Source: Chthoniobacteraceae bacterium (lineage in GTDB: Bacteria; Verrucomicrobiota; Verrucomicrobiia; Chthoniobacterales; Chthoniobacteraceae). Taken from it: a stretch of DNA of 64,000 bases. The notes under the pieces are model-generated. The model ran no database searches. It had not been told where the DNA came from and saw only the letters and a program-made list of their open reading frames with translations. Below, in pieces: positions 1 to 64,000 of the stretch. Within the stretch, counting starts at the first letter, position 1. Each line of letters starts with the position of its first letter. A program made the translations under genes and the position numbers. The stretch covers positions 62,001 through 126,000 of the forward strand of contig JAQGOL010000033.1 in the NCBI GenBank assembly GCA_028293625.1, read 5' to 3'.

Positions 1-1
1 C

Positions 2-1006
2 AAACTCTGGGAGCGGGTCGGCGCGCGGTTGATGGCGGAATTCGTGCCCACCTGCCTGGTGCTCAACGAGAACCACGAAATCCTGCATAGCTTTGGCCAG
101 CCGCAGCGCTTTTTGGCCCTGCAGGCCGGCCGGGCAAGCCTGGACATTTTTAAACTCGCCCCACGCGAACTCTCGCTGGCGCTTTCCAGCGCCATTCACC
201 GCGCCACCAAGGAAAAACAAACCATCCGATACTCGGACGTGCGTCTGCCGGGCAAGGACGGCTCCGCGGAGGTGATGAATCTCAAAGTCGAACTGCTTGC
301 GGGGGAGCGCGGCGAAGCGGCATTGATCCTTGTCTTTTTCGAGGAGCCTCAGCCCGCGCCGCCCGAGACCAGGGAAATACAAAAGTTCGATCCGGCGAGC
401 GATTCGATCGAGCGGATTATCGATCTTGAGGAGGAATTGCAGAGTACAAAGGAGCAGCTGCAGAGTGCGACTGAGGATAAACAAGCGGCACAGGAAGAAC
501 TTCAAGCTACCAATGAAGAATTATTGGCCGGTAATGAAGAGTTGCAGAGCAGCAACGAAGAGCTCGAATCAGTGAATGAAGAGCTTACCACGCTCAACAG
601 CGAGTATCAGCAAAAGATTCGCGAACTGACTACCGCCAACAACGATCTTCAAAACGTCGTGCGTACCTCCGACGTGGCGACGATCTTTTTGGATGCCACT
701 TTCCACATCCGCCGCTTTACACCGGTGGTGACACGTGAGATTGGGCTGCAGCCGCACGATATTGGCCGGCTGCTTACCGACTTCGCGCATCCCCTCATCG
801 CGGCCATCGCCGAGGATCTGCAGCGCGCCGTGACTTCAACCGGACCGATTATGAAAACGGTGGAAACAAGCCCTGATGTGCTGCACCTGATCAGCGTCAC
901 GCCGTACCGGCGCGAAGGGACAAGCGATCTGGGGCTGGTGGTGACCATCCTGGATGTGAGCGCGCTGGGCACGCAAAAGAACGAGACGCAAGGAGACAAA
1001 AAATAA
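2..1006 (+). CDS. C-terminal part of CheB/CheR-type PAS signalling protein (5' truncated)
   Basis: The reading frame is open from base 2, so the gene starts upstream of the window; the TTG at 29 is only the first possible start inside it. The visible part has a PAS-like segment (about residues 5-105 counted from 29), a long heptad coiled coil (about 130-210) with repeated NEEL, QSSNEE and NEELTTLN blocks, and a second PAS domain (about 210-315) beginning near VRTSDVATIFLD. This coiled coil plus PAS order is typical of the C-terminal half of CheB-CheR fusion proteins, where methylesterase and methyltransferase domains precede it. Those domains are outside the window, so the assignment is by family resemblance. 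A PAS histidine kinase follows 9 bases downstream, suggesting one signalling operon. It could also be a kinase-less PAS adaptor if the upstream part differs. Confidence 0.75.
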   Translation, partial: KLWERVGARLMAEFVPTCLVLNENHEILHSFGQPQRFLALQAGRASLDIFKLAPRELSLALSSAIHRATKEKQTIRYSDVRLPGKDGSAEVMNLKVELLAGERGEAALILVFFEEPQPAPPETREIQKFDPASDSIERIIDLEEELQSTKEQLQSATEDKQAAQEELQATNEELLAGNEELQSSNEELESVNEELTTLNSEYQQKIRELTTANNDLQNVVRTSDVATIFLDATFHIRRFTPVVTREIGLQPHDIGRLLTDFAHPLIAAIAEDLQRAVTSTGPIMKTVETSPDVLHLISVTPYRREGTSDLGLVVTILDVSALGTQKNETQGDKK

Positions 1007-1015
1007 ATCCAACCA

Positions 1016-2254
1016 ATGACCCCGAGCACCGAAACCCTGCGCGGCAGAGCCGAGAAACGCATGACCGCCAGTGTGAAAGACGCCCGGCTGCTCCCGCTTG
1101 AGGAGATGCAAGCCGCCCTGCATGAGCTTTGCGTTTATAAAGCCGAGTTGGAGATCCAGAATGAAGAGCTCATTGCCGCGCGTTCACTTCTCGAAGCGTC
1201 GCAGCGCCGCTATTTCCGGCACTTTGATCTCGCTCCCGTCGGCCTCATCCGGCTGAGCCGCGACGCCATCATCCTCGAAACCAATATTCTCGCCGCCGAA
1301 CTGCTCGGTTTGAGCCGCGAAGCCCTTCATACCTCGTCCCAACGTTTCCTTTCCCACGTCGCTCCACAGTGCCATGCCGATTTTCAACGGCATCTTGCGG
1401 CTGCGCTTGAGTCGAGAAAAATGGAGATGTGCGAGCTGATGCTTTGTGATGCGGCGGGCGTGGAAACGTTCGTTCGCGTCCAGAGCGTGCGCAGCCGCGG
1501 CGAGCAGGATGCCTGGACCTTGTATGTGACCCTCACCGATCTGACCGAGCGCAGGAAGATCGAGCAACTGCTTGCCTCCCAGCAGGCCGAGATGAAAAAA
1601 GAGGTCGCGGCACGCGTCCGCCTGGAGGAGGAGATCCTTGCCATCAGCGAGCGCGAACAGCGCCGGCTCGGCATGGATTTGCACGATGGGCTCGGCCAGC
1701 AGCTCACCGGGATAGCGCTCCTTGGCAAGGTGCTTGCCGATAAACTCAAGGCCGTGGAGCACCCTTGCGCCGCTGCGGCCGCCGAGGTCGCCAATTACAC
1801 GGCCGAGACCATCAACGTCACCCGGGTTCTGGCCAAAGAATTGTATCCGGTCGAACTCGAGCGCGATGGCCTGCTCATGGCGTTGGAAGATCTCGCCATC
1901 CAGACCCGGCAGCGTTTTGATGTGGATTGCGTGCTTCGCTGTCTCGAACCGCAGCTGCGCTTTGAGAAGTCCGCCGAGATTCACCTCTACCGGATGGTGC
2001 AGGAATCGATCGCCAACGCACTCGAGCAGGGCCACGCGCGCTCCATTCTTATCGAAGTGGAGACGGCCGGCGGCTTCCATACCGTTTCCGTCACGGATGA
2101 CGGCATTGCCTCTCAAGCCGCTCTCGATGAATCGTTCGGTGTGCGCCTGATACATTATCGGGCCCGGCTGATCGGCGCGCAAATCAACATGGAGCAGCTT
2201 GCATGCGGAGGTTGCATGGTGACCTGCCGGCTGCGCGCCCCGGCCATCGCCTGA
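1016..2254 (+). CDS. PAS-domain sensor histidine kinase, HisKA_3 (NarX/DesK-like) type
   Basis: Protein of 412 residues with no membrane segment, so probably cytoplasmic. A short coiled coil (residues 25-60) leads into a PAS domain (about 62-180), a linker helix, and a HisKA_3 dimerisation helix with the motif MDLHDGLGQQLTG; the phosphoacceptor is about His223. The C-terminus is an HATPase_c domain with an N-box (QESIANALEQG). The nucleotide-binding loops look degraded: the G1 box reads DDGIASQ instead of DxGxG, and the G2 region reads FGVRLIHYRAR instead of GLGL. It follows the CheB/CheR-type PAS gene by 9 bases. No response regulator lies next to it; the nearest is at 18 kb beside another kinase. 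The ATG at 1016 is used; an in-frame ATG at 1061 is an alternative. Confidence 0.85.
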   Translation: MTPSTETLRGRAEKRMTASVKDARLLPLEEMQAALHELCVYKAELEIQNEELIAARSLLEASQRRYFRHFDLAPVGLIRLSRDAIILETNILAAELLGLSREALHTSSQRFLSHVAPQCHADFQRHLAAALESRKMEMCELMLCDAAGVETFVRVQSVRSRGEQDAWTLYVTLTDLTERRKIEQLLASQQAEMKKEVAARVRLEEEILAISEREQRRLGMDLHDGLGQQLTGIALLGKVLADKLKAVEHPCAAAAAEVANYTAETINVTRVLAKELYPVELERDGLLMALEDLAIQTRQRFDVDCVLRCLEPQLRFEKSAEIHLYRMVQESIANALEQGHARSILIEVETAGGFHTVSVTDDGIASQAALDESFGVRLIHYRARLIGAQINMEQLACGGCMVTCRLRAPAIA

Positions 2255-2305
2255 TAACAAAGCCGGCTTCTCAACGGGGCGCGGCGGGCGTGTATAAAAA
2301 AGTAC

Positions 2306-2339
2306 GGCAACGCGCCTCCGGCGCCGGAGGCGGGTTGCC
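2306..2339. repeat. Long inverted repeat built on a perfect 20-bp GC palindrome
   Basis: A perfect palindrome at 2313-2332 (arms CGCCTCCGGC / GCCGGAGGCG) is extended by GGCAAC at 2306-2311 and GTTGCC at 2334-2339 after one mismatched pair. It would form a 16-17 pair hairpin with almost no loop. It sits 52 bases after the kinase stop and could end transcription or act as a REP-like element, though no T-tract follows. Confidence 0.65.
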
Positions 2340-2424
2340 ACCGCATTGGAAATGCGTCTCCGCTGTCGGAGGAAGGTTGCCACGGCATTGGAAAAGCCGA
2401 TCCGACGGCGGCGACGGGCTGCCA
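2333..2424. repeat. 42-base tandem repeat, two full copies and a partial third
   Basis: The units begin at 2333, 2375 and 2417 with GGTTGCCACC, GGTTGCCACG and GGCTGCCACG, followed in the first two by GCATTGGAAA. The second half of each unit is more divergent but stays GC-rich, and the first contains a small hairpin (CTCCG, loop CTGT, CGGAG). The 42-base period is a multiple of three, so any frame yields a 14-residue repeat, but no start signal or protein likeness supports translation. The first unit overlaps the right arm of the adjacent inverted repeat. Confidence 0.6.
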
Positions 2425-2606
2425 CGGTTCCCTCAGAGCCTCGGGATCGCCCCCTGCGCTTTCTTTTGACTCATCGGATTCGCCTGGCTATCGGCGAATC
2501 ACCGACGATCCCTGACCCGGGCCTCAGAGCGCGGCGCCGGTGGTTTGCCTTGCGCAGGGTAAACGCCCTGCGGATAAGTCGATCAACTCAAACTAAGGAG
2601 GTTTAT

Positions 2607-3332
2607 ATGCCGGCAGTTGATTGGAAATATATCGTAAATCAGTTCGATAACTCCACGAAAGAAAACTTCAAGCGAATGGATTCGCTTGCCAACGATCACG
2701 ACTCCAAGCTGGAGGCCGCCCAGGTGACTGATCCCGCCGTGGCCGCCCTCTACAAGCGCTTTCATCCGCGTCTGAGCGTTTGGAACGCCACCATGAATCT
2801 CTGGAAGAACGCACAGGCCGGCGCCACCACGGCCACCTTCGCTTTCCAGAACAAACTCGCCTTGCTCACTGAGATGCGTCCCGAGACCGGCTCGCCTTTG
2901 AGCAATTGGGACAACCAGCTCGCCGTGGCTTTCCCGCGCACGAGCACCCGTTACAAGACTCTGTTTCCCCGCAAACACGATCCCTTCCACGACGGCAACA
3001 GCGAAGAGCGTGTCAAAGCGGTCGAACAACTGGCCATCCGCGCCAAGGACACCGGAGCGCCTGCGCCTTTGGTAAAAGAAATCCGCGATTTCGGCGTGGA
3101 ACTGCGTGCCTTGCTGAAAGCCCAAAGTGTCGCCGAGCACGACGGCGACACCGCCCGTCTCGCCCTGGAGCCGTTGCGCCTGGAGCTTGCCATCCTCATG
3201 TATGGCGCCCTCGGCATCCTCATGGATCTGCATCGCGACAACCCCTCCCAGATCTCCAAGTTCTGGGACCTCCGCCTCATCCGCGAATCTTCTGGCGCGC
3301 CTCCCACTGTTCCTCCCGATCCGCAGGTTTAG
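2607..3332 (+). CDS. Hypothetical cytoplasmic protein, 241 residues
   Basis: I do not recognise this protein. The ATG at 2607 is chosen because AAGGAGG lies 5 bases upstream, an unusually good ribosome binding site here, and because the longer upstream frame is Arg-rich repeat translation. There is no signal peptide or membrane span. The sequence is mostly helical, with conserved-looking aromatic stretches (VDWKYIVNQF, RFHPRLSVWNATMNLWKNA) and a Pro-rich tail (APPTVPPDPQV). Its strong ribosome binding site suggests good expression. It stands alone, with repeat-bearing spacers on both sides, so context gives no functional clue. Confidence 0.75.
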   Translation: MPAVDWKYIVNQFDNSTKENFKRMDSLANDHDSKLEAAQVTDPAVAALYKRFHPRLSVWNATMNLWKNAQAGATTATFAFQNKLALLTEMRPETGSPLSNWDNQLAVAFPRTSTRYKTLFPRKHDPFHDGNSEERVKAVEQLAIRAKDTGAPAPLVKEIRDFGVELRALLKAQSVAEHDGDTARLALEPLRLELAILMYGALGILMDLHRDNPSQISKFWDLRLIRESSGAPPTVPPDPQV

Positions 3333-3725
3333 GGCAGTGTGCGGCCGCGCCAAAACGTTGGGAACCCCTTCCCGTTCACTCTCATAATCGTAATCGTAAT
3401 CTCCCAACGATAGGACGATTACGATTATGAGTAAGAGCATGCTTTCAGCGTGGGCTTCGTCCTGAAGAGACACCCAAGGAGCGGCATACCCCTTTGAGCC
3501 GTAAGCCGGGCGCGGACAAATTTGCCGCGCTCGTGAAAGAGCAATGCCCTGTTCGGCGTGAGTTGAATACTCGAACCGTAGTTGCCCGTCTTCCGAATCC
3601 GTTCGCCAGGATCTAACAAAGCCGGGCGTGCGGCCTTTTATAGGATCGGGCTGGACGCACGATGACCGGTTCTTTATGCCGGCGAAAAGTTCGGTGCGGT
3701 CCGAACCACGTGCCCCTTTTCCCTT
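3333..3725. other. Intergenic spacer with one hairpin
   Basis: This 393-base gap contains the perfect inverted repeat at 3381-3431, described separately. The remaining 290 bases before the next gene hold no convincing gene or RNA; a 64-codon minus-strand frame at 3425-3619 has no ribosome binding site and no recognisable product. The promoter of the downstream exported protein presumably lies near its end, but I cannot place it. Confidence 0.5.
3381..3431. repeat. Perfect 17-bp inverted repeat with ATAATCGTAATCGT arms
   Basis: The left arm CTCATAATCGTAATCGT (3381-3397) and right arm ACGATTACGATTATGAG (3415-3431) are exact reverse complements separated by 17 bases. Each arm contains a hexameric TAATCG direct repeat. 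Its AT-richness contrasts with the surrounding GC-rich DNA. It lies 49 bases after the 241-residue gene. It could be a factor-assisted terminator, a regulator-binding site or a dispersed intergenic repeat; no T-tract follows. Confidence 0.7.
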
Positions 3726-6700
3726 ATGAACGCGCAGATTGCTCTTTCGGTTTTTCTATCCACGCTCTTTGCCGCCGCGCCGCTCATGGCGCAGGACGAT
3801 CGCGGCGCCGATCCGGACGCCTTGCCCGAGGTGGCCGCCGGGTTTGAAATCAGGTTGTGGGCAAAGGAACCGCTGGTGCGCAACCCGTGCTCGCTCGCTT
3901 TTGATGCGCGCGGACGGATGTACGTCGGCATGGGACCGCAATACCGCAACCCGACTCCGGAGACGCCGCCCGACAGCGTCTATCTTCTCACCGGCACGGA
4001 TGGCGGCGCGGATACGAAAAAGGTCTTCGCCACCGGGTTTAATTGCATCCAATCGCTGGCGTGGCATGGGCGCGATCTGTGGGTCGCCAATTCGCCCGAC
4101 CTGACCATTGTGCGTGATTTGGATGGCGATGATGTGGCCGACGAATACGTGCGCGTTTTTACCGACCTGGGAAATATCGAGCACGCGTTGCATGGCCTGA
4201 ATTGGGCCCCGGACGGCAGGCTCTACATGTCGAAGGGCAACTCAAAAGGGCTGATGCTGCCGGGCCGCATCGCGCCGAAACCGTTCCGCGATCTGGCCGG
4301 AATGACTGCGCCGGCAGGCACGCCGGACCTGCCGCCGCCACAGACATTCTCCGCGGCCGATTATCGCGCCACGTTCCAGGATCCGCGCGACGATTGGGGC
4401 CGCGAGGGCGGAATCCTCCGGTGCGAGGAAGGGGGCGCCAACTTGGAGATCGTTGCGCGTGGATTGCGGAACCCATGGGATATCGCTTTTAACGCCACGT
4501 TCGATTGGCTCGGCACCGATAACGATCAGAACGAAGGGGACCGGTTTTTCATGCCGTTTGCGGGCGCCCACTTCGGATGGGGGCACTCCTGGAGCGCGAA
4601 CTGGACCGGCGCGGGTCATCTGCCCACGACGCCAATCAGCGGCCCGGTGTTTCCCGGATCGGGCACCGGGATTGTCTGGGCCGATCTGCCGTCCTGGCCC
4701 GCCTCGCATCGCGGCGTCTTTTTGGTCAACGACTGGCTGCTGAAAAATACCGGGGTCTATCAGCCACGCTGGACCGGCGCGTTGATGGAACCGGCTGCCG
4801 ATCCTTTTTCCAATCCGCTTGTCCGTGGCGGGAACTCGTTGTTCCGTCCAACCGATCTGGAGTTCGGCCCGGATGGCGCGCTCTATATCCTCGGTTGGGG
4901 GCGCCCTTACGGTTTGGTGGCGAAAAACGGGGAGCAACAAAACGAAGGCCGCATCTATCGCATCGCGCCCACGGGTGCGGCGCCCGTGAAAGAGTCGTCC
5001 GGGCGCGGCAAGCCATTGAGCGCCTGGACGTTTGCCGAATTGAACGAGGATCTCGCCCATTGGCTGCCGGTCAGGCGGATCGATGCAAGCGATGAACTGG
5101 TGCGGCGCGGCGAACAGGGTGAACTGCGCGATTTGCTTTCCCATCCAAATTTGTCCACAGCGCAGCGGACCTGGACGATGTGGACCCTTGGCCGAATCGC
5201 ACCCGGGGACGTGGCGCTGGATGATTGGTTCGGCCACTTGCCCGGCAATGACTTGAATGCGTTGCGGATCCTGGGCGATCGCGCACGGCGTTCCAAACAT
5301 GAGCCGCATCCGGCCATTTACGCCGCTTTAAAAAACAACGACGCGCGGCTGCGGCTTGCGGCCGTGCTTGCATTGCGCGAGGCGCGATCGCCAAAAGCGC
5401 TTCCGGCGTTGATCGAACTGGCGGCCAATGAATCCGATCGGCTGACTTTTTACGCCGCATGGGGCGCCTTGCGGGAATTGGCGCCGGCGGAGGAATTGCG
5501 CCCTCTTTTAAGCGATGCCCGGGGCGGCGTCCGGCGCGCGGCATTGCTTGCGATGCTTGATGCCCACAGCCTCAAAGCCGGGGAAGCCGCGTCCTTTACC
5601 AAGGATTCCGATGCGGCAACCGCGCAGGTGGCCTCCCTTTTTCTTGGCAAAACCGGAGCCGAACCGATCCCGGCGGCCGGTCCCGTTGATGCGTTTCCTT
5701 TGCGCATCACCCCCACCGATCTCAGAAGCCGCAGCGGAGCGCCGGTGCGGGTGGTGGCAGGCGGAATGCGCGCCGGTGCCGCAGCTTACACCGACCGCCC
5801 ATACAAGCTGGTGCGCGTGCCTGAGATGCTGGCGGGCAGCACGTTTATCCGGACATCGAATAATGATGCCGGCTCAAGCGGCAATAACGCATTGACCTTT
5901 GATCTGCCAACGCCGGCCACCGTTTTCATCGCTCACGACCGGCGCATGGCGGCGCGTCCGAAATGGATGCGCATCGGAGAGCCCGATGGATTTTCAGATT
6001 CGGATCTGGAGCTTGCAACCAATGACGGCACGTTCCACGTCTGGCAGAAAAACTTTGCCGCCGGCCATGTCACGCTCGGCGGCAATACCGAGGATGGGGT
6101 TTCCTCCGGCAAATCGAGTTACATCATCGCGATGAAAGCGGCCCCGCTTGTGCCGCCCCCGGCGCCTGCCACCTTGGCCGACGTCCTGGAGGCTTTGAAA
6201 ACGGCGGATGCAAAGCGCGGTGAATGGCTCTTTGCGGGCGAGAACGGCGCGAATTGCTGGCGTTGCCATCGTGAACGCGGGTTCGGTCCGAACCTGGCGG
6301 GGATCGGCGGTCGCGGCGATGCACCGAGCCTTATCCAATCCATTTTGGAGCCAAACGCGGTGATCACCGAAGGATTCGCTTTGTTAAGTATCGAGACAAA
6401 GGACGGCCGCACACACACGGGAACGCTTGCCGAGGAAACAGATATCACCCTGACGCTTTCCCAGGTGGACGGGCCGGCGGATCGTATCGATAAATCGGCC
6501 ATTGGCAAACGGGAGAGCCTGCATGCGTCCCCGATGCCGCCTTTTGGCTCAATGCTCAGTGCCGGGCAGGTCGCCGATCTGACCGCTTATCTTCTGACGC
6601 TGAAAACCGCGGCGCCTTTGCCCGCCGCGAACCCCGTGGCGCCAGGGTTCGCGTTTGAACAACGCGATGATTGCCTGGTTATTCTCCACGATGGAAAACC

Positions 6701-7466
6701 GGTGGCGCATTATGTCTTTCGCGACCCGGCCGTGACCCGCCCGTTTTTCGCCCATTTGCATGAACCCGGTGGCGCGCAGGTTACCCGCGATTTCCCACCG
6801 GCCGCGGGCTCGGATCATCCGACGATGCATCCCGGCGTCTGGCTGGCATGGGGCGATATCAATGGACTCGATTTCTGGCGCAATGCCGTCCCGATCCGGC
6901 ATCAGCGTTTTATCCAGGCACCGGAGATCAAAAACGGGCACCTGACTTTTGCCACGGAGAGTTCGCTGGGCCAGGAAACCGGCTTGTTGCTTTCCCGGTT
7001 CACCATTCGGGAGGCGGCGCGCGGCTGGCTCATTGAATGGGATGCGACGATTACGGCCGGGGCGAAGGAGCTCGTTTTTGGCGATCAGGAGGAGATGTGT
7101 TTTGCCGCGCGTCTGGCCATGCCGTTGATTGAAAAAAACGGAGGAGTGCTGCTAACCGATACCGGCGCGCGCACCGCGGCAGCGACATGGGGAAAACCGT
7201 TTGCATGGACCGACGGCTCCGGGCTTATCGACGGGAAACGGGTCGGCCTGGCCATTTTCGCGCATCCCGGCAACCCGCGTCCGAGCCGCTGGCATAATCG
7301 CGATTACGGGCTGATCGGCGCCAATCTGTTTGCATTAAAAGCATTCAACGCGGGAGCGCCGGACCCGATTGTCATCAAGCCCGGCGCCTCATTGCGGCTC
7401 CGTTACGCGGTCTTCACTCACGGCGAGGCCGATGTCGCCGCGGGGTTTAAAGCGTTCATCGAATGA
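3726..7466 (+). CDS. Exported PVC-type dehydrogenase / HEAT / cytochrome c / PmoA-like fusion protein
   Basis: A 1246-residue exported protein with signal peptide residues 1-22 (cut near LMAQ-DD). Residues about 35-420 match the N-terminal PVC membrane-bound dehydrogenase domain (TIGR02604-like propeller with GFEIRLWAKEP, DGRLYMSKGNS and FGPDGALYILGWG). HEAT-like repeats follow (about 430-650). A beta-rich segment precedes a heme-binding domain of the TIGR02603 type with CWRCH at about residue 843. The C-terminus (about 960-1246) resembles DUF6807, the 'methane oxygenase PmoA' family, with MHPGVWLAWGDINGLDFWRN. Domain names are from family knowledge; the substrate is unknown. It is monocistronic, with its end facing the minus-strand lamin-tail region. 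The combination suggests oxidation and electron transfer at the cell surface. The PmoA label does not imply methane oxidation. Confidence 0.85.
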   Translation: MNAQIALSVFLSTLFAAAPLMAQDDRGADPDALPEVAAGFEIRLWAKEPLVRNPCSLAFDARGRMYVGMGPQYRNPTPETPPDSVYLLTGTDGGADTKKVFATGFNCIQSLAWHGRDLWVANSPDLTIVRDLDGDDVADEYVRVFTDLGNIEHALHGLNWAPDGRLYMSKGNSKGLMLPGRIAPKPFRDLAGMTAPAGTPDLPPPQTFSAADYRATFQDPRDDWGREGGILRCEEGGANLEIVARGLRNPWDIAFNATFDWLGTDNDQNEGDRFFMPFAGAHFGWGHSWSANWTGAGHLPTTPISGPVFPGSGTGIVWADLPSWPASHRGVFLVNDWLLKNTGVYQPRWTGALMEPAADPFSNPLVRGGNSLFRPTDLEFGPDGALYILGWGRPYGLVAKNGEQQNEGRIYRIAPTGAAPVKESSGRGKPLSAWTFAELNEDLAHWLPVRRIDASDELVRRGEQGELRDLLSHPNLSTAQRTWTMWTLGRIAPGDVALDDWFGHLPGNDLNALRILGDRARRSKHEPHPAIYAALKNNDARLRLAAVLALREARSPKALPALIELAANESDRLTFYAAWGALRELAPAEELRPLLSDARGGVRRAALLAMLDAHSLKAGEAASFTKDSDAATAQVASLFLGKTGAEPIPAAGPVDAFPLRITPTDLRSRSGAPVRVVAGGMRAGAAAYTDRPYKLVRVPEMLAGSTFIRTSNNDAGSSGNNALTFDLPTPATVFIAHDRRMAARPKWMRIGEPDGFSDSDLELATNDGTFHVWQKNFAAGHVTLGGNTEDGVSSGKSSYIIAMKAAPLVPPPAPATLADVLEALKTADAKRGEWLFAGENGANCWRCHRERGFGPNLAGIGGRGDAPSLIQSILEPNAVITEGFALLSIETKDGRTHTGTLAEETDITLTLSQVDGPADRIDKSAIGKRESLHASPMPPFGSMLSAGQVADLTAYLLTLKTAAPLPAANPVAPGFAFEQRDDCLVILHDGKPVAHYVFRDPAVTRPFFAHLHEPGGAQVTRDFPPAAGSDHPTMHPGVWLAWGDINGLDFWRNAVPIRHQRFIQAPEIKNGHLTFATESSLGQETGLLLSRFTIREAARGWLIEWDATITAGAKELVFGDQEEMCFAARLAMPLIEKNGGVLLTDTGARTAAATWGKPFAWTDGSGLIDGKRVGLAIFAHPGNPRPSRWHNRDYGLIGANLFALKAFNAGAPDPIVIKPGASLRLRYAVFTHGEADVAAGFKAFIE

Positions 7467-7469
7467 CAC

Positions 7470-7622
7470 TCAGATTGAGTTAAGGAACGCAATCAACTGC
7501 GTGCGCTGCGCCGGGGTGAGGCGCTGGTAGCGGTCCACGTGCATTTGTGACAAACGATGGAGCCCGAGCGCTTCCTGCTTCAGTGGATCCGCGCCAATGC
7601 ATGCGATAAAACGCTCTCTTAC
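7470..7622 (-). pseudogene. Probable gene remnant: C-terminus resembling a cytochrome c protein
   Basis: Directly downstream of the lamin-tail gene, a different minus-strand frame encodes 50 residues ending in DRYQRLTPAQRTQLIAFLNSI and TGA at 7470-7472. The ending LTPAQRTQLIAFLNSI strongly resembles the last helix of di-heme peroxidases and cytochrome c domains. No heme motif or plausible start is present in this frame; the only ATG leaves 24 codons. I read it as the surviving tail of a lost gene, possibly displaced when the lamin-tail gene arrived. It could also be a real micropeptide or chance. Confidence 0.35.
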
Positions 7623-10600
7623 CTTGAATCGACGCGCAGCCGGACAAAGAGGCGCGGCTGCGCGGCTGCCGGGGCGAGCAGGCGATGGGTCTCATTGAGC
7701 AGGCCCCCGGTCTGAACCCGCGTTAAGAGCTCAGTCGGGGCCGTGGTCCAGGTGATGAAATCGGTCGATGATTCAATCACGCAAGCAACGTCATCGGCCG
7801 TGGCGCGGCGGCTGAAGCTCAGGCGGCGATCCGCGCCGGTGGAGACGACTGTCAATGCGCCCGGACCGGATGCGGTGTCGGAGCTGCCAAGGGCGTATTC
7901 GAGAAATGCGTTCAGGCCATCGTTATCGGCATCGATGCCGGGGAGTCCGGCAAACACCGTGGAATCGCCCGCGCCGGGATTGCCGCCCAGCGCCAGGCTG
8001 GCGCGCCAATTGGAAGGGGAACTACGATCGAGGGAGAGCTGTGGCGCGATTGGAATGAGGCTGTAACCGCCGCCGTCGGCGCCGGTCGGCCATGGGGCGG
8101 CATGATCAAAGTTGAACGCTTGAATGGGCGCCCCCGTGGCATCGACAAGGGTGATCAGTTCGCCGTTATTGCTAAGCGCATCAGCCGGTCCGTATGCCCC
8201 GGCGATCCGCGGCGCCGTGCCGTATCGGGCCTGAAAGGCGGCGATATTGCGCACCAATAGAATGCGTTCGCCGGCCGCGAGCACCGTGTCCGCGGGGAAC
8301 GTGAAATCGATTCCATCGATAAAAGCGCAGCCGCCGATGTTGAGGTTGTCGGAGGCTAGGTTGCGCAACTCGATAAACTCAAAGTCGTCCCTGTCCGTGC
8401 TGACATTGAGCTCGGCGCCAACCGGGCCGGCCGGTTTGTAATGCAACTCGGTGATGCGTAAAAAATCGCGCGCGATCGGCGAAGGGAGTGTGCTCGTGAT
8501 CGTGATGCTTTTCGCCCCAACGAGCTGGCCTTGAAAATCGTAAGCCTGGAGCGTGATCGGGTTCTCTCCAAAATTCAGCGCCACGGTGAGACGCCAGGTC
8601 GATTGGGTGGTCCAGGTGGCGGGAACAACCGCTCCGGTATCGGCGCGGCGGAACTCGCGGATATTGATCCAGCCGGTGCCATCGAGGGCGATGGTGGAAT
8701 TGGCCACCGAAAATGGCGCGCCGTTGTTGGTGGTGATGGCGAAGGCGGTTTGCGCCGGCAACTGCGAGAGCACCGAATTGCGCCTGGCCTCGATGTAGCC
8801 GGACTGTGCGCTCATATTCTGGCCCACCACCGAGCCGTAATGGGTCATCCACGGCGTCATGTAAGCGCTTGAGAAGGTGGTCTGGCAGAGGTCATACAAA
8901 TGCCCGTAGTAAAGCCGCTTGTTGGCCGGGATCTCGATGACACGCCGCAGATTTTTGGTCGCCAAAATGGCGGAGGAACCCGCGGTGGCGTTGAATACAA
9001 AGTCCATGTCCCAGGGCAACGCACTGACGTTTTGGCCATCGCTTGGAACGTGCACCCGGAAGTTGTGCGAAAAGCCGCCGTTCATATAGCAGTCGGCGAT
9101 GCCGCAAAGTGAATAGAGCGCGGCGCAACGCATCCATTCATCGACATCCATCCGTGCGCCGATCTGCTGGGCGAGCTGCGCATCGGGCAATGCCATGGTC
9201 TGGCAAAATGCAATCAGCCCGGTGAAATCGTCGTTTCGCCGGCCGGCACGCGGCTCAAGCGGTGCCCGGTATTGTTCTTTATCGGCGCCGAGACTGGTAA
9301 AATCGGTGTCGAACTGCGTGGCGAGCGGCACCGGGTTTTTGAAGCTTTCCACATTCCCGTTGGTGGTTGTGGCCGGCTCATAGGTGCCGTCGAGACTGTA
9401 GACGGAGCCGTCTCCATCAAACTGCGAATCAACGAAGGTCTGTTCGTATCCGGCCATCTGCAAAATCGCGGTGCCCGTGTGGACAGCAGCCGGGGCGACA
9501 AAATAACAAAGGTCATCGTAGCTGCACGGCACACCGGCACGATGGAACATGTGTTTGACGTAGATCTCGTCCTGGCCGCGCACGACCGGTCCCCGACCTG
9601 AGCGATCGATATTGACGCTGTCATGCACGCCGCGGAAAAGGTGGTCGGCCGGAAAACCGACGTCGTAGCCGGTGTATTGTTCGCCATCGCGAATCCGTCC
9701 CGCTGCCGTCCCCTGCAACCGGATGCCGGCGTCGTAAAAGATCTCGCTGCGCCGATAAATGGCGGTGCCGGGAATGCGCGCATCGCTGACCCGATTGAGC
9801 GGGGCGAGGAGTGCCGCGCTATCGGCCGGAAGCATAATGACGCGCAGTTCGTGGGCGGCGAGCGTGCTCCCCTGGCCATCGTTGACGATAAAAAGGGCGC
9901 GCGAATTGGGACCGGCCGCCGGCAATTGCGAAGAGGCGCCCGCTCCATCCAATGCCTCAACGTAAAACTGCACGATGGCTCCCGCGCTTTGGCCCGGGAC
10001 GCTGGCTGTGTAAAGGCCGCTGGATTGTAGTGTCATCGGCGCCGTGGCAAAGGTCGTGCCGCCATTGACCGCGTAACGCAGGGTAACAGTGGCTACATTG
10101 TCCGGATCGGCGGCCCGCACACTGACTGTCACGGCCTCGCCCGCGGCCGGCAGGACCGGTGCGTGTGCCAGGCCGCTCATTGTCGGACCGAGATTGGAAA
10201 CAAATCGCGAGTTCTGCGTGCCGGGAGTGCCGATCCGCGTGGGAAGCGCGAGCTCGGTTGTCCTGGCAAGCCGCGAGTAATAGGCGCGCGTGTTGAGCTG
10301 GTTGCTGCCCGAGATCCAGCGGGCACGGAAAGTGACTTCGTAAACCTGGCCGTCGACCAGAGCAATGTTGTTCAGGAACGTGCTTTCGATGTGGTTGTGG
10401 TTATAGCCGAACTGACCCGTTGCCCGCACATGCAGCACGTGGTTGGAATTGTCGGCCGGATCGGTCTCAATCGCGCTCGTCCCGTGGTTGCCCACCATCC
10501 GCCATTTATTGGTGAGCGACTCGAAGTTGCCGCCCTGGATCAGCTCCTGCCGCAGGCCTGCCGGGTCGCGCACGACACTCACGTCATCGATCAGGCATTC

Positions 10601-13165
10601 GCCGTTGCTGAGCATCCCGATCCGGAACTCGTTCCAGAGGGTCTGGCCATACGTTTGCCCCGATGTCATCCGGTAAGTCACGGTCTGCCAGCCGGGAGCG
10701 GTTGCACTCCCCGCGCCCCATGCGGCGCCATTGGCATTGTCGGCACGCGGATCGCGCAGCTCAAGCGACGCGCCATTTCCATCGGCCAACGAGGGCCAGG
10801 CGCCCCCATTTGAATAAAGCACTTCATTAGCCGGATTGCCGCGCGCGTCTTTCAGCACAATGCGCTCGCCTTTGTTGGAAAAGGAGCCGCTGAAGTTGCC
10901 GATGATTTTCGCGGCCACTTCCGGCCATTTGCCTGCCAGAGCCGTGGCATCGCGCGCGATCACGAGAAAGTCGCCGGCTCCAATCTGCGTATTAAGAGGA
11001 ATGGTGAATTCGATGGCGGTATCGAGCTGCCAGCCGCCGACATTGATCGGCGCCGCGGTGCGGTTGTGCAGCTCAATCCATTCCTCGGGATTCGACGTCA
11101 CGGGGAGTGCGCCGGAGCTCGAGTTTGGCGGAAAATGATACATGACCTCGTTGATCACGATGCCGGTCTCGAAGGTGAAGGCATTCTCCGCGCCGAAGCT
11201 TGCCGCCGTGGGAGAAAGAAACTCCGGGCCGCTGCGGGCGCGCACCGTTGTGCGGACAACGGCCGCGTCAAAAAGAAGGGTGCGCGATGGATTATAAAGA
11301 AAAATGCGATCGCCTGACAACGGCCGGAATCCGAGTTGCGTCTGGTCAAGCACGAGCAATCCGCCGGGCGCGAGTGGTTGGGAGGGAAGGACGTAACCGG
11401 TGGGCGCGTTGGAGGAGGCGATCACGAGGCCGCCCGGATCGACGGTGCCCGTGCCGTTGTTGCGCAGTTCAATTCTCCAGACGGCATCGGTACTGCCGGC
11501 GATTTCATTGATGCCAATTTGCGCGACCCCGTTTGTGGAGAGGATCTCGCGGGAGACCAGCTGCGCGCCAAAAACGGCATCCCGTTCCGGGGCCGGCAGC
11601 GCGTTCGCATAAAGCTCGAGTTCATCCACGCACGAGCCGTCACCAATGCCGTTGCCTGGACAAATTAGCCGGATACCGGTGGCGCTGACCGGTGTGAAGT
11701 TGAAGCGATGCCGGAGGGAAGGCGCTGAGAAAAGCGGGCCGGTTTGAGCGCCGTAATTGATGCTCCCGACTGTCGTCCAGGCCGAATCCGGGGTTGATGC
11801 GGAAGGGTTTGGAGTGGTGGTGTATTGGACCGTGTAAGTGCCAAGGGTGCGATCGGCATAACCGCCTGAGTTGTCGCGGCCCCAGGCGATGCTCTGCACG
11901 GTTTTCGGCGTGGCGCCAAGATTGATGGCGCAATACGAGTTGAAGGAATTGCCAATCCACGAGTTGGAATTGCCGTAAACCCCGTCGTTGATGTGCGGAA
12001 TATTATGGATGGTCGGGTAACCGGCGAGGACATCTTTTGCGAACGCCACCGCTCCGGCGCCGCGTGCAAGATTGTTGGCGGTCTCCAGTGTTCCAGCCTG
12101 CTCAACCACAGCGAGCGGACCGCCACCTCCGGTTTCAGGCGCCTGATGCAATTCGACCGAAAGCACGTTGGTGCCGGCAACCAGGCGATTGCCTGGCAGG
12201 GTTAATGGGGATGAGACGACGGCATTGTCGATAGCGTTCACCGCGCGCGTGGTTCCGCTGACGGCGCCGGCCGCCATATTGATGCGCGCCACTTCAAAGC
12301 CGTTCAGGAAAACGATCGCGCCGTCGTCGAGCAATGTGGTGAGCTGCACCGCGGTTTGCGCCGGATCGCCCGAAAAATTAAACGAGCGCTGAAAGTAATG
12401 CGTGATCACGCCGGCGCCGGGGTCATTCAACACCGTCCCGACCGGCAACGGCGGCGGGGTGGTTTTAAAGGCAAACAGACCCGGCCCGGATTGCCAGCCG
12501 TCCGTATCGGCTGCATACACGGTTTGCGCCCAGTTGGCGGGACGGCCCGTGCCCGATTGATTAAAAGTCCACGCATCGCCGAATGCGGCCAGGGTCACCG
12601 CAGGGCCGAGCGCCTGTCCGTTCGGAAAATTTTCCGCGCCGGGAGTCCCTTTGATCTGCGGGCTGTAAGTCCAGTTTTCCGCCCGGGCGCTGGAGAGGCC
12701 CGGTGCGCGTTTCACCAGGGAGACACCGCCGGCATCGGCGGCAACGGGGAATTGCCCGGAATCCTGGTAACTGAAGACGTCCATCTCACGCCCGATCCGG
12801 TTGCGGAGAGTGACAGAGTCGCCGCTATTGGCGAGGGCACCGCTCCATGGGCCCAGCACGCCGGTGATGCCGGCGCTGTTTTGCAATGCGGCCGGGTTCG
12901 ATGCGATCACCAGGAAGCCACCCGCCGGGATTGTGGTTCCGGCTGGAAATGTGAATCCGATGCCGCCGGTGATCTGCCATCCGGAGAGATCCATGTTCAC
13001 CGCCATCTCGTTGTGAAGCTCGATCCATTCGGCATCCGCCGCGCCGGGCGGATGATACATCACCTCGTTGAAAACGGTGGTCGCATCAATCGCGCGGGCC
13101 ATGGAGCCGCCGGCCGCGATGACTGCCAGAAGCGGCGCTAACGCGCGAAAAAATGCAGGGCGCAT
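7619..13165 (-). CDS. Exported lamin-tail / discoidin-like / CotH-type surface protein
   Basis: Protein of 1848 residues with a signal peptide (1-25, ending MARAIDA). Four lamin-tail-like domains are visible: about 30-175 (VFNEVMYHPPGAADAEWIEL), 540-655, 660-820 (IVINEVMYHFPPN) and 1525-1690 (RITELHYKP). Between them lie jelly-roll segments (about 190-345 and 830-960), a discoidin-like module (about 365-525, with PHINDGVYGNSNSWIG) and a CotH-kinase-like region (about 1090-1420, with LPWDMDF). A thrombospondin-type calcium loop (DADNDGLNAFLEYALG) is near the C-terminus. CotH-like proteins phosphorylate or bind partner proteins; here an extracellular structural or adhesive role is inferred. It lies 6 bases behind the PEP-CTERM gene, so the two are probably cotranscribed. 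No PEP-CTERM signal is present on this one. Confidence 0.85.
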   Translation of the reverse strand: MRPAFFRALAPLLAVIAAGGSMARAIDATTVFNEVMYHPPGAADAEWIELHNEMAVNMDLSGWQITGGIGFTFPAGTTIPAGGFLVIASNPAALQNSAGITGVLGPWSGALANSGDSVTLRNRIGREMDVFSYQDSGQFPVAADAGGVSLVKRAPGLSSARAENWTYSPQIKGTPGAENFPNGQALGPAVTLAAFGDAWTFNQSGTGRPANWAQTVYAADTDGWQSGPGLFAFKTTPPPLPVGTVLNDPGAGVITHYFQRSFNFSGDPAQTAVQLTTLLDDGAIVFLNGFEVARINMAAGAVSGTTRAVNAIDNAVVSSPLTLPGNRLVAGTNVLSVELHQAPETGGGGPLAVVEQAGTLETANNLARGAGAVAFAKDVLAGYPTIHNIPHINDGVYGNSNSWIGNSFNSYCAINLGATPKTVQSIAWGRDNSGGYADRTLGTYTVQYTTTPNPSASTPDSAWTTVGSINYGAQTGPLFSAPSLRHRFNFTPVSATGIRLICPGNGIGDGSCVDELELYANALPAPERDAVFGAQLVSREILSTNGVAQIGINEIAGSTDAVWRIELRNNGTGTVDPGGLVIASSNAPTGYVLPSQPLAPGGLLVLDQTQLGFRPLSGDRIFLYNPSRTLLFDAAVVRTTVRARSGPEFLSPTAASFGAENAFTFETGIVINEVMYHFPPNSSSGALPVTSNPEEWIELHNRTAAPINVGGWQLDTAIEFTIPLNTQIGAGDFLVIARDATALAGKWPEVAAKIIGNFSGSFSNKGERIVLKDARGNPANEVLYSNGGAWPSLADGNGASLELRDPRADNANGAAWGAGSATAPGWQTVTYRMTSGQTYGQTLWNEFRIGMLSNGECLIDDVSVVRDPAGLRQELIQGGNFESLTNKWRMVGNHGTSAIETDPADNSNHVLHVRATGQFGYNHNHIESTFLNNIALVDGQVYEVTFRARWISGSNQLNTRAYYSRLARTTELALPTRIGTPGTQNSRFVSNLGPTMSGLAHAPVLPAAGEAVTVSVRAADPDNVATVTLRYAVNGGTTFATAPMTLQSSGLYTASVPGQSAGAIVQFYVEALDGAGASSQLPAAGPNSRALFIVNDGQGSTLAAHELRVIMLPADSAALLAPLNRVSDARIPGTAIYRRSEIFYDAGIRLQGTAAGRIRDGEQYTGYDVGFPADHLFRGVHDSVNIDRSGRGPVVRGQDEIYVKHMFHRAGVPCSYDDLCYFVAPAAVHTGTAILQMAGYEQTFVDSQFDGDGSVYSLDGTYEPATTTNGNVESFKNPVPLATQFDTDFTSLGADKEQYRAPLEPRAGRRNDDFTGLIAFCQTMALPDAQLAQQIGARMDVDEWMRCAALYSLCGIADCYMNGGFSHNFRVHVPSDGQNVSALPWDMDFVFNATAGSSAILATKNLRRVIEIPANKRLYYGHLYDLCQTTFSSAYMTPWMTHYGSVVGQNMSAQSGYIEARRNSVLSQLPAQTAFAITTNNGAPFSVANSTIALDGTGWINIREFRRADTGAVVPATWTTQSTWRLTVALNFGENPITLQAYDFQGQLVGAKSITITSTLPSPIARDFLRITELHYKPAGPVGAELNVSTDRDDFEFIELRNLASDNLNIGGCAFIDGIDFTFPADTVLAAGERILLVRNIAAFQARYGTAPRIAGAYGPADALSNNGELITLVDATGAPIQAFNFDHAAPWPTGADGGGYSLIPIAPQLSLDRSSPSNWRASLALGGNPGAGDSTVFAGLPGIDADNDGLNAFLEYALGSSDTASGPGALTVVSTGADRRLSFSRRATADDVACVIESSTDFITWTTAPTELLTRVQTGGLLNETHRLLAPAAAQPRLFVRLRVDSR

Positions 13166-13171
13166 TGCGGC

Positions 13172-14365
13172 CTATTTTTTTGAACGCCGCCGAATGGCAA
13201 GGGCCGCCGCGCCCGTTAGCATCAGCAATGCGCTGCCCGGTTCCGGAACGGAGGAATAAACTTCCAGCTCGTCGATGGCGGCGGCATTGGGGGCGCCGTC
13301 GGGAGCGCCCGCCCCAATGATTCGCAACGCGGTCGCACCGGCCACGGGAGCAAATGAATACTCGTGGCGCAGGGCGCGATCGGGATCAGCCGGATCGAGA
13401 TAAACCGGCCCGATATTGGTCCAGCTGGCGTCGGGTGTGGTATTATCGGCGCCGGCGGCCGTCGTATACTGGACCAGGTAATATCCCGCCGCGCGATCCG
13501 TATAGAACGGCGAGTTGTCACGTCCAAAGGCCACACGATCAATGGTGGTTGGGGCGGAGAATCGGACACCGGCGAATGAATCGAGCGAATTGCCGATCCA
13601 CGAGTTCGCGTTGCCGTAAATCCCGTCATTGATGTGTGGAATGGAATGGGCGTCGTAGCCGGTCAGCACATCCTTGGCAAACGCGACGCCTCCCAACGCG
13701 ATATTGCCGGCGTGCATCGTTCCGCCGACGGTTTGAAGAGTAAACGGAGCCGCCGCAAACGGGGCGACTTCAAACTCGTCAACGTCGGTGCCATCGGCAA
13801 AACTGCTGCCCGGCGCGATAAGCCGGACACCGGTGGCGAGCACGGGAGCAAAATTCCACGCATGCCGCCGGCTCGTGGAGAGGATTCCGGCGTCGCCGCC
13901 CGCGTGGTTGATCGTGCCAATGGTTGTCCAGAGCGCGTCGGAGGTCGCGGCGTTCGGATTCGGCGCAAGCGTATATTGAAGGGTGTAAAGGCCCGCTGTC
14001 CGATCGGAAAATACTCCTGTGTTATCGCGTCCGAATGCGAAGCGTCCAATAGAGACGGGCGTGGGGCCAAGGCTGATCCCAATATAGGAATTGGCTGAAT
14101 CGCCAATCCACGAATTCCCATTCCCATAAATGCCGTCCCGAATATTCGCGATCTTGTGCTGGGGAAGGCCGCCGCCGCCGATCTCATCCCTGCCGAACGC
14201 CGAGGAGCTGGCCAGTGTGGAAAGATTGTTTAGAAAGGGACCACCGTTAAGTTCAGTGATCGTAAACTGTGCGCGTGCCGTGGCGGCACAAAAAAAGGCA
14301 AGGAGGAGGGGAGAAGTCTTCAAGGGATTCGGGGGGTCGATTTCCTGTCGCGAGCCGGCGTCCAT
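13172..14365 (-). CDS. PEP-CTERM surface protein with two discoidin-like modules
   Basis: Protein of 397 residues. The C-terminal tail VPEPGSALLMLTGAAALA followed by IRRRSKK is a textbook PEP-CTERM sorting signal: PEP motif, hydrophobic helix, basic end. It implies processing by an exosortase, which is not in this window. The body holds two copies of one module (about 70-210 and 225-370), each with HINDGIYGN/RDGIYGN, NSWIG and FGRDN motifs. Related modules occur in the neighbouring lamin-tail protein, kinase and PSD1 protein. The ATG at 14365 is the longest start; a TTG at 14323 would give a cleaner signal peptide (KTSPLLLAFFCAATARAQF). It is divergent from the sensor kinase with a palindromic site between them, and leads the lamin-tail gene. 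Confidence 0.85.
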   Translation of the reverse strand: MDAGSRQEIDPPNPLKTSPLLLAFFCAATARAQFTITELNGGPFLNNLSTLASSSAFGRDEIGGGGLPQHKIANIRDGIYGNGNSWIGDSANSYIGISLGPTPVSIGRFAFGRDNTGVFSDRTAGLYTLQYTLAPNPNAATSDALWTTIGTINHAGGDAGILSTSRRHAWNFAPVLATGVRLIAPGSSFADGTDVDEFEVAPFAAAPFTLQTVGGTMHAGNIALGGVAFAKDVLTGYDAHSIPHINDGIYGNANSWIGNSLDSFAGVRFSAPTTIDRVAFGRDNSPFYTDRAAGYYLVQYTTAAGADNTTPDASWTNIGPVYLDPADPDRALRHEYSFAPVAGATALRIIGAGAPDGAPNAAAIDELEVYSSVPEPGSALLMLTGAAALAIRRRSKK

Positions 14366-14412
14366 GCAGAACGCGGTTCTGTTTCAGACAATGAGTTATA
14401 ATGTTTTAAAAG

Positions 14413-14435
14413 GGAATCCCCCAAACGGGGGAGCC
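14413..14435 (-). promoter_or_regulatory. Putative operator palindrome, copy 1
   Basis: On the minus strand this reads GGCTCCCCCGTTTGGGGGAT, containing the palindrome TCCCCC-GTTT-GGGGGA (14417-14432). It lies in the 116-base gap between the divergent PEP-CTERM gene and sensor kinase, 46-47 bases from either annotated start. A close copy in the same orientation relative to its gene precedes the PSD1 gene at 18725. Since it precedes a gene in both cases, a binding site is more likely than a terminator. Binding by the response regulator encoded at 18014 is an inference. Confidence 0.5.
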
Positions 14436-14481
14436 TGCCGAAAACTCGCCAAAGCCGGCCAGATCCGGCACGCTCCAAGGC

Positions 14482-17400
14482 GTGCTTTTCCTCCCCCCAT
14501 TCCGCGCCGTGATTGGCTGCCTGCTGTCGATGGCGGCGGTTGCGCAGGAGCTGTCGCCGACGCGCGAGCCGGTGCATCCGCGGCGCAATGTGGAGGAGTT
14601 CACGCCGGTGGAAGCGAAATGGGTCCGTTTCACCATCCTTAAAACCAATGGGCTGGAGCCGTGCCTGGATGAGCTGGAAATCTACGGCCCCGATGCGCCT
14701 TCAAAGAATCTCGCCCTGGCGGAAACCGGGACCCGCGTTCGCGCCTCGGGAACCTTGCCTGAATACCGCATCCACGCCCTGCCGCACGTCAATGACGGGC
14801 TTTATGGAAACGGGCACAGCTGGATTTCGGACACGCCGCGGACCGGCTGGGTGGAGTTCGAATTGCCCGCCGTCACGCGCATCAGCCGTGTAGTCTGGAG
14901 CCGTGACCGGGAAGGCAAATTCATCGATCGCCTCGCCACTGAATACCGGATCGAGGCGGCACGCGAATCGAGCGGCCTGCCGGAGGACTGGCACCCGCTG
15001 GCTTCCTCGGCTGATCGCGCCCCGTTGGCGGGCATCGCCGATGCGAACCCGGTCTCGCGCGGTTTGCTTGGACGTTTCTCTCCCTCGGCAACCGAGCTGC
15101 CCGGCCGCAGCCGAAGCGCCGGCCGTGAATATGTCCTGGCCACATGGCAGACTGCGGAGGGATTGCCCGCCAACACCGTCACCGCGCTTGCCCAGACCCG
15201 TGACGGCTGGCTTTGGATCGGCACCACCAATGGGCTGGCCCGGTTTGACGGCGTGCGGTTCACCGCTTTTGGGGAAAGCCATGGGCTGCCTGCGCTGAGC
15301 ATCTCATGCCTGCTGGAGGAAAACGACGGCACGTTTTGGGTTGGCACCGCGGGAGGCGGTTTGGCGCGGTGGGAGAACGGCCATTTCAGCACCGTTACCC
15401 TCGGTGAAAATCTCGCCGACAACACGGTGCTGACCATGACCCAGGGACTCGATGGCGCCCTCTGGATCGGGACCGTCAGCGGCCTTTTTGAATATAGGGA
15501 CAGACACTTGATCCGCCATGTCGAAGCCACCGTCTCGCGGCTCGTGGCAACCCCCTCGGGGATCTGGTTCATTTTCGGCGGCCAGCTCGGCCGCTGGAAT
15601 AACGGCTCGCTGATGCAACCCGATCCCGCCCTTGAACCATCCCGATTTTCCTCCCTGGGCGCATTGGCTGGCGGACCCGGCGGCAGCCTTTGGTTTGGCG
15701 GCGCAAACGGTTACGCGGGCCGTCTGGCAGATGGCGCCGTGACCACGTTCGGCGAAGGAAGCGCGTCGCTGGCTTCGAGTTTATGGGAAATCCTGCCGGC
15801 CCGAACCGGCGACGTCTGGCTGGGAACCTCCGCCAGCGGCCTGGCCCGATTGCGCGACGGAAAATTACTCGCGTTGACGACAGAGGATGGACTCCCTTCC
15901 AACAGCGTTCGCGCCGTTTGCGAAGATCGCGAGGGCAACCTCTGGGTTGGAACAGCAGGCGGCGGGCTTACCCGGCTGCGTCCGCGCCAGGTGACGGCAT
16001 TGACCACGGGTGACGGCCTTTCCCACAACGTTATCATGGCCCTCGCCGAGGATGCCCATGGCACGATTTGGATCGGGACAAATGGCGGCGGGCTCAACCG
16101 CTGGCAGGGCGGCCGGCTGGAACCGCATGCGCCGACTTATTTGCTCGAAAATGAAGTGATTTCCTCCCTGGCCGCGACTTGTGACGGGGCGCTTTGGCTC
16201 GGGACCTGGGGCAGCGGATTGTTCCGGGTCGCTTCGGGAAAAGTCGTGCGTTTCCAATCCTCCGACGGGTTGCCCGGGCGCGATGTCTCCGCGCTTTGCG
16301 AAGATCCCGCGGATGGCCTTTGGGTTGGCACACTCGATGGGGGTCCCGCCTATTTTTCAAACGACGAGATCACTTATCCCGCGGGCATCGCACCGCTTGC
16401 CGGCCAGCCGATTACCGCGATTGTGACCGATCACGCCGGGCGCGTCTGGTTCGGGACAGCCGGGCAGGGGGTGGCTTGCCTGGAAAACGGCAGGCTGATG
16501 CGCTGGAAACGGGCGGATGGTCTTGCCAGCGATTTTGTCCGCACGCTGCGCGAGGATTCCACGGGCACACTTTGGGCCGGCACAAGCGGCGGCCTGACCC
16601 GTTGGGTTCAAGGAAAGCCCGAGAGTTTTACCGTGCGCCACGGCCTGCCCGATGCCGTTGTTTCGCAAATCATGGATGACGGCCACGGGCATCTTTGGGT
16701 GGGGACCAATCGAGGTATCCTGCGCATCCCGCTGCATTCATTCGATAACGCCGGGCAACCGCTTGAAGTGCTTACTCTCGGCGCCCGCGATGGGTTGCCC
16801 AGTTTGGAATGCACCGGCGGTTTCCATCCATCGGGATTGCGCACTCGCGATGGCCGGCTCTGCTTCGGCACGGTAGGCGGGCTGGCTCTGCTCGATCCGG
16901 TTTTATTCAATGCCGCATCCACGCCGCCGCCGGTTCTGATTGAAGAAATAGGGATCGGTTCAGCCGCGCCATCTCTGGTTGGGCCGGCTCCGGTGATTGT
17001 GCCGGCCAATACCGGGCGCGTTGATTTCCGGTTTACCGCCCTCAGTTTCACGGCGCCTGAACGGACCCGGTTTCGCTATATGTTGCACGGATTGGAGCCG
17101 GCCTGGATCGACGCGGGCTCGCAACGCACCGCCAGTTACACCCATCTGCCTCCGGGCCACTACCACTTCCGCGTTCTTGCCAGCCTGGACGGCGGCACCT
17201 GGAGCGATGCCGGCGCCGTGGTCGCGCTGCAGGTCCTTGCGCCCTGGTGGCAAAAGCCGTGGCCGGAGGCAATCGGCGCGCTGGCAGGCGTGATCGGTGT
17301 GGCGGGAGTGGCCCGGTTTTTGACGCGGCGCCGGTTGCAGCGCCGTCTTCTGCTTGTTGAACAACAATTTGCCCTTGAACGCGAACGTTCGCGGATTGCT

Positions 17401-17979
17401 CGCGACATTCACGATGATCTCGGCGCGAACCTGACCCAGATCTCCATGCTCAGCGCGCTCGGTTGTGAACAGCGCGATAAACCGGCGCTCGTCGAGGAGC
17501 ATTTCAACGCCATCGCCGCCACCGCCGGGGACCTCGTGCAGGCGATGGATGCCATTGTTTGGGCCGTCAATCCGCGGCATAACACCCTTGAAAGTCTGGC
17601 CCGTTACATTACCCGGTTCGCGGAGGATTTTTTCACCCACACCCCGGTCCGGCTCCGGCTGGATGTCCCGATGCAGCTTCCCGAGGCGGCGCTCCGTTCT
17701 GAAGTGCGGCACAACCTTTTTCTTGCGGCAAAAGAAGCGCTTAATAACGCGCTTCGTCACGCCGCGCCGACCGAGGTCCGCCTTCGTCTTGCAGTCGAGG
17801 GCGGCCAGCTCATCCTTCATGTGGAGGATAATGGACGCGGTTTTCTTCCCGGTACCGAGGATTCCGATGGAAATGGATTGGGCAACCTGCGGCGGCGCCT
17901 GGCGGAATGCGCCGGGACTTGCGAAATTGTGAGCGCGCCCGGACAAGGAACGCGCATTCTCTTCTCCATCCCGCTCTAA
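14482..17979 (+). CDS. Giant sensor histidine kinase: discoidin-like, regulator propeller, Y_Y_Y, HisKA_3
   Basis: Protein of 1165 residues. A GTG start and signal-like helix (residues 9-22) lead to a discoidin-like module (46-184) with LEPCLDELEIYG, PHVNDGLYGN and WSRDREGKFIDR. Residues about 215-840 form two beta-propellers of repeated 'two-component regulator propeller' units (WLWIGTTNGLARFDG, WVGTAGGGLARW and similar). A Y_Y_Y domain follows (about 845-920), then one transmembrane helix (about 928-948). The cytoplasmic end has HisKA_3 (RSRIARDIHDDLGANL, His977) and an intact HATPase_c (EALNNALRHA, DNGRGF, GLGNLRRR). Such kinases sense polysaccharides or related ligands in the periplasm. 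Its response regulator lies 34 bases downstream. The extra N-terminal module closely resembles an insertion in the PSD1 protein at 18780. Confidence 0.92.
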   Translation: MLFLPPFRAVIGCLLSMAAVAQELSPTREPVHPRRNVEEFTPVEAKWVRFTILKTNGLEPCLDELEIYGPDAPSKNLALAETGTRVRASGTLPEYRIHALPHVNDGLYGNGHSWISDTPRTGWVEFELPAVTRISRVVWSRDREGKFIDRLATEYRIEAARESSGLPEDWHPLASSADRAPLAGIADANPVSRGLLGRFSPSATELPGRSRSAGREYVLATWQTAEGLPANTVTALAQTRDGWLWIGTTNGLARFDGVRFTAFGESHGLPALSISCLLEENDGTFWVGTAGGGLARWENGHFSTVTLGENLADNTVLTMTQGLDGALWIGTVSGLFEYRDRHLIRHVEATVSRLVATPSGIWFIFGGQLGRWNNGSLMQPDPALEPSRFSSLGALAGGPGGSLWFGGANGYAGRLADGAVTTFGEGSASLASSLWEILPARTGDVWLGTSASGLARLRDGKLLALTTEDGLPSNSVRAVCEDREGNLWVGTAGGGLTRLRPRQVTALTTGDGLSHNVIMALAEDAHGTIWIGTNGGGLNRWQGGRLEPHAPTYLLENEVISSLAATCDGALWLGTWGSGLFRVASGKVVRFQSSDGLPGRDVSALCEDPADGLWVGTLDGGPAYFSNDEITYPAGIAPLAGQPITAIVTDHAGRVWFGTAGQGVACLENGRLMRWKRADGLASDFVRTLREDSTGTLWAGTSGGLTRWVQGKPESFTVRHGLPDAVVSQIMDDGHGHLWVGTNRGILRIPLHSFDNAGQPLEVLTLGARDGLPSLECTGGFHPSGLRTRDGRLCFGTVGGLALLDPVLFNAASTPPPVLIEEIGIGSAAPSLVGPAPVIVPANTGRVDFRFTALSFTAPERTRFRYMLHGLEPAWIDAGSQRTASYTHLPPGHYHFRVLASLDGGTWSDAGAVVALQVLAPWWQKPWPEAIGALAGVIGVAGVARFLTRRRLQRRLLLVEQQFALERERSRIARDIHDDLGANLTQISMLSALGCEQRDKPALVEEHFNAIAATAGDLVQAMDAIVWAVNPRHNTLESLARYITRFAEDFFTHTPVRLRLDVPMQLPEAALRSEVRHNLFLAAKEALNNALRHAAPTEVRLRLAVEGGQLILHVEDNGRGFLPGTEDSDGNGLGNLRRRLAECAGTCEIVSAPGQGTRILFSIPL

Positions 17980-18013
17980 GGATGCCAAAGCAGGAAGCTT
18001 CACCCTGATCTTT

Positions 18014-18643
18014 ATGACTCAACCGATCCGCGTTGCCTTGGTGGAAGATAATCCGTTGCTTCGGCGCCAGCTCGCGCAGTTGCTTCAAAATGCGCCGGGA
18101 TTCCATTGCGCGGGCGTCTTTGCCGACGCCGAGACGGCACTCGCCACGCTTCCATCCCATCCGCCCGATGTTGTCCTGATGGACATTCAGCTCCCGCAAA
18201 TGTCCGGGGTCGAATGCGTGGCCCGGCTTAAAGCGGCGCTTCCAACGGTCAATGTGCTGATTCTCACTGTGTATGACGATAGCGAGAGCATCTTTCAGGC
18301 ACTCGAAAATGGCGCGAACGGTTATTTATTAAAACGGACGCCGCCCGCCGAACTCCTCACCGCCATCGAGGATGTGCAGCGCGGAGGCGCCCCGATGAGC
18401 GGGCATATCGCGCGCCTGGTGGTGCAATCCTTTCATCGGCGCGGCCCGTCGCCGCGTTCCTCGGAAAACCTGACTCCCCGCGAGGAGGAAGTGCTGCGGC
18501 TGGTGGCGCAGGGGTTTATCAACAAAGAGATTGCGGAGCGCCTGACCGTGGGGGTTGAAACCGTGCGCCAGCATCTAAAGAACATCTACGCCAAACTCCA
18601 TGTGAAAGGCCGCACGGAAGCAGCCATGAAGTTCTTCGGATAA
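18014..18643 (+). CDS. NarL/LuxR-family response regulator
   Basis: Protein of 209 residues. A receiver domain (1-120) has acidic pocket ED at residues 11-12, phosphoacceptor Asp57 in VVLMDIQLP, and the conserved Lys in YLLKR. A LuxR-type helix-turn-helix fills 150-207 (LTPREEEVLRLVAQGF, NKEIAERL, VRQHLKNIYAKL). It follows the kinase by 34 bases and is almost certainly its partner, since HisKA_3 kinases pair with NarL-type regulators. Likely targets are the flanking surface-protein genes, which carry matching palindromes, but this is inferred from position only. Confidence 0.93.
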   Translation: MTQPIRVALVEDNPLLRRQLAQLLQNAPGFHCAGVFADAETALATLPSHPPDVVLMDIQLPQMSGVECVARLKAALPTVNVLILTVYDDSESIFQALENGANGYLLKRTPPAELLTAIEDVQRGGAPMSGHIARLVVQSFHRRGPSPRSSENLTPREEEVLRLVAQGFINKEIAERLTVGVETVRQHLKNIYAKLHVKGRTEAAMKFFG

Positions 18644-18724
18644 GGATGTCCGTGGCTTGCCGTTGGAACGCCTGTGCTACTTGGCAATAACAGCATGAGG
18701 CTTCCTCCTTCTTAGGCCCCGCGC

Positions 18725-18745
18725 GGCTCCCCCGTTCGGGGAATA
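18725..18745 (+). promoter_or_regulatory. Putative operator palindrome, copy 2 (alternatively a terminator)
   Basis: The sequence GGCTCCCCCGTTCGGGGAAT is identical to the minus-strand reading of the 14413-14435 site over its first 12 bases and keeps the GGGG arm. It ends 34 bases before the GTG start of the PSD1 gene and 102 bases after the response regulator ends its frame. A run of five T bases follows shortly (18747-18751), so it could instead terminate the regulator transcript. The matching copy upstream of a divergent promoter favours an operator. Confidence 0.45.
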
Positions 18746-18779
18746 GTTTTTCCCGAGTCCATCAAGGAAAAGTGTATCC

Positions 18780-21608
18780 GTGTTTCCCCTCTCGTTGCGG
18801 CTTTCCACTCTTATCAGCGTAATGCTGACCTCGCGTGCGTTGTGCGTCCCGGCGGCCGATGCCGTCTCACTGCCTGCGGCGGCTTCCCATGCCGTCGATT
18901 TTGAAAAGGAGGTGCGCCCTATTTTTGAAGCCAAATGCGTGAAATGCCATGGAGAGGAAAAGCAAAAGGGTGGGTTCCGTGTCGACCTGAAGCGTTCAGT
19001 GCTCACCGGGGGCGACAATTACGCGCCGAATGTTCTCCCCGGAAAAAGCGCCGACAGCCCGCTGATCCGGTTTGTGGCGGGACTGGATGCGGACATGAAG
19101 ATGCCAAGCAAAGGCGACCCGCTTACCAGCGAACAGATCGGTATCCTGCGCGCCTGGATTGATCAGGGGGCCGCGTGGCCGGAGACAGGCGGGGTTGTGG
19201 AAAAAAAGCATTGGTCTTTCCAGCCGTTAAAACGCCCCGAAGTGCCGCGGATCGAAGGCGTGGCTGGCAATCCCATTGATCTGTTTATCCTGGCGAAACT
19301 CGCCGAAAAAGGCCTCGCCCCGTCGCCTGAAGCCGATCCGCGCACCCTTTGCCGGCGTCTTTATTTTGATGTCACCGGCCTGCCACCGACGCCCGAGGAG
19401 CTTGAAGCGTTCCTTGCCGAATCGAGCCGCGACCCGCAATCGGCCATCCGCAATCTGGTGGATCAGCTTTTGGCTTCTCCCCGGTATGGCGAACGGTGGG
19501 CGCGGCATTGGCTCGATGTCGTCCGCTTTGCCGAGAGCGATGGATTTGAAACCAATCAGCCGCGTCCCAATGCCTGGCCTTACCGCGATTACGTCATTCG
19601 CGCCTTTAATGAGGACAAACCGTTTGATCAGTTTATCCGCGAGCAACTGGCCGGCGATGCGTTCGGTGTGGATCAGGCCACCGGTTTCCTGGTGGGCGGC
19701 CCGAATGATCGCGTTAAAAGCCCCGACCCGGTTCTCACCGCCCAGCAGCGCGCCGATGAATTGCATGACATTGTCGGCACCACCGCGAGCGCCTTCCTGG
19801 GACTGACCGTCAATTGCGCGCGCTGCCACAATCACAAGTTCGATCCGATCCCGCAGACCGACTATTACGCGATCAAAGCGTGTTTCGCCGGGGTGCAGCA
19901 TGGCGAGCGTCCAATGAAGACGCCCGATTCTGAAAAGCGCCGGCTGAAAGCGGAGGCGTTGCGTCCGCGCCTGGCTGAACTGGAAACGGCGCTTGAGCAA
20001 TTTACCCCGCTCGCCTCAACCGCTCCCGATGCACCCCGGCGGCTTGGTCTGAATTTCCGGCGCAACTCCGATCGTTTTGCACCGGTGCTCGCGAAGAAGC
20101 TGCGGTTCACCATCGAAAAAACCACCGGAGCCGAACCGTGCATTGATGAGCTCGAAGTCTGGAGCGCCGCTCCGCAGCCGCGCAATGTGGCGCTCGCGAG
20201 TGCCGGCACGAAGCTGGCCTCCTCGGGCGATTATCCGGGTGATGCAAAACATCAACTCGCCCATCTTGTGGATGGCAAATACGGGAACGATTGGAGCTGG
20301 ATCTCAAACACCGCGGGCCGCGGCTGGGTCGAGATCGAATTCGCGCATCCGGAAAACATTGAGCGCATCGTCTGGGGCCGGGACCGTGAATCAAAATACA
20401 AGGACCGGCTCGCCATTGGCTACAAGGTGGAAATCAGCGGAGAAGATGGCGCATGGAGCATGGTGGCGGGATCGGCCGATCGCGCCGCTTTTAATCCCGA
20501 TGCGCAAGCGGGAGCCGACTGGGATTCCCCTGCCTTAAACGCCGCGCAGCGTGCCGAGGCGGCAAAGCTTGACCAGGAACGGCGCGCCATCGTCCAGGAA
20601 CTGGCGGTCTCAATGGCTGAGCAAACTGTTTACGCCGGCCGCTTCGAAAAAGCGCCGCCGACTTACCGCCTCTCGCGTGGTGAACCGATGCAGCCGCGCG
20701 AGATCATCGCGCCGGGCGGACTCAGCGAATTTGGCGGTGCCTGGCGGCTGGCTCCCGATGCGCCCGAACAGGAGCGCAGGCTCGCATTGGCCAAATGGAT
20801 CGCTTCCCCGGAAAATCCGCTCACGGCCCGCGTGATCGTGAACCGGCTATGGCATTATCATTTCGGGACGGGCCTCGTGGAAACTCCCAGCGACCTTGGC
20901 ATCAATGGGGGGCGTCCCTCGCATCCCGAGCTTCTCGACTGGCTTGCTTCCGAGTTCCTGGCGCGCGGCTGGCGGATCAAGGAGCTCCAGCGGCTCATTC
21001 TTCTTTCCTCCACGTATCGCCAGGCCAGCACGCTTAATCCCGAGGCGATGCGTGTCGATGCGGGCGCCCGGCTTCTCTGGCGTTTTCCTCCGCGCCGGCT
21101 TGAAGCGGAAGGATTGCGCGACAGCATCCTCGCGGCCAGCGGCGGACTTGATCTGCGCGCCGGCGGTCCCGGATTTGATCTGTTTGAAACCAACACCAAC
21201 TACGTCAAAGTCTACGCGACCAAGACCAGGTTCAGCGGAGACGACTTCCGCCGCATGGTTTACCAGAACAAACCAAGGGTGGAACTCGACACACTGTTTG
21301 GCGCGTTTGATTGCCCCGATGCCGGCCAGATTGCACCGCGCCGCACCAGTTCCACCACGCCGCTGCAGGCATTGAACCTTCTCAACAGCGAGTTCCTGAT
21401 TGATCAGGCGGGCGCATTTGCCCAACGGCTTCAACGCGATGCCGGCCCCGATCCCGCCAGCCAGGTGAAACGCGCCTTCAGCCTCGCCTTCGGCCGCGGG
21501 CCGGTCCCGGAGGAAACTGAGGCCGCCACCCGGCTGATTGCCACCCATGGGCTGCCGGTTTTTTGCCGCGCGCTCTATAACGCCAACGAGTTCCTCACCG
21601 TTTTTTGA
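18780..21608 (+). CDS. PSCyt1/PSCyt2/PSD1 exported cytochrome c protein with discoidin-like insertion
   Basis: Protein of 942 residues; GTG start with AAGGAA 11 bases upstream and a signal peptide. A PSCyt1 cytochrome domain has CVKCH at residues 53-57. PSCyt2 (DUF1549) spans about 155-365 and includes ERWARHWLDVVRFAES and CARCHNHKFDPI. Residues about 430-580 are a discoidin-like module (EPCIDELEVW, LVDGKYGNDWSWIS, WGRDRESKYKDR) inserted before PSD1 (DUF1553, about 640-935; LTARVIVNRLWHYHFG, RRTSSTTPLQALNLLN). These proteins are abundant in planctomycetes and verrucomicrobia, usually beside DUF1501 genes as here, and are thought to act in glycan degradation or surface electron transfer; the reaction is unknown. 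The module is shared with the upstream kinase, unlike the PSD1 protein at 45277. Confidence 0.92.
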   Translation: MFPLSLRLSTLISVMLTSRALCVPAADAVSLPAAASHAVDFEKEVRPIFEAKCVKCHGEEKQKGGFRVDLKRSVLTGGDNYAPNVLPGKSADSPLIRFVAGLDADMKMPSKGDPLTSEQIGILRAWIDQGAAWPETGGVVEKKHWSFQPLKRPEVPRIEGVAGNPIDLFILAKLAEKGLAPSPEADPRTLCRRLYFDVTGLPPTPEELEAFLAESSRDPQSAIRNLVDQLLASPRYGERWARHWLDVVRFAESDGFETNQPRPNAWPYRDYVIRAFNEDKPFDQFIREQLAGDAFGVDQATGFLVGGPNDRVKSPDPVLTAQQRADELHDIVGTTASAFLGLTVNCARCHNHKFDPIPQTDYYAIKACFAGVQHGERPMKTPDSEKRRLKAEALRPRLAELETALEQFTPLASTAPDAPRRLGLNFRRNSDRFAPVLAKKLRFTIEKTTGAEPCIDELEVWSAAPQPRNVALASAGTKLASSGDYPGDAKHQLAHLVDGKYGNDWSWISNTAGRGWVEIEFAHPENIERIVWGRDRESKYKDRLAIGYKVEISGEDGAWSMVAGSADRAAFNPDAQAGADWDSPALNAAQRAEAAKLDQERRAIVQELAVSMAEQTVYAGRFEKAPPTYRLSRGEPMQPREIIAPGGLSEFGGAWRLAPDAPEQERRLALAKWIASPENPLTARVIVNRLWHYHFGTGLVETPSDLGINGGRPSHPELLDWLASEFLARGWRIKELQRLILLSSTYRQASTLNPEAMRVDAGARLLWRFPPRRLEAEGLRDSILAASGGLDLRAGGPGFDLFETNTNYVKVYATKTRFSGDDFRRMVYQNKPRVELDTLFGAFDCPDAGQIAPRRTSSTTPLQALNLLNSEFLIDQAGAFAQRLQRDAGPDPASQVKRAFSLAFGRGPVPEETEAATRLIATHGLPVFCRALYNANEFLTVF

Positions 21609-21611
21609 AGT

Positions 21612-23084
21612 ATGTATCAACCCGATCTTTCCCATGCCGGCCGCGCCCTCCTCAGCCGACGTGATTTCCTGCGCTGGGGCGGCACCGGCCTGGGCGGCAT
21701 TGCGCTTGCGACGCTTCTTTCCGAGCAGCGCTTGCTGGCGGGAGAACCGATCCGGCCCGTATTCGATCCGGCCCGGCCTTACGCACCGCGTCCGCCGCAC
21801 TTTGAGCCGAAGGCAAAACGCGTGCTGATGATCTTCTGTTCGGGCGCGCTCAGCCACGTCGACACCTTTGATTACAAACCCGAACTGATCAAACGCCATG
21901 ACACGCCGATGCCCGGCACTGGTCTGATCACATTCCAGGGCGAGAACGGGAACCTGATCAAACCGCTCTGGGAATTCCGGCCCCGGGGACAATCCGGGAA
22001 GATGATCAGCGATCTGCTGCCCAACCTCGCGGGAATGGCCGATGACATGTGTTTCATCCATTCGATGACCGCGAAGTCCAATACGCATGGCCCCGCCGAG
22101 AACCAGATGAGCACCGGGTTCACCCTTGATGGATTTCCCGGCATCGGTTCATGGGCCACCTACGCTCTTGGAAGTGAATGCGCCGATCTGCCCGCGTTTG
22201 TCGCGATTCCCGATCCGCGCGGCGTGCCGCAAGTCGGGAGCCGTCATTGGTCCTCGGCGTTTCTGCCCGCGGTTTTTCAGGGAACGCCTTTCAACGCGGA
22301 CAAACCGATCGCCAATCTGGTGCGTCCGGCTTCCATCACCGAGGCGGCGGAAGGTTCCACGCGCGATTTTCTCAAACTGCTCAATGACCGGCATCTTGCC
22401 GAGCATCCTGGCGACACCGATCTGGCCGCCCGCATTGCCGCCTACGAGCTCGCCGCGAAGATGCAGCTTGCCGCCGCCGAGGTGAGCGATTTTTCCCATG
22501 AATCGCAATCGACACTCGACGCATACGGAGCGAGCGACTCAAACAAAACCAAGGCCGGGTTCGCACGCAACTGCATCCTGGCGAGACGTTTGCTTGAACG
22601 CGGAGTCCGTTTTGTGCAGCTCTTCAATGGCGCTTATGCCATGGGCGAAGGCGTCGGCAACTGGGACGGCCATAAAACGCTCAAGGATCAATACGACAAG
22701 CACGCCCCTGTTCTCGACCAGCCGGCTGCCGCCTTGCTGAAGGACTTAAAACAACGCGGACTTCTTGACGATACGCTCGTTGTTTTCGTTACCGAATTCG
22801 GCCGGATGCCGACTTTCCAGAAGGGCGCCAATGGCCGCGATCATAACCCGAAAGGTTTTACCTGCTGGCTGGCCGGGGCCGGTGTAAAGCACGGGTTCAG
22901 TTACGGAGCCACCGATGAGTTCGGCTATCAGGCGGTGGAAGATGTCACGAGCATCTACGATCTTCATGCGACGATCCTGCATCTGCTCGGACTCGATCAC
23001 GAGCGCCTCAGTTTTTACAACAACGGCATCGAGCGCCGGCTCACCGACGTGCACGGCCATCTGCTTAAACCGATTCTGGCGTAG
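21612..23084 (+). CDS. DUF1501 exported protein (Tat signal)
   Basis: Protein of 490 residues starting 3 bases after the PSD1 stop, so cotranscribed. The N-terminus has a twin-arginine motif ([12 protein letters not shown]), indicating export of a folded protein. The rest matches DUF1501, a sulfatase/alkaline-phosphatase-fold family, with [58 protein letters not shown] and [17 protein letters not shown]. These conserved Asp/His/Thr positions suggest a metal-dependent hydrolase, perhaps a sulfatase, but no activity is established for the family. It is a partner of the preceding PSD1 protein; the same pairing recurs at 43.8-48 kb. Confidence 0.93.
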
Positions 23085-23122
23085 CGGACCTTTAAGAGAC
23101 CAGCCTTGCGGCGCCCGGCAAT

Positions 23123-23989
23123 TTAAGCCGTGATCGCGGCGGCCAGCATGAGGGCGGTGACAATGCTGCAAGCTGCCGATACGAGGCCTGCCGCGTTGTT
23201 TTCATCCGTGGAGATTTCCTTGGCGAAGTTGATCCGCGGCAGGATGAGCTTTTCAGTTAATACACGGCTCATCAGAAGAACGACCCCGCCAATCAGTCCA
23301 AAAACCACCGTCGTTCCCACTTCGGGAAGAAGATTGCCGGAAGCGTTGCGGGAAACCGACCAGACAAAAATACCAAGCGCTGTCAGGAAGCCGCCAAGGC
23401 TGATGCCGGCTGCCGTATTTTTCTTCTTCTCAAGAATGCCTTGAACATCATACCCGGCAATCCGGAAGAAGAGATGGGCGCCGGCAACAAATAACGTTTG
23501 GCCCACGGCCCAGTAGACCAGGGTATCGCGGATGCCCAATAGATAGTTCTCACTCTCGCCGGTCATAATCGCGGCCAGGACCAGCCCCGTTCCGATGCTG
23601 CTGCCAGCCACGGCCACGCCGGCGCCCATGTTGCGGTCACGAAGTATTTCATCGTGCCCGCTGAAGCGGCTGAGAACAAACGCGTCATTGACCCAGATAC
23701 TGATGCGCATCAGTAAAATAACCAGAACGCCGCTGTATGTCATCGCAAGCAAGCCAGTTGTCAGAGAAGTCTGCTGGGATGGGAAAGCGCCTGTTAAAGC
23801 AATGCCAACCCCGGTTAGGTAGCCGGTGAAAGCGGCGCCGAATGCCGGATTATCGCGTTCAGTCAGTTCATCGGTAAAAGAAAAGCGGCAGGTCCTTCGG
23901 TAAAAGTAGCTGGCTCCGCAGACTAGAATAAGCGCGTAAGCGTAGTAGGGGAGAACGGCGAGCAGGCTGGCAACAGTAGGATGGAGCAT
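23123..23989 (-). CDS. DUF350 family inner-membrane protein
   Basis: Protein of 288 residues with about eight hydrophobic helices arranged as two repeats, each holding the DUF350 pattern: ERDNPAFGAAFTGYLTGVGI near residue 50 and the related STDENNAAGLVSAACSIVTA near the C-terminus. DUF350 (YjfL-like) proteins have no defined function, though some occur with polyamine or envelope-stress genes. The gene ends 38 bases from the DUF1501 stop in convergent orientation, and lies downstream of the AraC regulator on the same strand with an 81-base gap. Confidence 0.8.
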   Translation of the reverse strand: MLHPTVASLLAVLPYYAYALILVCGASYFYRRTCRFSFTDELTERDNPAFGAAFTGYLTGVGIALTGAFPSQQTSLTTGLLAMTYSGVLVILLMRISIWVNDAFVLSRFSGHDEILRDRNMGAGVAVAGSSIGTGLVLAAIMTGESENYLLGIRDTLVYWAVGQTLFVAGAHLFFRIAGYDVQGILEKKKNTAAGISLGGFLTALGIFVWSVSRNASGNLLPEVGTTVVFGLIGGVVLLMSRVLTEKLILPRINFAKEISTDENNAAGLVSAACSIVTALMLAAAITA

Positions 23990-24070
23990 AATGATGGCGG
24001 GAACATTGACATCCCGGTTGAAGAGGATTGTAAGCTATAAAAAACGGCGACTTATCCAGGCAGCTCAGAG

Positions 24071-25081
24071 TCACCTCTTGATCTCCTTAAGGCCGCAAAG
24101 CACTTCACGAAAAGAAGTCGGCGAGCGGCCGGCGATCCGGTGGAACATCCGGTTGAAGTGCGTAATGGAAGAAAAGCCCGCTTCAAATGCAATCTCCGAG
24201 ATACGAAGCTGCGGGTTGGCCAGCAGCTTCTTGGCTTTCGCCACGCGCACCAGCGAGAGGTATTCGGTAAAGGTCAACCCGGTCGCGCGCTTGAACATCT
24301 TGCAGAAATGGAACGTGCTCACATGGACGGCCTGGGCGACTTCCTTCAGGGAAAGCTCTTCGCCCTGGCGTTCTTCAATCAAGGCACGGGCGCGCTGGAT
24401 CATCGGCGGCTCGGCGTTTGTTTGCTGAGTGGCGATCTGTTCGGCGGCCAGGGAGAGATGCTGCGCGAAGACTTCCAGCATCCGCAGCACAGCCTCATAC
24501 TGTTGCCGGGTGACGACGCGCGTTTTAAAGTAAGACTCTTCAAGCAGCTTCAAGTCGGTTTCCACACCGCCGCGCTGAAGCCATTCAACCACCCGCCGGA
24601 AGTCGTCATGCTTGAGCTTTTGCAACGCGATCTGGCCGGTTTGGAGAAAACCGAGCGTCACCTGGCCCACCCGCACAGGCACAGCTGAATCGGTAAGCCC
24701 CGCCATGCACGCCTCCGATTTTGTCTCGGCGTCATCGGTGCCGAGGCGTTCCTGCATTTCCACGCACATCCGGCAGCCGGGTTTGTTCTCGGCCATTTGA
24801 ATGCAAAAGGCGTTGGCGTTTTTGCTGCCGCGCATCCCGGGCCGCTTCTTTCCGGCGGGCACGAATTTCAAAGGCAGTCCCGTGGCTTCAGAAAAGGCGC
24901 GCTCGTAGTCGTGCACGATTTGCGACTGCAACAGTTTTTCAGAGAGGTGCGTAACGGCGGCGGCGCTCACTTCCGAAGTTTTATCCCCCGATTGGGTGGA
25001 GTGCAACACAACCAAGGGGGAGGCTTGCGCAAAGGCCGGTGAGTGGAACCCAGCGAATGAGCGCAAAGTCGCCGCGTTCAT
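24071..25081 (-). CDS. AraC-family regulator with PocR-type sensor domain
   Basis: Protein of 336 residues from the ATG at 25081; a longer frame to 25219 adds an Arg- and Pro-rich stretch I consider untranslated. Residues about 40-210 resemble a PocR ligand-binding domain, with four cysteines in FCIQMAENKPGCRMCVEM and EACMAGL that could bind metal or report redox state. The C-terminus (about 235-330) has two AraC helix-turn-helix units (SLKEVAQAVHVSTFHFCKMF and RISEIAFEAGFSSITHFNRM). It is divergent from the cbb3 oxidase operon with a 144-base gap, so it may control that operon or the DUF350 gene. The ligand is unknown. PocR itself responds to propanediol in enteric bacteria, but such domains are used widely. 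Confidence 0.85.
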   Translation of the reverse strand: MNAATLRSFAGFHSPAFAQASPLVVLHSTQSGDKTSEVSAAAVTHLSEKLLQSQIVHDYERAFSEATGLPLKFVPAGKKRPGMRGSKNANAFCIQMAENKPGCRMCVEMQERLGTDDAETKSEACMAGLTDSAVPVRVGQVTLGFLQTGQIALQKLKHDDFRRVVEWLQRGGVETDLKLLEESYFKTRVVTRQQYEAVLRMLEVFAQHLSLAAEQIATQQTNAEPPMIQRARALIEERQGEELSLKEVAQAVHVSTFHFCKMFKRATGLTFTEYLSLVRVAKAKKLLANPQLRISEIAFEAGFSSITHFNRMFHRIAGRSPTSFREVLCGLKEIKR

Positions 25082-25225
25082 GAAACCGATTCCATCGCCT
25101 CCGTCCTCACTCCGCCCCGGCTGCGGAAAATGCACTGAATGCCGGTGTGAACGAGGCCGCGCGAGTACGCCGCCGTCGGCGCCAGGGAAGCGGCCAGCCG
25201 CAAAGCGTTCCACATCCAAAGCGGA

Positions 25226-25393
25226 ATGAACGTCATTGCTTTAACGGTCTTTGTCGGCCTGCTGCTGGTCGGCTTTTTCGTGATCCTTTGGTTCGCCGCG
25301 GCGTGCGATCCGCGCAGTTTCAGCGAACGCGATGCTTTGCTTCCCCTTGAGCCGGACTGCGCCAACCCCATCCTTTCCAAAAAACAATCATGA
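25226..25393 (+). CDS. ccoS: CcoS-like cbb3 oxidase assembly protein
   Basis: A 55-residue protein with one N-terminal membrane helix (MNVIALTVFVGLLLVGFFVI, then LWFAAACD) and a charged tail (SFSERDALLPLEPD). Length, topology and position fit CcoS, which is needed for copper and heme insertion into cbb3 oxidase. Canonical CcoS has a GQFDD stretch after the helix; here DPRSFSERDALL occupies that place, so the match is by type. Its TGA overlaps the ATG of ccoNO (ATGA), implying translational coupling. CcoS usually ends the ccoGHIS cluster; here it is first. Confidence 0.65.
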   Translation: MNVIALTVFVGLLLVGFFVILWFAAACDPRSFSERDALLPLEPDCANPILSKKQS

Positions 25394-27726
25394 GCATTGC
25401 AACCGCCGCCCCTGAGTTGGGCGTTAAGACCCGGATCGAATATGACGACGCGCCTGTCAGGCAATTCATGATCGCCTCGATCGGATGGGGCATCATCGGG
25501 ATGCTGGTCGGCGTGTTGATTGCCACACAGATGGGGGTCTGGCAGGCCAACTTTAAGACCTCATGGCTGACCTTTGGACGCCTGCGTCCTTTGCATACCA
25601 ATGCCGTCATTTTCGCCTTCGTTGGCAACATGATGTTTGCCGGCATCTATTACTCCACGCAACGCCTGGTCAAGGCGCGAACCGCCTCGAGGCTCCTTTC
25701 TCAAATCCATTTTTGGGGCTGGCAGGCAATCATCGTCGCGGCGGTGATCACCCTGCCGCTTGGATTGACCCGAGGCAAAGAATACGCGGAACTGATCTGG
25801 CCCATCGATATTGCTGTCGCGCTGATCTGGGTGATTTTTGCGGTCAACTTCTTTTGGACATTGGCCAGGCGCAATGAGCCGAGCCTTTACGTGGCGATCT
25901 GGTTCTATATCGCCACGATCATCACGGTTGCGATGCTCTACATCATCAACCATCTCTCCATTCCAACGAGCTGGACCCACAGTTATCCGATCTTTGGCGG
26001 AGTCCAGGATGCGCTGGTCCAGTGGTGGTATGGGCACAACGCCGTCGCCTTCTTTCTTACCACGCCGATCCTCGGCATCATGTATTATTTCCTGCCGAAA
26101 GCGGCGGAACGGCCCGTATACAGCTACAGGCTTTCCATTGTCCATTTCTGGTCGCTGGTATTCATCTATATCTGGGCGGGGCCGCATCACCTGCTTAATA
26201 CCTCGCTTCCCGGCTGGCTTCAGTCGCTCGGCATGGTCTTCTCACTTATGCTATGGGCGCCGAGCTGGGGCGGCATGCTCAATGGCCTGCTGACTCTGCG
26301 CGGTGCCTGGGACAAGTTGCGCACTGATCCCGTTCTTAAATTCTTCGCCGCCGGAATCACCTTTTACGGAATGGCGACGCTTGAAGGACCGCTCCTTTCA
26401 ATCAAATCCGTCAACGCCTTTTCCCATTACACCGATTGGGGAATCGCCCATGTCCATGGGGCGGCGCTCGGCTGGAACGGCTTCATGGCAGCGGGCATGT
26501 TTTACTGGCTCGCGCCGCGGCTTTGGGGCCGCCGGTTGCATTCAGTAGCAGCCGCCAACATGCATTTCTGGCTCGGGACAGTCGGTATCCTGATCTACAC
26601 GGCGGCGATGTATGTCTCGGGCATTACCCAGGGCATTATGTTAGGCGCCACAAAGGAAGCCGGCACGGTGCTCTCTTATCCGAACTTCCTGGATGCGGTT
26701 ACTTCAACGCGAATACTGATGCATTTGAGGGCGCTGGGCGGACTCATGTATCTTGCCGGATTTATTATTCTTGCCTGGAATATCTGGAGGACCGCGAGAG
26801 GCGCACAGGCGGTGAACGGAAGCATCGAAGTCTATGTGCCGGAAAAGCCGGCGACGATGGGATTGGGCGGCGGCTTCTTCAATGCGCCGGTTATCTACAC
26901 CACATTGCTGTTGGTGTTTCTCTCCGGCTGGGCTGCGCTCCCCACGCTGCCGAGCGGGCTCTCAATCGTGGGATTGGTTGCCACGGCCATGGCGATGTCG
27001 ATGCACAAGGAGTTCACCAAGACAAGCTGGAGCGCCTGGTATGAACGGCTTCTTGAAAATGCGCTGCCATTTACGGCGCTTACCACCGTGGCCGTTTTCA
27101 TTGGTGGCTTGGTCCAGATTATCCCCACGGTCATGATCAGCACTGCCAATAATGTCGAGGGGATGCGCCAGATTCCTTACACGCCGCTCGAACTGGCCGG
27201 CCGCGACATCTATATCAGGGAAGGCTGTTATAACTGCCACTCGCAGCAGATCCGCACCCTGGTGGGTGATGTGCTCCGTTACGGCGATTATTCAAAACTG
27301 GGCGAGTCCATTTACGATCATCCTTTTCAGTGGGGCTCAAAGCGCACGGGTCCTGATCTCGCCCGGGAAGGCGGCAAGTATCCCAACTCCTGGCACTTCT
27401 TTCATATGCGTGATCCGCGGCAGATCAGCCCAGGATCGACCATGCCGGATTATCCCTGGCTTTTCCGCGACAAGACCGAGATCGCCGCGCTTCCTAACAA
27501 ACTCGCCGTCCAACGCAGAATCGGCGTGCCTTATAAAATGATGACCGACGCGGAGATCCAGGAAGCTTGCGCCACGCAGGCCGGACTGATCGCGGATGAC
27601 CTTAAAAATGCCGGGGCCGAAGTGCCGCCCGAACGCGAGATTATCGCCCTTATCTCCTATCTCCAAAAGCTGGGTAAATCTGAAAAGGTGACACCGATCG
27701 AGAGTATGCAGGCGGCGGCGAAGTAA
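25390..27726 (+). CDS. ccoNO: cbb3-type cytochrome c oxidase, fused subunits I and II
   Basis: Protein of 778 residues. Residues 1-475 are CcoN, the multi-helix heme-copper oxidase subunit. Metal-ligand histidines are visible in RPLHTNAV (low-spin heme), WWYGHNAVAFF and YIWAGPHHLLNT (CuB region) and HVHGAALGWNG (hemes). After linker helices, residues about 590-778 are CcoO, with one covalent heme motif CYNCH at 613-617 and a possible Met ligand in GSTMPDYPW. CcoN and CcoO are separate proteins in proteobacteria; the fusion is known in some other phyla. The complex reduces oxygen to water at the inner membrane, typically with high affinity. It is the core of an eight-gene operon with tight overlaps. 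Confidence 0.96.
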   Translation: MSIATAAPELGVKTRIEYDDAPVRQFMIASIGWGIIGMLVGVLIATQMGVWQANFKTSWLTFGRLRPLHTNAVIFAFVGNMMFAGIYYSTQRLVKARTASRLLSQIHFWGWQAIIVAAVITLPLGLTRGKEYAELIWPIDIAVALIWVIFAVNFFWTLARRNEPSLYVAIWFYIATIITVAMLYIINHLSIPTSWTHSYPIFGGVQDALVQWWYGHNAVAFFLTTPILGIMYYFLPKAAERPVYSYRLSIVHFWSLVFIYIWAGPHHLLNTSLPGWLQSLGMVFSLMLWAPSWGGMLNGLLTLRGAWDKLRTDPVLKFFAAGITFYGMATLEGPLLSIKSVNAFSHYTDWGIAHVHGAALGWNGFMAAGMFYWLAPRLWGRRLHSVAAANMHFWLGTVGILIYTAAMYVSGITQGIMLGATKEAGTVLSYPNFLDAVTSTRILMHLRALGGLMYLAGFIILAWNIWRTARGAQAVNGSIEVYVPEKPATMGLGGGFFNAPVIYTTLLLVFLSGWAALPTLPSGLSIVGLVATAMAMSMHKEFTKTSWSAWYERLLENALPFTALTTVAVFIGGLVQIIPTVMISTANNVEGMRQIPYTPLELAGRDIYIREGCYNCHSQQIRTLVGDVLRYGDYSKLGESIYDHPFQWGSKRTGPDLAREGGKYPNSWHFFHMRDPRQISPGSTMPDYPWLFRDKTEIAALPNKLAVQRRIGVPYKMMTDAEIQEACATQAGLIADDLKNAGAEVPPEREIIALISYLQKLGKSEKVTPIESMQAAAK

Positions 27727-27734
27727 CCTATCTT

Positions 27735-27902
27735 ATGTTCCACCGAATCCTTGTCGAAGAATGGCAGCGTGCGCTCAGCGTGATGAGCATCTGCATTTTT
27801 CTTTCCGTCTTTTTGATCAACCTCATCCGGGTCCGCCGGATGTCACAAGCGAGCATCACGCAGCTTTCCAAGCTCCCATTGGAGGCCGACGACCATGCTT
27901 AA
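27735..27902 (+). CDS. CcoQ-like small membrane subunit
   Basis: A 55-residue protein: short N-terminal segment (MFHRILVEEWQRA), one membrane helix (LSVMSICIFLSVFLINLIRV) and a polar tail. It lies between ccoNO and ccoP, exactly where CcoQ sits in ccoNOQP operons, and CcoQ is also a single-span protein of this size. Sequence likeness is weak, so the name rests on place and topology. Its end overlaps the ccoP start by 8 bases. Confidence 0.6.
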   Translation: MFHRILVEEWQRALSVMSICIFLSVFLINLIRVRRMSQASITQLSKLPLEADDHA

Positions 27903-28518
27903 TCCAACTGAGCCTGTCATCACGCGTCGTGAGCCGGATCCTGTAAAACCAGTATCGGAGGAGGACTCGCTGCGCCCGCATATCTACGACGGTATTCAGG
28001 AATACGACAAGCGGCTGCCGCGCTGGTGGCTTTATACCCTGTATGGCACCATTGTGTTTGCGGGGCTCTATTGGGCTTACTATCAGGCCTATCAATTCGG
28101 CGTCGCACCGGAGCACGCGCTCAAGATGGAGATGGCTGCCAATGCCGACACGGCAGCTCGCAAGTCGGGCAACCTGGATGACGATCTGCTTTGGAAAATG
28201 AGCGTCGATGCCAAGGTTCTCGCCGCGGGCAAGGTGACCTTCGAGACGACGTGCGCCTCGTGCCATAAGCCGGATCTTACAGGCATGATCGGACCCAATC
28301 TTGTCGATCGGGAATGGATTCATGGAGGCTATCCGATGGATGCGATGAAGACGATTACCGAAGGCGTGCTGGCCAAGGGAATGCCGGCATGGGGGCCGCT
28401 TCTTGGAAAGCAAAAGATCAGCGAAGTAGCCGCCTATATTTTCAGCCATCATAAAACCGGTGAACAGATTGTCCCCGTGGCCGGTTGGACGATGCCCGGC
28501 GCGGTGCCTGCCCCATGA
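27895..28518 (+). CDS. ccoP: cbb3 oxidase subunit III (CcoP), single-heme form
   Basis: Protein of 207 residues. The N-terminus has the CcoP features HIYDGIQEYDKRLPRWW followed by one membrane helix (about 44-66). The periplasmic part has a single cytochrome c domain with CASCH at 120-124 and GMPAWG as the probable Met ligand. Usual CcoP proteins have about 300 residues and two hemes; one domain is absent here. It overlaps the CcoQ-like gene by 8 bases, and its TGA overlaps the ccoG ATG. It should pass electrons from soluble or membrane cytochromes to CcoO. Confidence 0.92.
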   Translation: MLNPTEPVITRREPDPVKPVSEEDSLRPHIYDGIQEYDKRLPRWWLYTLYGTIVFAGLYWAYYQAYQFGVAPEHALKMEMAANADTAARKSGNLDDDLLWKMSVDAKVLAAGKVTFETTCASCHKPDLTGMIGPNLVDREWIHGGYPMDAMKTITEGVLAKGMPAWGPLLGKQKISEVAAYIFSHHKTGEQIVPVAGWTMPGAVPAP

Positions 28519-29930
28519 ACGCACAACGCAACAACCAGGACGCGTTGAGATCGCCGCGGGTGCCTGCTCCCACGCTTGAATCTGTCAGTTCGCTCAATCG
28601 AGATGGCTCGCACCGCTTTATTCATACGGCAACCGCGCGCGGCTTCTTCACTCGCTGGCGCCTGGCCTTTGCCATGGCGCTGACAATCGTCTATGTCGCG
28701 TTGCCATGGATCCGCATCAACGGCAATCCGGCTATCTTTCTGGATGTTGCCAACCGGCAGTTTCATTACTTTGGACTGACATTCCTTGGCCAGGATTTGT
28801 GGATGATCTTTTTTTTGATCAGCGGACTTGGTTTCTGCCTTTTTTATGTGACCGCACTGCTTGGCCGTGTCTGGTGTGGCTGGGCGTGTCCGCAGACGGT
28901 GTTCCTCGACTTCGCCCGCCGCATCGAACGCTGGTTTGAAGGAGACGCCGCCGCGCGGCGCCGGCTCGACTCTGAGGCCGCAACGTTTCAAAAGATCGTC
29001 CGTCGCGGTGGCAAGCATCTGGTATTCGCGCTTTTCGCGCTGCTCCTGGCCCACGTTCTTCTATCCTATTTCATTTCGCTGCCAGCTCTTTACTCGATGA
29101 TGCGCCAGTCGCCCGGCTCAAACTGGGGCGCATTCGTTTTTGTTTTTCTGTGTGCCGGCGCGCTCTGGTTTGATCTCGCGTGGTTTCGCGAGCAATTCTG
29201 CATCATTCTTTGTCCTTATGGCCGGTTGCAATCGGCGCTTATAGACGCGGATTCGCTTGTGGTTGGATATGATGCTCAGCGTGGCGAGCCGCGCGCAAAA
29301 AAAGGAACGGCGGGCGCGGGTGACTGTGTGGATTGCCATCGCTGTGTGCAGGTCTGCCCGACCGGTATCGACATCCGGCAAGGCTTGCAGATGGAGTGCA
29401 TCGGTTGCACCGCCTGCATTGATGCCTGCGATACTGTCATGGCGAAGATCTCACGGCCGGCCGGGCTTATCCGTTACGATTCCCAGCGTGGTTTTGCCGG
29501 AAAACCGACGCGCTGGTTGCGGCCCCGCATCCTGCTCTATACCGGACTGATGCTCCTGGGCGCGTGCGCGCTGACGGCTGCAACCTCCACGCTCAAGTCC
29601 GCCACCGTGAGCCTCACGCGCATTACCGGCATACCATATGTGGTGGAGAATGGTGTGGTGCGGAACCAGTTTCTACTTCGACTTCTTAACAAGCGGAACG
29701 CGCCCGTGACGTTTTACCTGGAAATCACCGGGGCACCCGGCAATCTGCATTGGACCGGAACCGAAGGCGGCATCCGTGTCGGTCCGCTAGGCGAGGAAAT
29801 CCGTCCGGTTGTTGTGACCCTCCCGCGAGCCAATATGACGGCCGATTTGCCGCTGAGTTTTCGGATAGTTTCCGACAATGGAACGACGCTGGAAAAAACA
29901 GTGACATTTTTAGGCCCTGTTATTCCATGA
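28515..29930 (+). CDS. ccoG: CcoG/RdxA-type ferredoxin, cbb3 oxidase accessory protein
   Basis: Protein of 471 residues. The ATG at 28515 overlaps the ccoP stop as ATGA and is preferred over a TTG 30 bases upstream. About five membrane helices surround GRVWCGWACPQTVFLDFARR. Two 4Fe-4S motifs start near residue 271: CVDCHRCVQVCP and CIGCTACIDACD. A periplasmic immunoglobulin-like C-terminal domain (about 355-471) completes the CcoG architecture. CcoG is a copper reductase that helps copper delivery to cbb3 oxidase. Its stop overlaps the next small gene as ATGA. Confidence 0.95.
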   Translation: MNAQRNNQDALRSPRVPAPTLESVSSLNRDGSHRFIHTATARGFFTRWRLAFAMALTIVYVALPWIRINGNPAIFLDVANRQFHYFGLTFLGQDLWMIFFLISGLGFCLFYVTALLGRVWCGWACPQTVFLDFARRIERWFEGDAAARRRLDSEAATFQKIVRRGGKHLVFALFALLLAHVLLSYFISLPALYSMMRQSPGSNWGAFVFVFLCAGALWFDLAWFREQFCIILCPYGRLQSALIDADSLVVGYDAQRGEPRAKKGTAGAGDCVDCHRCVQVCPTGIDIRQGLQMECIGCTACIDACDTVMAKISRPAGLIRYDSQRGFAGKPTRWLRPRILLYTGLMLLGACALTAATSTLKSATVSLTRITGIPYVVENGVVRNQFLLRLLNKRNAPVTFYLEITGAPGNLHWTGTEGGIRVGPLGEEIRPVVVTLPRANMTADLPLSFRIVSDNGTTLEKTVTFLGPVIP

Positions 29931-30052
29931 AAGAGCGTCCGTGGATTTGGCTGATCATCGCGAACGTCTTCATCTTCGCGGCCGTTGCCACGCTGGCGGT
30001 TGTGGCAATGCGCCATGCGCCACAGGAAATCCCGGTCAGCCATGGACCTTAG
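29927..30052 (+). CDS. 41-residue single-span membrane peptide in the FixH position
   Basis: The frame encodes a basic N-terminus (MKERPW), one hydrophobic helix (IWLIIANVFIFAAVATLAVV) and a short tail ending PVSHGP. It starts in the ATGA overlap with ccoG and overlaps the next gene by 11 bases, so its reading frame is locked into the operon. FixH/CcoH, normally about 150-170 residues with one N-terminal helix, occurs at this point in other operons. This peptide may be a trimmed CcoH that keeps only the membrane anchor. Sequence alone cannot confirm this. Confidence 0.6.
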   Translation: MKERPWIWLIIANVFIFAAVATLAVVAMRHAPQEIPVSHGP

Positions 30053-30650
30053 CCTCGCCACGCCGATGGCCGCGTTCATCACGGGTCTGGTGACAAGCGT
30101 GCATTGCAGTGCGATGTGCGGGCCGATCGTCTGTGCGTTGCGCGCCAACCCGCTTGAGTATCATGCCTCGCGGTTTGTCTCCTATACAGCGGCTGGGGCG
30201 CTGTGCGGCGCGGCCGGACAAACGGCCGCCGCTTTTCTTCAGGGCAGCGCTGCCCGGATCGTGCCATGGGCATTCGTCATCGTGCTGATCCTGATGGGAT
30301 TCGGTCTTGAGAAACGTTTGCCACAGCCGCGTTTTGTTACTTCACTACTGCTCCGGGTGCGATTTAACCGTTCGCTTGGCTGGCTTACTCCGCTTTTCCC
30401 ATGCGGCCCGCTTTGGTTGATGTTCGGCGCGGCGGTTCTAACCGGTTCCTGGCTGAGTGGCGCGATCCACATGGCTTCCTTTGCCTTGGGCACGATCCCG
30501 CTGCCGCTCTTTATCCAGGCAAATACCGCGCGGCTTCAGCGGAAAGTTTCCCCGCCTGCCCTGCACCGGATACAGCAGGTTCTCGCCTTTGTTTCAGCGG
30601 GACTTCTGGTCTGGCGCAACCTTCTTCCTCTCCATGCAAGCTGTCACTGA
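30042..30650 (+). CDS. UreH-like / SafE-family membrane protein of cbb3 operons
   Basis: Protein of 202 residues with about six membrane helices. The N-terminal signature GLVTSVHCSAMCGPIVCAL is that of the 'urease accessory protein UreH-like transmembrane' (DsbD_2-like) family, and a second conserved stretch reads GWLTPLFPCGPLWLMFGA. Paired cysteines in CSAMC and PCG may bind copper or take part in thiol exchange. Members commonly sit between ccoG/ccoH and ccoI. The ATG at 30042 lies inside the preceding gene's end; the gene overlaps ccoI by 17 bases. A copper-delivery role is inferred from context. Confidence 0.8.
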   Translation: MDLSLATPMAAFITGLVTSVHCSAMCGPIVCALRANPLEYHASRFVSYTAAGALCGAAGQTAAAFLQGSAARIVPWAFVIVLILMGFGLEKRLPQPRFVTSLLLRVRFNRSLGWLTPLFPCGPLWLMFGAAVLTGSWLSGAIHMASFALGTIPLPLFIQANTARLQRKVSPPALHRIQQVLAFVSAGLLVWRNLLPLHASCH

Positions 30651-32943
30651 ACGCGCGCTTTGCATTCATTGCGGCACGCCGTTTAAGCCCTCCATTCATC
30701 GCCCGGATTTTTGCTGCGCCGGATGCCAGTTTGTCCATGACCTGATCGCCAAAAACGGTTTTGGCCAATTTTACGATCTTCGGGAAGAGGCGCAGCCCGT
30801 GAAATCGCTTGTATTCCAAAAGCGCGATTATACCTGGCTCGAAGAAGCGGTGCGCGGCACGGGCGAAGTAACAACACTCACACTCGATGCGCAGGGTCTT
30901 TCGTGCATTGGCTGCGCCTGGTTGATCGAGAAACTCTTCATGCGTCATCCCGGTGCGCTCAGCATTCGTGTTGATTCCTCCTTGGGCCGGCTTGAACTGC
31001 ATTGGAAATCAGGCGTGTTCAAGCCCGTGGTTTTCGCCCGTGAACTTCAATCCTTTGGGTACGCTGTCGGATTGCCAGGCAAGACCGCATCTCCTGCAAG
31101 CCGCACCTTGATTCCACGCATCGGCCTTTGTGCGGCGTTTGCCTTGAACGCGATGCTTTTTACTTTGCCAGGCTATCTTGGCATGGGCGCGGAGTTCCAG
31201 TTCGCGCTTCTGTTTCAACGGCTGACGCTGATCTTCGGGACACTGAGTTTTGTTGTTGGCGGAAGCTATTTCTGCATGCGGTCGTGGCAGAGCCTGCGGC
31301 GGCGCGTGCTGCATATTGATCTGCCTATTTCAATGGGTCTTATCGCGGCTTACTCCGGCTCCCTTTATGCCTGGATCTGTGGCGCGAAGGGGTTTGTCTA
31401 CTTCGATTTTGTCGCGACATTTACCCTCCTGATGCTGGTCGGCCGTTGGCTCCAGCAGAAGATGATCGAGCGCAATCGCAACCAGCTTCTTTCCGCCCAA
31501 TCGGAACCGCCGCCGGTGCGCGATGCCGCCACCGGAGAAAAGCTTCCAGTTGCCGATATCCGCACGGATGCGGTCTATCTGGTTGATCCGGGTTATATCG
31601 TGCCCGTAAGCTCGCGGTTGTGTTCGATGGCGGCAACATTGGGGTTGGAATGGATCAGCGGCGAGAGTGATGCATGCATTGCGCGCCGCGGCCGGATGAT
31701 CCCGGCCGGGGCGGTTAACTGTGGCCAGGCGTCCATCGAATTGCATGCGCTTGAGCCGTGGAACGATTCTTTATTAGCCAAGCTCCTGCGCATTGCTCCG
31801 GGAACCGCTCCGCGCGATCTTCAGCTGGAGCGCTTTATTCGAGGATACATCGTCACGGTGCTTTTCATTGCCGTGACAGGGTTTGCCGGCTGGTGGATAT
31901 GGAACGGTGCGTTGCTGCCTGCCCTCCAGGTTTTTATTTCCGTTCTTGTAGTCTCCTGCCCGTGCGCTTCGGGAGTCGCTTTGCCGCTTGCAAGCGACCT
32001 GGCGGCGTCGCGTCTGCGGAAGCTTGGTGTTTTTATCCGCAACTCGGAGCTATGGGCGCGCCTTGAAAGTGTTCGCACTGTCATCTTTGACAAGACAGGC
32101 ACGCTGACTCTGGAAACCATCTCGCTTCGAAATCCCGAGGTTCTCCACGATCTTCAAGAAGACGAACGCGCGGTGCTTCTCTCTATCGTCCATGAGAGCC
32201 TGCATCCGGTCAGTGGTTGTCTGCGCGAACAATTGCTCGCCGACAGGGTCCCATTGCTTTTTTCCGCCCTTCCAAACGAGGTAATCGGTTTCGGGCTTGA
32301 ATTGCAGCACGCCGGTTCGCTATGGCGGCTTGGCCGGCCCGAATGGACCAACTCGGCGGGTGAAGGTGACTGCATTTTTACACGCGATCGCAAAACCATT
32401 GCCGCCTTCCGTTTCGGCGAGGAGGTGCGCTCGGATGCCATTGAAGAAATTGCCGCGCTTCAGGAAAGCGGTTGCTGTGTTGTGATCCTCAGTGGCGATC
32501 GCCGCGAGAAAGTCGAAGCGATGGCTGATCGCCTGCGCATTCCCCGCAAGCAATGCCACGCGCAAATGTCGCCCCAGGAGAAGGGCGAATGGGTGCAACA
32601 ATTCGACGCCCACGACACCTTATACATCGGCGACGGCGCAAATGACTCGCTCGCTTTCGATGCCGCCTGGTGCAGCGGCACGCCCGCCGTGGATCGCGGG
32701 TTGCTTGAGCAAAAAGCCGATTTTTATTTCCTCGGCCGCGGCCTGGGCGGTGTCCGTGCGTTGCTTCGCGCAGCCGGCAACCGCCGCCGCACCGTGCGCG
32801 CCGTGATTGTATTTGCGATTGCGTATAACGTGGTGGCAGTGACGCTCTGCCTGATGGGAAAGATGAACCCGCTTCTTGCCGCCATTCTGATGCCCGCCAG
32901 CTCGCTGATTTCCCTGGGGATTGTCTTTCTTCGGGCTCGATAA
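30634..32943 (+). CDS. ccoI: CcoI/FixI-type copper-exporting P-type ATPase
   Basis: Protein of 769 residues from the ATG at 30634. A Cys-rich N-terminus (CIHCGTPF, CCAGCQF) of the FixI type is followed by an HMA domain with CIGCAWLIEKLF. Eight membrane helices are expected. The transmembrane copper motif is CPC at 442-444, the phosphorylation site DKTGTLT starts at Asp486, the HP locus reads SLHPVSG and the hinge GDGANDSLAF. The actuator loop reads SGESDAC instead of the usual TGESxPV; the key Gly-Glu is kept. FixI-type pumps load copper into cbb3 oxidase from the periplasm. This is the last gene of the operon. Confidence 0.93.
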   Translation: MQAVTERALCIHCGTPFKPSIHRPDFCCAGCQFVHDLIAKNGFGQFYDLREEAQPVKSLVFQKRDYTWLEEAVRGTGEVTTLTLDAQGLSCIGCAWLIEKLFMRHPGALSIRVDSSLGRLELHWKSGVFKPVVFARELQSFGYAVGLPGKTASPASRTLIPRIGLCAAFALNAMLFTLPGYLGMGAEFQFALLFQRLTLIFGTLSFVVGGSYFCMRSWQSLRRRVLHIDLPISMGLIAAYSGSLYAWICGAKGFVYFDFVATFTLLMLVGRWLQQKMIERNRNQLLSAQSEPPPVRDAATGEKLPVADIRTDAVYLVDPGYIVPVSSRLCSMAATLGLEWISGESDACIARRGRMIPAGAVNCGQASIELHALEPWNDSLLAKLLRIAPGTAPRDLQLERFIRGYIVTVLFIAVTGFAGWWIWNGALLPALQVFISVLVVSCPCASGVALPLASDLAASRLRKLGVFIRNSELWARLESVRTVIFDKTGTLTLETISLRNPEVLHDLQEDERAVLLSIVHESLHPVSGCLREQLLADRVPLLFSALPNEVIGFGLELQHAGSLWRLGRPEWTNSAGEGDCIFTRDRKTIAAFRFGEEVRSDAIEEIAALQESGCCVVILSGDRREKVEAMADRLRIPRKQCHAQMSPQEKGEWVQQFDAHDTLYIGDGANDSLAFDAAWCSGTPAVDRGLLEQKADFYFLGRGLGGVRALLRAAGNRRRTVRAVIVFAIAYNVVAVTLCLMGKMNPLLAAILMPASSLISLGIVFLRAR

Positions 32944-33105
32944 ATCTCCAATCGGGGATGCGCCATGTGTGAAACAAACGCCTGTCGGTAACGTCAGATC
33001 TTCAGCTTACTATTTTCAATTGATTGCGCCGGGCACGTAAGATATTCCGGTCGCGGTGCGCGAAAATGTTGAACTAAACGCGCTAAAAATTGTTTTTATA
33101 TTCAG

Positions 33106-33786
33106 ATGAACCGGTGTTTTAGATTATTCGTTTTTTGCGGAGCCATAGCCTTGGGCGCGTGCAGCAAGCTGGACAGCGCTCCGCCCCAGGCGGCCTCGGA
33201 ACCTGTCATGGAGGCCGATCCCGTGGTTGAGAAGCCGGCGCCCCTTGTTCAAACTGAATCCCTGCCGCCAACGCCGCCCGTTGCCGTGGCAACACCCGCG
33301 CCGAATTATTTTGCGCCGGAGGGCGTTTATTTTCTCCTGGCGGCGACATCGGTGGAGACAGAGGACGGGATTGTTGGCTTCAAGCCGGGTAGTGAAGCTT
33401 TAAAACAAGCCAACGGAAAATATCGCGTTGGTGAACATGAAATTGAGCTGCGCCCCGATCAATTAACAAACGATCTGCGGATCGCGGGCAGTCTGGCGAA
33501 CGCAGATGCCGCCGCGCAGGCTGCCATCCGATCATCGGGGCAGGTGGGTGCGGCTGTGGAACGCGAACGGCAGGCTGCCACTTATAAACTCAGTCAATCG
33601 GCCGCACAGCCGGCCTCGCGGCCGGTGGCGGTAGCGCCCAGAGCGCCTGTTGGCGCCAGTTCTTCCTCGGCATTCAGTGGAACCAGTAGCACTCTTGGCA
33701 AAGGCGCACTTGGGGCAACTCACAGTCAGGTCACGGATAGGAAACGGCTCCACAAGGGGACTGATGGGAATTGGCGATACGATTGA
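33106..33786 (+). CDS. Predicted lipoprotein, function unknown
   Basis: Protein of 226 residues with a lipobox (ALGAC, Cys19) after a hydrophobic stretch. A Pro/Ala/Val-rich linker (residues 22-65) leads to a small folded region (about 66-120, FAPEGVYFLLAATSVETEDG and KYRVGEHEIELRPDQL) resembling a verrucomicrobial small-protein domain I cannot name. An Ala/Ser-rich tail ends in LHKGTDGNWRYD. An AT-rich stretch (33061-33105) precedes the ATG and probably holds the promoter. It stands alone between the cbb3 operon and the giant fusion gene. Confidence 0.75.
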   Translation: MNRCFRLFVFCGAIALGACSKLDSAPPQAASEPVMEADPVVEKPAPLVQTESLPPTPPVAVATPAPNYFAPEGVYFLLAATSVETEDGIVGFKPGSEALKQANGKYRVGEHEIELRPDQLTNDLRIAGSLANADAAAQAAIRSSGQVGAAVERERQAATYKLSQSAAQPASRPVAVAPRAPVGASSSSAFSGTSSTLGKGALGATHSQVTDRKRLHKGTDGNWRYD

Positions 33787-33950
33787 AACAGTGGGCTCTG
33801 TGGTAGGATAGGGTAGCTTGGGTCCCGCGCGCGCGGCCTGAAGGACAAAAGCGCTGGCATGGCAAATCGGCGGCCATTATTCGCGGTTGTTTCCTTTTTA
33901 TATCATCGGGATCGACGGGTGCACATAGAGGCCGCTAGCGTTCGCACAGC

Positions 33951-36900
33951 ATGTTCCTCCTACGCACGCTTTGTATTGTTTTCACCTTGATCGGCGGCGC
34001 CCTGGCTCAAGAACCCGAGCGAAGTTTTCGCGCGGGCGCGGCCGCGGTCGAGATTACGCCCGAGAAATGGCCGGTGCTCGTCAATGCGATGTTCACCGAG
34101 CGCACAGCCGACAAGGTGACCGATCCGCTTTTTGCCAAGGCGCTCGTGCTCGATGATGGCGTCTCGCGCGTTGCGTTGTGCGTGGTCGATACGTGCATGC
34201 TGCCGCGCGATTTGATCGACCGCGCCAAGGAACTCGCGACGGCGGCAAGCGGCATTCCAGTGGAAAAGATGCTCGTCTCGGCTACGCACACGCATTCAGC
34301 GCCGTCGGCGATGGGCTGTCTTGGGAGCCGGGTCGATCCGGAATACGCGGCAGCACTTCCTCCAAAAATCGCGGCGGCGATTATCAAAGCGGCAGGAAAA
34401 CTCGCGCCCGCGCGAGTAGGATGGGCCGGCGTGGACGACTGGGAGCATACTTTTAACCGCCGCTGGATTCGGCGTCCGGACAAGATGTTGAGCGATCCGT
34501 TCGGGGTGAAAAATGTGCGGGCGAATATGCATCCGGGATATAAGAGCCCGGATGCGGTCGGGCCATCGGGGCCGGTCGACCCGGAGCTTTCGGTGCTCGC
34601 GGTGGAAACGCCCGACGGCAAACCGATGGCGGTGCTGGCCAATTATTCGCAACACTATTACGGGTCACCGCTGGTTTCTTCGGATTATTACGGGCGGTTC
34701 GCGCGGCATCTGGCAAAGGCGCTCGGCGCCGACGACACGTTCGTTGGGATCATGTCGCAAGGGACAAGCGGCGATCAGATGTGGATGGATTACGGCGCGC
34801 CGGCCCGGGAGATCGGATACGATCTTTATGCGCAACAAGTGGCGGAGCGGGCCGTGGAAGCCTATCGCAATATCGCGTGGAAAACCGCGGTTCCCCTGCG
34901 CATGGCGGAACGCAAATTGACTCTCAACTTCCGGGTGCCGGACGACGCGCGGCTTTCCTGGGCCAATGAACAGGTCACAAAACTCGGCGCGCGTCTGCCT
35001 CAGACGCAGCCTGAGATTTACGCCAGGGAAGCCATTTATCTTCATGAACGTCCCCAGGCGGAATTAAAACTTCAGGTGCTGCGGATTGGCGACCTTGGCA
35101 TCGTGGCGATTCCCAATGAGGTCTATGGGATCACCGGGTTGAAATTGAAGGCGCAAAGTCCTTTTAAGAGAGGCTTTAATATTGAACTGGCCAATGGGGC
35201 CGAAGGATATATTCCGCCTCCGGAACAACACGCACTGGGCGGTTACACAACGTGGCCGGCGCGGACGGCCGGGTTGGAAGTGCAGGCCGAGCCGCGCATT
35301 GTCGAGGCGCTGCTTGGGTTGCTCGAAGAGGTGGCCGAAAAGCCGCGGCGTCCGTTGATGGAAGAGCCGGGGATCTATACGCAGGCTGTGTCAGATTCCA
35401 AGCCGGCGGCTTATTGGCGCCTTAATGAAATGGTGATCCCAACCGCGCACGACGCCACCGGTCACAAGCACGACGCCACATTTGAGGAAGGAATCGCACT
35501 CGGCCTGCCAGGCGCGGGAAGCGGCAACGGCATCTCGCCTGATCCGGCGCTCAAAGCGTCGAATTTCTCGGGAACCCAGATCAATCGGGCTCCGCATTTT
35601 GCCGGAGGCCGGATGCGCGCCAATCTGCCGCTTGGCGACAATTACAGTGCCGAATTTTGGTTCTGGAACGGGCTTCCTCACGACGCCAGGCCTGTGACCG
35701 CTTATCTCTTTTCACGCGGCACCGATGCGGACAAGAAAGCGGCCGGCGAGCATTTGGGTATTGGCGGCAGCTATCGCGGCGGCCTTGAGGGGCGGCTGAT
35801 TCTTTTCAATGGAAATGAGCGCGATGAACTCCTCGCGGGAAATACGGTGATGGCGCTGCGGGCGTGGCATCATGTTGTTTTGGTGCGCGAAGGAAAAAAG
35901 GTGCGGGTGCATCTCGATGGACGCGCCGAGCCCGAGATCACCGGCGAATTGGAAAAGACGTTGCCGCGTGGCGAGCACTCCATTTTCCTCGGCGGCCGCA
36001 GTGATGGGCTTTTTGGTTTGGAAGGACGGCTGGATGAAGTGGCGCTTTATGATCGCGCGTTGTCGCCAAAAGAAATCGCCGCGCACTATGAGGCGTCCGC
36101 GTTGATCCCGCCGGTTGCCGCGGCTCCAGCCCGGGGTGCGGTGGAATCGGCGCCTCTTTCGCCGCTTGATTCATTGAAAAAAATCCATGTGCGCAACGGT
36201 TACGGCGTGGAGCTGGTCGCAAGTGAACCGCTCACGATGGATCCGGTGGCCATTGACTGGGATGGCACGGGCCGGATGTGGGTGGTTGAGATGGCTGATT
36301 ATCCGCTTGGGATGGATGGCAAAGGGAAGTCGGGCGGCCGGGTGCGTCTGCTTGAGGATACGGATGGCGACGGACGCTACGATAAATCGACGCTCTTTGC
36401 CGAAGGACTCAATTTCCCCACTGGTCTGATCGCATGGCGCGACGGGGTGATTGTCAGCGCCGCACCCGACATCCTTTTTCTTCGCGACACGGATGGCGAC
36501 GGAAAGGCCGATAAGCGCGAGGTGCTCGTGAGCGGGCTGACTCAAGGCAATCAACAGCTGCGCGCAAACGGCCTGCGATGGGGCCTCGACAACTGGGTTT
36601 ATTGCGCGGCAGGCGGGCATCATGGCGATTATGGGATCGGCACCAAGCTGCGCACCCGCGCGGGGGAGGTGCTGGTCGGTTCGCGCGATTTTCGGTTTCG
36701 TCCCGATACAGGGGAGATTGAACCGCAAAGCGGGCCGTCGCAGTTCGGGCGGAACCGGGACGATTGGGGGCATTGGTTTGGAACGCAAAACTCGCGTCCG
36801 CTCTGGCATTACGTCCTCGGGGATCAATACCTGCGGAGGAACCCGCATATCGCCGCGCCGGCACCGACCCATCAGGTTGTGGTGCCACTCAATCCGAAGG

Positions 36901-39900
36901 TCTGGCCGGCAAGCCGCCAGGAGAAACGGTTCCACAGTTTTGATCAGGGAGGCCATTTCACCTCGGCCTGCAGCGGGATGATCTATCGCGACGACCTCCT
37001 TTTTCCAAAGGGCGAAATGCACGCGTTCACCTGCGAGCCATTCCACAATCTCGTGCAGCACAATATTCTCGCTGACGATGGCCCGAGTTTTTCCGCCCAT
37101 CGGGCTCCGGAAGAGGACGGCACCGAGTTTTTTGCCAGTGAAGATCGCTGGTGCCGGCCGGTCATGACACGCACCGGACCGGACGGCGCGCTCTGGGTTG
37201 TGGACATGTATCGCTACATGATCGAGCACCCGGATTGGCTCCCACCGGAAGGCAAGGCGGAGCTGTTGCCGCATTACCGGCTCGGGGAGGATAAAGGGCG
37301 CATCTACCGGGTATTTCCTTCGGGTGTCGCGACGCGAAAACCATTGCGTCTTGATTCCATGGACATCGGCGCACTGGTGGAGGCGCTTGATTCATCAAAT
37401 GAATGGCAGCGGGACAAGGCGCACCAGCTTCTCCTATGGCGCGCGGACAAGGCGTCCATTGAGCCGCTCACAAAGTTGGCGCGTGAAAGTCTTAACCCGC
37501 TTGCACGACTCCATGCGCTTTGTGTTCTTGACGGGCTCGGCGCGCTTTCCTCAGAGAGCGTCGGACGCGCTCTGGCTGACACGCATCCTGGTGTCCGTGA
37601 AAACGCGGTGCGCCTGGCTGAAAAGCTCGCCTCCCCGGAAGTTATTACCACGGCGGCGAAGCTGGCGGACGATCCCGATGCCAAGGTGCGGCTGCAACTC
37701 GCGTTCACGTTGGGCGAATGGAACGACCCGGCCGCGGGCGCCGCATTGGGCCGGCTGGCGGTGGCCGATTATTCAGATCCTTTTATTTTTGCGGCCGTGA
37801 TGAGCTCGGCTGTGCCGCATTGTCGCGCGTTGGCCGAGGCGGCGGTCAAAGATGGCGGTCCGGCGCTGGCCGCGTTGTCCGAGCCGCTTGCCAACCTGGC
37901 ACTTGCCTTGAATGAACGCGATGCGCTTGCGGCGCTGCTCGCACCGGCACTGACGCCGCATGATTCCAGCTTCACCGTGGCGCAATTGGTGGAGTTCACG
38001 CGGTTTCTTGATGCAGTTGGCGCGCGCAAAACCTCGCTGGAAACGCTCGCCGTGGGAACCGATTTGCTCGCCGCGCGGATTGGCAAGGTCAAGCCGCTGA
38101 CAGACTGGGCGCGCATGGCCGCCGGGCAGGCCAATACGCCCATTGAATTGCGAGCGGCCGCTGCCGACATGCTCACGCGGCTTCCATCGAGCCAGGAAGA
38201 AGCACTCGCGTTATTGAAACAATGGCTGCTTCCGGATCAACCCGGCAACTTGCAGCAAGCGGCCGTCAAATCGCTTTCCTCAACAGTCACCGATTCGGTT
38301 CCCGCCACATTGCTTGCCGGCTGGGAATCGTATGCGCCGGAAACCCGGGCCATCGCACTCGACGCCTTGCTCACCCGGGGGCCGTGGACGATTGCCCTGC
38401 TTGAATACTCGTCGCAGGGCCATCCGCTGGCGCTGGATGCCACCCGGCGCGCGCAATTGCTTAAGCATCAATCCGCGCGCGTCCGCGAATTGGCGGAAAA
38501 GCTTCTGAGTCCGACTGCGACCCGGGTAAAGGTGATCGAGCAATTCCAGCCTGCCCTTAAATTGACCGGTGAGCGGGCGCGAGGAGAGGCCGTCTTTTCA
38601 CGGCTTTGCATCGGATGCCACAAACTGGGCGAGCTTGGGCGCGACATTGGCCCGAACCTGCGCTCGGTGGCGGAGCATCCGCCTGAAAAGCTGCTCACCA
38701 ATATTCTTGATCCGAATGCGGATGTGCAGCCCGGCTTTTATGCGTATCAATGCCGGCTTGTTGATGGGACCGAGCTCTACGGCCTGATCGCCGCGGAGAC
38801 CGGCAACAGCATCACGATCAAGCTCGCCGACGGCACCACGCGCGCGGTATTGCGCAAGGAAATCGCGGTGCTCAAAAGCGCCAACGTTTCCCTCATGCCG
38901 GAAGGGCTCGAAGCCGGGATGACCGTTCAGGAAATGGCCGATTTGATCGAGTTCCTGCGCTCAGGGAGCGGCGCCGCAAAAGCGGTTTCCGCGGGGAAAA
39001 ATGACCTGCGCGTGGGAGCCTCGTCCGTGAATTTAAAAGCCGATGACACGATGCCGATCGCCGGTTCGCTTGAGGCGCATTTTACCAAGGAGCAGGAAGG
39101 CCAGTTGCGCGCCACCGCTCTGGTGGTGGAGAAATCGGGGGAGGCGAGAATTGCCATTGTCGCGTGTGACGTGCTTTGGGTGACGCGCGCCATTGTCGAT
39201 GCCGCCCTTGTTGAGATTCAAAAGACCACCGGCATTGCGCCCTCGCATGTGCTGGTCAACGCGACGCACACCCATCACGCACCCGGGACCGCGCCGGCGC
39301 ACGCGTTTGGCTGGTCGGAAAAGTTCGCGGACGAAGTGCGCCGCGGGATCGTGCAAGCCGTGCAGGAAGCCAATGCGCGGCTCGCCGATGCAGCGTTTTT
39401 TTACCATCTCGGAGAAGAACGCACGGTGGGCGGGAACAGCCGGTTCCTGCTCGGCGACGGCGCGATCTCGTGGCTTAACCCGATTGGCGAGGCGGGAGCC
39501 AAAGTGCAGCCGACCGGGCCGTTTGATCCGCAGCTGCCGGTGCTCGATTTCCGGGGAAACGACGGGCGGACACTCGCGCTGCTTTTTAATCATTCCACGC
39601 ACACCATCGGCACCCGTTCAGGACGCGATGCGCGCTCGCCGGGTTTTTATGGGCTGGCCGCGCAGGAGCTCGAAAGTGAACTGGGCGGTGTGATCGGATT
39701 TCTGGAAGGCGCATCCGGTTCGACGCACAACGTCCGCAACGTGCCGGTGCCCGTGGCCATTGAGCGCATGAAAGAAGCCGTGCAATCGGCGCGCTCGCAG
39801 GCATTGCCGCATCCGGTGACCCATATCGCCTCACTGAAACGTCCATTCACTTTCCGGGTCAGATCATTTGACGAGGCGATTGAGGAGGCAAAGGTGGCGC

Positions 39901-40286
39901 GCTATTCCATGGCTTACGCTTCCCAGGCAGCGACACGGATTCGTGAAATTTTCGCGGATCAACGCCGCGAACTCGCTCCGCAGCAGGGGCAGGAACGGAA
40001 AACCTGGTTGCAAACGCTCCTCATTGGTGATGTGGCCATTGTCGGCGTGCCGGCCGAATATTTCACCGGACTCGGCCTTGAGATTAAACGGCGCTCCCCG
40101 TTTAAAAACACTTTCATCGCGGAATTGGCCAACGACTGGATTGGCTATCTGCCGGATTCAACCGCGCATCGGCTTGGCGGGTATCAAACCTGGACCGGGC
40201 TGCACAGTTACGCTGAGCCCGGCACCGGTGAACGAATCGCGGATGAAGCGGTGGCAATGCTCAACGCGATGGCCGGTTTGAAGTGA
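33951..40286 (+). CDS. Giant exported fusion: ceramidase-like / LamG / dehydrogenase / HEAT / cytochrome c / ceramidase-like
   Basis: Protein of 2111 residues with a signal peptide (1-19). Residues about 22-465 resemble neutral ceramidase, with zinc motif ATHTHSAP at 111-118 and NYSQHYYG near 225. A LamG/concanavalin-like domain follows (about 475-720, AAYWRLNEM and LDEVALYDRALSPKE). Residues about 740-1135 are a PVC dehydrogenase propeller (GYGVELVASEPLTMDPVAID), then HEAT repeats (1150-1530), a heme domain with CIGCH at 1553-1557, and a second ceramidase-like domain (about 1690-2111) with NATHTHHAP at 1770-1778 and NHSTHTIG. Both copies keep the His-Thr-His pair. The substrate could be a lipid amide or another ester/amide; oxidation coupled to hydrolysis is inferred. 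Its stop codon lies in a palindrome shared with the convergent gene. Confidence 0.85.
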   Translation: MFLLRTLCIVFTLIGGALAQEPERSFRAGAAAVEITPEKWPVLVNAMFTERTADKVTDPLFAKALVLDDGVSRVALCVVDTCMLPRDLIDRAKELATAASGIPVEKMLVSATHTHSAPSAMGCLGSRVDPEYAAALPPKIAAAIIKAAGKLAPARVGWAGVDDWEHTFNRRWIRRPDKMLSDPFGVKNVRANMHPGYKSPDAVGPSGPVDPELSVLAVETPDGKPMAVLANYSQHYYGSPLVSSDYYGRFARHLAKALGADDTFVGIMSQGTSGDQMWMDYGAPAREIGYDLYAQQVAERAVEAYRNIAWKTAVPLRMAERKLTLNFRVPDDARLSWANEQVTKLGARLPQTQPEIYAREAIYLHERPQAELKLQVLRIGDLGIVAIPNEVYGITGLKLKAQSPFKRGFNIELANGAEGYIPPPEQHALGGYTTWPARTAGLEVQAEPRIVEALLGLLEEVAEKPRRPLMEEPGIYTQAVSDSKPAAYWRLNEMVIPTAHDATGHKHDATFEEGIALGLPGAGSGNGISPDPALKASNFSGTQINRAPHFAGGRMRANLPLGDNYSAEFWFWNGLPHDARPVTAYLFSRGTDADKKAAGEHLGIGGSYRGGLEGRLILFNGNERDELLAGNTVMALRAWHHVVLVREGKKVRVHLDGRAEPEITGELEKTLPRGEHSIFLGGRSDGLFGLEGRLDEVALYDRALSPKEIAAHYEASALIPPVAAAPARGAVESAPLSPLDSLKKIHVRNGYGVELVASEPLTMDPVAIDWDGTGRMWVVEMADYPLGMDGKGKSGGRVRLLEDTDGDGRYDKSTLFAEGLNFPTGLIAWRDGVIVSAAPDILFLRDTDGDGKADKREVLVSGLTQGNQQLRANGLRWGLDNWVYCAAGGHHGDYGIGTKLRTRAGEVLVGSRDFRFRPDTGEIEPQSGPSQFGRNRDDWGHWFGTQNSRPLWHYVLGDQYLRRNPHIAAPAPTHQVVVPLNPKVWPASRQEKRFHSFDQGGHFTSACSGMIYRDDLLFPKGEMHAFTCEPFHNLVQHNILADDGPSFSAHRAPEEDGTEFFASEDRWCRPVMTRTGPDGALWVVDMYRYMIEHPDWLPPEGKAELLPHYRLGEDKGRIYRVFPSGVATRKPLRLDSMDIGALVEALDSSNEWQRDKAHQLLLWRADKASIEPLTKLARESLNPLARLHALCVLDGLGALSSESVGRALADTHPGVRENAVRLAEKLASPEVITTAAKLADDPDAKVRLQLAFTLGEWNDPAAGAALGRLAVADYSDPFIFAAVMSSAVPHCRALAEAAVKDGGPALAALSEPLANLALALNERDALAALLAPALTPHDSSFTVAQLVEFTRFLDAVGARKTSLETLAVGTDLLAARIGKVKPLTDWARMAAGQANTPIELRAAAADMLTRLPSSQEEALALLKQWLLPDQPGNLQQAAVKSLSSTVTDSVPATLLAGWESYAPETRAIALDALLTRGPWTIALLEYSSQGHPLALDATRRAQLLKHQSARVRELAEKLLSPTATRVKVIEQFQPALKLTGERARGEAVFSRLCIGCHKLGELGRDIGPNLRSVAEHPPEKLLTNILDPNADVQPGFYAYQCRLVDGTELYGLIAAETGNSITIKLADGTTRAVLRKEIAVLKSANVSLMPEGLEAGMTVQEMADLIEFLRSGSGAAKAVSAGKNDLRVGASSVNLKADDTMPIAGSLEAHFTKEQEGQLRATALVVEKSGEARIAIVACDVLWVTRAIVDAALVEIQKTTGIAPSHVLVNATHTHHAPGTAPAHAFGWSEKFADEVRRGIVQAVQEANARLADAAFFYHLGEERTVGGNSRFLLGDGAISWLNPIGEAGAKVQPTGPFDPQLPVLDFRGNDGRTLALLFNHSTHTIGTRSGRDARSPGFYGLAAQELESELGGVIGFLEGASGSTHNVRNVPVPVAIERMKEAVQSARSQALPHPVTHIASLKRPFTFRVRSFDEAIEEAKVARYSMAYASQAATRIREIFADQRRELAPQQGQERKTWLQTLLIGDVAIVGVPAEYFTGLGLEIKRRSPFKNTFIAELANDWIGYLPDSTAHRLGGYQTWTGLHSYAEPGTGERIADEAVAMLNAMAGLK

Positions 40287-40302
40287 GTTTGCGCAAACTC
40301 AC
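40283..40302. terminator. Perfect 20-bp palindrome spanning both stop codons of convergent genes
   Basis: GTGAGTTTGC and GCAAACTCAC are exact reverse complements without a spacer. The TGA of the plus-strand fusion gene (40284-40286) and that of the minus-strand hydrolase (40299-40301) occupy symmetric places in the arms. It could form a hairpin in either transcript and act as a bidirectional terminator, but there is no T-tract. Confidence 0.5.
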
Positions 40303-42479
40303 CGTGCAAGGAGCCACTTCACGGCATCTTTGCTCGAGCCTTTTTTGCCGTCAAAAGTGAGCTTCGAGGAGGCGCCGGTTTTTTGATAAATCGACGAGGC
40401 GAGCTGGACGCTTGCTTTGGATTCACCGGCCAGCCAGGTGGCCCGGGGCGCGCTCAAGGCAAGCAAGCCGGGGAGGTCGCCGTATTTTGCGCCGCCGGGA
40501 AGAAAGTCTGGGCTGCGGAGATCAAGCACGCTGGCGAATCGAAAGCCGCCGGTGCCGATGGCAGCGCGACGGATGGCATCGCCCGATTGGGAACGGGCGG
40601 CGGCCAGGATCGGGCCGGTCCGATCGAGGGCGACGGCATCGAGCTGCTTTACTTTTCCCGGCTCCGACCGGATCAGCTGGATCATTGTCAGGATGTCGTG
40701 CACCCGGTGCGCGAATACGGCGGGATTGTAGCCAAACGTGTAGGCGGCCGATTCCCGGGGATTCCTGACTGTCGGGGTGGCTTCGAATTTGGCATCGGTG
40801 AGGAATTCGCCCTGATAGAGCAGGTCAACGCCAACCACTGCGGAGCCGGCGGCGACGATGCCCGCGATCTCGGGCGTCGGTTCGCCTTGTTCGTTAAACA
40901 GACCCGCCTTGCCTTGCTCGCTAAGCCAAAGAACCACTTTGCCGGTCCACTTTTTTGGGTAAATCCAGAGGACGGGCAATTGTTCGCCGTGCGTCTTGTT
41001 TGAAACAAGGCCGCTCATCTGAAGCCAAGCCCCTTTGTCGACCTTTTCAGAGAGCTTCCATTCCACCTCTCCAGCCTCTTCCAGATTGCGTCCGAGGACG
41101 ACTCCCACTGCCGGCGCGACGGCTTTTTTAAAGCGCTCAAGGGTTGCCTGTTCAGGGGCGAGCTGTTTCGCGGCATCGGTCCAAAACCAATGGAGCAGGG
41201 AACGCTCAAATTCGGGATCGGCAACGGCGGGCTTTGGATGGAGATCATCCCAGACGGACATTTCGGCTTCGGTGAGCCGCTGGAAATCGGGCTCCTCGAT
41301 CGGCTCCGCGTGGCCGAGTTTGAAATGAGAGTTGACCCACGAAAGCATGGCGGCGCGGGTCACGTAGTTGAAGTTGTGCTTGAAATTTTCGCCTCGGTTT
41401 AACATGACCTCGTCCGGGGCTCCAAGCAGTGTGTAGAGCGCTTTGAGTTCCGGAAACCCTTTGGTGGAGAGCTCTTTTGTCCAGTCATCGGCACTGTTCA
41501 TCCCCTGCGGTTTGGGGGCGAATAACGCGGCGAACTCGACGTTGCCGGTGCCGATTCGAAGCAGGCTGGCATTTTCGCAAGTGCATCCGCCTTGCATCGA
41601 GGTGCTGACCATGACGGCTGGGAAAGAAAGTCTGATTCGCGGATCAATCGCGCTCAGCAGCATGGTTTGGGTCCCCCCGCCGCTTTCCCCGGTGACAGCA
41701 ATGCGTTCGGGATCGATCTCAGGCAGGCTCAGCAGGAAATCGAGGGCGCGGATCGCGTTCCACGTTTGCAGCCCCATGACGCTTTGGAGATGCGCTTCGG
41801 CTTGCGGACTATAAAGGCCCCAGTTTTCCGCCGTATTCATCTCGGGGCGTTGTTTGGCAAACTTGTGGATGATCTCCGCCGGGATTTGAATGCTGTCGGC
41901 ATTGCCAAGCATGTCCCAGTGGAACACCACGCAGCCAAGACGGGCCAGCATCACGCATCGCGCTTGAAGCGAACTGCGCCCGCCTTCTTCAAAACGCTCG
42001 GCCCCATCGGCAATATCGCGTTTGACTCCTTCAATTCCCGTATCAAGGAACCGCCCCGCCGGCCAGTGCCCATGCGGACTCAACACGCCGGGCACTTTGC
42101 CGGTGATCGTTTTTGGACGGTAAAGATTTCCCGTTACGAAAAAACCAGGCGCGCTCTCGAAGTAGACCTTTTCCACCGTGTATTCGCCGCGATCGATCTT
42201 CCCATGAATGACGGCTTTAAGCGGCGTTTTGGTCGGCAACGGCCAGAGGCCTTCGGCGACCAGGATCTGGCGGCGGACGCGTTCAGCGCGTTTTTCCCAA
42301 GCCTCGCGCGAGGCGGGGGGAGAAAAAGGAAAATAGCCGTCGAGATCCTTGAGCGGTTCAAGGCGGAGATCCTTGGGCAGCTCGCCTGCTGGCAATACCC
42401 GCGGCGCCTGGGCGCCCGCGCTGCAAAGAAAGAGAGTGACAAGGGCGAACGCGGAACGAGCCAGGACCGGGGAGATCAT
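40299..42479 (-). CDS. Exported alpha/beta hydrolase, acetyl xylan esterase-like
   Basis: Protein of 726 residues with a signal peptide (1-24). An N-terminal region (about 30-110) precedes an alpha/beta hydrolase core of the acetyl xylan esterase/dienelactone hydrolase class. It shows SPHGHWPAGR, the nucleophile elbow VTGESGGGTQT (about residue 265) and CTCENASLLRIGTGN. A probable catalytic His is in ENFKHNFNYVTR (about 365). The C-terminal 270 residues form a second, hydrolase-like domain without a clear nucleophile motif. Many verrucomicrobial and planctomycete genomes have such tandem esterases beside PSD1/DUF1501 genes. It is likely to deacetylate polysaccharides in the periplasm or outside, but the substrate is unknown. 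It is the last gene of the minus-strand group. Confidence 0.8.
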   Translation of the reverse strand: MISPVLARSAFALVTLFLCSAGAQAPRVLPAGELPKDLRLEPLKDLDGYFPFSPPASREAWEKRAERVRRQILVAEGLWPLPTKTPLKAVIHGKIDRGEYTVEKVYFESAPGFFVTGNLYRPKTITGKVPGVLSPHGHWPAGRFLDTGIEGVKRDIADGAERFEEGGRSSLQARCVMLARLGCVVFHWDMLGNADSIQIPAEIIHKFAKQRPEMNTAENWGLYSPQAEAHLQSVMGLQTWNAIRALDFLLSLPEIDPERIAVTGESGGGTQTMLLSAIDPRIRLSFPAVMVSTSMQGGCTCENASLLRIGTGNVEFAALFAPKPQGMNSADDWTKELSTKGFPELKALYTLLGAPDEVMLNRGENFKHNFNYVTRAAMLSWVNSHFKLGHAEPIEEPDFQRLTEAEMSVWDDLHPKPAVADPEFERSLLHWFWTDAAKQLAPEQATLERFKKAVAPAVGVVLGRNLEEAGEVEWKLSEKVDKGAWLQMSGLVSNKTHGEQLPVLWIYPKKWTGKVVLWLSEQGKAGLFNEQGEPTPEIAGIVAAGSAVVGVDLLYQGEFLTDAKFEATPTVRNPRESAAYTFGYNPAVFAHRVHDILTMIQLIRSEPGKVKQLDAVALDRTGPILAAARSQSGDAIRRAAIGTGGFRFASVLDLRSPDFLPGGAKYGDLPGLLALSAPRATWLAGESKASVQLASSIYQKTGASSKLTFDGKKGSSKDAVKWLLAR

Positions 42480-42558
42480 GGCTCGGACGCTATCAAAGCG
42501 CTTTCAGCTTGGAAAGAAGATGCGTGGCAAACAGCAATGCCCGCTGAAAAAAGCCAGC

Positions 42559-43722
42559 TTACTTTTTTGAGCCGCGCCACCGCCGTGCTCCGGCAACCAA
42601 TCCGGCGAGTCCAAGCAATGCGAAGCTGGCCGGCTCGGGCACGGCTACTGTGCCGCCAACGATGGAGACCTCGCCCATGGAAAGGACGTTGGCTTCATCC
42701 TGGTTGCCCCCTCCACCGCTGCCGGAAAGATCCGAGTCCGCGGTGCGAAGAATACGCACGGTTTGTCCACGAAGCGGGATGCCGCCATTGAGGCCCGCGA
42801 GGTCGAGCGAGAGGTCTGCCGGACCGGCGGGGAAAGAAAATCCGGCGTTCTCGGGATTAAGAAGCGCCGACTGGAAAATGAGTTTGCCTGTGCTGTCGCG
42901 AATTTCGACCGTGATATCGCGCAGCCGCGAACCGCAGCAGTTTTCCCGGTTATGGATATTGATATTCTGGAGATCAAAATCTTCTCCAAGGTTCACCTCC
43001 CAAAATGCCGCCGCGTCAGCGCCCTGGGTGTGCGAGAAGTCTGAGTTATTGCCATTGATGGCGGCGGAGGCGCCGAAACTCCCTTCGGTGGTGCTTTGCC
43101 GCGCGCTGAGGTTAAAGAGGTTTGCCCGGGTAAGATCGGTTCCAAGCGGCAGGGTGACGTTGCTGATATCAAAAAGCTGAACTTCACCGAGTGAAAGGAT
43201 GCTGCGATCGTCAGTGCCGTCAGGGGAAATCACCGTGCGCGCTACCTTGACGACCCGTCCGTTGAGGCTGCCGCTAAGGGGAACATCGAGCTTTTGCGGG
43301 CTGCCGAGAACGTTGTCGGGATTGAGCAATCCCGAGTCGAAAATCTGGGTTGTGGCGGTTTCATCCGAGAAAACCGAGACGGTGATGTCGCGCAGCCGCT
43401 CCCCGCAGCAACTCTCCCGGTTGATCGCGCGCACATAACTGAAATCCTGATTGGACGGCAGGGTCAGCGACCAGGTCGGGGCGGGATCGCTGGCGAGCGT
43501 GTGGGTGAAATCGGAGGGATTGCCGTTGATGGCGAAATCGGCTGTATAGCTGGCGAGCGTGGAGGATTGAGTGGCAACGCTCCCCTCCAGAGTAAGGGAA
43601 TTTACAAGAACCTGCGTTGCCTGGGCCGCGGTTCCAATGGAGAACAATGCGGCGATTACAAGAGGAACGCTTCCTACAACGCGATGGAGATTTTTGGATG
43701 CCCTGATCATAACGTAATTCAT
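42559..43722 (-). CDS. PEP-CTERM protein with two fucolectin-like discoidin domains
   Basis: Protein of 387 residues. The signal sequence covers about 15-36. Two tandem domains (about 38-185 and 195-350) each contain the F5/8-type and F-type lectin signature: NRESCCGERLRDITV and NRENCCGSRLRDITV, with adjacent cysteines. Each is preceded by a matching SDFTHT or SDFSHT pattern. In F-type lectins this region binds fucose or other sugars and calcium. The C-terminus VPEPASFALLGLAGLVAGA plus RRWRGSKK is a PEP-CTERM signal, implying exosortase processing. It follows the DUF1501 gene by 98 bases on the same strand. Its domains differ from the YGN-SWI module at 12-20 kb. Confidence 0.88.
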   Translation of the reverse strand: MNYVMIRASKNLHRVVGSVPLVIAALFSIGTAAQATQVLVNSLTLEGSVATQSSTLASYTADFAINGNPSDFTHTLASDPAPTWSLTLPSNQDFSYVRAINRESCCGERLRDITVSVFSDETATTQIFDSGLLNPDNVLGSPQKLDVPLSGSLNGRVVKVARTVISPDGTDDRSILSLGEVQLFDISNVTLPLGTDLTRANLFNLSARQSTTEGSFGASAAINGNNSDFSHTQGADAAAFWEVNLGEDFDLQNINIHNRENCCGSRLRDITVEIRDSTGKLIFQSALLNPENAGFSFPAGPADLSLDLAGLNGGIPLRGQTVRILRTADSDLSGSGGGGNQDEANVLSMGEVSIVGGTVAVPEPASFALLGLAGLVAGARRWRGSKK

Positions 43723-43820
43723 GGAGATTATCTGGCAGCGCTAAAAGCTAAATCCGCTGGCGATGTGTGTTGGATCCTGATCCCGGGCGTTCCTTTAGAG
43801 CGGCACGAGCGTAGGAGAAT

Positions 43821-45272
43821 CTATGCAATGATCTGGCTGATTGCTTCGCCGTGATCAATTTCCAGGCGTTTGCGCCCGGGCACTTCAAGCCGGTACGAGT
43901 CGAGGCCCATGAGCTGCATGACCGTGGCGTGGATATCGGTGACGTAATGCCGGTTTTCCACCGCGTGAAAGCCGAGTTCATCGGTGGCTCCATGCGCCAT
44001 GCCGCCTTTGATCCCGCCACCGGCCAGCCACGCGGAAAAGCCCTGCGGATGATGGTCGCGTCCGGTCCCTTCCGCGCCCGGCGTGCGTCCAAACTCGGTG
44101 CCGAAAACCACCAGCGTATCGTTGAGAAGCCCGCGTTGTTTGAGATCTTTCAACAGGCCCGCAATCGGTTGATCAACCTGCTTTGAGAGCTTCTCGTGGT
44201 TGGCCTTGATGTCGGAATGCGCGTCCCATTCGCCGCCGCCGCCGCCGCCATGAAAGATCTGGATAAAGCGGACTCCGCGTTCGACGAGCTTGCGCGCCAC
44301 CAGGCAGCGTTCGCCGAAGGATTTGCTCTCGGGCTTGTCCATTCCATAGAGCCCTTTGGTCGCTTCGGTTTCTGTTTCCAGCTGCATGACTTCAGGGATG
44401 GAAGTCTGCATCTGGAAGGCCAGCTCGTACGATTTAATCCGGGCGCGCAGTTCCTTGTCATCGGGATAATCAATGCCGGACAAGGTATTTAATTTCCCAA
44501 GGAGGCTCAGGTTTTGCAGCTGTTCTTCGGAAGTGATCTCGGAGCTCGCGGGCCGGATAAATGGAAGCGGCTTTTGCGCGTCGTTCCCGAGCCGCACCCC
44601 GGCGTATTCCGGGCCGAGATAAGCGGCGCCGTGCGTGAATGCGCCGCCGCAACAATCGCCAGTAGGCACGCCGAGCACCACATATTCGGGCAGGTTCTGG
44701 TTGAGCGTGCCGAGCCCGTAAGAAACCCATGCGCCGAGGGTCGGATGATTGAGTTCACGCGGATGCCGTCCGGTTTGCCAGGTAAGCTGGGCGCCGTGAT
44801 CGTTGTGGATGGTCCAGAGGGACCGCACCACGGCGAGATCATCGGCGCAGGAACCGATGTTTTGAAACCAATCGCCAACCACCAGGCCGCTTTCCCCGTA
44901 AGGCTTGAAGCCGGTCTGCAACGGCATGAGCACCTTGCGATTTCCGTGGCTCGGATTGCCGTCGACGATGTTCTTTTCCGAAGTGGCCAGCACCCCTTTA
45001 TACGGCGTTTCTTCAATCGATTTCCCCGCATACTGGTTAAGCGCGGGCTTGATATCAAAGCTCTCCAGGTGGCTGACGCCGCCGCAGAGAAAAATCCAGA
45101 TCACCGACTTTGCTTTGGGCGGAAAATGCGGGCGTCCATCCGGTTGTTCGGCTTTAGCGGTCTGGTCGCGGAATAACATGGAACCGAGCACCAGGCCGGT
45201 AAAGCCCATGCCGGTATCGGCCAGAAAAGAACGCCGGGTCACACCGGCGCAGGAATGCGAGTTGGAAGGCAT
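43821..45272 (-). CDS. DUF1501 exported protein (Tat signal)
   Basis: Protein of 483 residues beginning 4 bases after the PSD1 stop, so part of the same operon. The N-terminus has a twin-arginine motif (VTRRSFLADTGMGF). DUF1501 features include CGGVSHLESFDIKPALN, LWTIHNDHGAQLTWQTGRHP, VVFGTEFGRTPGAEG, GRDHHPQGFSAWLAGG and DIHATVMQLMGLDSYRL. It is a paralogue of the protein at 21612, with the same partner type, but clearly diverged. A CCGG stretch (GDCCGGAFTHGAAYLGPEY) is absent from the other copy. A metal-dependent hydrolase fold is expected; substrate unknown. Confidence 0.93.
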   Translation of the reverse strand: MPSNSHSCAGVTRRSFLADTGMGFTGLVLGSMLFRDQTAKAEQPDGRPHFPPKAKSVIWIFLCGGVSHLESFDIKPALNQYAGKSIEETPYKGVLATSEKNIVDGNPSHGNRKVLMPLQTGFKPYGESGLVVGDWFQNIGSCADDLAVVRSLWTIHNDHGAQLTWQTGRHPRELNHPTLGAWVSYGLGTLNQNLPEYVVLGVPTGDCCGGAFTHGAAYLGPEYAGVRLGNDAQKPLPFIRPASSEITSEEQLQNLSLLGKLNTLSGIDYPDDKELRARIKSYELAFQMQTSIPEVMQLETETEATKGLYGMDKPESKSFGERCLVARKLVERGVRFIQIFHGGGGGGEWDAHSDIKANHEKLSKQVDQPIAGLLKDLKQRGLLNDTLVVFGTEFGRTPGAEGTGRDHHPQGFSAWLAGGGIKGGMAHGATDELGFHAVENRHYVTDIHATVMQLMGLDSYRLEVPGRKRLEIDHGEAISQIIA

Positions 45273-45276
45273 GGTG

Positions 45277-48000
45277 TCAGCGGATGGTGATGAAGTCGTT
45301 GTGATTAAAGAGCACCAGAATCAGGTTTTCGCGCAATCGCATCGGGTCGGGCGCCTGGGCCGGATCGTTGGAAGGCGCATTGAGAAATGCAAGGCAGGCG
45401 CCGAGCTCATCGTCGGATGGAATCCGGGAAAGTACCCGTTCGAATGCCTGCCGGACAAAGGCCTCGGCATTGGCGCCGGCCTGTTCGGAAAGCCGTTTTG
45501 CCACCACTTGGGATTGGGCCAGTGTCAGCTCGCTATTGGCCAGTGCGAGCGATTGCTGCGGCATGACCGACGGATGCCGCTGATAGCATTCGTTGACGCT
45601 TGGACCATCAAAGATCTTTAGAAACTCCACCTCCTTTTCCGAAGCACTCCGCAGGTAAAGGCTGCGCCGTTTGGATGTCAGCCCCTGCATTTGGTCAATG
45701 TCAGCCCCGCCGCGCGTCAGGTCGAGTGAGCCGGCCACGTAAAGCAGGTTGTCGCGCACCAGTTCAGCTTCCATGCGGCGTGTTGGCATGCGCCATAAAA
45801 AAAGGTTGTCGGTATCGAGCTGCAAGTCCGCCGCATCGGGCGTCGATGTCATCCGGTAAGTGTTGCTGGTCACAAGCATCCGGTGCATCGGTTTCATTTT
45901 CCAGCCGTTGGCCATGAACTCGGCGGCCAGCCAGTCGAGCAGCGCCGGATGCGAGGCGCGCGCCCCGTTGAACCCGAAGTTCTCAGGCGTGGCGACAATC
46001 CCGCGGCCAAAGTGACGCAGCCAAAGATGATTCATTGCAACGCGCGCCGTGAGCGGATTGTCGTTTTGAACCAGCCATTTTGCGAACGCAAGCCGCCGGC
46101 CTGTGCTGACCGCCGGGTAATCGTCCTTGGGCCGTGGCTTGAATCCGGTGGTGGCATCGCCGTTTGCCTGCGCACCGGCCTTGGCGAATGCCTGCTCCGC
46201 CGCGCCGATCTTTCCCTCCGCAGTCTTTAAATCGTTTGCCGCCTTCTCGCGTTTGGCCTGATAAGGATCAGCGATCTCTGCCTCAGTCGGCGGAGGGAGA
46301 TCGTCCAGGATTTGCCGGGCATCGGCTTGCGCGGTTTTTAATTTGTACAGGCCGAGTTCGGTCTCAAACAGAGCCGCCTCGTTCTGAGCGCGCATCGTTT
46401 CCTCGGCGGCTTCTTTCCAATCGTCGCCGCTTTTATTTCCCGCCGCCTCGATTTGTTCGGCGCGAATTTCGGCCAGAAGCGCCGTGTGCCGGGCCTCGGC
46501 AATGGCGAATTCGAATTTGCGCTCGGTGATCTGATTCGCGGTCTTGGCCTTAGTAAAGGCGTCCCTGGCATTGAGAAGCAGTTGTTCGCTTGCAAGCAGC
46601 GTATCCCTTATGACGAAGTCGCGTTTATCGGGCGAAGCGGCATCGGCGGGAAGAGCGACCCTGGTGATGTCGAGCGCCGGTTTTAATCGGTCCCCGCATA
46701 AAGCGCGTGGAACGCCGGGCTGCATCACCCGATCTTTGTCCGGTCTTCGTTCGTCGCCGCGGATGAAGAAATAAGTGGGTGCGTCCTTGTCGATGTCGTA
46801 AACGCGCGGCACCCCGTCCTTTTCGCGGTCGAGAACTCCCGGCACACGATCGGTGCGAACCTGGTGCGGCTCGAAGATTGCGCGGACCTGATAATACTCG
46901 GCCTGCGAGATCGGGTCGGTGCGATGGTCGTGGCACTTGGCGCACCCAAGCGTGATGCCAAGGAATGCTTGCGAGGTATGTTTAACCGTGTCTTCGAGCC
47001 ACTGCTCGCGACTGAGCATTTTGTAATTTCGCACCAGAAATCCGGTTGCCCGCAACGTCTCCGGGTCGTTCGGCGCAAGTTCATCGGCGGCAAGCATTTC
47101 AACGACCATCTGGTCGTAGCCATGGTCGGCATTGAGCGATTCGACAATCCAGTCGCGCCACCGCCAGATATGACGCTGGCTGTCGCGCACCTGTTTTCCA
47201 TCGGTCCAGCCGGCCCAATCGCTGTACCGCCAGATATCCATCCAGTGCCGGCCCCATCGTTCGCCGTATTGCGGGGATTCAAGCAAGCGATCGACGACTT
47301 TTTCATACGCATCGGGCGATAGATCCGATGCAAAGGCGCGCTGTTCTTCCGGGGTTGGCGAAAGGCCGATCAGATCGAGGTAAACGCGCCGCAGCAGGAT
47401 CGATTTTGGCGCCTCGGGCCGGGGCTTAAGGCCATGCTCCTCCTGTGCGGCCGCGATGAATGCATCAATCGGCGTGCGCACCCAGCCGGGATTCGAAATT
47501 GCTGGAAGCGGAGGGCGCTGCACGCGTTCAAAAGGCTGCCATCGGTAAGAAGCGATGAACCTGGCGAACTCGGTCTGTTTGGCTTGCGCCCCGGCGATTT
47601 CCTCGGCGGCGGGCGTTTGCTTTGAGTCACCGGGATTTTTCCCAAGCAACAGTTCGATCTCGTTGGCGACGCCATCGCCATCACTGTCTTCCTGTGCAAT
47701 CAGAGCGAGCCGGGTGGCGATGCCTTTGGGCTTGCCTGCTTTGTCCAATTCCTCCCCGAGAATCCGGAGCCGGTTGCCAAAGGCATTATGCGGAAAATCG
47801 TCGAGCGATTCGGGCTCTTTGATGTCACTCGGCAGATGGCAGGTCGTGCAACGGGCAAGGTTTTTTTCGAGAAACCGGTCGTAATGGCGTTCAAGCGCAG
47901 CCTTGTTTGAGGGAGTCGCAAGAAGCGGGGCGGCTCCGGCCAGCGCAAATGCCAAGCCCAGAAAGCGCCTGCTGATTCTCGGGGGAAGTCTCATTGTCAA
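45277..48000 (-). CDS. PSCyt2/PSD1 exported cytochrome c protein with EF-hand-like loop
   Basis: Protein of 907 residues with a signal peptide (1-28). An N-terminal cytochrome-like segment has CTTCH at 51-55 and is followed by a calcium-loop-like stretch (DSDGDGVANEIELLLG, about 108-123). PSCyt2 (DUF1549) covers about 170-390 with ERWGRHWMDIWRYSD and CAKCHDHRTDPI. A charged helical region with coiled-coil character (about 455-605) replaces the discoidin-like insertion of the paralogue at 18780. PSD1 (DUF1553) occupies about 630-900 with LTARVAMNHLWLRHFG and VMPQQSLALANSELT. It heads the minus-strand operon with DUF1501, and diverges from the DUF4838 gene across a 103-base gap. Confidence 0.92.
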   Translation of the reverse strand: MTMRLPPRISRRFLGLAFALAGAAPLLATPSNKAALERHYDRFLEKNLARCTTCHLPSDIKEPESLDDFPHNAFGNRLRILGEELDKAGKPKGIATRLALIAQEDSDGDGVANEIELLLGKNPGDSKQTPAAEEIAGAQAKQTEFARFIASYRWQPFERVQRPPLPAISNPGWVRTPIDAFIAAAQEEHGLKPRPEAPKSILLRRVYLDLIGLSPTPEEQRAFASDLSPDAYEKVVDRLLESPQYGERWGRHWMDIWRYSDWAGWTDGKQVRDSQRHIWRWRDWIVESLNADHGYDQMVVEMLAADELAPNDPETLRATGFLVRNYKMLSREQWLEDTVKHTSQAFLGITLGCAKCHDHRTDPISQAEYYQVRAIFEPHQVRTDRVPGVLDREKDGVPRVYDIDKDAPTYFFIRGDERRPDKDRVMQPGVPRALCGDRLKPALDITRVALPADAASPDKRDFVIRDTLLASEQLLLNARDAFTKAKTANQITERKFEFAIAEARHTALLAEIRAEQIEAAGNKSGDDWKEAAEETMRAQNEAALFETELGLYKLKTAQADARQILDDLPPPTEAEIADPYQAKREKAANDLKTAEGKIGAAEQAFAKAGAQANGDATTGFKPRPKDDYPAVSTGRRLAFAKWLVQNDNPLTARVAMNHLWLRHFGRGIVATPENFGFNGARASHPALLDWLAAEFMANGWKMKPMHRMLVTSNTYRMTSTPDAADLQLDTDNLFLWRMPTRRMEAELVRDNLLYVAGSLDLTRGGADIDQMQGLTSKRRSLYLRSASEKEVEFLKIFDGPSVNECYQRHPSVMPQQSLALANSELTLAQSQVVAKRLSEQAGANAEAFVRQAFERVLSRIPSDDELGACLAFLNAPSNDPAQAPDPMRLRENLILVLFNHNDFITIR

Positions 48001-48103
48001 AGTAGACTACATGGGCGCTCATCTATTAGCTCCCGGTTTTTGAAGGCGCTTGAAGAGGACGGCTTGCCAGCGCTTTTCAAAACTGCTCAAAGCGATGCAA
48101 CCC

Positions 48104-50575
48104 ATGCGCGCTTTCCTTTTTCTGTTGTTAATCGGCCTGAGTCTGCGCGCTGAGCCCGTGCGGCTCGCAAGCGGCGGACACGCGCTGATGCCGATCGTGA
48201 TCGGCGAAAAAGCGTCGGCTGCCACCAAGTCCACGGCCGCTGAATTGGCGCGCTATCTGAGCCGGATTACAGGCGCCGAATTTGCCGTCGAGCCGGGCGA
48301 TGGAAACCGCGGGATCGTGATCGGAACGGCCGCTGAGTTTTCCGGGCTGCCATTTAAAACGAAGTTCGGCACGGGACCCTTCGAGCGGGAAGATTATCTG
48401 CTGCGCTCGCTGCCAGAGGGGCTTTATCTCATTGGCGCCGGCGAACCCGGAGTGGCCGATGCGGCCTGGGATCTTTTGCATCGGCTCGGGTATCGGCAGT
48501 TTTTTCCAGGCGAAACCTGGGAGATTGTGCCGGAAACACGCGAGCTCGCCATCGCGGTGGAAACGCTGGAAAGCCCGTCATTTTATGCCCGGCGGATTTG
48601 GTATAACTGGGGGCTCTGGGGATACAATGAGGAGCCTTACCGACAATGGTGTGTGCGAAATCGCGCGGTGCAGGGGTTCAAGCTCAACAGTGGCCACTCG
48701 TATGAGGCGATCATCGCGGCGAACCGGGCCGCGTTTGAAAACCATCCCAAATATTTTGCGCAAGTGGCCGGCAAACGGGAACCGCGTGGCGATGCGAAGT
48801 TTTGCATTTCCAACACGGATCTGCGACGGCTGGTGGTGGAATGGGCGGCCGGACAGTTTCGTGCTGCGCCGCAACTCGACAGCATTTCAATGGATCCCAG
48901 CGACGGCGGCGGCTGGTGCGAATGCGAAAAATGCGCGGCGCTGGGCAGTGTCAGTGATCGGGTGGTCACGCTGGCCAATGAGGTTGCCATCGCGATCAAC
49001 GCACTTGGGCTCGGGCCAAAGTATGTCGGGCTTTACGCTTATAATCAGCATTGCGCGCCGCCGCATTTGAGAGTGGATGCGCATGTGATCCCGAGTGCAA
49101 CGACTGCATTTATCACCGGCGGATTCACTTTTGATCAGGTGCTCAAAGGCTGGCAGGAGAAGGGGGCGGCCATGGGCGTTTATGATTATTTGAGCGTGGT
49201 CGATTGGGACTGGAATCTGCCTCGTGGCGGCGCGGCTTCGCGACCCCGGCGCGTCGCGGAATCGATCGCCTGGATCCATGGGCAGGGCGCGCGTTTTTAC
49301 GATGCCGAGTCGGGTGATTGCTGGGGTCCATGCGGCCTCGGTTATTACGTCGCAAGCCGCGTGTTGTGGAACGTAAAAGAGGACGTCGACGCGATCATCA
49401 CCGATTTTTTGGAGAAGGCGTTCGGGAGCGCGCATGAACCGATGCAGGCCTTTTACTCGCTTATCAATGAGGATACGCAACGCCGGTCGCCCTCCGACCT
49501 GGTCGGCCGGATGTACCGGCATCTTGATCGCGCCCGCGCGGTCACCGACGATCCGAAAGTGCTGCGGCGAATCAATGACCTGATTCTTTATACACGCCAC
49601 GCCGAGCTCTATTATGCCTATGCAAACGGCGCCGGCTCAGTGGATGATGTGGCGCGACACGCCTATCGGATGCGCAAAACAATGATGGTTCACAGCTACG
49701 GGCTTTGGGCACGGCTGCTCAGTCAAAAGGCCGCCCATACACCTGAACATCCGCTGAAAAATGAAGCTCCGTTTGAAGCGGCTGAACTGAATGGGATAGT
49801 TTCGTCGGGCATTGCCAAAAACCAACCGGTGGAACCCGGGTTTGCCGGCGTGGAATTTAGCAAAGACCTCCTTCCGGCGGCGCCCCGACTCGCTTTGGCC
49901 AAAACGCAGCCGGGCCATTTTCCCGAAGCGGCTCAGGACAGGCAGCGTTATTATGTCTGGTTGCCGGAAAAAGGCGGCGGCATCGATCTGAAGGTAGCGG
50001 TGAAAAAGGTCTGGGCGCTTCGCGCGCCAAAACTGCTGCTGTTTTCGCCTCTGGAGGTCTCCCTTGAGCCGGTGGCCGTGCGTGAAGATTACAAGCCGGA
50101 CGGCGAGGAGCGCGCTCTATCGCTCAAATCGCCTTACCCCGGCTTGCACCGCATCGAGAGTTATGACGGCGGCGACTACACCTGGATCACCTGGCCTACC
50201 GGCCTGCCGGTGACAGTCGATTCAGGCATCGATACTCCGGATGTCACAAGCCAGTTCCGCGGGCCGTGGACGCTCTACTTTTACGTGCCGAAAAAGACTC
50301 GGCTGATCGGCGGCTGGGCTTCACGAATCGCAAACTGGGCTCCGAAGATTTCCGGCAAGCTGCTCGCTCCCGATGGCATGGAAATGCTCGATTTCAGCAA
50401 GCTGGACGACGGCTTTTTCAAAGTGGCAGTGCCACCCGGCATGGATGGCGCGCTTTGGAAGCTGGAATCCAATGTCGGCCAGCGATTGCTCATGACGGTG
50501 CCGCCGTATCTGGCAAGAAGCGGTGACGAGCTGCTGCTGCCGAGGGAAGTGATCGAGGCGGATGCGGTTCATTAA
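48104..50575 (+). CDS. Exported DUF4838 carbohydrate-active protein
   Basis: Protein of 823 residues from the ATG at 48104, which gives a clean signal peptide (MRAFLFLLLIGLSLRAEP); ATGs at 48050 and 48095 are longer alternatives. Residues about 30-120 resemble the alpha-glucuronidase N-terminal domain (STAAELARYLSRITGAEF). The centre (about 170-470) matches DUF4838, with GFKLNSGHSYEAI, DSISMDPSDGGGWCECEKC, YAYNQHCAPP and YDAESGDCWGPCGLGYY. DUF4838 proteins have a TIM-barrel glycoside-hydrolase-like fold, and several occur in polysaccharide-degradation loci. A C-terminal beta-rich domain (about 630-820) could bind carbohydrate. It is divergent from the PSD1 operon; the two may share regulation. 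Confidence 0.85.
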   Translation: MRAFLFLLLIGLSLRAEPVRLASGGHALMPIVIGEKASAATKSTAAELARYLSRITGAEFAVEPGDGNRGIVIGTAAEFSGLPFKTKFGTGPFEREDYLLRSLPEGLYLIGAGEPGVADAAWDLLHRLGYRQFFPGETWEIVPETRELAIAVETLESPSFYARRIWYNWGLWGYNEEPYRQWCVRNRAVQGFKLNSGHSYEAIIAANRAAFENHPKYFAQVAGKREPRGDAKFCISNTDLRRLVVEWAAGQFRAAPQLDSISMDPSDGGGWCECEKCAALGSVSDRVVTLANEVAIAINALGLGPKYVGLYAYNQHCAPPHLRVDAHVIPSATTAFITGGFTFDQVLKGWQEKGAAMGVYDYLSVVDWDWNLPRGGAASRPRRVAESIAWIHGQGARFYDAESGDCWGPCGLGYYVASRVLWNVKEDVDAIITDFLEKAFGSAHEPMQAFYSLINEDTQRRSPSDLVGRMYRHLDRARAVTDDPKVLRRINDLILYTRHAELYYAYANGAGSVDDVARHAYRMRKTMMVHSYGLWARLLSQKAAHTPEHPLKNEAPFEAAELNGIVSSGIAKNQPVEPGFAGVEFSKDLLPAAPRLALAKTQPGHFPEAAQDRQRYYVWLPEKGGGIDLKVAVKKVWALRAPKLLLFSPLEVSLEPVAVREDYKPDGEERALSLKSPYPGLHRIESYDGGDYTWITWPTGLPVTVDSGIDTPDVTSQFRGPWTLYFYVPKKTRLIGGWASRIANWAPKISGKLLAPDGMEMLDFSKLDDGFFKVAVPPGMDGALWKLESNVGQRLLMTVPPYLARSGDELLLPREVIEADAVH

Positions 50576-50655
50576 AGTTCGCCCGCGCTAAATTTTTAAA
50601 AGAAGAGAACCGAATTGTTCTGCCCTGATGGATGTTATGGCACGTTGTTTAGAAC

Positions 50656-51276
50656 GTGAAAAACTACCCGCAATCGGCCGATTTAAAGGTGAACATCGCC
50701 ATTCTTATTCTGGCTGCGGGCGGCTCGCGCAGGCTTGGGACGCCCAAGCAGTTGTTGAAGGTAACCGGCCAATCGCTCTTGTTTCAAACCACCCAGGCCG
50801 CTCTGGGCTCGCGCTGCCGGCCGGTTGTCGTTGTGCTTGGCGCCGAGGCAAACCTTTGCCGGGCGGAACTCATCAATCTTCCCGTGGAGGTGGTCATGAA
50901 CGAACGTTGGGCGGAAGGCATCTCCACTTCAATCGGCGCGGGGATTGGTTTTCTTCAAAACCTTGATCCCGTGCCGGAGGCGGTGGTCATTGTGCTTTGC
51001 GATCAGCCGTTTTTGACGACGGATTTGATCGATGCGCTGGTTGAGAAACATCAGTCAAGCGGCTGCAAGGCTATCGCTTCACAGTATGGGGAGGTAACCG
51101 GTGTGCCGGCGCTGTTTGCCGTCGATTATTTTGAGGCACTCAAAGCGCTTACGGGAGATCAGGGCGCCCGGAAACTTCTGCAAACCGGGCAAATCGCATT
51201 TCTTCCTTTCCCACGCGGTGCCGTCGATATCGACACGGTTTCGGATTACGAAAACCTGCTCGGTGGCTTGGACTGA
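50656..51276 (+). CDS. MobA/MocA-like NTP transferase
   Basis: Protein of 206 residues starting at GTG. It has the MobA-like nucleotidyltransferase signature LAAGGSRRLGTPKQLL (about 20-35), a metal-site motif LCDQPFLTTDLIDAL (about 115-130), and GVPALFAVDYFEALKAL followed by GDQGARKLL and DIDTVSDYENLL. This matches the MocA/CoxC-type branch, which makes molybdopterin cytosine dinucleotide for xanthine-dehydrogenase-like enzymes. No molybdoenzyme is in the window, so the exact cofactor cannot be fixed. It stands alone, 80 bases after the DUF4838 gene, with a 245-base spacer before dnaK in which I see no gene. Confidence 0.85.
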   Translation: MKNYPQSADLKVNIAILILAAGGSRRLGTPKQLLKVTGQSLLFQTTQAALGSRCRPVVVVLGAEANLCRAELINLPVEVVMNERWAEGISTSIGAGIGFLQNLDPVPEAVVIVLCDQPFLTTDLIDALVEKHQSSGCKAIASQYGEVTGVPALFAVDYFEALKALTGDQGARKLLQTGQIAFLPFPRGAVDIDTVSDYENLLGGLD

Positions 51277-51521
51277 GGCGTCTGACGGCATGGCCGCTCA
51301 CTTTTGCGTGGAATCGAGTCATGCTACATGCGCCAAGTTGACTCAAATGAGATGCCCACCTGGGACAGAAATTGGGACATGGCTCACTCAATGAAATTCA
51401 GCAGTGGATGTAAGTAGATGAACCCGTTGACGTTGTGGATTTTAATGGGCCGGGCGTGCCGTTTGCTAAAGAGGCGGTAGATCAATTTTCCGCAGTCAAA
51501 AATCACATCCCAAAACACGAT

Positions 51522-53465
51522 ATGGCAAAAATTTTAGGCATCGACCTTGGCACAACCAACTCCTGTATGTCCGTTATGGACGGCGGCGAGCCGGTGGTCC
51601 TCGAGAATTCGGAGGGCGCGCGGACGACTCCGTCTGTAGTGGCATTTACAAAGAGCGGTGAGCGTGTCGTGGGACAGGCTGCCAAGCGTCAAGCTGTTAC
51701 AAACGCGCAAAACACCATTTTCTCGGTGAAACGTTTCATGGGACGCAAGTTCGATGAAGTTCGCCAGGAAGAGCATCGCGTTCCTTATAAAATTGTAAAA
51801 GCCGCCAATGGCGACGCTCACATTCAGGTGCAGGTCGGTGGTGAAACAAAAACATTCTCGCCTCCGGAGATCAGCGCGATGATTCTCGCCAAGCTTAAGG
51901 CGGATGCGGAATCCAAGCTCGGAGAGAAGATCACGCAAGCGGTCATCACGGTGCCGGCTTACTTTAACGACTCGCAACGGAATGCGACAAAAGACGCCGG
52001 TAAGATCGCAGGTCTTGAGGTGTTGCGGATTATCAACGAACCGACGGCGGCATCGCTCGCTTACGGTCTTGATAAAAAGAAGGATGAAAAAATCGCCGTC
52101 TATGACCTCGGCGGCGGCACATTCGATATTTCGGTATTGGAAATTGGCGACGGCGTATTTGAAGTCCGCGCAACCAATGGCGATACCCATCTCGGTGGCG
52201 ATGACTGGGATCACGCGATCATGGATTGGATTTTCTCGGAGTTCAAAGCCGAGAGCGGGATCGATCTCACCAAGCAGCCCGACGCGGTTCAGCGGATTAA
52301 GGAAGAGGCTGAGAAAGCCAAAATCGCCCTTTCGAGCGCGCAGGATTACGAGATCAATCTTCCCTTCGTGACAGCCGACCAGACCGGTCCAAAGCATATC
52401 CAGAAGAAGCTAACCCGCTCGAAGTTGGAGCAGCTCACCGACAACCTCTTCCAGCGCACACTGGCGCCGGTTCGCGCTTGTTTGGCCGATGCGAAACTGA
52501 CCGAGAAAGACATCAACGAACTCGTTCTGGTTGGCGGCATGACCCGCATGCCGAAGGTGATCGACACGGCTCGCCAGCTTGTCGGCAAGGAGCCGCATAA
52601 AGGCGTTAACCCGGATGAAGTAGTTGCCATCGGCGCCGCCATCCAGGGTGGCGTGCTGAAGGGCGACGTCAAAGATGTGCTGTTGCTTGATGTAACGCCG
52701 CTGACTTTGGCGATTGAAACAGCCGGCGGCGTAGCCACGGCGATGATCCCTCGCAACACCACCATCCCAACCCGCAAATCGCAGATCTTTTCGACCTACA
52801 GCGACAATCAGCCGGGTGTGGAAATCAAGGTTCTCCAGGGCGAGCGTCCGCTCTCCCGCGATAATAAAAACCTCGGTACTTTCCACCTTGATGGCATCCC
52901 GCCAGCCCCTCGCGGAGTTCCTCAGATCGAAGTCACCTTCGATATTGATGCGAACGGTATCCTGCACGTTTCCGCCAAGGATCTTGGCACGGGCAAAGAG
53001 CAGAAGATCAGCATCACGGGTTCGAGCGGACTCTCCAAGGAAGAGATCGAGAAGATGCAGCGCGATGCCGAGGCGCATGCGGAAGAAGATAAGAAAGCCA
53101 AGGAATCGATCGAGATCCGCAACAATGCAGACAGCCTGGCTTACCAATGCGAGAAGCAGTTGAAAGACCTTGGCGATAAGCTGAGCGGCGATACCAGGAG
53201 CGAGATCGAATCCAAAGTGGCTGCGGTGCGCGAGGCGCTTAAGGGCGACGATGTAGAAGCGATCAAAACCGCCTATACGGATCTTCAGAACAAGTTCCAG
53301 GCAGTCAGCGAGGAGCTCTACAAAAATGCAGCTGCCGGAGCTGGCGAAAGCGGCGCGGCAGGCCCGGGACCACAGCCCGGTCCGGACGCCGGTGGCGAGC
53401 GCAAGCAGCAAGGCGATGTCGTCGACGCGGAGTTCGAAGTAGTCGACGAGGATAAAAAGAAGTAA
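51522..53465 (+). CDS. dnaK: Molecular chaperone DnaK (Hsp70)
   Basis: Protein of 647 residues, standard for DnaK. The ATG at 51522 begins the canonical [21 protein letters not shown]; the longer upstream frame has no family likeness. The ATPase domain (1-385) shows [27 protein letters not shown] and [12 protein letters not shown]. The substrate-binding domain follows [18 protein letters not shown], and the C-terminal lid ends in Gly/Pro-rich linker plus [15 protein letters not shown]. No grpE or dnaJ is adjacent. A small exported-protein gene follows 4 bases downstream, then groES and groEL. Confidence 0.98.
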
Positions 53466-53469
53466 CCCA

Positions 53470-53808
53470 ATGAAGCGTTACACTCGCCGCTCGGCCTGGC
53501 TTGGCTTTGTTGCTTGCGGATTAATCGGCACGGCAATCTGCTCTGCTGAATCTTCCTCCAGGCCTTTGCTAAGTATTTCCAAAGCATCCGCTGCCGCGGA
53601 GGCAGAGCTTCAAAAGCGCGGTCTTGCAGAAGATCATGTGATAGCGAGTGTGAGCCTAAGCAATGGGCGCGATGCAGCTTTTTATGTTGCACGCATTGAG
53701 CCTCCGATTCGTTCCAAAGCGGAAGCTGGAAGTGATCAGTGCATGGCATTTAAAATCGACATGGCTGGCAACATCACTGCGACAGGCAGCGCCTCCAATC
53801 ATCTATAA
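53470..53808 (+). CDS. Small exported protein of unknown function between dnaK and groES
   Basis: Protein of 112 residues starting 4 bases after dnaK. A basic N-terminus and hydrophobic stretch (SAWLGFVACGLIGTAICSAES) make a signal peptide; a lipobox is not clear. The mature part (about 28-112) contains an Ala-rich helix (SKASAAAEAELQKRGL) and a short beta pattern (HVIASVSLSNGRDAAFYVARIEP) resembling a small PepSY-like fold, though too weak to assign. It is probably cotranscribed with dnaK. An exported protein in a chaperone cluster is unusual, and it may be a heat-induced envelope protein. Confidence 0.75.
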   Translation: MKRYTRRSAWLGFVACGLIGTAICSAESSSRPLLSISKASAAAEAELQKRGLAEDHVIASVSLSNGRDAAFYVARIEPPIRSKAEAGSDQCMAFKIDMAGNITATGSASNHL

Positions 53809-53916
53809 ACCCTTTACCAATTTCACCCTGGCAACCTTTAAAGCTAACAAGCTTAAAAAGAACGTCTTGGTGATTTTGTAATACCAAACCAGGAAACCAA
53901 CAGAAAAACTAAAATC

Positions 53917-54210
53917 ATGGCAGTCAACGTTCGACCCCTCGGGGATCGGGTTCTAGTCAAACCCCTCGAAGCATCAGAGACCAAAAAAGGCGGCATCATC
54001 ATTCCTGACACGGCCAAAGAGAAGCCGCAGGAAGGCGAAGTAATCGCACTCGGAACCGGCAAGCGCGATGACGAAGGCAAGCTTATTGCCTTCACCGTCA
54101 AGGCTGGCGACAAGGTGCTCATGCCTAAATACGGCGGAACCGAAATCAAGATCGAAGATGAAGCTTACCTGATCATGCGCGAGGAAGACATCCTCGGGAT
54201 CATTGGCTAA
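53917..54210 (+). CDS. groES: Co-chaperonin GroES
   Basis: Protein of 97 residues, the usual length. It has [20 protein letters not shown], the mobile loop [18 protein letters not shown] and [21 protein letters not shown] followed by REEDILGII. It caps the GroEL ring during protein folding. groEL starts 72 bases downstream. No CIRCE element is visible in the 108 bases before it. Confidence 0.98.
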
Positions 54211-54258
54211 TCACACCCCAGGGGCGCTCGAAATTTCGTTCAGCCCAAAGCCTCTTAA

Positions 54259-55926
<1,668 letters not shown>

Positions 55927-55965
55927 GCCTCACGGCTTAGCTGATCATTAGCTAAAAATAACAAG

Positions 55966-56005
55966 CAGCCGGACTCAGCAATGGGTCCGGCTGTTTTGTT
56001 TTTTT
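55966..56005 (+). terminator. Rho-independent terminator of groESL
   Basis: The stem CAGCCGGAC (55966-55974) pairs with GTCCGGCTG (55985-55993) around a 10-base loop and is followed directly by TTTTGTTTTTTT. It lies 40 bases after the groEL stop and is the clearest intrinsic terminator in the window. Confidence 0.93.
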
Positions 56006-56076
56006 ACGGCTCCGTATGGTTTTCAAATTGAGTGATTGCACTCAAAGAGCCGCTCGCGCATTTCTCACCACTGCCG

Positions 56077-57450
56077 ATGCCGACCGCCCCTGTTTCGCCC
56101 GTTCCCGGGTTCCCTCAAGTGCTTCCGGAACACGAACTGGAACGGGCGATGAAGCTGAATATCGCGGCCGGATTTCTTGGAATGTTTTGGCTCGCGGTTT
56201 CCAATGGCATGCCGTTGCCGCTCCTGATGCAGGCTGTCAAGGCGAGCGGTTTTCAACTCGGATTGCTTTCCGGGGTGCGCCAGTTTGCGATGCTCGCGCA
56301 ATTGCCGTCCGCCTTTATTGTCGAGGAATTGCATCGGCGCAAACCGTACTGGGCGGTGGCGCAGATTATTCAACGGACCCTTTGGGTGGTGCCCGCGCTT
56401 TTGCCGCTTCTTTTACCGGATCGCCGCGATCTCTGGGCTGTCGTGATCATCGGCTCGCTCGGCTTTGGCGAATTGCTCGGCAACGCGGGAACGGCCCCTT
56501 GGTACAGTTGGATGGCGGATCTGCTTCCACCGGGGCGTGCCGGCCGTTTTTGGGGCGCCAGGCAGCGTGTGCTTTCAGTCAGCGTCCTTCTTGCTTCCCT
56601 GCTTTTCGGCATCATTCTCGACACGTTTGCCAGCCGCGGTTTCCTTGGATTCCAAATCGTCTTCGCGATCGCCGCCATTTTTGGAGTCGGCGATATTCTG
56701 GTGCACATGGCGGTGCACGAACCGGCGCCGGTCCGCCGCACTTCCCATGAATCGCGATGGCACCGGCTCATCACGCCGTTGCGCAGCCGCGATTTTCGCC
56801 GGCTTACATTCGCCATGGGAATCTGGACCGCTGCCGTCACGATGACCGGATACTCGGGCGGATTGCCGAGCTTTTTTAGCATCGTTTATTTGAAAGAAAG
56901 TTTCGGCGCAACGTATGGGCAAGCCTCCTGGGTTTTTATTGCCTCGGCGGTCGGGGCAATCCTTTGGACGCCGCGCATTGGCCGCATGATTGATCAGCGT
57001 GGGGCGCGCCGCACATTGCTTTATCTCATGGCGGCCGGGCCATTTTTCACGTTGGCGTGGCTGTTTGTGACCCCAGGCCAATGCGCCGTGCCCGGGATTG
57101 GCATTGTCCCGCAACCGATCTTCCTGATTGGCGTGGCATCGCTGATTGTGGGCGGATTTTATTCAGGGGTAACCCTTTGCCAGACGCGCTTAACCCAGGC
57201 GCTGACCACCGCTTCCGGGCGCACTGTCGCCATGGGCCTGCACTGGTCGCTGGTCGGATTGATTGGCACTTGCGGCGCGCTGATGGCTGGCTGGATGAAG
57301 GATCATCTCCAAATCAATGGAATTTGTTTGGCTCCGGGATTCGCGCCGTTTTCCTATTTTCAAGTCCTTATCCTCATGCAGGTTGCACTGGCGTGGGGCG
57401 TTACGCTTCCTCTAATCCGCGGTCTTTCGGTCTCGGCGCTTGAAGGATGA
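56077..57450 (+). CDS. MFS-type transporter
   Basis: Protein of 457 residues with about 12 hydrophobic segments. It begins near the end of the groEL terminator region; the ATG at 56077 is used, and a GTG at 56032 in the same frame would add 15 residues. MFS-like features include an RAGRFWGARQRVLS loop between helices 4 and 5 and IGRMIDQRGARRTLLYLMAA between halves. The N-terminal segment (LPEHELERAMKLNIAAGF) resembles a PVC-group MFS subfamily often annotated only as transporter. The substrate is not predictable. Its end is 89 bases before the lipoprotein gene on the same strand. Confidence 0.8.
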   Translation: MPTAPVSPVPGFPQVLPEHELERAMKLNIAAGFLGMFWLAVSNGMPLPLLMQAVKASGFQLGLLSGVRQFAMLAQLPSAFIVEELHRRKPYWAVAQIIQRTLWVVPALLPLLLPDRRDLWAVVIIGSLGFGELLGNAGTAPWYSWMADLLPPGRAGRFWGARQRVLSVSVLLASLLFGIILDTFASRGFLGFQIVFAIAAIFGVGDILVHMAVHEPAPVRRTSHESRWHRLITPLRSRDFRRLTFAMGIWTAAVTMTGYSGGLPSFFSIVYLKESFGATYGQASWVFIASAVGAILWTPRIGRMIDQRGARRTLLYLMAAGPFFTLAWLFVTPGQCAVPGIGIVPQPIFLIGVASLIVGGFYSGVTLCQTRLTQALTTASGRTVAMGLHWSLVGLIGTCGALMAGWMKDHLQINGICLAPGFAPFSYFQVLILMQVALAWGVTLPLIRGLSVSALEG

Positions 57451-57539
57451 AGCGCTAAGGAAGCATTTGCTTTGGGGGTTGTCGGAAAAGCCAGTTGCGT
57501 CGAAGGTCGCTTCCGTTTTTGCTTCACCCCTTTTTTCCC

Positions 57540-58454
57540 ATGCGTTCCCGATTTTTAATCTCCGGCCTGATGGCTGTCTTGTCCGTGGCCGGCTGCCGAC
57601 GCGAGACCATTCAGGTTTACATTGCGCCCAAGGACCAGCCCCCCGCGGCGTCGCCTGCTGAAGCGCCTCCAAGCCATGCCTCGGCGCCCAATCAGCCTTC
57701 CCCTTCACAGGAAAATCGGGTGCAACAAGGCCGTCCTAAGTTGAGTTGGACGCTTCCCCCAGGCTGGACTCAGGCCGAAGCGGGCCAGGTGAGCGCGGCG
57801 CAGTTTGTGGCCAAAACCGATGCGGGCGAAACGAGCATCAACATTACGCCGCTGCCCAATCTTGCCGGCAAGGAGGCAATGGTGGTCAATATGTGGCGCG
57901 ATCAGGTTGGCCTGCCGCCACTTGAACAGGCTGACCTTGCCAGCGCGCTCACGCCCGTTGAGGTGGCCGGCGAAAAAGGACAACTTTTTGAAATCGCCGG
58001 GACCCGTGAAGGCGCCGCCACAAAAATTGTCACCGCCATGATTCATCGAGCCGACGCGAGCTGGTTTTTTAAACTGGCCGGGAGCGAGGCCGCAGTTGCG
58101 GCGCAAAAACCTGCATTCGTTGAGTTTTTGAAATCCGTTCGCATCAGCGCGACGAGCCCCGGCACCGCCCAGCCGGTCGCTGAAGTTGCTCCGCAACCAG
58201 CACTCGCTGCTCCCGCGCCTGAAGCTTCCCAGCCCACGGCTCCTCCACCAGCCGCGGCCCCGCAGCCTGCAACTCCGCAACCGGCGCCCGCGGTCCCACC
58301 ACCGGCGCCCGAAGCTCCACAGCCCGCAGCCCCGCAACCGGCGCCCGAAGCTCCGCAGTCCGCGGCCCCGCAACCAGCACCCGAAGCTCCGCAGCCCGCA
58401 GCCCCGCAACCAGCACCCGAAGCTCCGCAGCCCGCAGAGAAGTCTCAGCCATGA
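57540..58454 (+). CDS. Predicted lipoprotein with Pro/Ala-repeat C-terminus, linked to cytochrome c maturation
   Basis: Protein of 304 residues from the ATG at 57540. The lipobox SVAGC (Cys19) ends a short signal peptide. A globular domain (about 60-205; LSWTLPPGWTQAEAGQVSAA, AGKEAMVVNMWRDQVGLPPL, FKLAGSEAAVAAQKPAFVEF) resembles the DUF-type PsbP-like lipoproteins of this phylum. The last 95 residues are Pro/Ala/Gln-rich, with a 12-residue repeat from 36-base DNA repeats. The TGA overlaps the resB ATG (ATGA), so the two are translationally coupled and may work together in cytochrome c assembly or heme handling; this is inferred from the overlap. Confidence 0.8.
   Translation: MRSRFLISGLMAVLSVAGCRRETIQVYIAPKDQPPAASPAEAPPSHASAPNQPSPSQENRVQQGRPKLSWTLPPGWTQAEAGQVSAAQFVAKTDAGETSINITPLPNLAGKEAMVVNMWRDQVGLPPLEQADLASALTPVEVAGEKGQLFEIAGTREGAATKIVTAMIHRADASWFFKLAGSEAAVAAQKPAFVEFLKSVRISATSPGTAQPVAEVAPQPALAAPAPEASQPTAPPPAAAPQPATPQPAPAVPPPAPEAPQPAAPQPAPEAPQSAAPQPAPEAPQPAAPQPAPEAPQPAEKSQP
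58311..58440 (+). repeat. 36-base tandem repeats within the lipoprotein gene
   Basis: Full units begin at 58311, 58347 and 58383 with GAAGCTCCACAG, GAAGCTCCGCAG and GAAGCTCCGCAG, with a partial unit at 58419. Each codes for EAPQPAAPQPAP or a near variant. Units two and three differ by few bases, so copy number probably varies among strains. The coding effect is a longer Pro-rich tail. Confidence 0.85.
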
Positions 58455-59944
58455 ACCGACCGATTTGGAATTTTGTAACCTCGTTGCGCCTGACTGTGGT
58501 GTGCCTTTCGTTTGGCATCCTGCTGGTATTCATAGGCACCCTGGCACAGGCCGATGAAGGGCTTTACCAGGCGCAGGCCCGCTATTTTAAACAATGGTAT
58601 ATCTACGGGCCGATCCTCTTTGGACATCGGCTGCCGTTGCTGCTTCCCGGCGGTTATCTTATTGGCACCGTGCTGCTGCTTAACCTGGCGGCGGCACACG
58701 TTAAGCGGTTTGTCTGGTCGTCGAAAAAGCTGGGAATCCATCTCACGCACCTGGGCATTGTAGTCCTGCTTGTTGGCCAGCTTGCCACCGACATGCTTGC
58801 CCGCGAAAGCATGCTGCGGTTGCGCGAAGGGGAGACCAAGAACTACACCGAAAGCCATCGCGAGCATGAACTCGTTTTTGCTTCCGATGCACCTGCGGCC
58901 GGGGCGGAGGAAGTGGTTTCAATCCCTGAGCCGCTTGTTGCCAAACGTGCTGATATCACCCACGAAAAGCTCCCGTTTACGGTGCGAATCACCGATTACC
59001 ACGTGAACGGTGAAGTATACGGGCGGGCAGGCCTTTTTGATGCCAATTCAAAACTGACCACCGCTCTCGCGACTGTCGAAGGGCAATACGCCAATCCCGA
59101 CGGGCTCATTCCCCTCGCAGAGACCGCCAGCCAAAGTAAAGGCCGGGTCGCGGTCTGGCGGGAAGCGCTCGCGGCGGTTGGCGAAAAAGAGACGGCGGAC
59201 ATCGTTGCCGCGGCCAAACGCGTTCCGGCTGATCGCCAGGCCAAGCTTCGCGAGGAACTCAAGACGCGTTTCCAGCAGACAATGATCGAACGCTTCCAAT
59301 TCCAGCGTGAAAACGCCGAGATGCGGTTTGCGGCTGAGAAAGTATTGAAAAAAGAACCGGTGACCGAAGAAGCGTTTCCGGTGCCGGCCAGGAACGGCGG
59401 GGGCAGGGGCGCGGTGGTTGTGGCGCGGCCTGAGAGCAAGGAAATGGATCAGAACAATCTTCCTTACGCCGTGATTGAAGTCATCCAGGGCCAGGAGAGC
59501 CTCGGCTCATGGCTTGTCTCGCCCATGATCAATCCGCAGGAGATCGTTGTCGGGGGTAAAACCTGGCGCGTGGCGTTCCGGCCCGAGCGCGTTTATCAGC
59601 CCTTTTCCGTCAAGCTGCTCGACACCACCCATGAGGTTTATCGCGGCACTGAGATTCCAAAAAACTTCCAGAGCCGGGTCCATATTGAAAATGCGGCCAA
59701 AGGGGAAACCCGCGATGTGGACATCTACATGAACAGTCCGTTGCGGTATGAGGGACGCACCTTTTTCCAATACCAGATGGCCCAGGACGAGCATGAGGCC
59801 AGTATCGGCATCAGCACGCTTCAGGTTGTCCGCAACCCGAGTTGGCTCACCCCTTATCTCGGCTGCATCCTGGTTGCTTTGGGAATGATTTACCAATTCC
59901 TCTTCCATCTCACCGGCTTCATCACCAAACGCAAAGCCGTTTAA
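58451..59944 (+). CDS. resB: System II cytochrome c maturation protein ResB (Ccs1)
   Basis: Protein of 497 residues. Three N-terminal membrane helices (about 10-30, 57-78, 88-110) are followed by a large periplasmic domain (about 112-465) and a last helix (about 465-490). ResB features are TSLRLTVVCLSFGILLVFIG and LGIHLTHLGIVVLLVGQL (His near helix 3, a likely heme ligand). With CcsA it moves heme across the membrane and attaches it to CxxCH motifs. It starts in an ATGA overlap with the lipoprotein gene and ends 19 bases before ccsA. Confidence 0.9.
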   Translation: MNRPIWNFVTSLRLTVVCLSFGILLVFIGTLAQADEGLYQAQARYFKQWYIYGPILFGHRLPLLLPGGYLIGTVLLLNLAAAHVKRFVWSSKKLGIHLTHLGIVVLLVGQLATDMLARESMLRLREGETKNYTESHREHELVFASDAPAAGAEEVVSIPEPLVAKRADITHEKLPFTVRITDYHVNGEVYGRAGLFDANSKLTTALATVEGQYANPDGLIPLAETASQSKGRVAVWREALAAVGEKETADIVAAAKRVPADRQAKLREELKTRFQQTMIERFQFQRENAEMRFAAEKVLKKEPVTEEAFPVPARNGGGRGAVVVARPESKEMDQNNLPYAVIEVIQGQESLGSWLVSPMINPQEIVVGGKTWRVAFRPERVYQPFSVKLLDTTHEVYRGTEIPKNFQSRVHIENAAKGETRDVDIYMNSPLRYEGRTFFQYQMAQDEHEASIGISTLQVVRNPSWLTPYLGCILVALGMIYQFLFHLTGFITKRKAV

Positions 59945-59963
59945 GCCAACATCCTTTGATCTT

Positions 59964-61931
59964 ATGAAAAAGAGGCTTCCTCTCATTATCGCCGCTCTTT
60001 TTGCCGTTTGGGCGCTGAGCGCATTGCGTGTTCCCGGCGCAAAACCAAACGAGTTCGCCTTCCAGGAATTCGGCCGGTTGCCATTGGTCTCCAACGGACG
60101 CTGCCAGCCGCTCGATTCACTGGGCCGCAACGCATTGCTTCAGATCCGCGAAAAACAGACGGCCAATCTGGAGCCGTGGAAAGGCGCTTCCGAGCATCCC
60201 AAAATCATCTCCGCCACCGAATGGCTCATGGCGATGATGATGAATCCGGAGCTGGCCGATACCTGGCCTCTTATCCGCATCGACAACCCCGATCTGAAAG
60301 GGTTGCTCGCCCTGGCCGGCAACGCCGATCCCGATCAAAAGTTTGACGGCAAACATTTCGCCTGGAACGCGATCAAGACCAAGTTTCCCGATCTGCAACG
60401 CGAAACGCGGCGTGCCGCGAAAATCGACCAATCGCTGCGAACCCCATTCGATCAGGCCGTGATCCGGCTTTCGACCGTGGCAAGACTTTACATGCGGTTG
60501 CAGAACACACTTCAGCCCCAGAATGCAAAGGATTGGCCTACCGAACTGGCCAGCTTCACAAAAAATGCCGTCAGCGGCGTGGCGGCTCTTTCCGCCCAGC
60601 AAGCCGGTCAGAAATTTGATGAAACGGCCATGGCACGGATCATGCCGGATCTCGAGCGTTTTGAGGCGATGGCGCAATTGGAACCGCCAATGCTCATTCC
60701 GCCGCATCATCCCCAACGCGCCAAGGACGATTGGTCGGCCACGGTGGAAGGCCTCACTGAAGTGGCTCGGGGCGAGCCGACCCATTTCTCCCTGCTTGCG
60801 TATGCCAAAATGGCGGGCGCCTATCGAGCTGGAGACGTTGCCGGGTTTAATCAGGCAGTGCGCGATTATCGCACCGCGCTGAGTCCCTCTTTTCAGACTG
60901 AGTTGAAAAAGGCGGCTAATGAGCAGCGCTTCAACAATTTCGAGCCTTTTTACAAAGCGATGACACTTTACGTCATCGCATTTATTGCCGTGCTCGGATT
61001 CTGGTTTGCGCCCGCGCGCCTGGAGTGGTTGCGGCGCACGGCGGTGGCAATTGTGCTGGTGGCTTTGGCCATTCACACAGGCGGCCTCCTGTTCCGGATG
61101 CTGCTTGAAGGCCGGCCTCCGGTCACCAACCTCTATTCCTCGGCCATCTTTATCGGCTGGGGCGCATGCATCCTTGGATTGATCCTTGAGTGGTTCTGGA
61201 AGAATTCCATCGGCCTGGTCATCTCCAGCGCGATTGGATTCATCACGCTCATTATTGCCCATCACCTCTCGCTGACCGGCGATACGATGGAAATGATGCG
61301 GGCCGTGCTCGATACCAACTTCTGGCTCGCCACGCATGTGGTGGTGGTAACCCTTGGTTACGCCTCCACGTTTGTCGCCGGCTTCCTGGCGCTCGTTTAC
61401 ATCATCCTCGGCGTTTTCACCAAAAAACTTTCAACCACCGTGAGCCCTGGCGATGCGCCATCCAGGCAAACGCTCAACATTGGCAAGTCGCTCGCCAAGA
61501 TGGTTTACGGGATTGTCTGTTTTGCCACGCTCTTTAGTTTTGTCGGCACCGTGCTGGGCGGCATCTGGGCGGATCAATCGTGGGGCCGCTTCTGGGGCTG
61601 GGATCCCAAAGAAAATGGCGCCCTCATCATCGTGCTCTGGAACGCGCTGATCCTTCATGCGCGCTGGGGTGGCATGGTGCGCGAGCGCGGCCTGATGAAC
61701 CTGGCTATTTTCGGCAACATCGTCACGAGCTGGTCGTGGTTTGGCGTCAACATGCTCGGCATCGGCCTGCACGCTTACGGTTTTATGGACGCGGCGTTCA
61801 TGTGGTTGATGATCTTTGTCGGCAGCCAGCTTCTCCTCATCGGCCTTGGGCTCCTTCCCCTATCGATGTGGCGCAGCTTCCACGATTCCGGCAATCGCCC
61901 GGCCGCGATGCCGCCCGCGCTCCCGGTTTAA
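59964..61931 (+). CDS. ccsA: System II cytochrome c synthase CcsA/ResC
   Basis: Protein of 655 residues. Residues 1-20 form a membrane anchor, and about 20-320 a periplasmic domain rare in short CcsA proteins. The C-terminal half (about 330-640) has about eight helices with the heme-handling motif WGRFWGWDPKENGALI (540-555), His in LATHVVVVTLGY, and MLGIGLHAYGFMD. The WWD-type motif is diagnostic for heme attachment by CcsA, CcmC or CcmF. This is the partner of ResB, 19 bases downstream. The many c-type cytochromes in this window would need this pair. Confidence 0.93.
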   Translation: MKKRLPLIIAALFAVWALSALRVPGAKPNEFAFQEFGRLPLVSNGRCQPLDSLGRNALLQIREKQTANLEPWKGASEHPKIISATEWLMAMMMNPELADTWPLIRIDNPDLKGLLALAGNADPDQKFDGKHFAWNAIKTKFPDLQRETRRAAKIDQSLRTPFDQAVIRLSTVARLYMRLQNTLQPQNAKDWPTELASFTKNAVSGVAALSAQQAGQKFDETAMARIMPDLERFEAMAQLEPPMLIPPHHPQRAKDDWSATVEGLTEVARGEPTHFSLLAYAKMAGAYRAGDVAGFNQAVRDYRTALSPSFQTELKKAANEQRFNNFEPFYKAMTLYVIAFIAVLGFWFAPARLEWLRRTAVAIVLVALAIHTGGLLFRMLLEGRPPVTNLYSSAIFIGWGACILGLILEWFWKNSIGLVISSAIGFITLIIAHHLSLTGDTMEMMRAVLDTNFWLATHVVVVTLGYASTFVAGFLALVYIILGVFTKKLSTTVSPGDAPSRQTLNIGKSLAKMVYGIVCFATLFSFVGTVLGGIWADQSWGRFWGWDPKENGALIIVLWNALILHARWGGMVRERGLMNLAIFGNIVTSWSWFGVNMLGIGLHAYGFMDAAFMWLMIFVGSQLLLIGLGLLPLSMWRSFHDSGNRPAAMPPALPV

Positions 61932-62090
61932 GAACGCGCGGATTTTTCCGTGCCGCCTCAAATCAAGTGCCAAGCACCTTCCGCGGCGCCTTCGATGGGC
62001 TGCGGAATGTGTTTTCCTGTTGAGCTGCGCGCGCATTTGCCCGAAAGCTTCCATCCGCTGCGAAGCCGAAGTTTTCTTACCTAATTTTTT

Positions 62091-62456
62091 ATGAACGACC
62101 CAGTCACTGAACGCTCCCTTGCCACGCTCGCTTTCGACGTTGCCGATGAGCCGCTTCCGTCGGATCCCTCTTGCAATCCTTTTAAACTTGTTGTCGATCC
62201 CGTGATGCGGGTCCGGCTGCGGCGCGCTCTTTTTGAAATGATTGAGCATCACGACCAGGAACTTGCCCGGTATGTGTCTGAAGGCAGCCTGGCGCTGGAG
62301 AGTTACAAGGAATACATCGAACTCTTCGCCAACAGTCTTAAACAGACCATGGGAAGCCGTGAAGGGGTCGCTTATCTGCTGCGCTCCTGCGGGTTCGAAG
62401 TGCTCGATACCGACATCAATCTGAATCCAGAGACGCGCTGGAAGGTAAAACGTTAA
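62091..62456 (+). CDS. Small protein of unknown function, 121 residues
   Basis: A cytoplasmic protein without signal or membrane span. It has a helical C-terminal half (RVRLRRALFEMIEHHDQELA, GSREGVAYLLRSCGFEVLD). I do not recognise a family. It follows ccsA after 159 bases in which I see no gene and precedes sufT by 11 bases, so a link with Fe-S assembly is possible. The codon use and likely conserved C-terminus (NLNPETRWKVKR) support it as a real gene. Confidence 0.75.
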   Translation: MNDPVTERSLATLAFDVADEPLPSDPSCNPFKLVVDPVMRVRLRRALFEMIEHHDQELARYVSEGSLALESYKEYIELFANSLKQTMGSREGVAYLLRSCGFEVLDTDINLNPETRWKVKR

Positions 62457-62467
62457 CCACCCGTTTT

Positions 62468-63010
62468 ATGAGCGACGAAGGTTTCATCCCATTAAGCCGC
62501 GATATCGAAGCGACGCGGATTCCGAGCGGCGAACAGGTGACGTTACCGGCCGAAACGGCCGTTCTTATCACCCAGGCACTCGGCGGCAGTTTTACGGTCC
62601 ATGTCGCCCATCAATCGGGCTTGTTCCGCATCAAAAACTCCGATGCCGATGCGCTTGGAAAAGAAGTCGTGGAGAGCGCGCCCGCCACGGATGGCCCATT
62701 TGATGACGCCAATGCGTGGGCGCAATTGCGCAACTGTTACGATCCGGAAATTCCGGTAAACATTGTCGATCTCGGCCTGATCTACAGCCTTGAGGCAACC
62801 GATGCACCAGCCGGCGGCAAACATCTCGAAGTCAAGATGACCTTGACCGCGCCCGGGTGCGGCATGGGACCTTCCCTGGCCGCCGATGCCGAACAACGCC
62901 TGCTCACCGTTCCCGGTGTCTCAAGCGCGAACGTCTCGCTGGTTTGGGAGCCGACCTGGTCGCCCGCGTTGATTTCCCCGGCCGGCAAGGAAAAGCTTGG
63001 AATGGTTTAG
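62468..63010 (+). CDS. sufT: Fe-S cluster assembly protein SufT (DUF59/MIP18 domain)
   Basis: Protein of 180 residues, the normal SufT length. The N-terminal part (1-75) has SRDIEATRIPSGEQVTLPA and ITQALGGSFTVHV; the DUF59 domain (about 78-160) has CYDPEIPVNIVDLGLIY and VKMTLTAPGCGMG, with the conserved cysteine. SufT supports maturation of Fe-S proteins, which fits the CcoG ferredoxin in this window. No other suf gene is present here. The 11-base gap indicates cotranscription with the preceding gene. Confidence 0.92.
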   Translation: MSDEGFIPLSRDIEATRIPSGEQVTLPAETAVLITQALGGSFTVHVAHQSGLFRIKNSDADALGKEVVESAPATDGPFDDANAWAQLRNCYDPEIPVNIVDLGLIYSLEATDAPAGGKHLEVKMTLTAPGCGMGPSLAADAEQRLLTVPGVSSANVSLVWEPTWSPALISPAGKEKLGMV

Positions 63011-63061
63011 TTCTTACCGCGCGGAAAATGCTTGTCTAACAGCTTACAAGACTGTCGGCTC

Positions 63062-64000
63062 ATGATGTTAATTATGCGTTGGCGCTCTTTTTTCGATTCC
63101 AGGCAAGCAGTTCTTTCCGGCGGCACTCTCGGGTTGCTGCTTTCAGTCTCTTCCGCCCTGGCGGGAGGTTGGAACGAAGAGCCGCAACCTTTGGTTTTTA
63201 AAAAAGCGGCCGCTCAAGAGCCGTTGACGGCGATCCGCGCCGATGCCGGTTCGCCCCTGGCATGGGATCAGAGCGCGCACATGCTTTGGTTTGTCGATTT
63301 CGGGACGCTTCATGCAGCGTGGTGGAACGGATCGACGTTTGTGAGCGCCGACATGGGTCTCATCGCGCCGCTGCCCGAGGCGGGCATTGTCATCGATTCG
63401 AGCACTCACTTTGTTTATTGCGTCAGCACTGACGGTTTTCCTCACTGCGCCCGGCTGATTGGTAAAAAGTGGGTGATCCGCAAAATTGGCGATAAACCCG
63501 TTACCAGGCTGCTTGGAGTCGATCAGGCGCGCCACCGGCTTTTTGCTTACGATGCCGACGCGGCGGGCATCCGGCTTTACCGCTTCGATGCCAAAACCAA
63601 ATCGTGGTCTTCCTCGATCATCGCATCCGGACTCGGCGCAGCCGGTGACCTCGGCGCGTTTGATGCCGCCTCGCAAACCCTTTACACCACGCATGAAACC
63701 GCGGAGCCCGGCATCCAGCGGCATCCCGACGCGCAAACCATTGCCGATCCAACGGGTTTTGGAAAACTGAAACCATGGCCGCTCGTGGCGACGGCTTGGA
63801 ACGGCACGGCATGGAGTTCCCGTCTGCTTGGCGATACCGGCGTGCCGCAGCAGCCGGCGGTGCGTCCCCTGGATCATCGCCTCTTTTTTGCAAGCCGTGA
63901 CGACCTTAAAACGGTGCGTTTTTATCAACCCGCCTATCGCAAGGCGGCCGAGGCGTTTGGAAGCGAGACCGGCTGGTCGGGCCAGGATACATGGCGGGAT
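63062..64000 (+). CDS. Exported protein of unknown function (3' truncated by window end)
   Basis: The frame runs open from ATG at 63062 to the last base, giving 313 residues so far; ATGs at 63065 and 63074 are alternatives. A signal peptide is visible (AVLSGGTLGLLLSVSSALAG, about residues 17-35). The rest is beta-rich with repeated short motifs of a propeller type: SAHMLWFVDFGTLHAAWWNG, STHFVYCVSTDG, ARHRLFAYDADAAGIRLY and SQTLYTTHETAEPG. No catalytic motif is clear. It follows sufT by 51 bases, but an exported protein is an unlikely operon partner. Confidence 0.7.
   Translation, partial: MMLIMRWRSFFDSRQAVLSGGTLGLLLSVSSALAGGWNEEPQPLVFKKAAAQEPLTAIRADAGSPLAWDQSAHMLWFVDFGTLHAAWWNGSTFVSADMGLIAPLPEAGIVIDSSTHFVYCVSTDGFPHCARLIGKKWVIRKIGDKPVTRLLGVDQARHRLFAYDADAAGIRLYRFDAKTKSWSSSIIASGLGAAGDLGAFDAASQTLYTTHETAEPGIQRHPDAQTIADPTGFGKLKPWPLVATAWNGTAWSSRLLGDTGVPQQPAVRPLDHRLFFASRDDLKTVRFYQPAYRKAAEAFGSETGWSGQDTWRD

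Follow-up and report, generated by a model that had tools for sequence, protein, structure and literature searches.

In the hybrid two-component systems of Bacteroides polysaccharide loci, a sensor with Reg_prop and Y_Y_Y domains is encoded beside surface-protein genes. Two-component control of PEP-CTERM genes is known from PrsK/PrsR, in which PrsR is an NtrC-like regulator linked to sigma-54. For PSD1-system genes, our search of the open-licence literature found no paper on their control. NarL, the regulator of the Escherichia coli NarX/NarL pair, binds two 7-base elements that face each other in inverted orientation and are separated by 2 bp, and yeaR-yoaG is activated from one such 7-2-7 site placed immediately before the -35 element (PMC7419079). 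In Clostridium thermocellum, as described in PMC4711584, the anti-sigma/sigma pair RsgI/SigI has a sensor with an extracellular carbohydrate-binding module that controls the genes for module-bearing proteins.

The locus studied here lies in the window, a 64-kb stretch of DNA that was analysed as a whole. The original prediction for this window was that two matching palindromes, each facing a surface-protein operon, are binding sites of a response regulator encoded between them and define a local regulon. The genes concerned are the following.

7619..13165, minus strand: lamin-tail/CotH protein, proposed target, with one copy of the kinase N-terminal domain.
13172..14365, minus strand: PEP-CTERM protein, proposed target, with two copies of the kinase N-terminal domain.
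14482..17979, plus strand: sensor histidine kinase with a CBM32-like domain, Reg_prop propeller, Y_Y_Y, HisKA_3 and HATPase_c; its start resembles a signal peptide by eye.
18014..18643, plus strand: NarL-type response regulator (Response_reg and GerE), the proposed operator binder.
18780..21608, plus strand: PSCyt1-PSCyt2-PSD1 protein, proposed target, with an inserted copy of the kinase N-terminal domain.
21612..23084, plus strand: DUF1501 protein, proposed target, assigned by domain scan.

The kinase and the response regulator are thus encoded between the two palindrome copies, and each copy faces surface-protein genes, PEP-CTERM and lamin-tail/CotH on one side and PSCyt1-PSCyt2-PSD1 and DUF1501 on the other, as had been predicted. 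The lamin-tail/CotH gene probably forms one operon with the PEP-CTERM gene, and the DUF1501 gene probably forms one with the PSD1 gene. Family scores were above cut-off for both domains of the regulator (Response_reg, 96.7 bits; GerE, 64.8 bits) and for two families in the kinase (HisKA_3, 38.6 bits; HATPase_c, 44.6 bits). A hybrid two-component system was considered and rejected, since the kinase (14482-17979) and the regulator (18014-18643) are separate genes and not one polypeptide. Among solved structures, the closest relative of the regulator was NarL (E 4.6e-35, aligned over residues 3-205); a literature search for NarL contact residues yielded nothing usable.

Exactly two copies of GGCTCCCCCGTT were found in the 64-kb window, on the minus strand at 14424-14435 and on the plus strand at 18725-18736, and each was followed by a GGGG arm. 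The claim that the motif occurs nowhere else in the window held for exact copies; when up to two mismatches were allowed, the 12 window matches in all were at chance level (shuffle mean 8.8). Both palindromes fit TCCCCCG-WW-CGGGGGA, a 7-2-7 inverted repeat, and are given here as putative operators.

14417..14432, minus strand: putative Operator 1, TCCCCCGTTTGGGGGA, between the divergent PEP-CTERM and kinase genes; the PEP-CTERM reading frame begins 51 bp downstream of it.
18728..18743, plus strand: putative Operator 2, TCCCCCGTTCGGGGAA, in the gap that separates the response regulator gene from PSD1; the PSD1 reading frame begins 36 bp downstream of it.

A test that was blind to the motif recovered two 7-2-7 palindromes, one per intergenic region, that were alike at 14 of 16 positions, and none of 5,000 dinucleotide shuffles reached even 12. 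When the whole window was searched in one strand register for matches of at least 13/16 to the 16-mer TCCCCCGWWCGGGGGA, one extra match was found, with a score of 13, at 24984, inside a predicted reading frame. Across the 6.83-Mb genome, the 17-mer GGCTCCCCCGTTNGGGG occurred only at the two window sites, and its reversed control did not occur (0 matches). The pattern CTCCCCCGTTYGGGG with up to two mismatches had 15 matches in the same genome versus 16 for the control, which indicates that there is no genome-wide set of sites. The search for a genome-wide regulon was thus negative in the genome of the window, where weaker matches were at chance level.

We then compared the locus with related genomes. 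The orthologue set was defined from protein search alone as kinases carrying the N-terminal domain described below, and it comprised 13 genomes: the window's own (G000), G021, G028, G061 (locus L033), G062 (L034), G677, G678, G608, G538, G556, G694, G544, and G563. The search rows G493, G437, G383, and G265 were taken as the same contigs as in G061, G062, G694, and G538, because their contig numbers, lengths, and positions agree. The kinase reading frame was split or held an in-frame TGA at L117:8253-12123 (G677) and at G493:C79:32123-35647 (the same locus as L033), which may reflect a frameshift, a genuine interruption of the gene, or a fault in the assembly.

Palindromes of the CCCCCGWWCGGGG type adjoined the locus in all four of the first relatives. 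When the strict pattern CCCCCGWWYGGGG was applied blind to new loci, it was present at three of eight orthologous loci versus none of 12 paralogous kinase loci that lack the domain; of the other five orthologous loci, one had a site with a single mismatch, two reached only 13/16, and two were truncated by contig ends. With TCCCCCGWWCGGGGGA at 13/16 or better, a consensus and threshold that were fixed only after the loci had been viewed, sites were found at all 11 orthologous loci with testable flanks versus none of the 12 paralogous loci (Fisher P 7e-7), and no score above 12 was obtained in the 204 kb of paralogous control loci. The sites in G028 and one in G021 lie inside an over-long reading frame according to the ORF caller, and those in G028 are upstream of the start of the kinase alignment. 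For the contig-truncated genomes G563 and G544, sites were found later by genome-wide pattern search on contigs with pieces of the locus: the G563 contig carries the kinase end and the regulator, followed by the site and then by a domain-bearing gene, and the G544 site precedes a PSCyt gene at the end of a contig that is taken to be the missing neighbour of the one with DUF1501 and the kinase. The palindrome thus follows the orthologous kinase/regulator pair and is absent from the paralogous kinase loci. The regulators of ten orthologous loci have ETV/IRxxLK in common in the region of the recognition helix, where the control regulators whose helix was displayed have other residues, with nearly all carrying R for the final K. 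A broader proposal, that every Reg_prop kinase locus has a palindrome pair of its own, was tried in a motif-free test and was not supported, because matching intergenic pairs were found at only three of six positive loci (and at none of 12 controls).

The distribution of the site over whole genomes was also determined. In the five genomes searched first, all 10 sites matching CCCCCGWWYGGGG genome-wide were at the locus, in each of the five. Among family genomes, the strict pattern TCCCCCGWWYGGGG occurred at the locus in all three that have the orthologue, whereas three of the 37 without it had one match each, all inside genes, so that no intergenic match was found in any of these 37. These results bear on the alternative that the palindromes are operators of a transcription factor other than the neighbouring regulator, through which these operons would be controlled. 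Such palindromes do suit other factor families as well, but the site accompanies the kinase/regulator orthologue across 13 genomes, is missing outside genes from the 37 family genomes that lack it, and has a 7-2-7 geometry that suits a NarL-type regulator, and we consider this alternative very unlikely.

The closest relatives of the window showed no random scatter of the motif, which would have spoken against the original prediction; in some larger or more distant genomes there were additional off-locus matches. In eight further genomes searched, off-locus strict matches numbered two in G694, one in G677, two in G538, and one of the two in G544, and G608 had seven strict matches, of which one was at the locus, another at a PSCyt gene, and five elsewhere; several of the off-locus matches sit inside reading frames. 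Two of the off-locus matches are strong palindromes in intergenic DNA, at L200:5031-5046 (G538:C3; 15/16) and L201:3038-3053 (G608:C42; 14/16), and the shared domain was not found near either of them.

The sites were upstream of their proposed targets. TCCCCCG-WW-CGGGGGA lies before target genes at the orthologous loci, at distances of 16 to 197 bp from the predicted reading frame downstream, and although gene order varies between loci, the sites remain upstream of these genes. Sites orthologous to Operator 1 were found in G021, G028, and G061. Counterparts of Operator 2 are upstream of PSCyt/PSD1 genes in G021, G061, G544, and G608, and in G062 and G677 the counterpart is upstream of a prepilin-like gene that leads into PSD1. 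There are three sites in G061, one before PSD1, which here is on the opposite side of the kinase, and one before each of two other genes. In G021 and G028, the divergent region also contains a degenerate second site.

This arrangement, together with the sequence that follows the sites, can be set against the reading that the palindromes are intrinsic terminators, with the 18728 copy ending the kinase/regulator transcript and the other copy being a chance hairpin. Both window copies do form a GC stem of 5 to 6 pairs with some T after it and appear in the list of a terminator scan, which overall found 22 candidates versus 17.4 expected. However, the first copy does not follow any gene on its strand, orthologous sites such as the three in G061 precede genes that are not located after the regulator, and in G021 and G028 sites lie between divergent genes. 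The T-rich stretch that was originally noted after the motif is present at the window copies but is not a general feature, being absent from most orthologous sites. Since the sites keep their place upstream of targets despite the changed gene order, a terminator of the regulator transcript is excluded, and a placement always downstream of genes was not seen in the closest genomes; we regard the terminator reading as a whole as exceedingly unlikely.

The promoter geometry of the sites was then considered. TAnnnT starts 22 to 23 nt past the 16-mer in seven of 19 sites, a count reached by one of 2,000 shuffles, with the reservation that sites of common descent are not independent of each other. 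Neither of the two sites in the window has TAnnnT at this distance. If TAnnnT is the -10 element, the site centre would be placed near -42, a position similar to that from which one NarL site activates yeaR (PMC7419079). A further single element, CCCCCGAAT or the complement of it, was noted as a direct repeat 9 bp from the palindrome at L034 3108-3131 and L044 663-690 (G062 and G021), an arrangement that might allow additional regulator units to bind next to each other.

The position of TAnnnT downstream of several sites would place these sites upstream of the transcript start, and it thus also argues against a structured RNA in the 5' leaders, a hairpin that would be read by a protein, an sRNA, or the ribosome. 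The palindrome is foldable and precedes reading frames by 16-197 nt, as such an element might. Nevertheless, when the inner five pairs were examined in 16 site variants, 11 of 80 cells were unpaired and there was no wobble or compensatory change. A change on both sides was found only at the outermost pair, in three sequences, and this pair alone raises the covariation score above that of most shuffles (four of 500 were as high). Rfam gave no match near the gathering score. Because the changes in the arms are mostly uncompensated, an RNA hairpin is disfavoured, and we judge it highly improbable.

Operators remain by far the best explanation of the palindromes. The co-occurrence of site and orthologue, the position of the sites upstream of targets, and their absence at paralogous loci all support the proposed local regulon, and we consider it very probable, as judged from sequence comparisons, that the palindromes are operators of the NarL-type regulator encoded between them, which would control a small, mostly local surface regulon. 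We infer binding by the regulator, activation, a ligand, and dependence on phosphorylation, with activation from about -42 being the more likely direction of control.

The kinase and the proposed targets were found to have a domain in common. Its kinase copy and the copy with which it was compared directly are at the following positions.

14554..15081, plus strand: kinase N-terminal CBM32/F5-8-type-C-like domain, assigned by AlphaFold2 model and VIA structure comparison.
20007..20519, plus strand: copy of the domain within the PSD1 protein, sharing 46% identity with that of the kinase over 164 residues (E 7e-37).

Kinase residues 25-188, from which this match was obtained, also have relatives in the PEP-CTERM protein, at two places, and in the lamin-tail protein, at one. 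A profile of the domain matched all 13 kinases and most of the genes that adjoin palindromes, including those for PSD1, PEP-CTERM, and lamin-tail proteins, a 372-residue protein of G061, and proteins of about 1160 to 1184 residues with about five copies, and it had no match at the 12 control loci. The G061 Laminin_G gene and the G538 DUF1501 gene have a site but no match to the profile.

An AlphaFold2 model of the kinase domain (pLDDT 86, pTM 0.83) best matched residues 638-779 of 6eon, the C-terminal domain of the galactanase BT0290, among the families covered by the VIA comparison (Z 14.9, rmsd 2.1 A, 131 residues). The next structural matches were to the CBM32 domains 2v5d (Z 7.5) and 4a42 (Z 7.2), which alone would be middling, and most Foldseek matches below the first were noise. 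The model thus gives the kinase N-terminus a CBM32/F5-8 type C fold. Pfam PF00754 scored 17.9 bits in the kinase, below the cut-off of 28.2, and 29.4 bits, above that cut-off, in the PSD1 relative of G677.

The domain is rare across eight whole genomes, and in the window's genome five of its six matches are at the locus. The sole copy elsewhere in that genome is in a lamin-tail protein at G000:C7:85794-86108 (L175) and has no operator upstream. The proposal that every domain-bearing gene has an operator was rejected, since nine of 11 off-locus domain regions lack an intergenic site of 13/16; the two with an intergenic site of at least 13/16 are PSCyt genes in G608 (14/16) and G694 (13/16), and a further 13/16 match, at L169:1972, falls some 480 bp upstream, within a different reading frame. 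In both G608 and G694, the PSCyt gene with the site is on a different contig from the kinase, and no PSD1 gene was present in the stretch covered around the kinase. Action at a distance is only suggested by this, because the PSCyt and kinase contigs could be neighbours in the genome.

The proteins in which the domain is repeated about five times in tandem (about 1160-1184 residues) are encoded at L117:12223-15774, L034:3226-6735, L122:1257-4751, and L119:11489-15025, and in the three of these four that were scanned there was no Pfam match. Prepilin-like genes with a FTLIELLVVIAII start adjoin the PSD1 or five-copy gene at L117:6543-7430, L034:11427-12347, and L122:406-1260, and in G677 and G062 such a gene directly follows the operator. 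The prepilin-like genes may belong to the regulon.

Taken together, these features suggest how the system could work. The membrane kinase would sense an extracytoplasmic ligand, perhaps a glycan, through its CBM32-like domain and propeller and would phosphorylate the response regulator, which would then bind TCCCCCG-WW-CGGGGGA as a NarL-like dimer and control the PEP-CTERM/lamin-tail and PSD1/DUF1501 operons, many of whose products bear the sensor's own domain. We tentatively propose, as a possibility somewhat short of an even chance, that sensor and effectors share a ligand-reading module, such that the kinase detects a galactan-like glycan and the regulator turns on, via the dedicated operator, surface proteins with one to five copies of the domain, including PSCyt/PSD1 proteins and their DUF1501 partners. 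If this is true, the PSD1 operon would be an inducible, glycan-directed machine, with its first named inducer module and operator. A carbohydrate-binding-like module common to a kinase and its targets would be new to specialists. With a putative operator, its probable regulator, and a domain that sensor and targets have in common, a direct test is possible: the ligand of the kinase domain, once found, would be a candidate for the substrate of the PSD1 system, and the structural likeness to a galactanase C-terminal domain points to a first class of ligands to try.

The locus resembles the Bacteroides hybrid systems in that a Reg_prop and Y_Y_Y sensor adjoins surface-protein genes, but here the kinase and regulator are separate and the output domain is of the NarL type, and a scan of six window proteins showed no SusC/SusD-like product. 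Like PrsK/PrsR, it is a proposed case of two-component control of PEP-CTERM proteins, with a regulator of the GerE type rather than an NtrC-like one. In architecture it resembles E. coli NarX/NarL through the separate kinase and the regulator composed of a receiver and a GerE output; it differs in its kinase, which has a propeller and CBM32-like sensor, in its GC-rich element CGGGGGA, and in its small regulon found mostly at one locus. The sites themselves are like those of NarL, which are inverted 7-bp elements 2 bp apart, with single 7-bp elements also occurring (PMC7419079). That one 7-2-7 site immediately before -35 can be enough for activation by NarL is counted as a further likeness. The nearest working parallel is RsgI/SigI, since in both systems a sensor with an extracellular carbohydrate-binding module, here CBM32-like, controls or would control genes for proteins bearing such modules. 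This parallel is built from different parts, with a kinase/regulator pair in place of the anti-sigma/sigma pair and with different module families (PMC4711584).

Follow-up and report, generated by a model that had tools for sequence, protein, structure and literature searches.

A rare PVC cytochrome protein with a neutral-ceramidase-fold zinc domain at each end

What is the nature of a bacterial protein that carries a ceramidase-like domain at each end and a c-type cytochrome core in between, and is such a protein inherited or the product of an assembly join? The question is raised by a gene in the window, i.e., the whole stretch of 64,000 nucleotides of a Chthoniobacteraceae genome analysed here (contig JAQGOL010000033.1). 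The gene is a single uninterrupted frame of 2111 codons plus stop (33951-40286, + strand), which sits within a 140-kb contig and whose third-position G+C is high along the whole length, with no step. Pfam and NCBIfam scans confirmed the coordinates, the length and the domain order given by the original prediction, namely ceramidase-fold, LamG, DUF7133/TIGR02604, HEAT, c-type haem domain and ceramidase-fold.

All features of the gene lie on the + strand. By eye, residues 1-20 (MFLLRTLCIVFTLIGGALAQ; 33951-34010) resemble a Sec signal peptide, and the protein is probably secreted and periplasmic. The N-terminal neutral-ceramidase-fold domain, delimited by alignment, profile and AlphaFold2 model, spans residues 24-468 (34020-35354) and is followed by a LamG/concanavalin-like domain at residues 475-718 (35373-36104; PF13385, 51.5 bits), with the Pfam Laminin_G_3 match at residues 559-710. 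The propeller-type core matches both DUF7133 of Pfam (residues 737-1123; 36159-37319; 518 bits) and TIGR02604 of NCBIfam (residues 750-1124; 286 bits against a cut-off of 122.2). A HEAT-repeat region (residues about 1126-1500; 37326-38450; Pfam HEAT_2 match at residues 1207-1285) leads to the c-type haem domain (residues 1521-1675; 38511-38975), in which TIGR02603 of NCBIfam matches residues 1540-1671 with 125.8 bits against a cut-off of 68.15 and the haem motif CIGCH occupies residues 1553-1557 (38607-38621). The C-terminal neutral-ceramidase-fold domain, of the kind called C-type below, was delimited by sequence comparison (residues 1690-2111; 39018-40283). With TIGR02604 and TIGR02603 above their cut-offs in one chain and a CxxCH present, the protein is a PVC-type heme-binding CxxCH protein. 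Its core is complete and in the same order as in other members of that class, e.g., Lac161_ORF7, which by description consists of the three core domains only, whereas the window protein adds LamG and two ceramidase-fold domains.

The core itself offers few clues to its chemistry. Besides their own family, DUF7133 members match only propeller-type families, and these weakly; none of 44 members matched PF07995 (GSDH), and the DUF7133 profile matched a single GSDH protein weakly, over 175 columns and with a probability of 63%. No solved relative of the core was found by sequence profile. The term dehydrogenase, which the original prediction applied to the core, remains an inherited label.

The two end domains are better defined. 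The Pfam family of the neutral ceramidases (Ceramidase_alk, PF04734) matches the C-terminal domain with 42.7 bits, over the cut-off of 32.1, and the N-terminal domain, when scanned alone, with 31.4 bits, just below it. Although the latter score falls short, the ceramidase fold of the N domain is settled by profile and fold comparison. A profile built from 58 aligned relatives (N-type, C-type and stand-alone, with the C domain of the window among the rows) retrieved only two solved neutral ceramidases, 2zws of P. aeruginosa (E 1.7e-26) and 4wgk of human (E 2.9e-18). The alignment-based AlphaFold2 model of the N domain (pLDDT 95.2) superposes on the P. aeruginosa neutral ceramidase 2zxc with a Z of 35.9 across 398 residues and on 4wgk with a Z of 33.8, in spite of only 16-17% identity to these enzymes, and Foldseek with VIA-align gave high scores to neutral ceramidases only (Z 35.9, 35.9 and 33.8; next 7.5). 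The structure prediction called for in the original prediction thus succeeded for the N domain; the C domain, folded from its single sequence, reached a pLDDT of 34.6. Its assignment to the same fold rests on sequence comparison, including a phmmer match to 2zws with an E of 4.3e-9.

Both ends retain the complete set of zinc ligands. The THTH motif occurs at residues 112-115 and 1772-1775, in agreement with the earlier claim of a zinc HTH at 113-115 and 1773-1775, and D80, H113, H115, H235, E390, Y420 and Y432 are invariant across the 58 rows; counted along the profile alignment, the invariant residues map onto H97, H99, H204, E411, Y448 and Y460 of 2zws. The zinc ligands, named after those established for 2zws and 4wgk, are by alignment H113, H235, E390 and Y420 in the N domain and H1773, H1884, E2036 and Y2066 in the C domain, with further active-site positions at H115, the R170 region and Y432 in the former and at H1775, R1831 and Y2078 in the latter. 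In human neutral ceramidase, according to a review, His196, Arg257, Tyr579 and Tyr591 are critical, and Ser354 stabilises the catalytic Arg257 (PMC6952831). By our own alignment reading of the human-to-window correspondence, this serine, which belongs to the GDVSPN motif, is replaced by M277 in the N domain and by H1926 in the C domain, where the NxGDVSPN region reads TSGDQMW and ASGSTHN, respectively. None of the 58 aligned sequences has a serine in that column; M, N, H, Y or other residues stand there instead. As judged from these alignments, both ends carry a neutral-ceramidase-fold zinc site in which the motif-serine position has changed. The end domains are also shorter than the solved ceramidase chains (about 420-450 aa against 630-690) and, unlike these, are embedded twice in a cytochrome protein.

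Is the fusion real? Relatives in which the pieces occur as separate adjoining genes would be compatible with a misassembly that joined two or three genes, but the distribution of the fused order leaves this explanation next to no probability. Each end was searched against 384 genomes of the class, at least 16 of which encode the order N-LamG-DUF7133-HEAT-cyt c in one frame, and one of which (G342) encodes the full two-ended order. A scan for the C domain in one genome per species (84,980 species) yielded three full-order proteins, L145 (clipped by a contig end), L146 and L148 (the same as G342), whose assemblies are independent of that of the window and come from another family. The C domains of these three proteins and of the window form a single clade in an 84-row tree, with support of 100/99. 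Moreover, the N-only fusion gene of L112 is followed, just past its stop and at the place expected, by a decayed C-domain remnant of 70 residues (L112:8264-8452, - strand), which corresponds to residues about 1693-1762 of the window protein at 54% identity, is interrupted by a stop and then ends. The fusion is no artefact: it is rare, and it has been inherited.

In the core tree, the four full-order proteins cluster with a trio of N-only proteins, L112 among them, that belong to the same family as the window's genome. The simplest history that these sequences suggest is that the C domain was gained once and later lost in a sister genus; since it was lost in members of that genus, the core can do without the C domain. 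A history with two independent gains was also considered and is unneeded, as the C tree unites all four fused copies, although the core tree taken alone would require two changes.

The two ends share 27% identity, against 52-71% between the C domain of the window and other C-type domains; most of the latter are encoded by stand-alone genes, and several of these products begin with a signal-like peptide. Internal duplication as the source of both ends is ruled out by these values. The two ends are, to judge by sequence, different subfamilies that were recruited separately. Across 80 C-type loci, DUF7133 is fused to the C-type domain in four; in another 17 it is encoded next door, before or after the C-type gene and on its strand, which makes 21 of 80 together. 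In 57 there is no DUF7133 or N-type gene nearby. DUF7133 proteins make up an estimated 0.6% or so of the genes in the window's genome, from which adjacency by chance is expected at about 1 in 80, a figure to be read with the relatedness of the loci in mind and with no formal test attached. Beyond DUF7133, no conserved operon general to C-type genes emerged. In two loci (L156 and L167) an N-LamG-DUF7133-cyt c gene is immediately preceded by a C gene, so that all domains of the window protein are present as two neighbours, and in G234 N-LamG and DUF7133-cyt c are separate, overlapping frames. From such existing neighbourhoods it follows that the fusion came after a neighbourhood that was already there. 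The window's genome holds DUF7133-cytochrome matches in 57 places. At another locus of this genome (L106; G000:C9:159452-165104), the gene of a second DUF7133-cyt c protein, a frame of 1361 aa with a core 50% identical, lies back to back with, and divergent from, a stand-alone ceramidase-fold gene.

The company kept by C-type genes is often related to sugars. Lacipirellula limnantheis I41, whose genome is complete, has a single 1779-aa frame (L149:5966-11302) that encodes, in this order, a 3-keto-disaccharide hydrolase (PF06439), a C-type ceramidase, DUF7133, HEAT and cyt c; as in the window, a C-type domain and the core share one chain, but the C-type domain stands ahead of the core with PF06439 in front, and there is no N-type domain. 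In L201 the C gene follows a gene for PF06439-DUF7133-HEAT-cyt c; in L100, genes for a xylose-isomerase-like TIM barrel protein, a PF06439 protein and GSDH lie beside the C gene. PF06439 linkage of C-type genes amounts to these three loci; within the window's genome, two proteins have PF06439 in the same frame as DUF7133. GFO/IDH/MocA oxidoreductases neighbour C-type genes in five loci, a GHL10 glycosidase-like gene in four poribacterial loci and a GH38 mannosidase in three loci outside the PVC group. In L215, L219 and L221, from Latescibacterota and archaeal MAGs, C-type genes lie near GH38 alpha-mannosidase-like genes, and there is no DUF7133 gene. No recurring lipid genes were seen beside C-type genes. 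As to the core, the purified verrucomicrobial DUF7133-HEAT-cytochrome protein Lac161_ORF7 is reported to hydrolyse lactose with a Km of 1.8 mM (PMC5342196), and in freshwater Verrucomicrobia the carbohydrate-binding modules attached to PSCyt-type cytochromes, Laminin_G_3 among them, have linked these cytochromes to the use of carbohydrates (PMC5615132). Both the gene context and an assayed relative of the core speak for sugars more than for ceramides.

Further genes of the window deserve mention. Directly upstream of the fusion gene and on the same strand, genes at 25351-32943 are consistent with a cbb3-type oxidase cluster, with a ccoP-like cytochrome, a CcoG-like ferredoxin, a DsbD_2 protein and a copper P-type ATPase; the DsbD_2 protein was recognised by domain scan and the other members were named from sequence reading. 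This cluster is a possible electron sink. The usual pairing of planctomycete-specific cytochrome genes, PSD1(/PSCyt2)-DUF1501, is present twice, at 20001-23081 and 43821-48000. Convergent with the fusion gene is a gene for a secreted alpha/beta hydrolase of 726 aa (40299-42479, - strand), with weak matches to glucuronyl esterases and acetyl-xylan esterases.

Given the sugar context, the PF06439 links, Lac161_ORF7 and the PSCyt link, the function that we favour, if tentatively and at somewhat less than even odds, is that of a periplasmic enzyme of glycans or glycoconjugates in which hydrolysis of an amide or ester by zinc is coupled to haem-linked oxidation. Two different zinc sites, one per end, would cleave an acyl-amide or ester bond of a glycan or glycoconjugate that LamG, the DUF7133 propeller or both hold in place; the sugar itself would be handled by the propeller module, with electrons passed on towards the respiratory chain by the attached c-type haem. 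The reading of the original prediction, amide or ester hydrolysis with oxidation of the product on one scaffold, is supported in part. We infer each of these steps, i.e., hydrolysis, a sugar substrate, oxidation and electron transfer, and the case for sugar is circumstantial. Against it count the description of Lac161_ORF7 without a ceramidase domain, the 57 of 80 C-type loci that lack a DUF7133 or N-type neighbour, the loss of the C domain and the restriction of PF06439 to three loci. That the end domains are zinc enzymes of oxidative glycan breakdown rather than lipid amidases, with the sugar oxidised by the propeller-cytochrome of the same chain, is in our estimate unlikely. It is unlikely, too, that the ceramidase-fold domains act on 3-keto glycosides which the propeller-cytochrome core produces, cleaving them in a zinc route parallel to PF06439. 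Such a role would fit the union of C-type, PF06439 and DUF7133-cytochrome in one polypeptide in L149, their proximity in L201, the adjoining C-type and PF06439 genes of L100 and the recurrence of GFO/IDH/MocA oxidoreductases; a second cleaver would, however, be redundant if PF06439 on the same chain already cleaves the keto sugar, and we know of no ceramidase-fold enzyme that cleaves 3-keto glycosides. In its favour also speak the activity of Lac161_ORF7 on lactose and the ties of PF06439 proteins to the hydrolysis of 3-keto-disaccharides and 3-ketoglycosides (PMC9007349).

Alternatively, the end domains could act as true ceramidases or as lipid N-acyl amidases and release a long-chain base for oxidation by the cytochrome core. 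The fold, the zinc site and the very name of the Pfam family agree with such an activity, but it is made improbable by the absence from 58 of 58 relatives of the serine that positions the catalytic Arg in the human enzyme, by sugar rather than lipid genes recurring beside C-type genes, and by the reduced length of the domains. It is more improbable still that the ends are catalytically dead and serve for substrate binding only: the loss of the GDVSPN serine and the dispensability of the C domain in sister genomes would be in keeping with this, but every zinc ligand, as well as the active-site His and Tyr, has been retained across a large divergence.

How unusual, then, is the protein? Each of its parts was already known. 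The N-type fusions of the class (ceramidase fold-LamG-DUF7133-HEAT-cyt c, about 1470-1980 aa) match it up to the haem domain, with cores up to 84% identical, but lack the C-terminal ceramidase-fold domain; this N-only form is common, yet undescribed as far as the literature searched shows. The two-ended form is rare, with four cases seen. No such layout was found in the literature searched on ceramidases in PVC bacteria, and the original prediction's statement that no described protein has two hydrolase domains around a PVC core holds for the literature searched. The architecture is rare but not isolated, given the widespread N-only form and the C-type/DUF7133 linkage in 21 of 80 loci. More than the doubled domain, it is the recurrent association of the ceramidase fold with DUF7133-cytochrome proteins and 3-keto-sugar enzymes that makes the protein of interest. 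DUF7133-cytochrome proteins, of which the window's genome has dozens of copies, lack a settled function; that they recur fused to, or beside, a zinc-hydrolase fold and 3-keto-disaccharide hydrolase domains provides a concrete substrate hypothesis. Annotations as ceramidase in PVC bacteria may mislead and, if true, a role in oxidative glycan breakdown would give a function to many unexplained PVC cytochromes.
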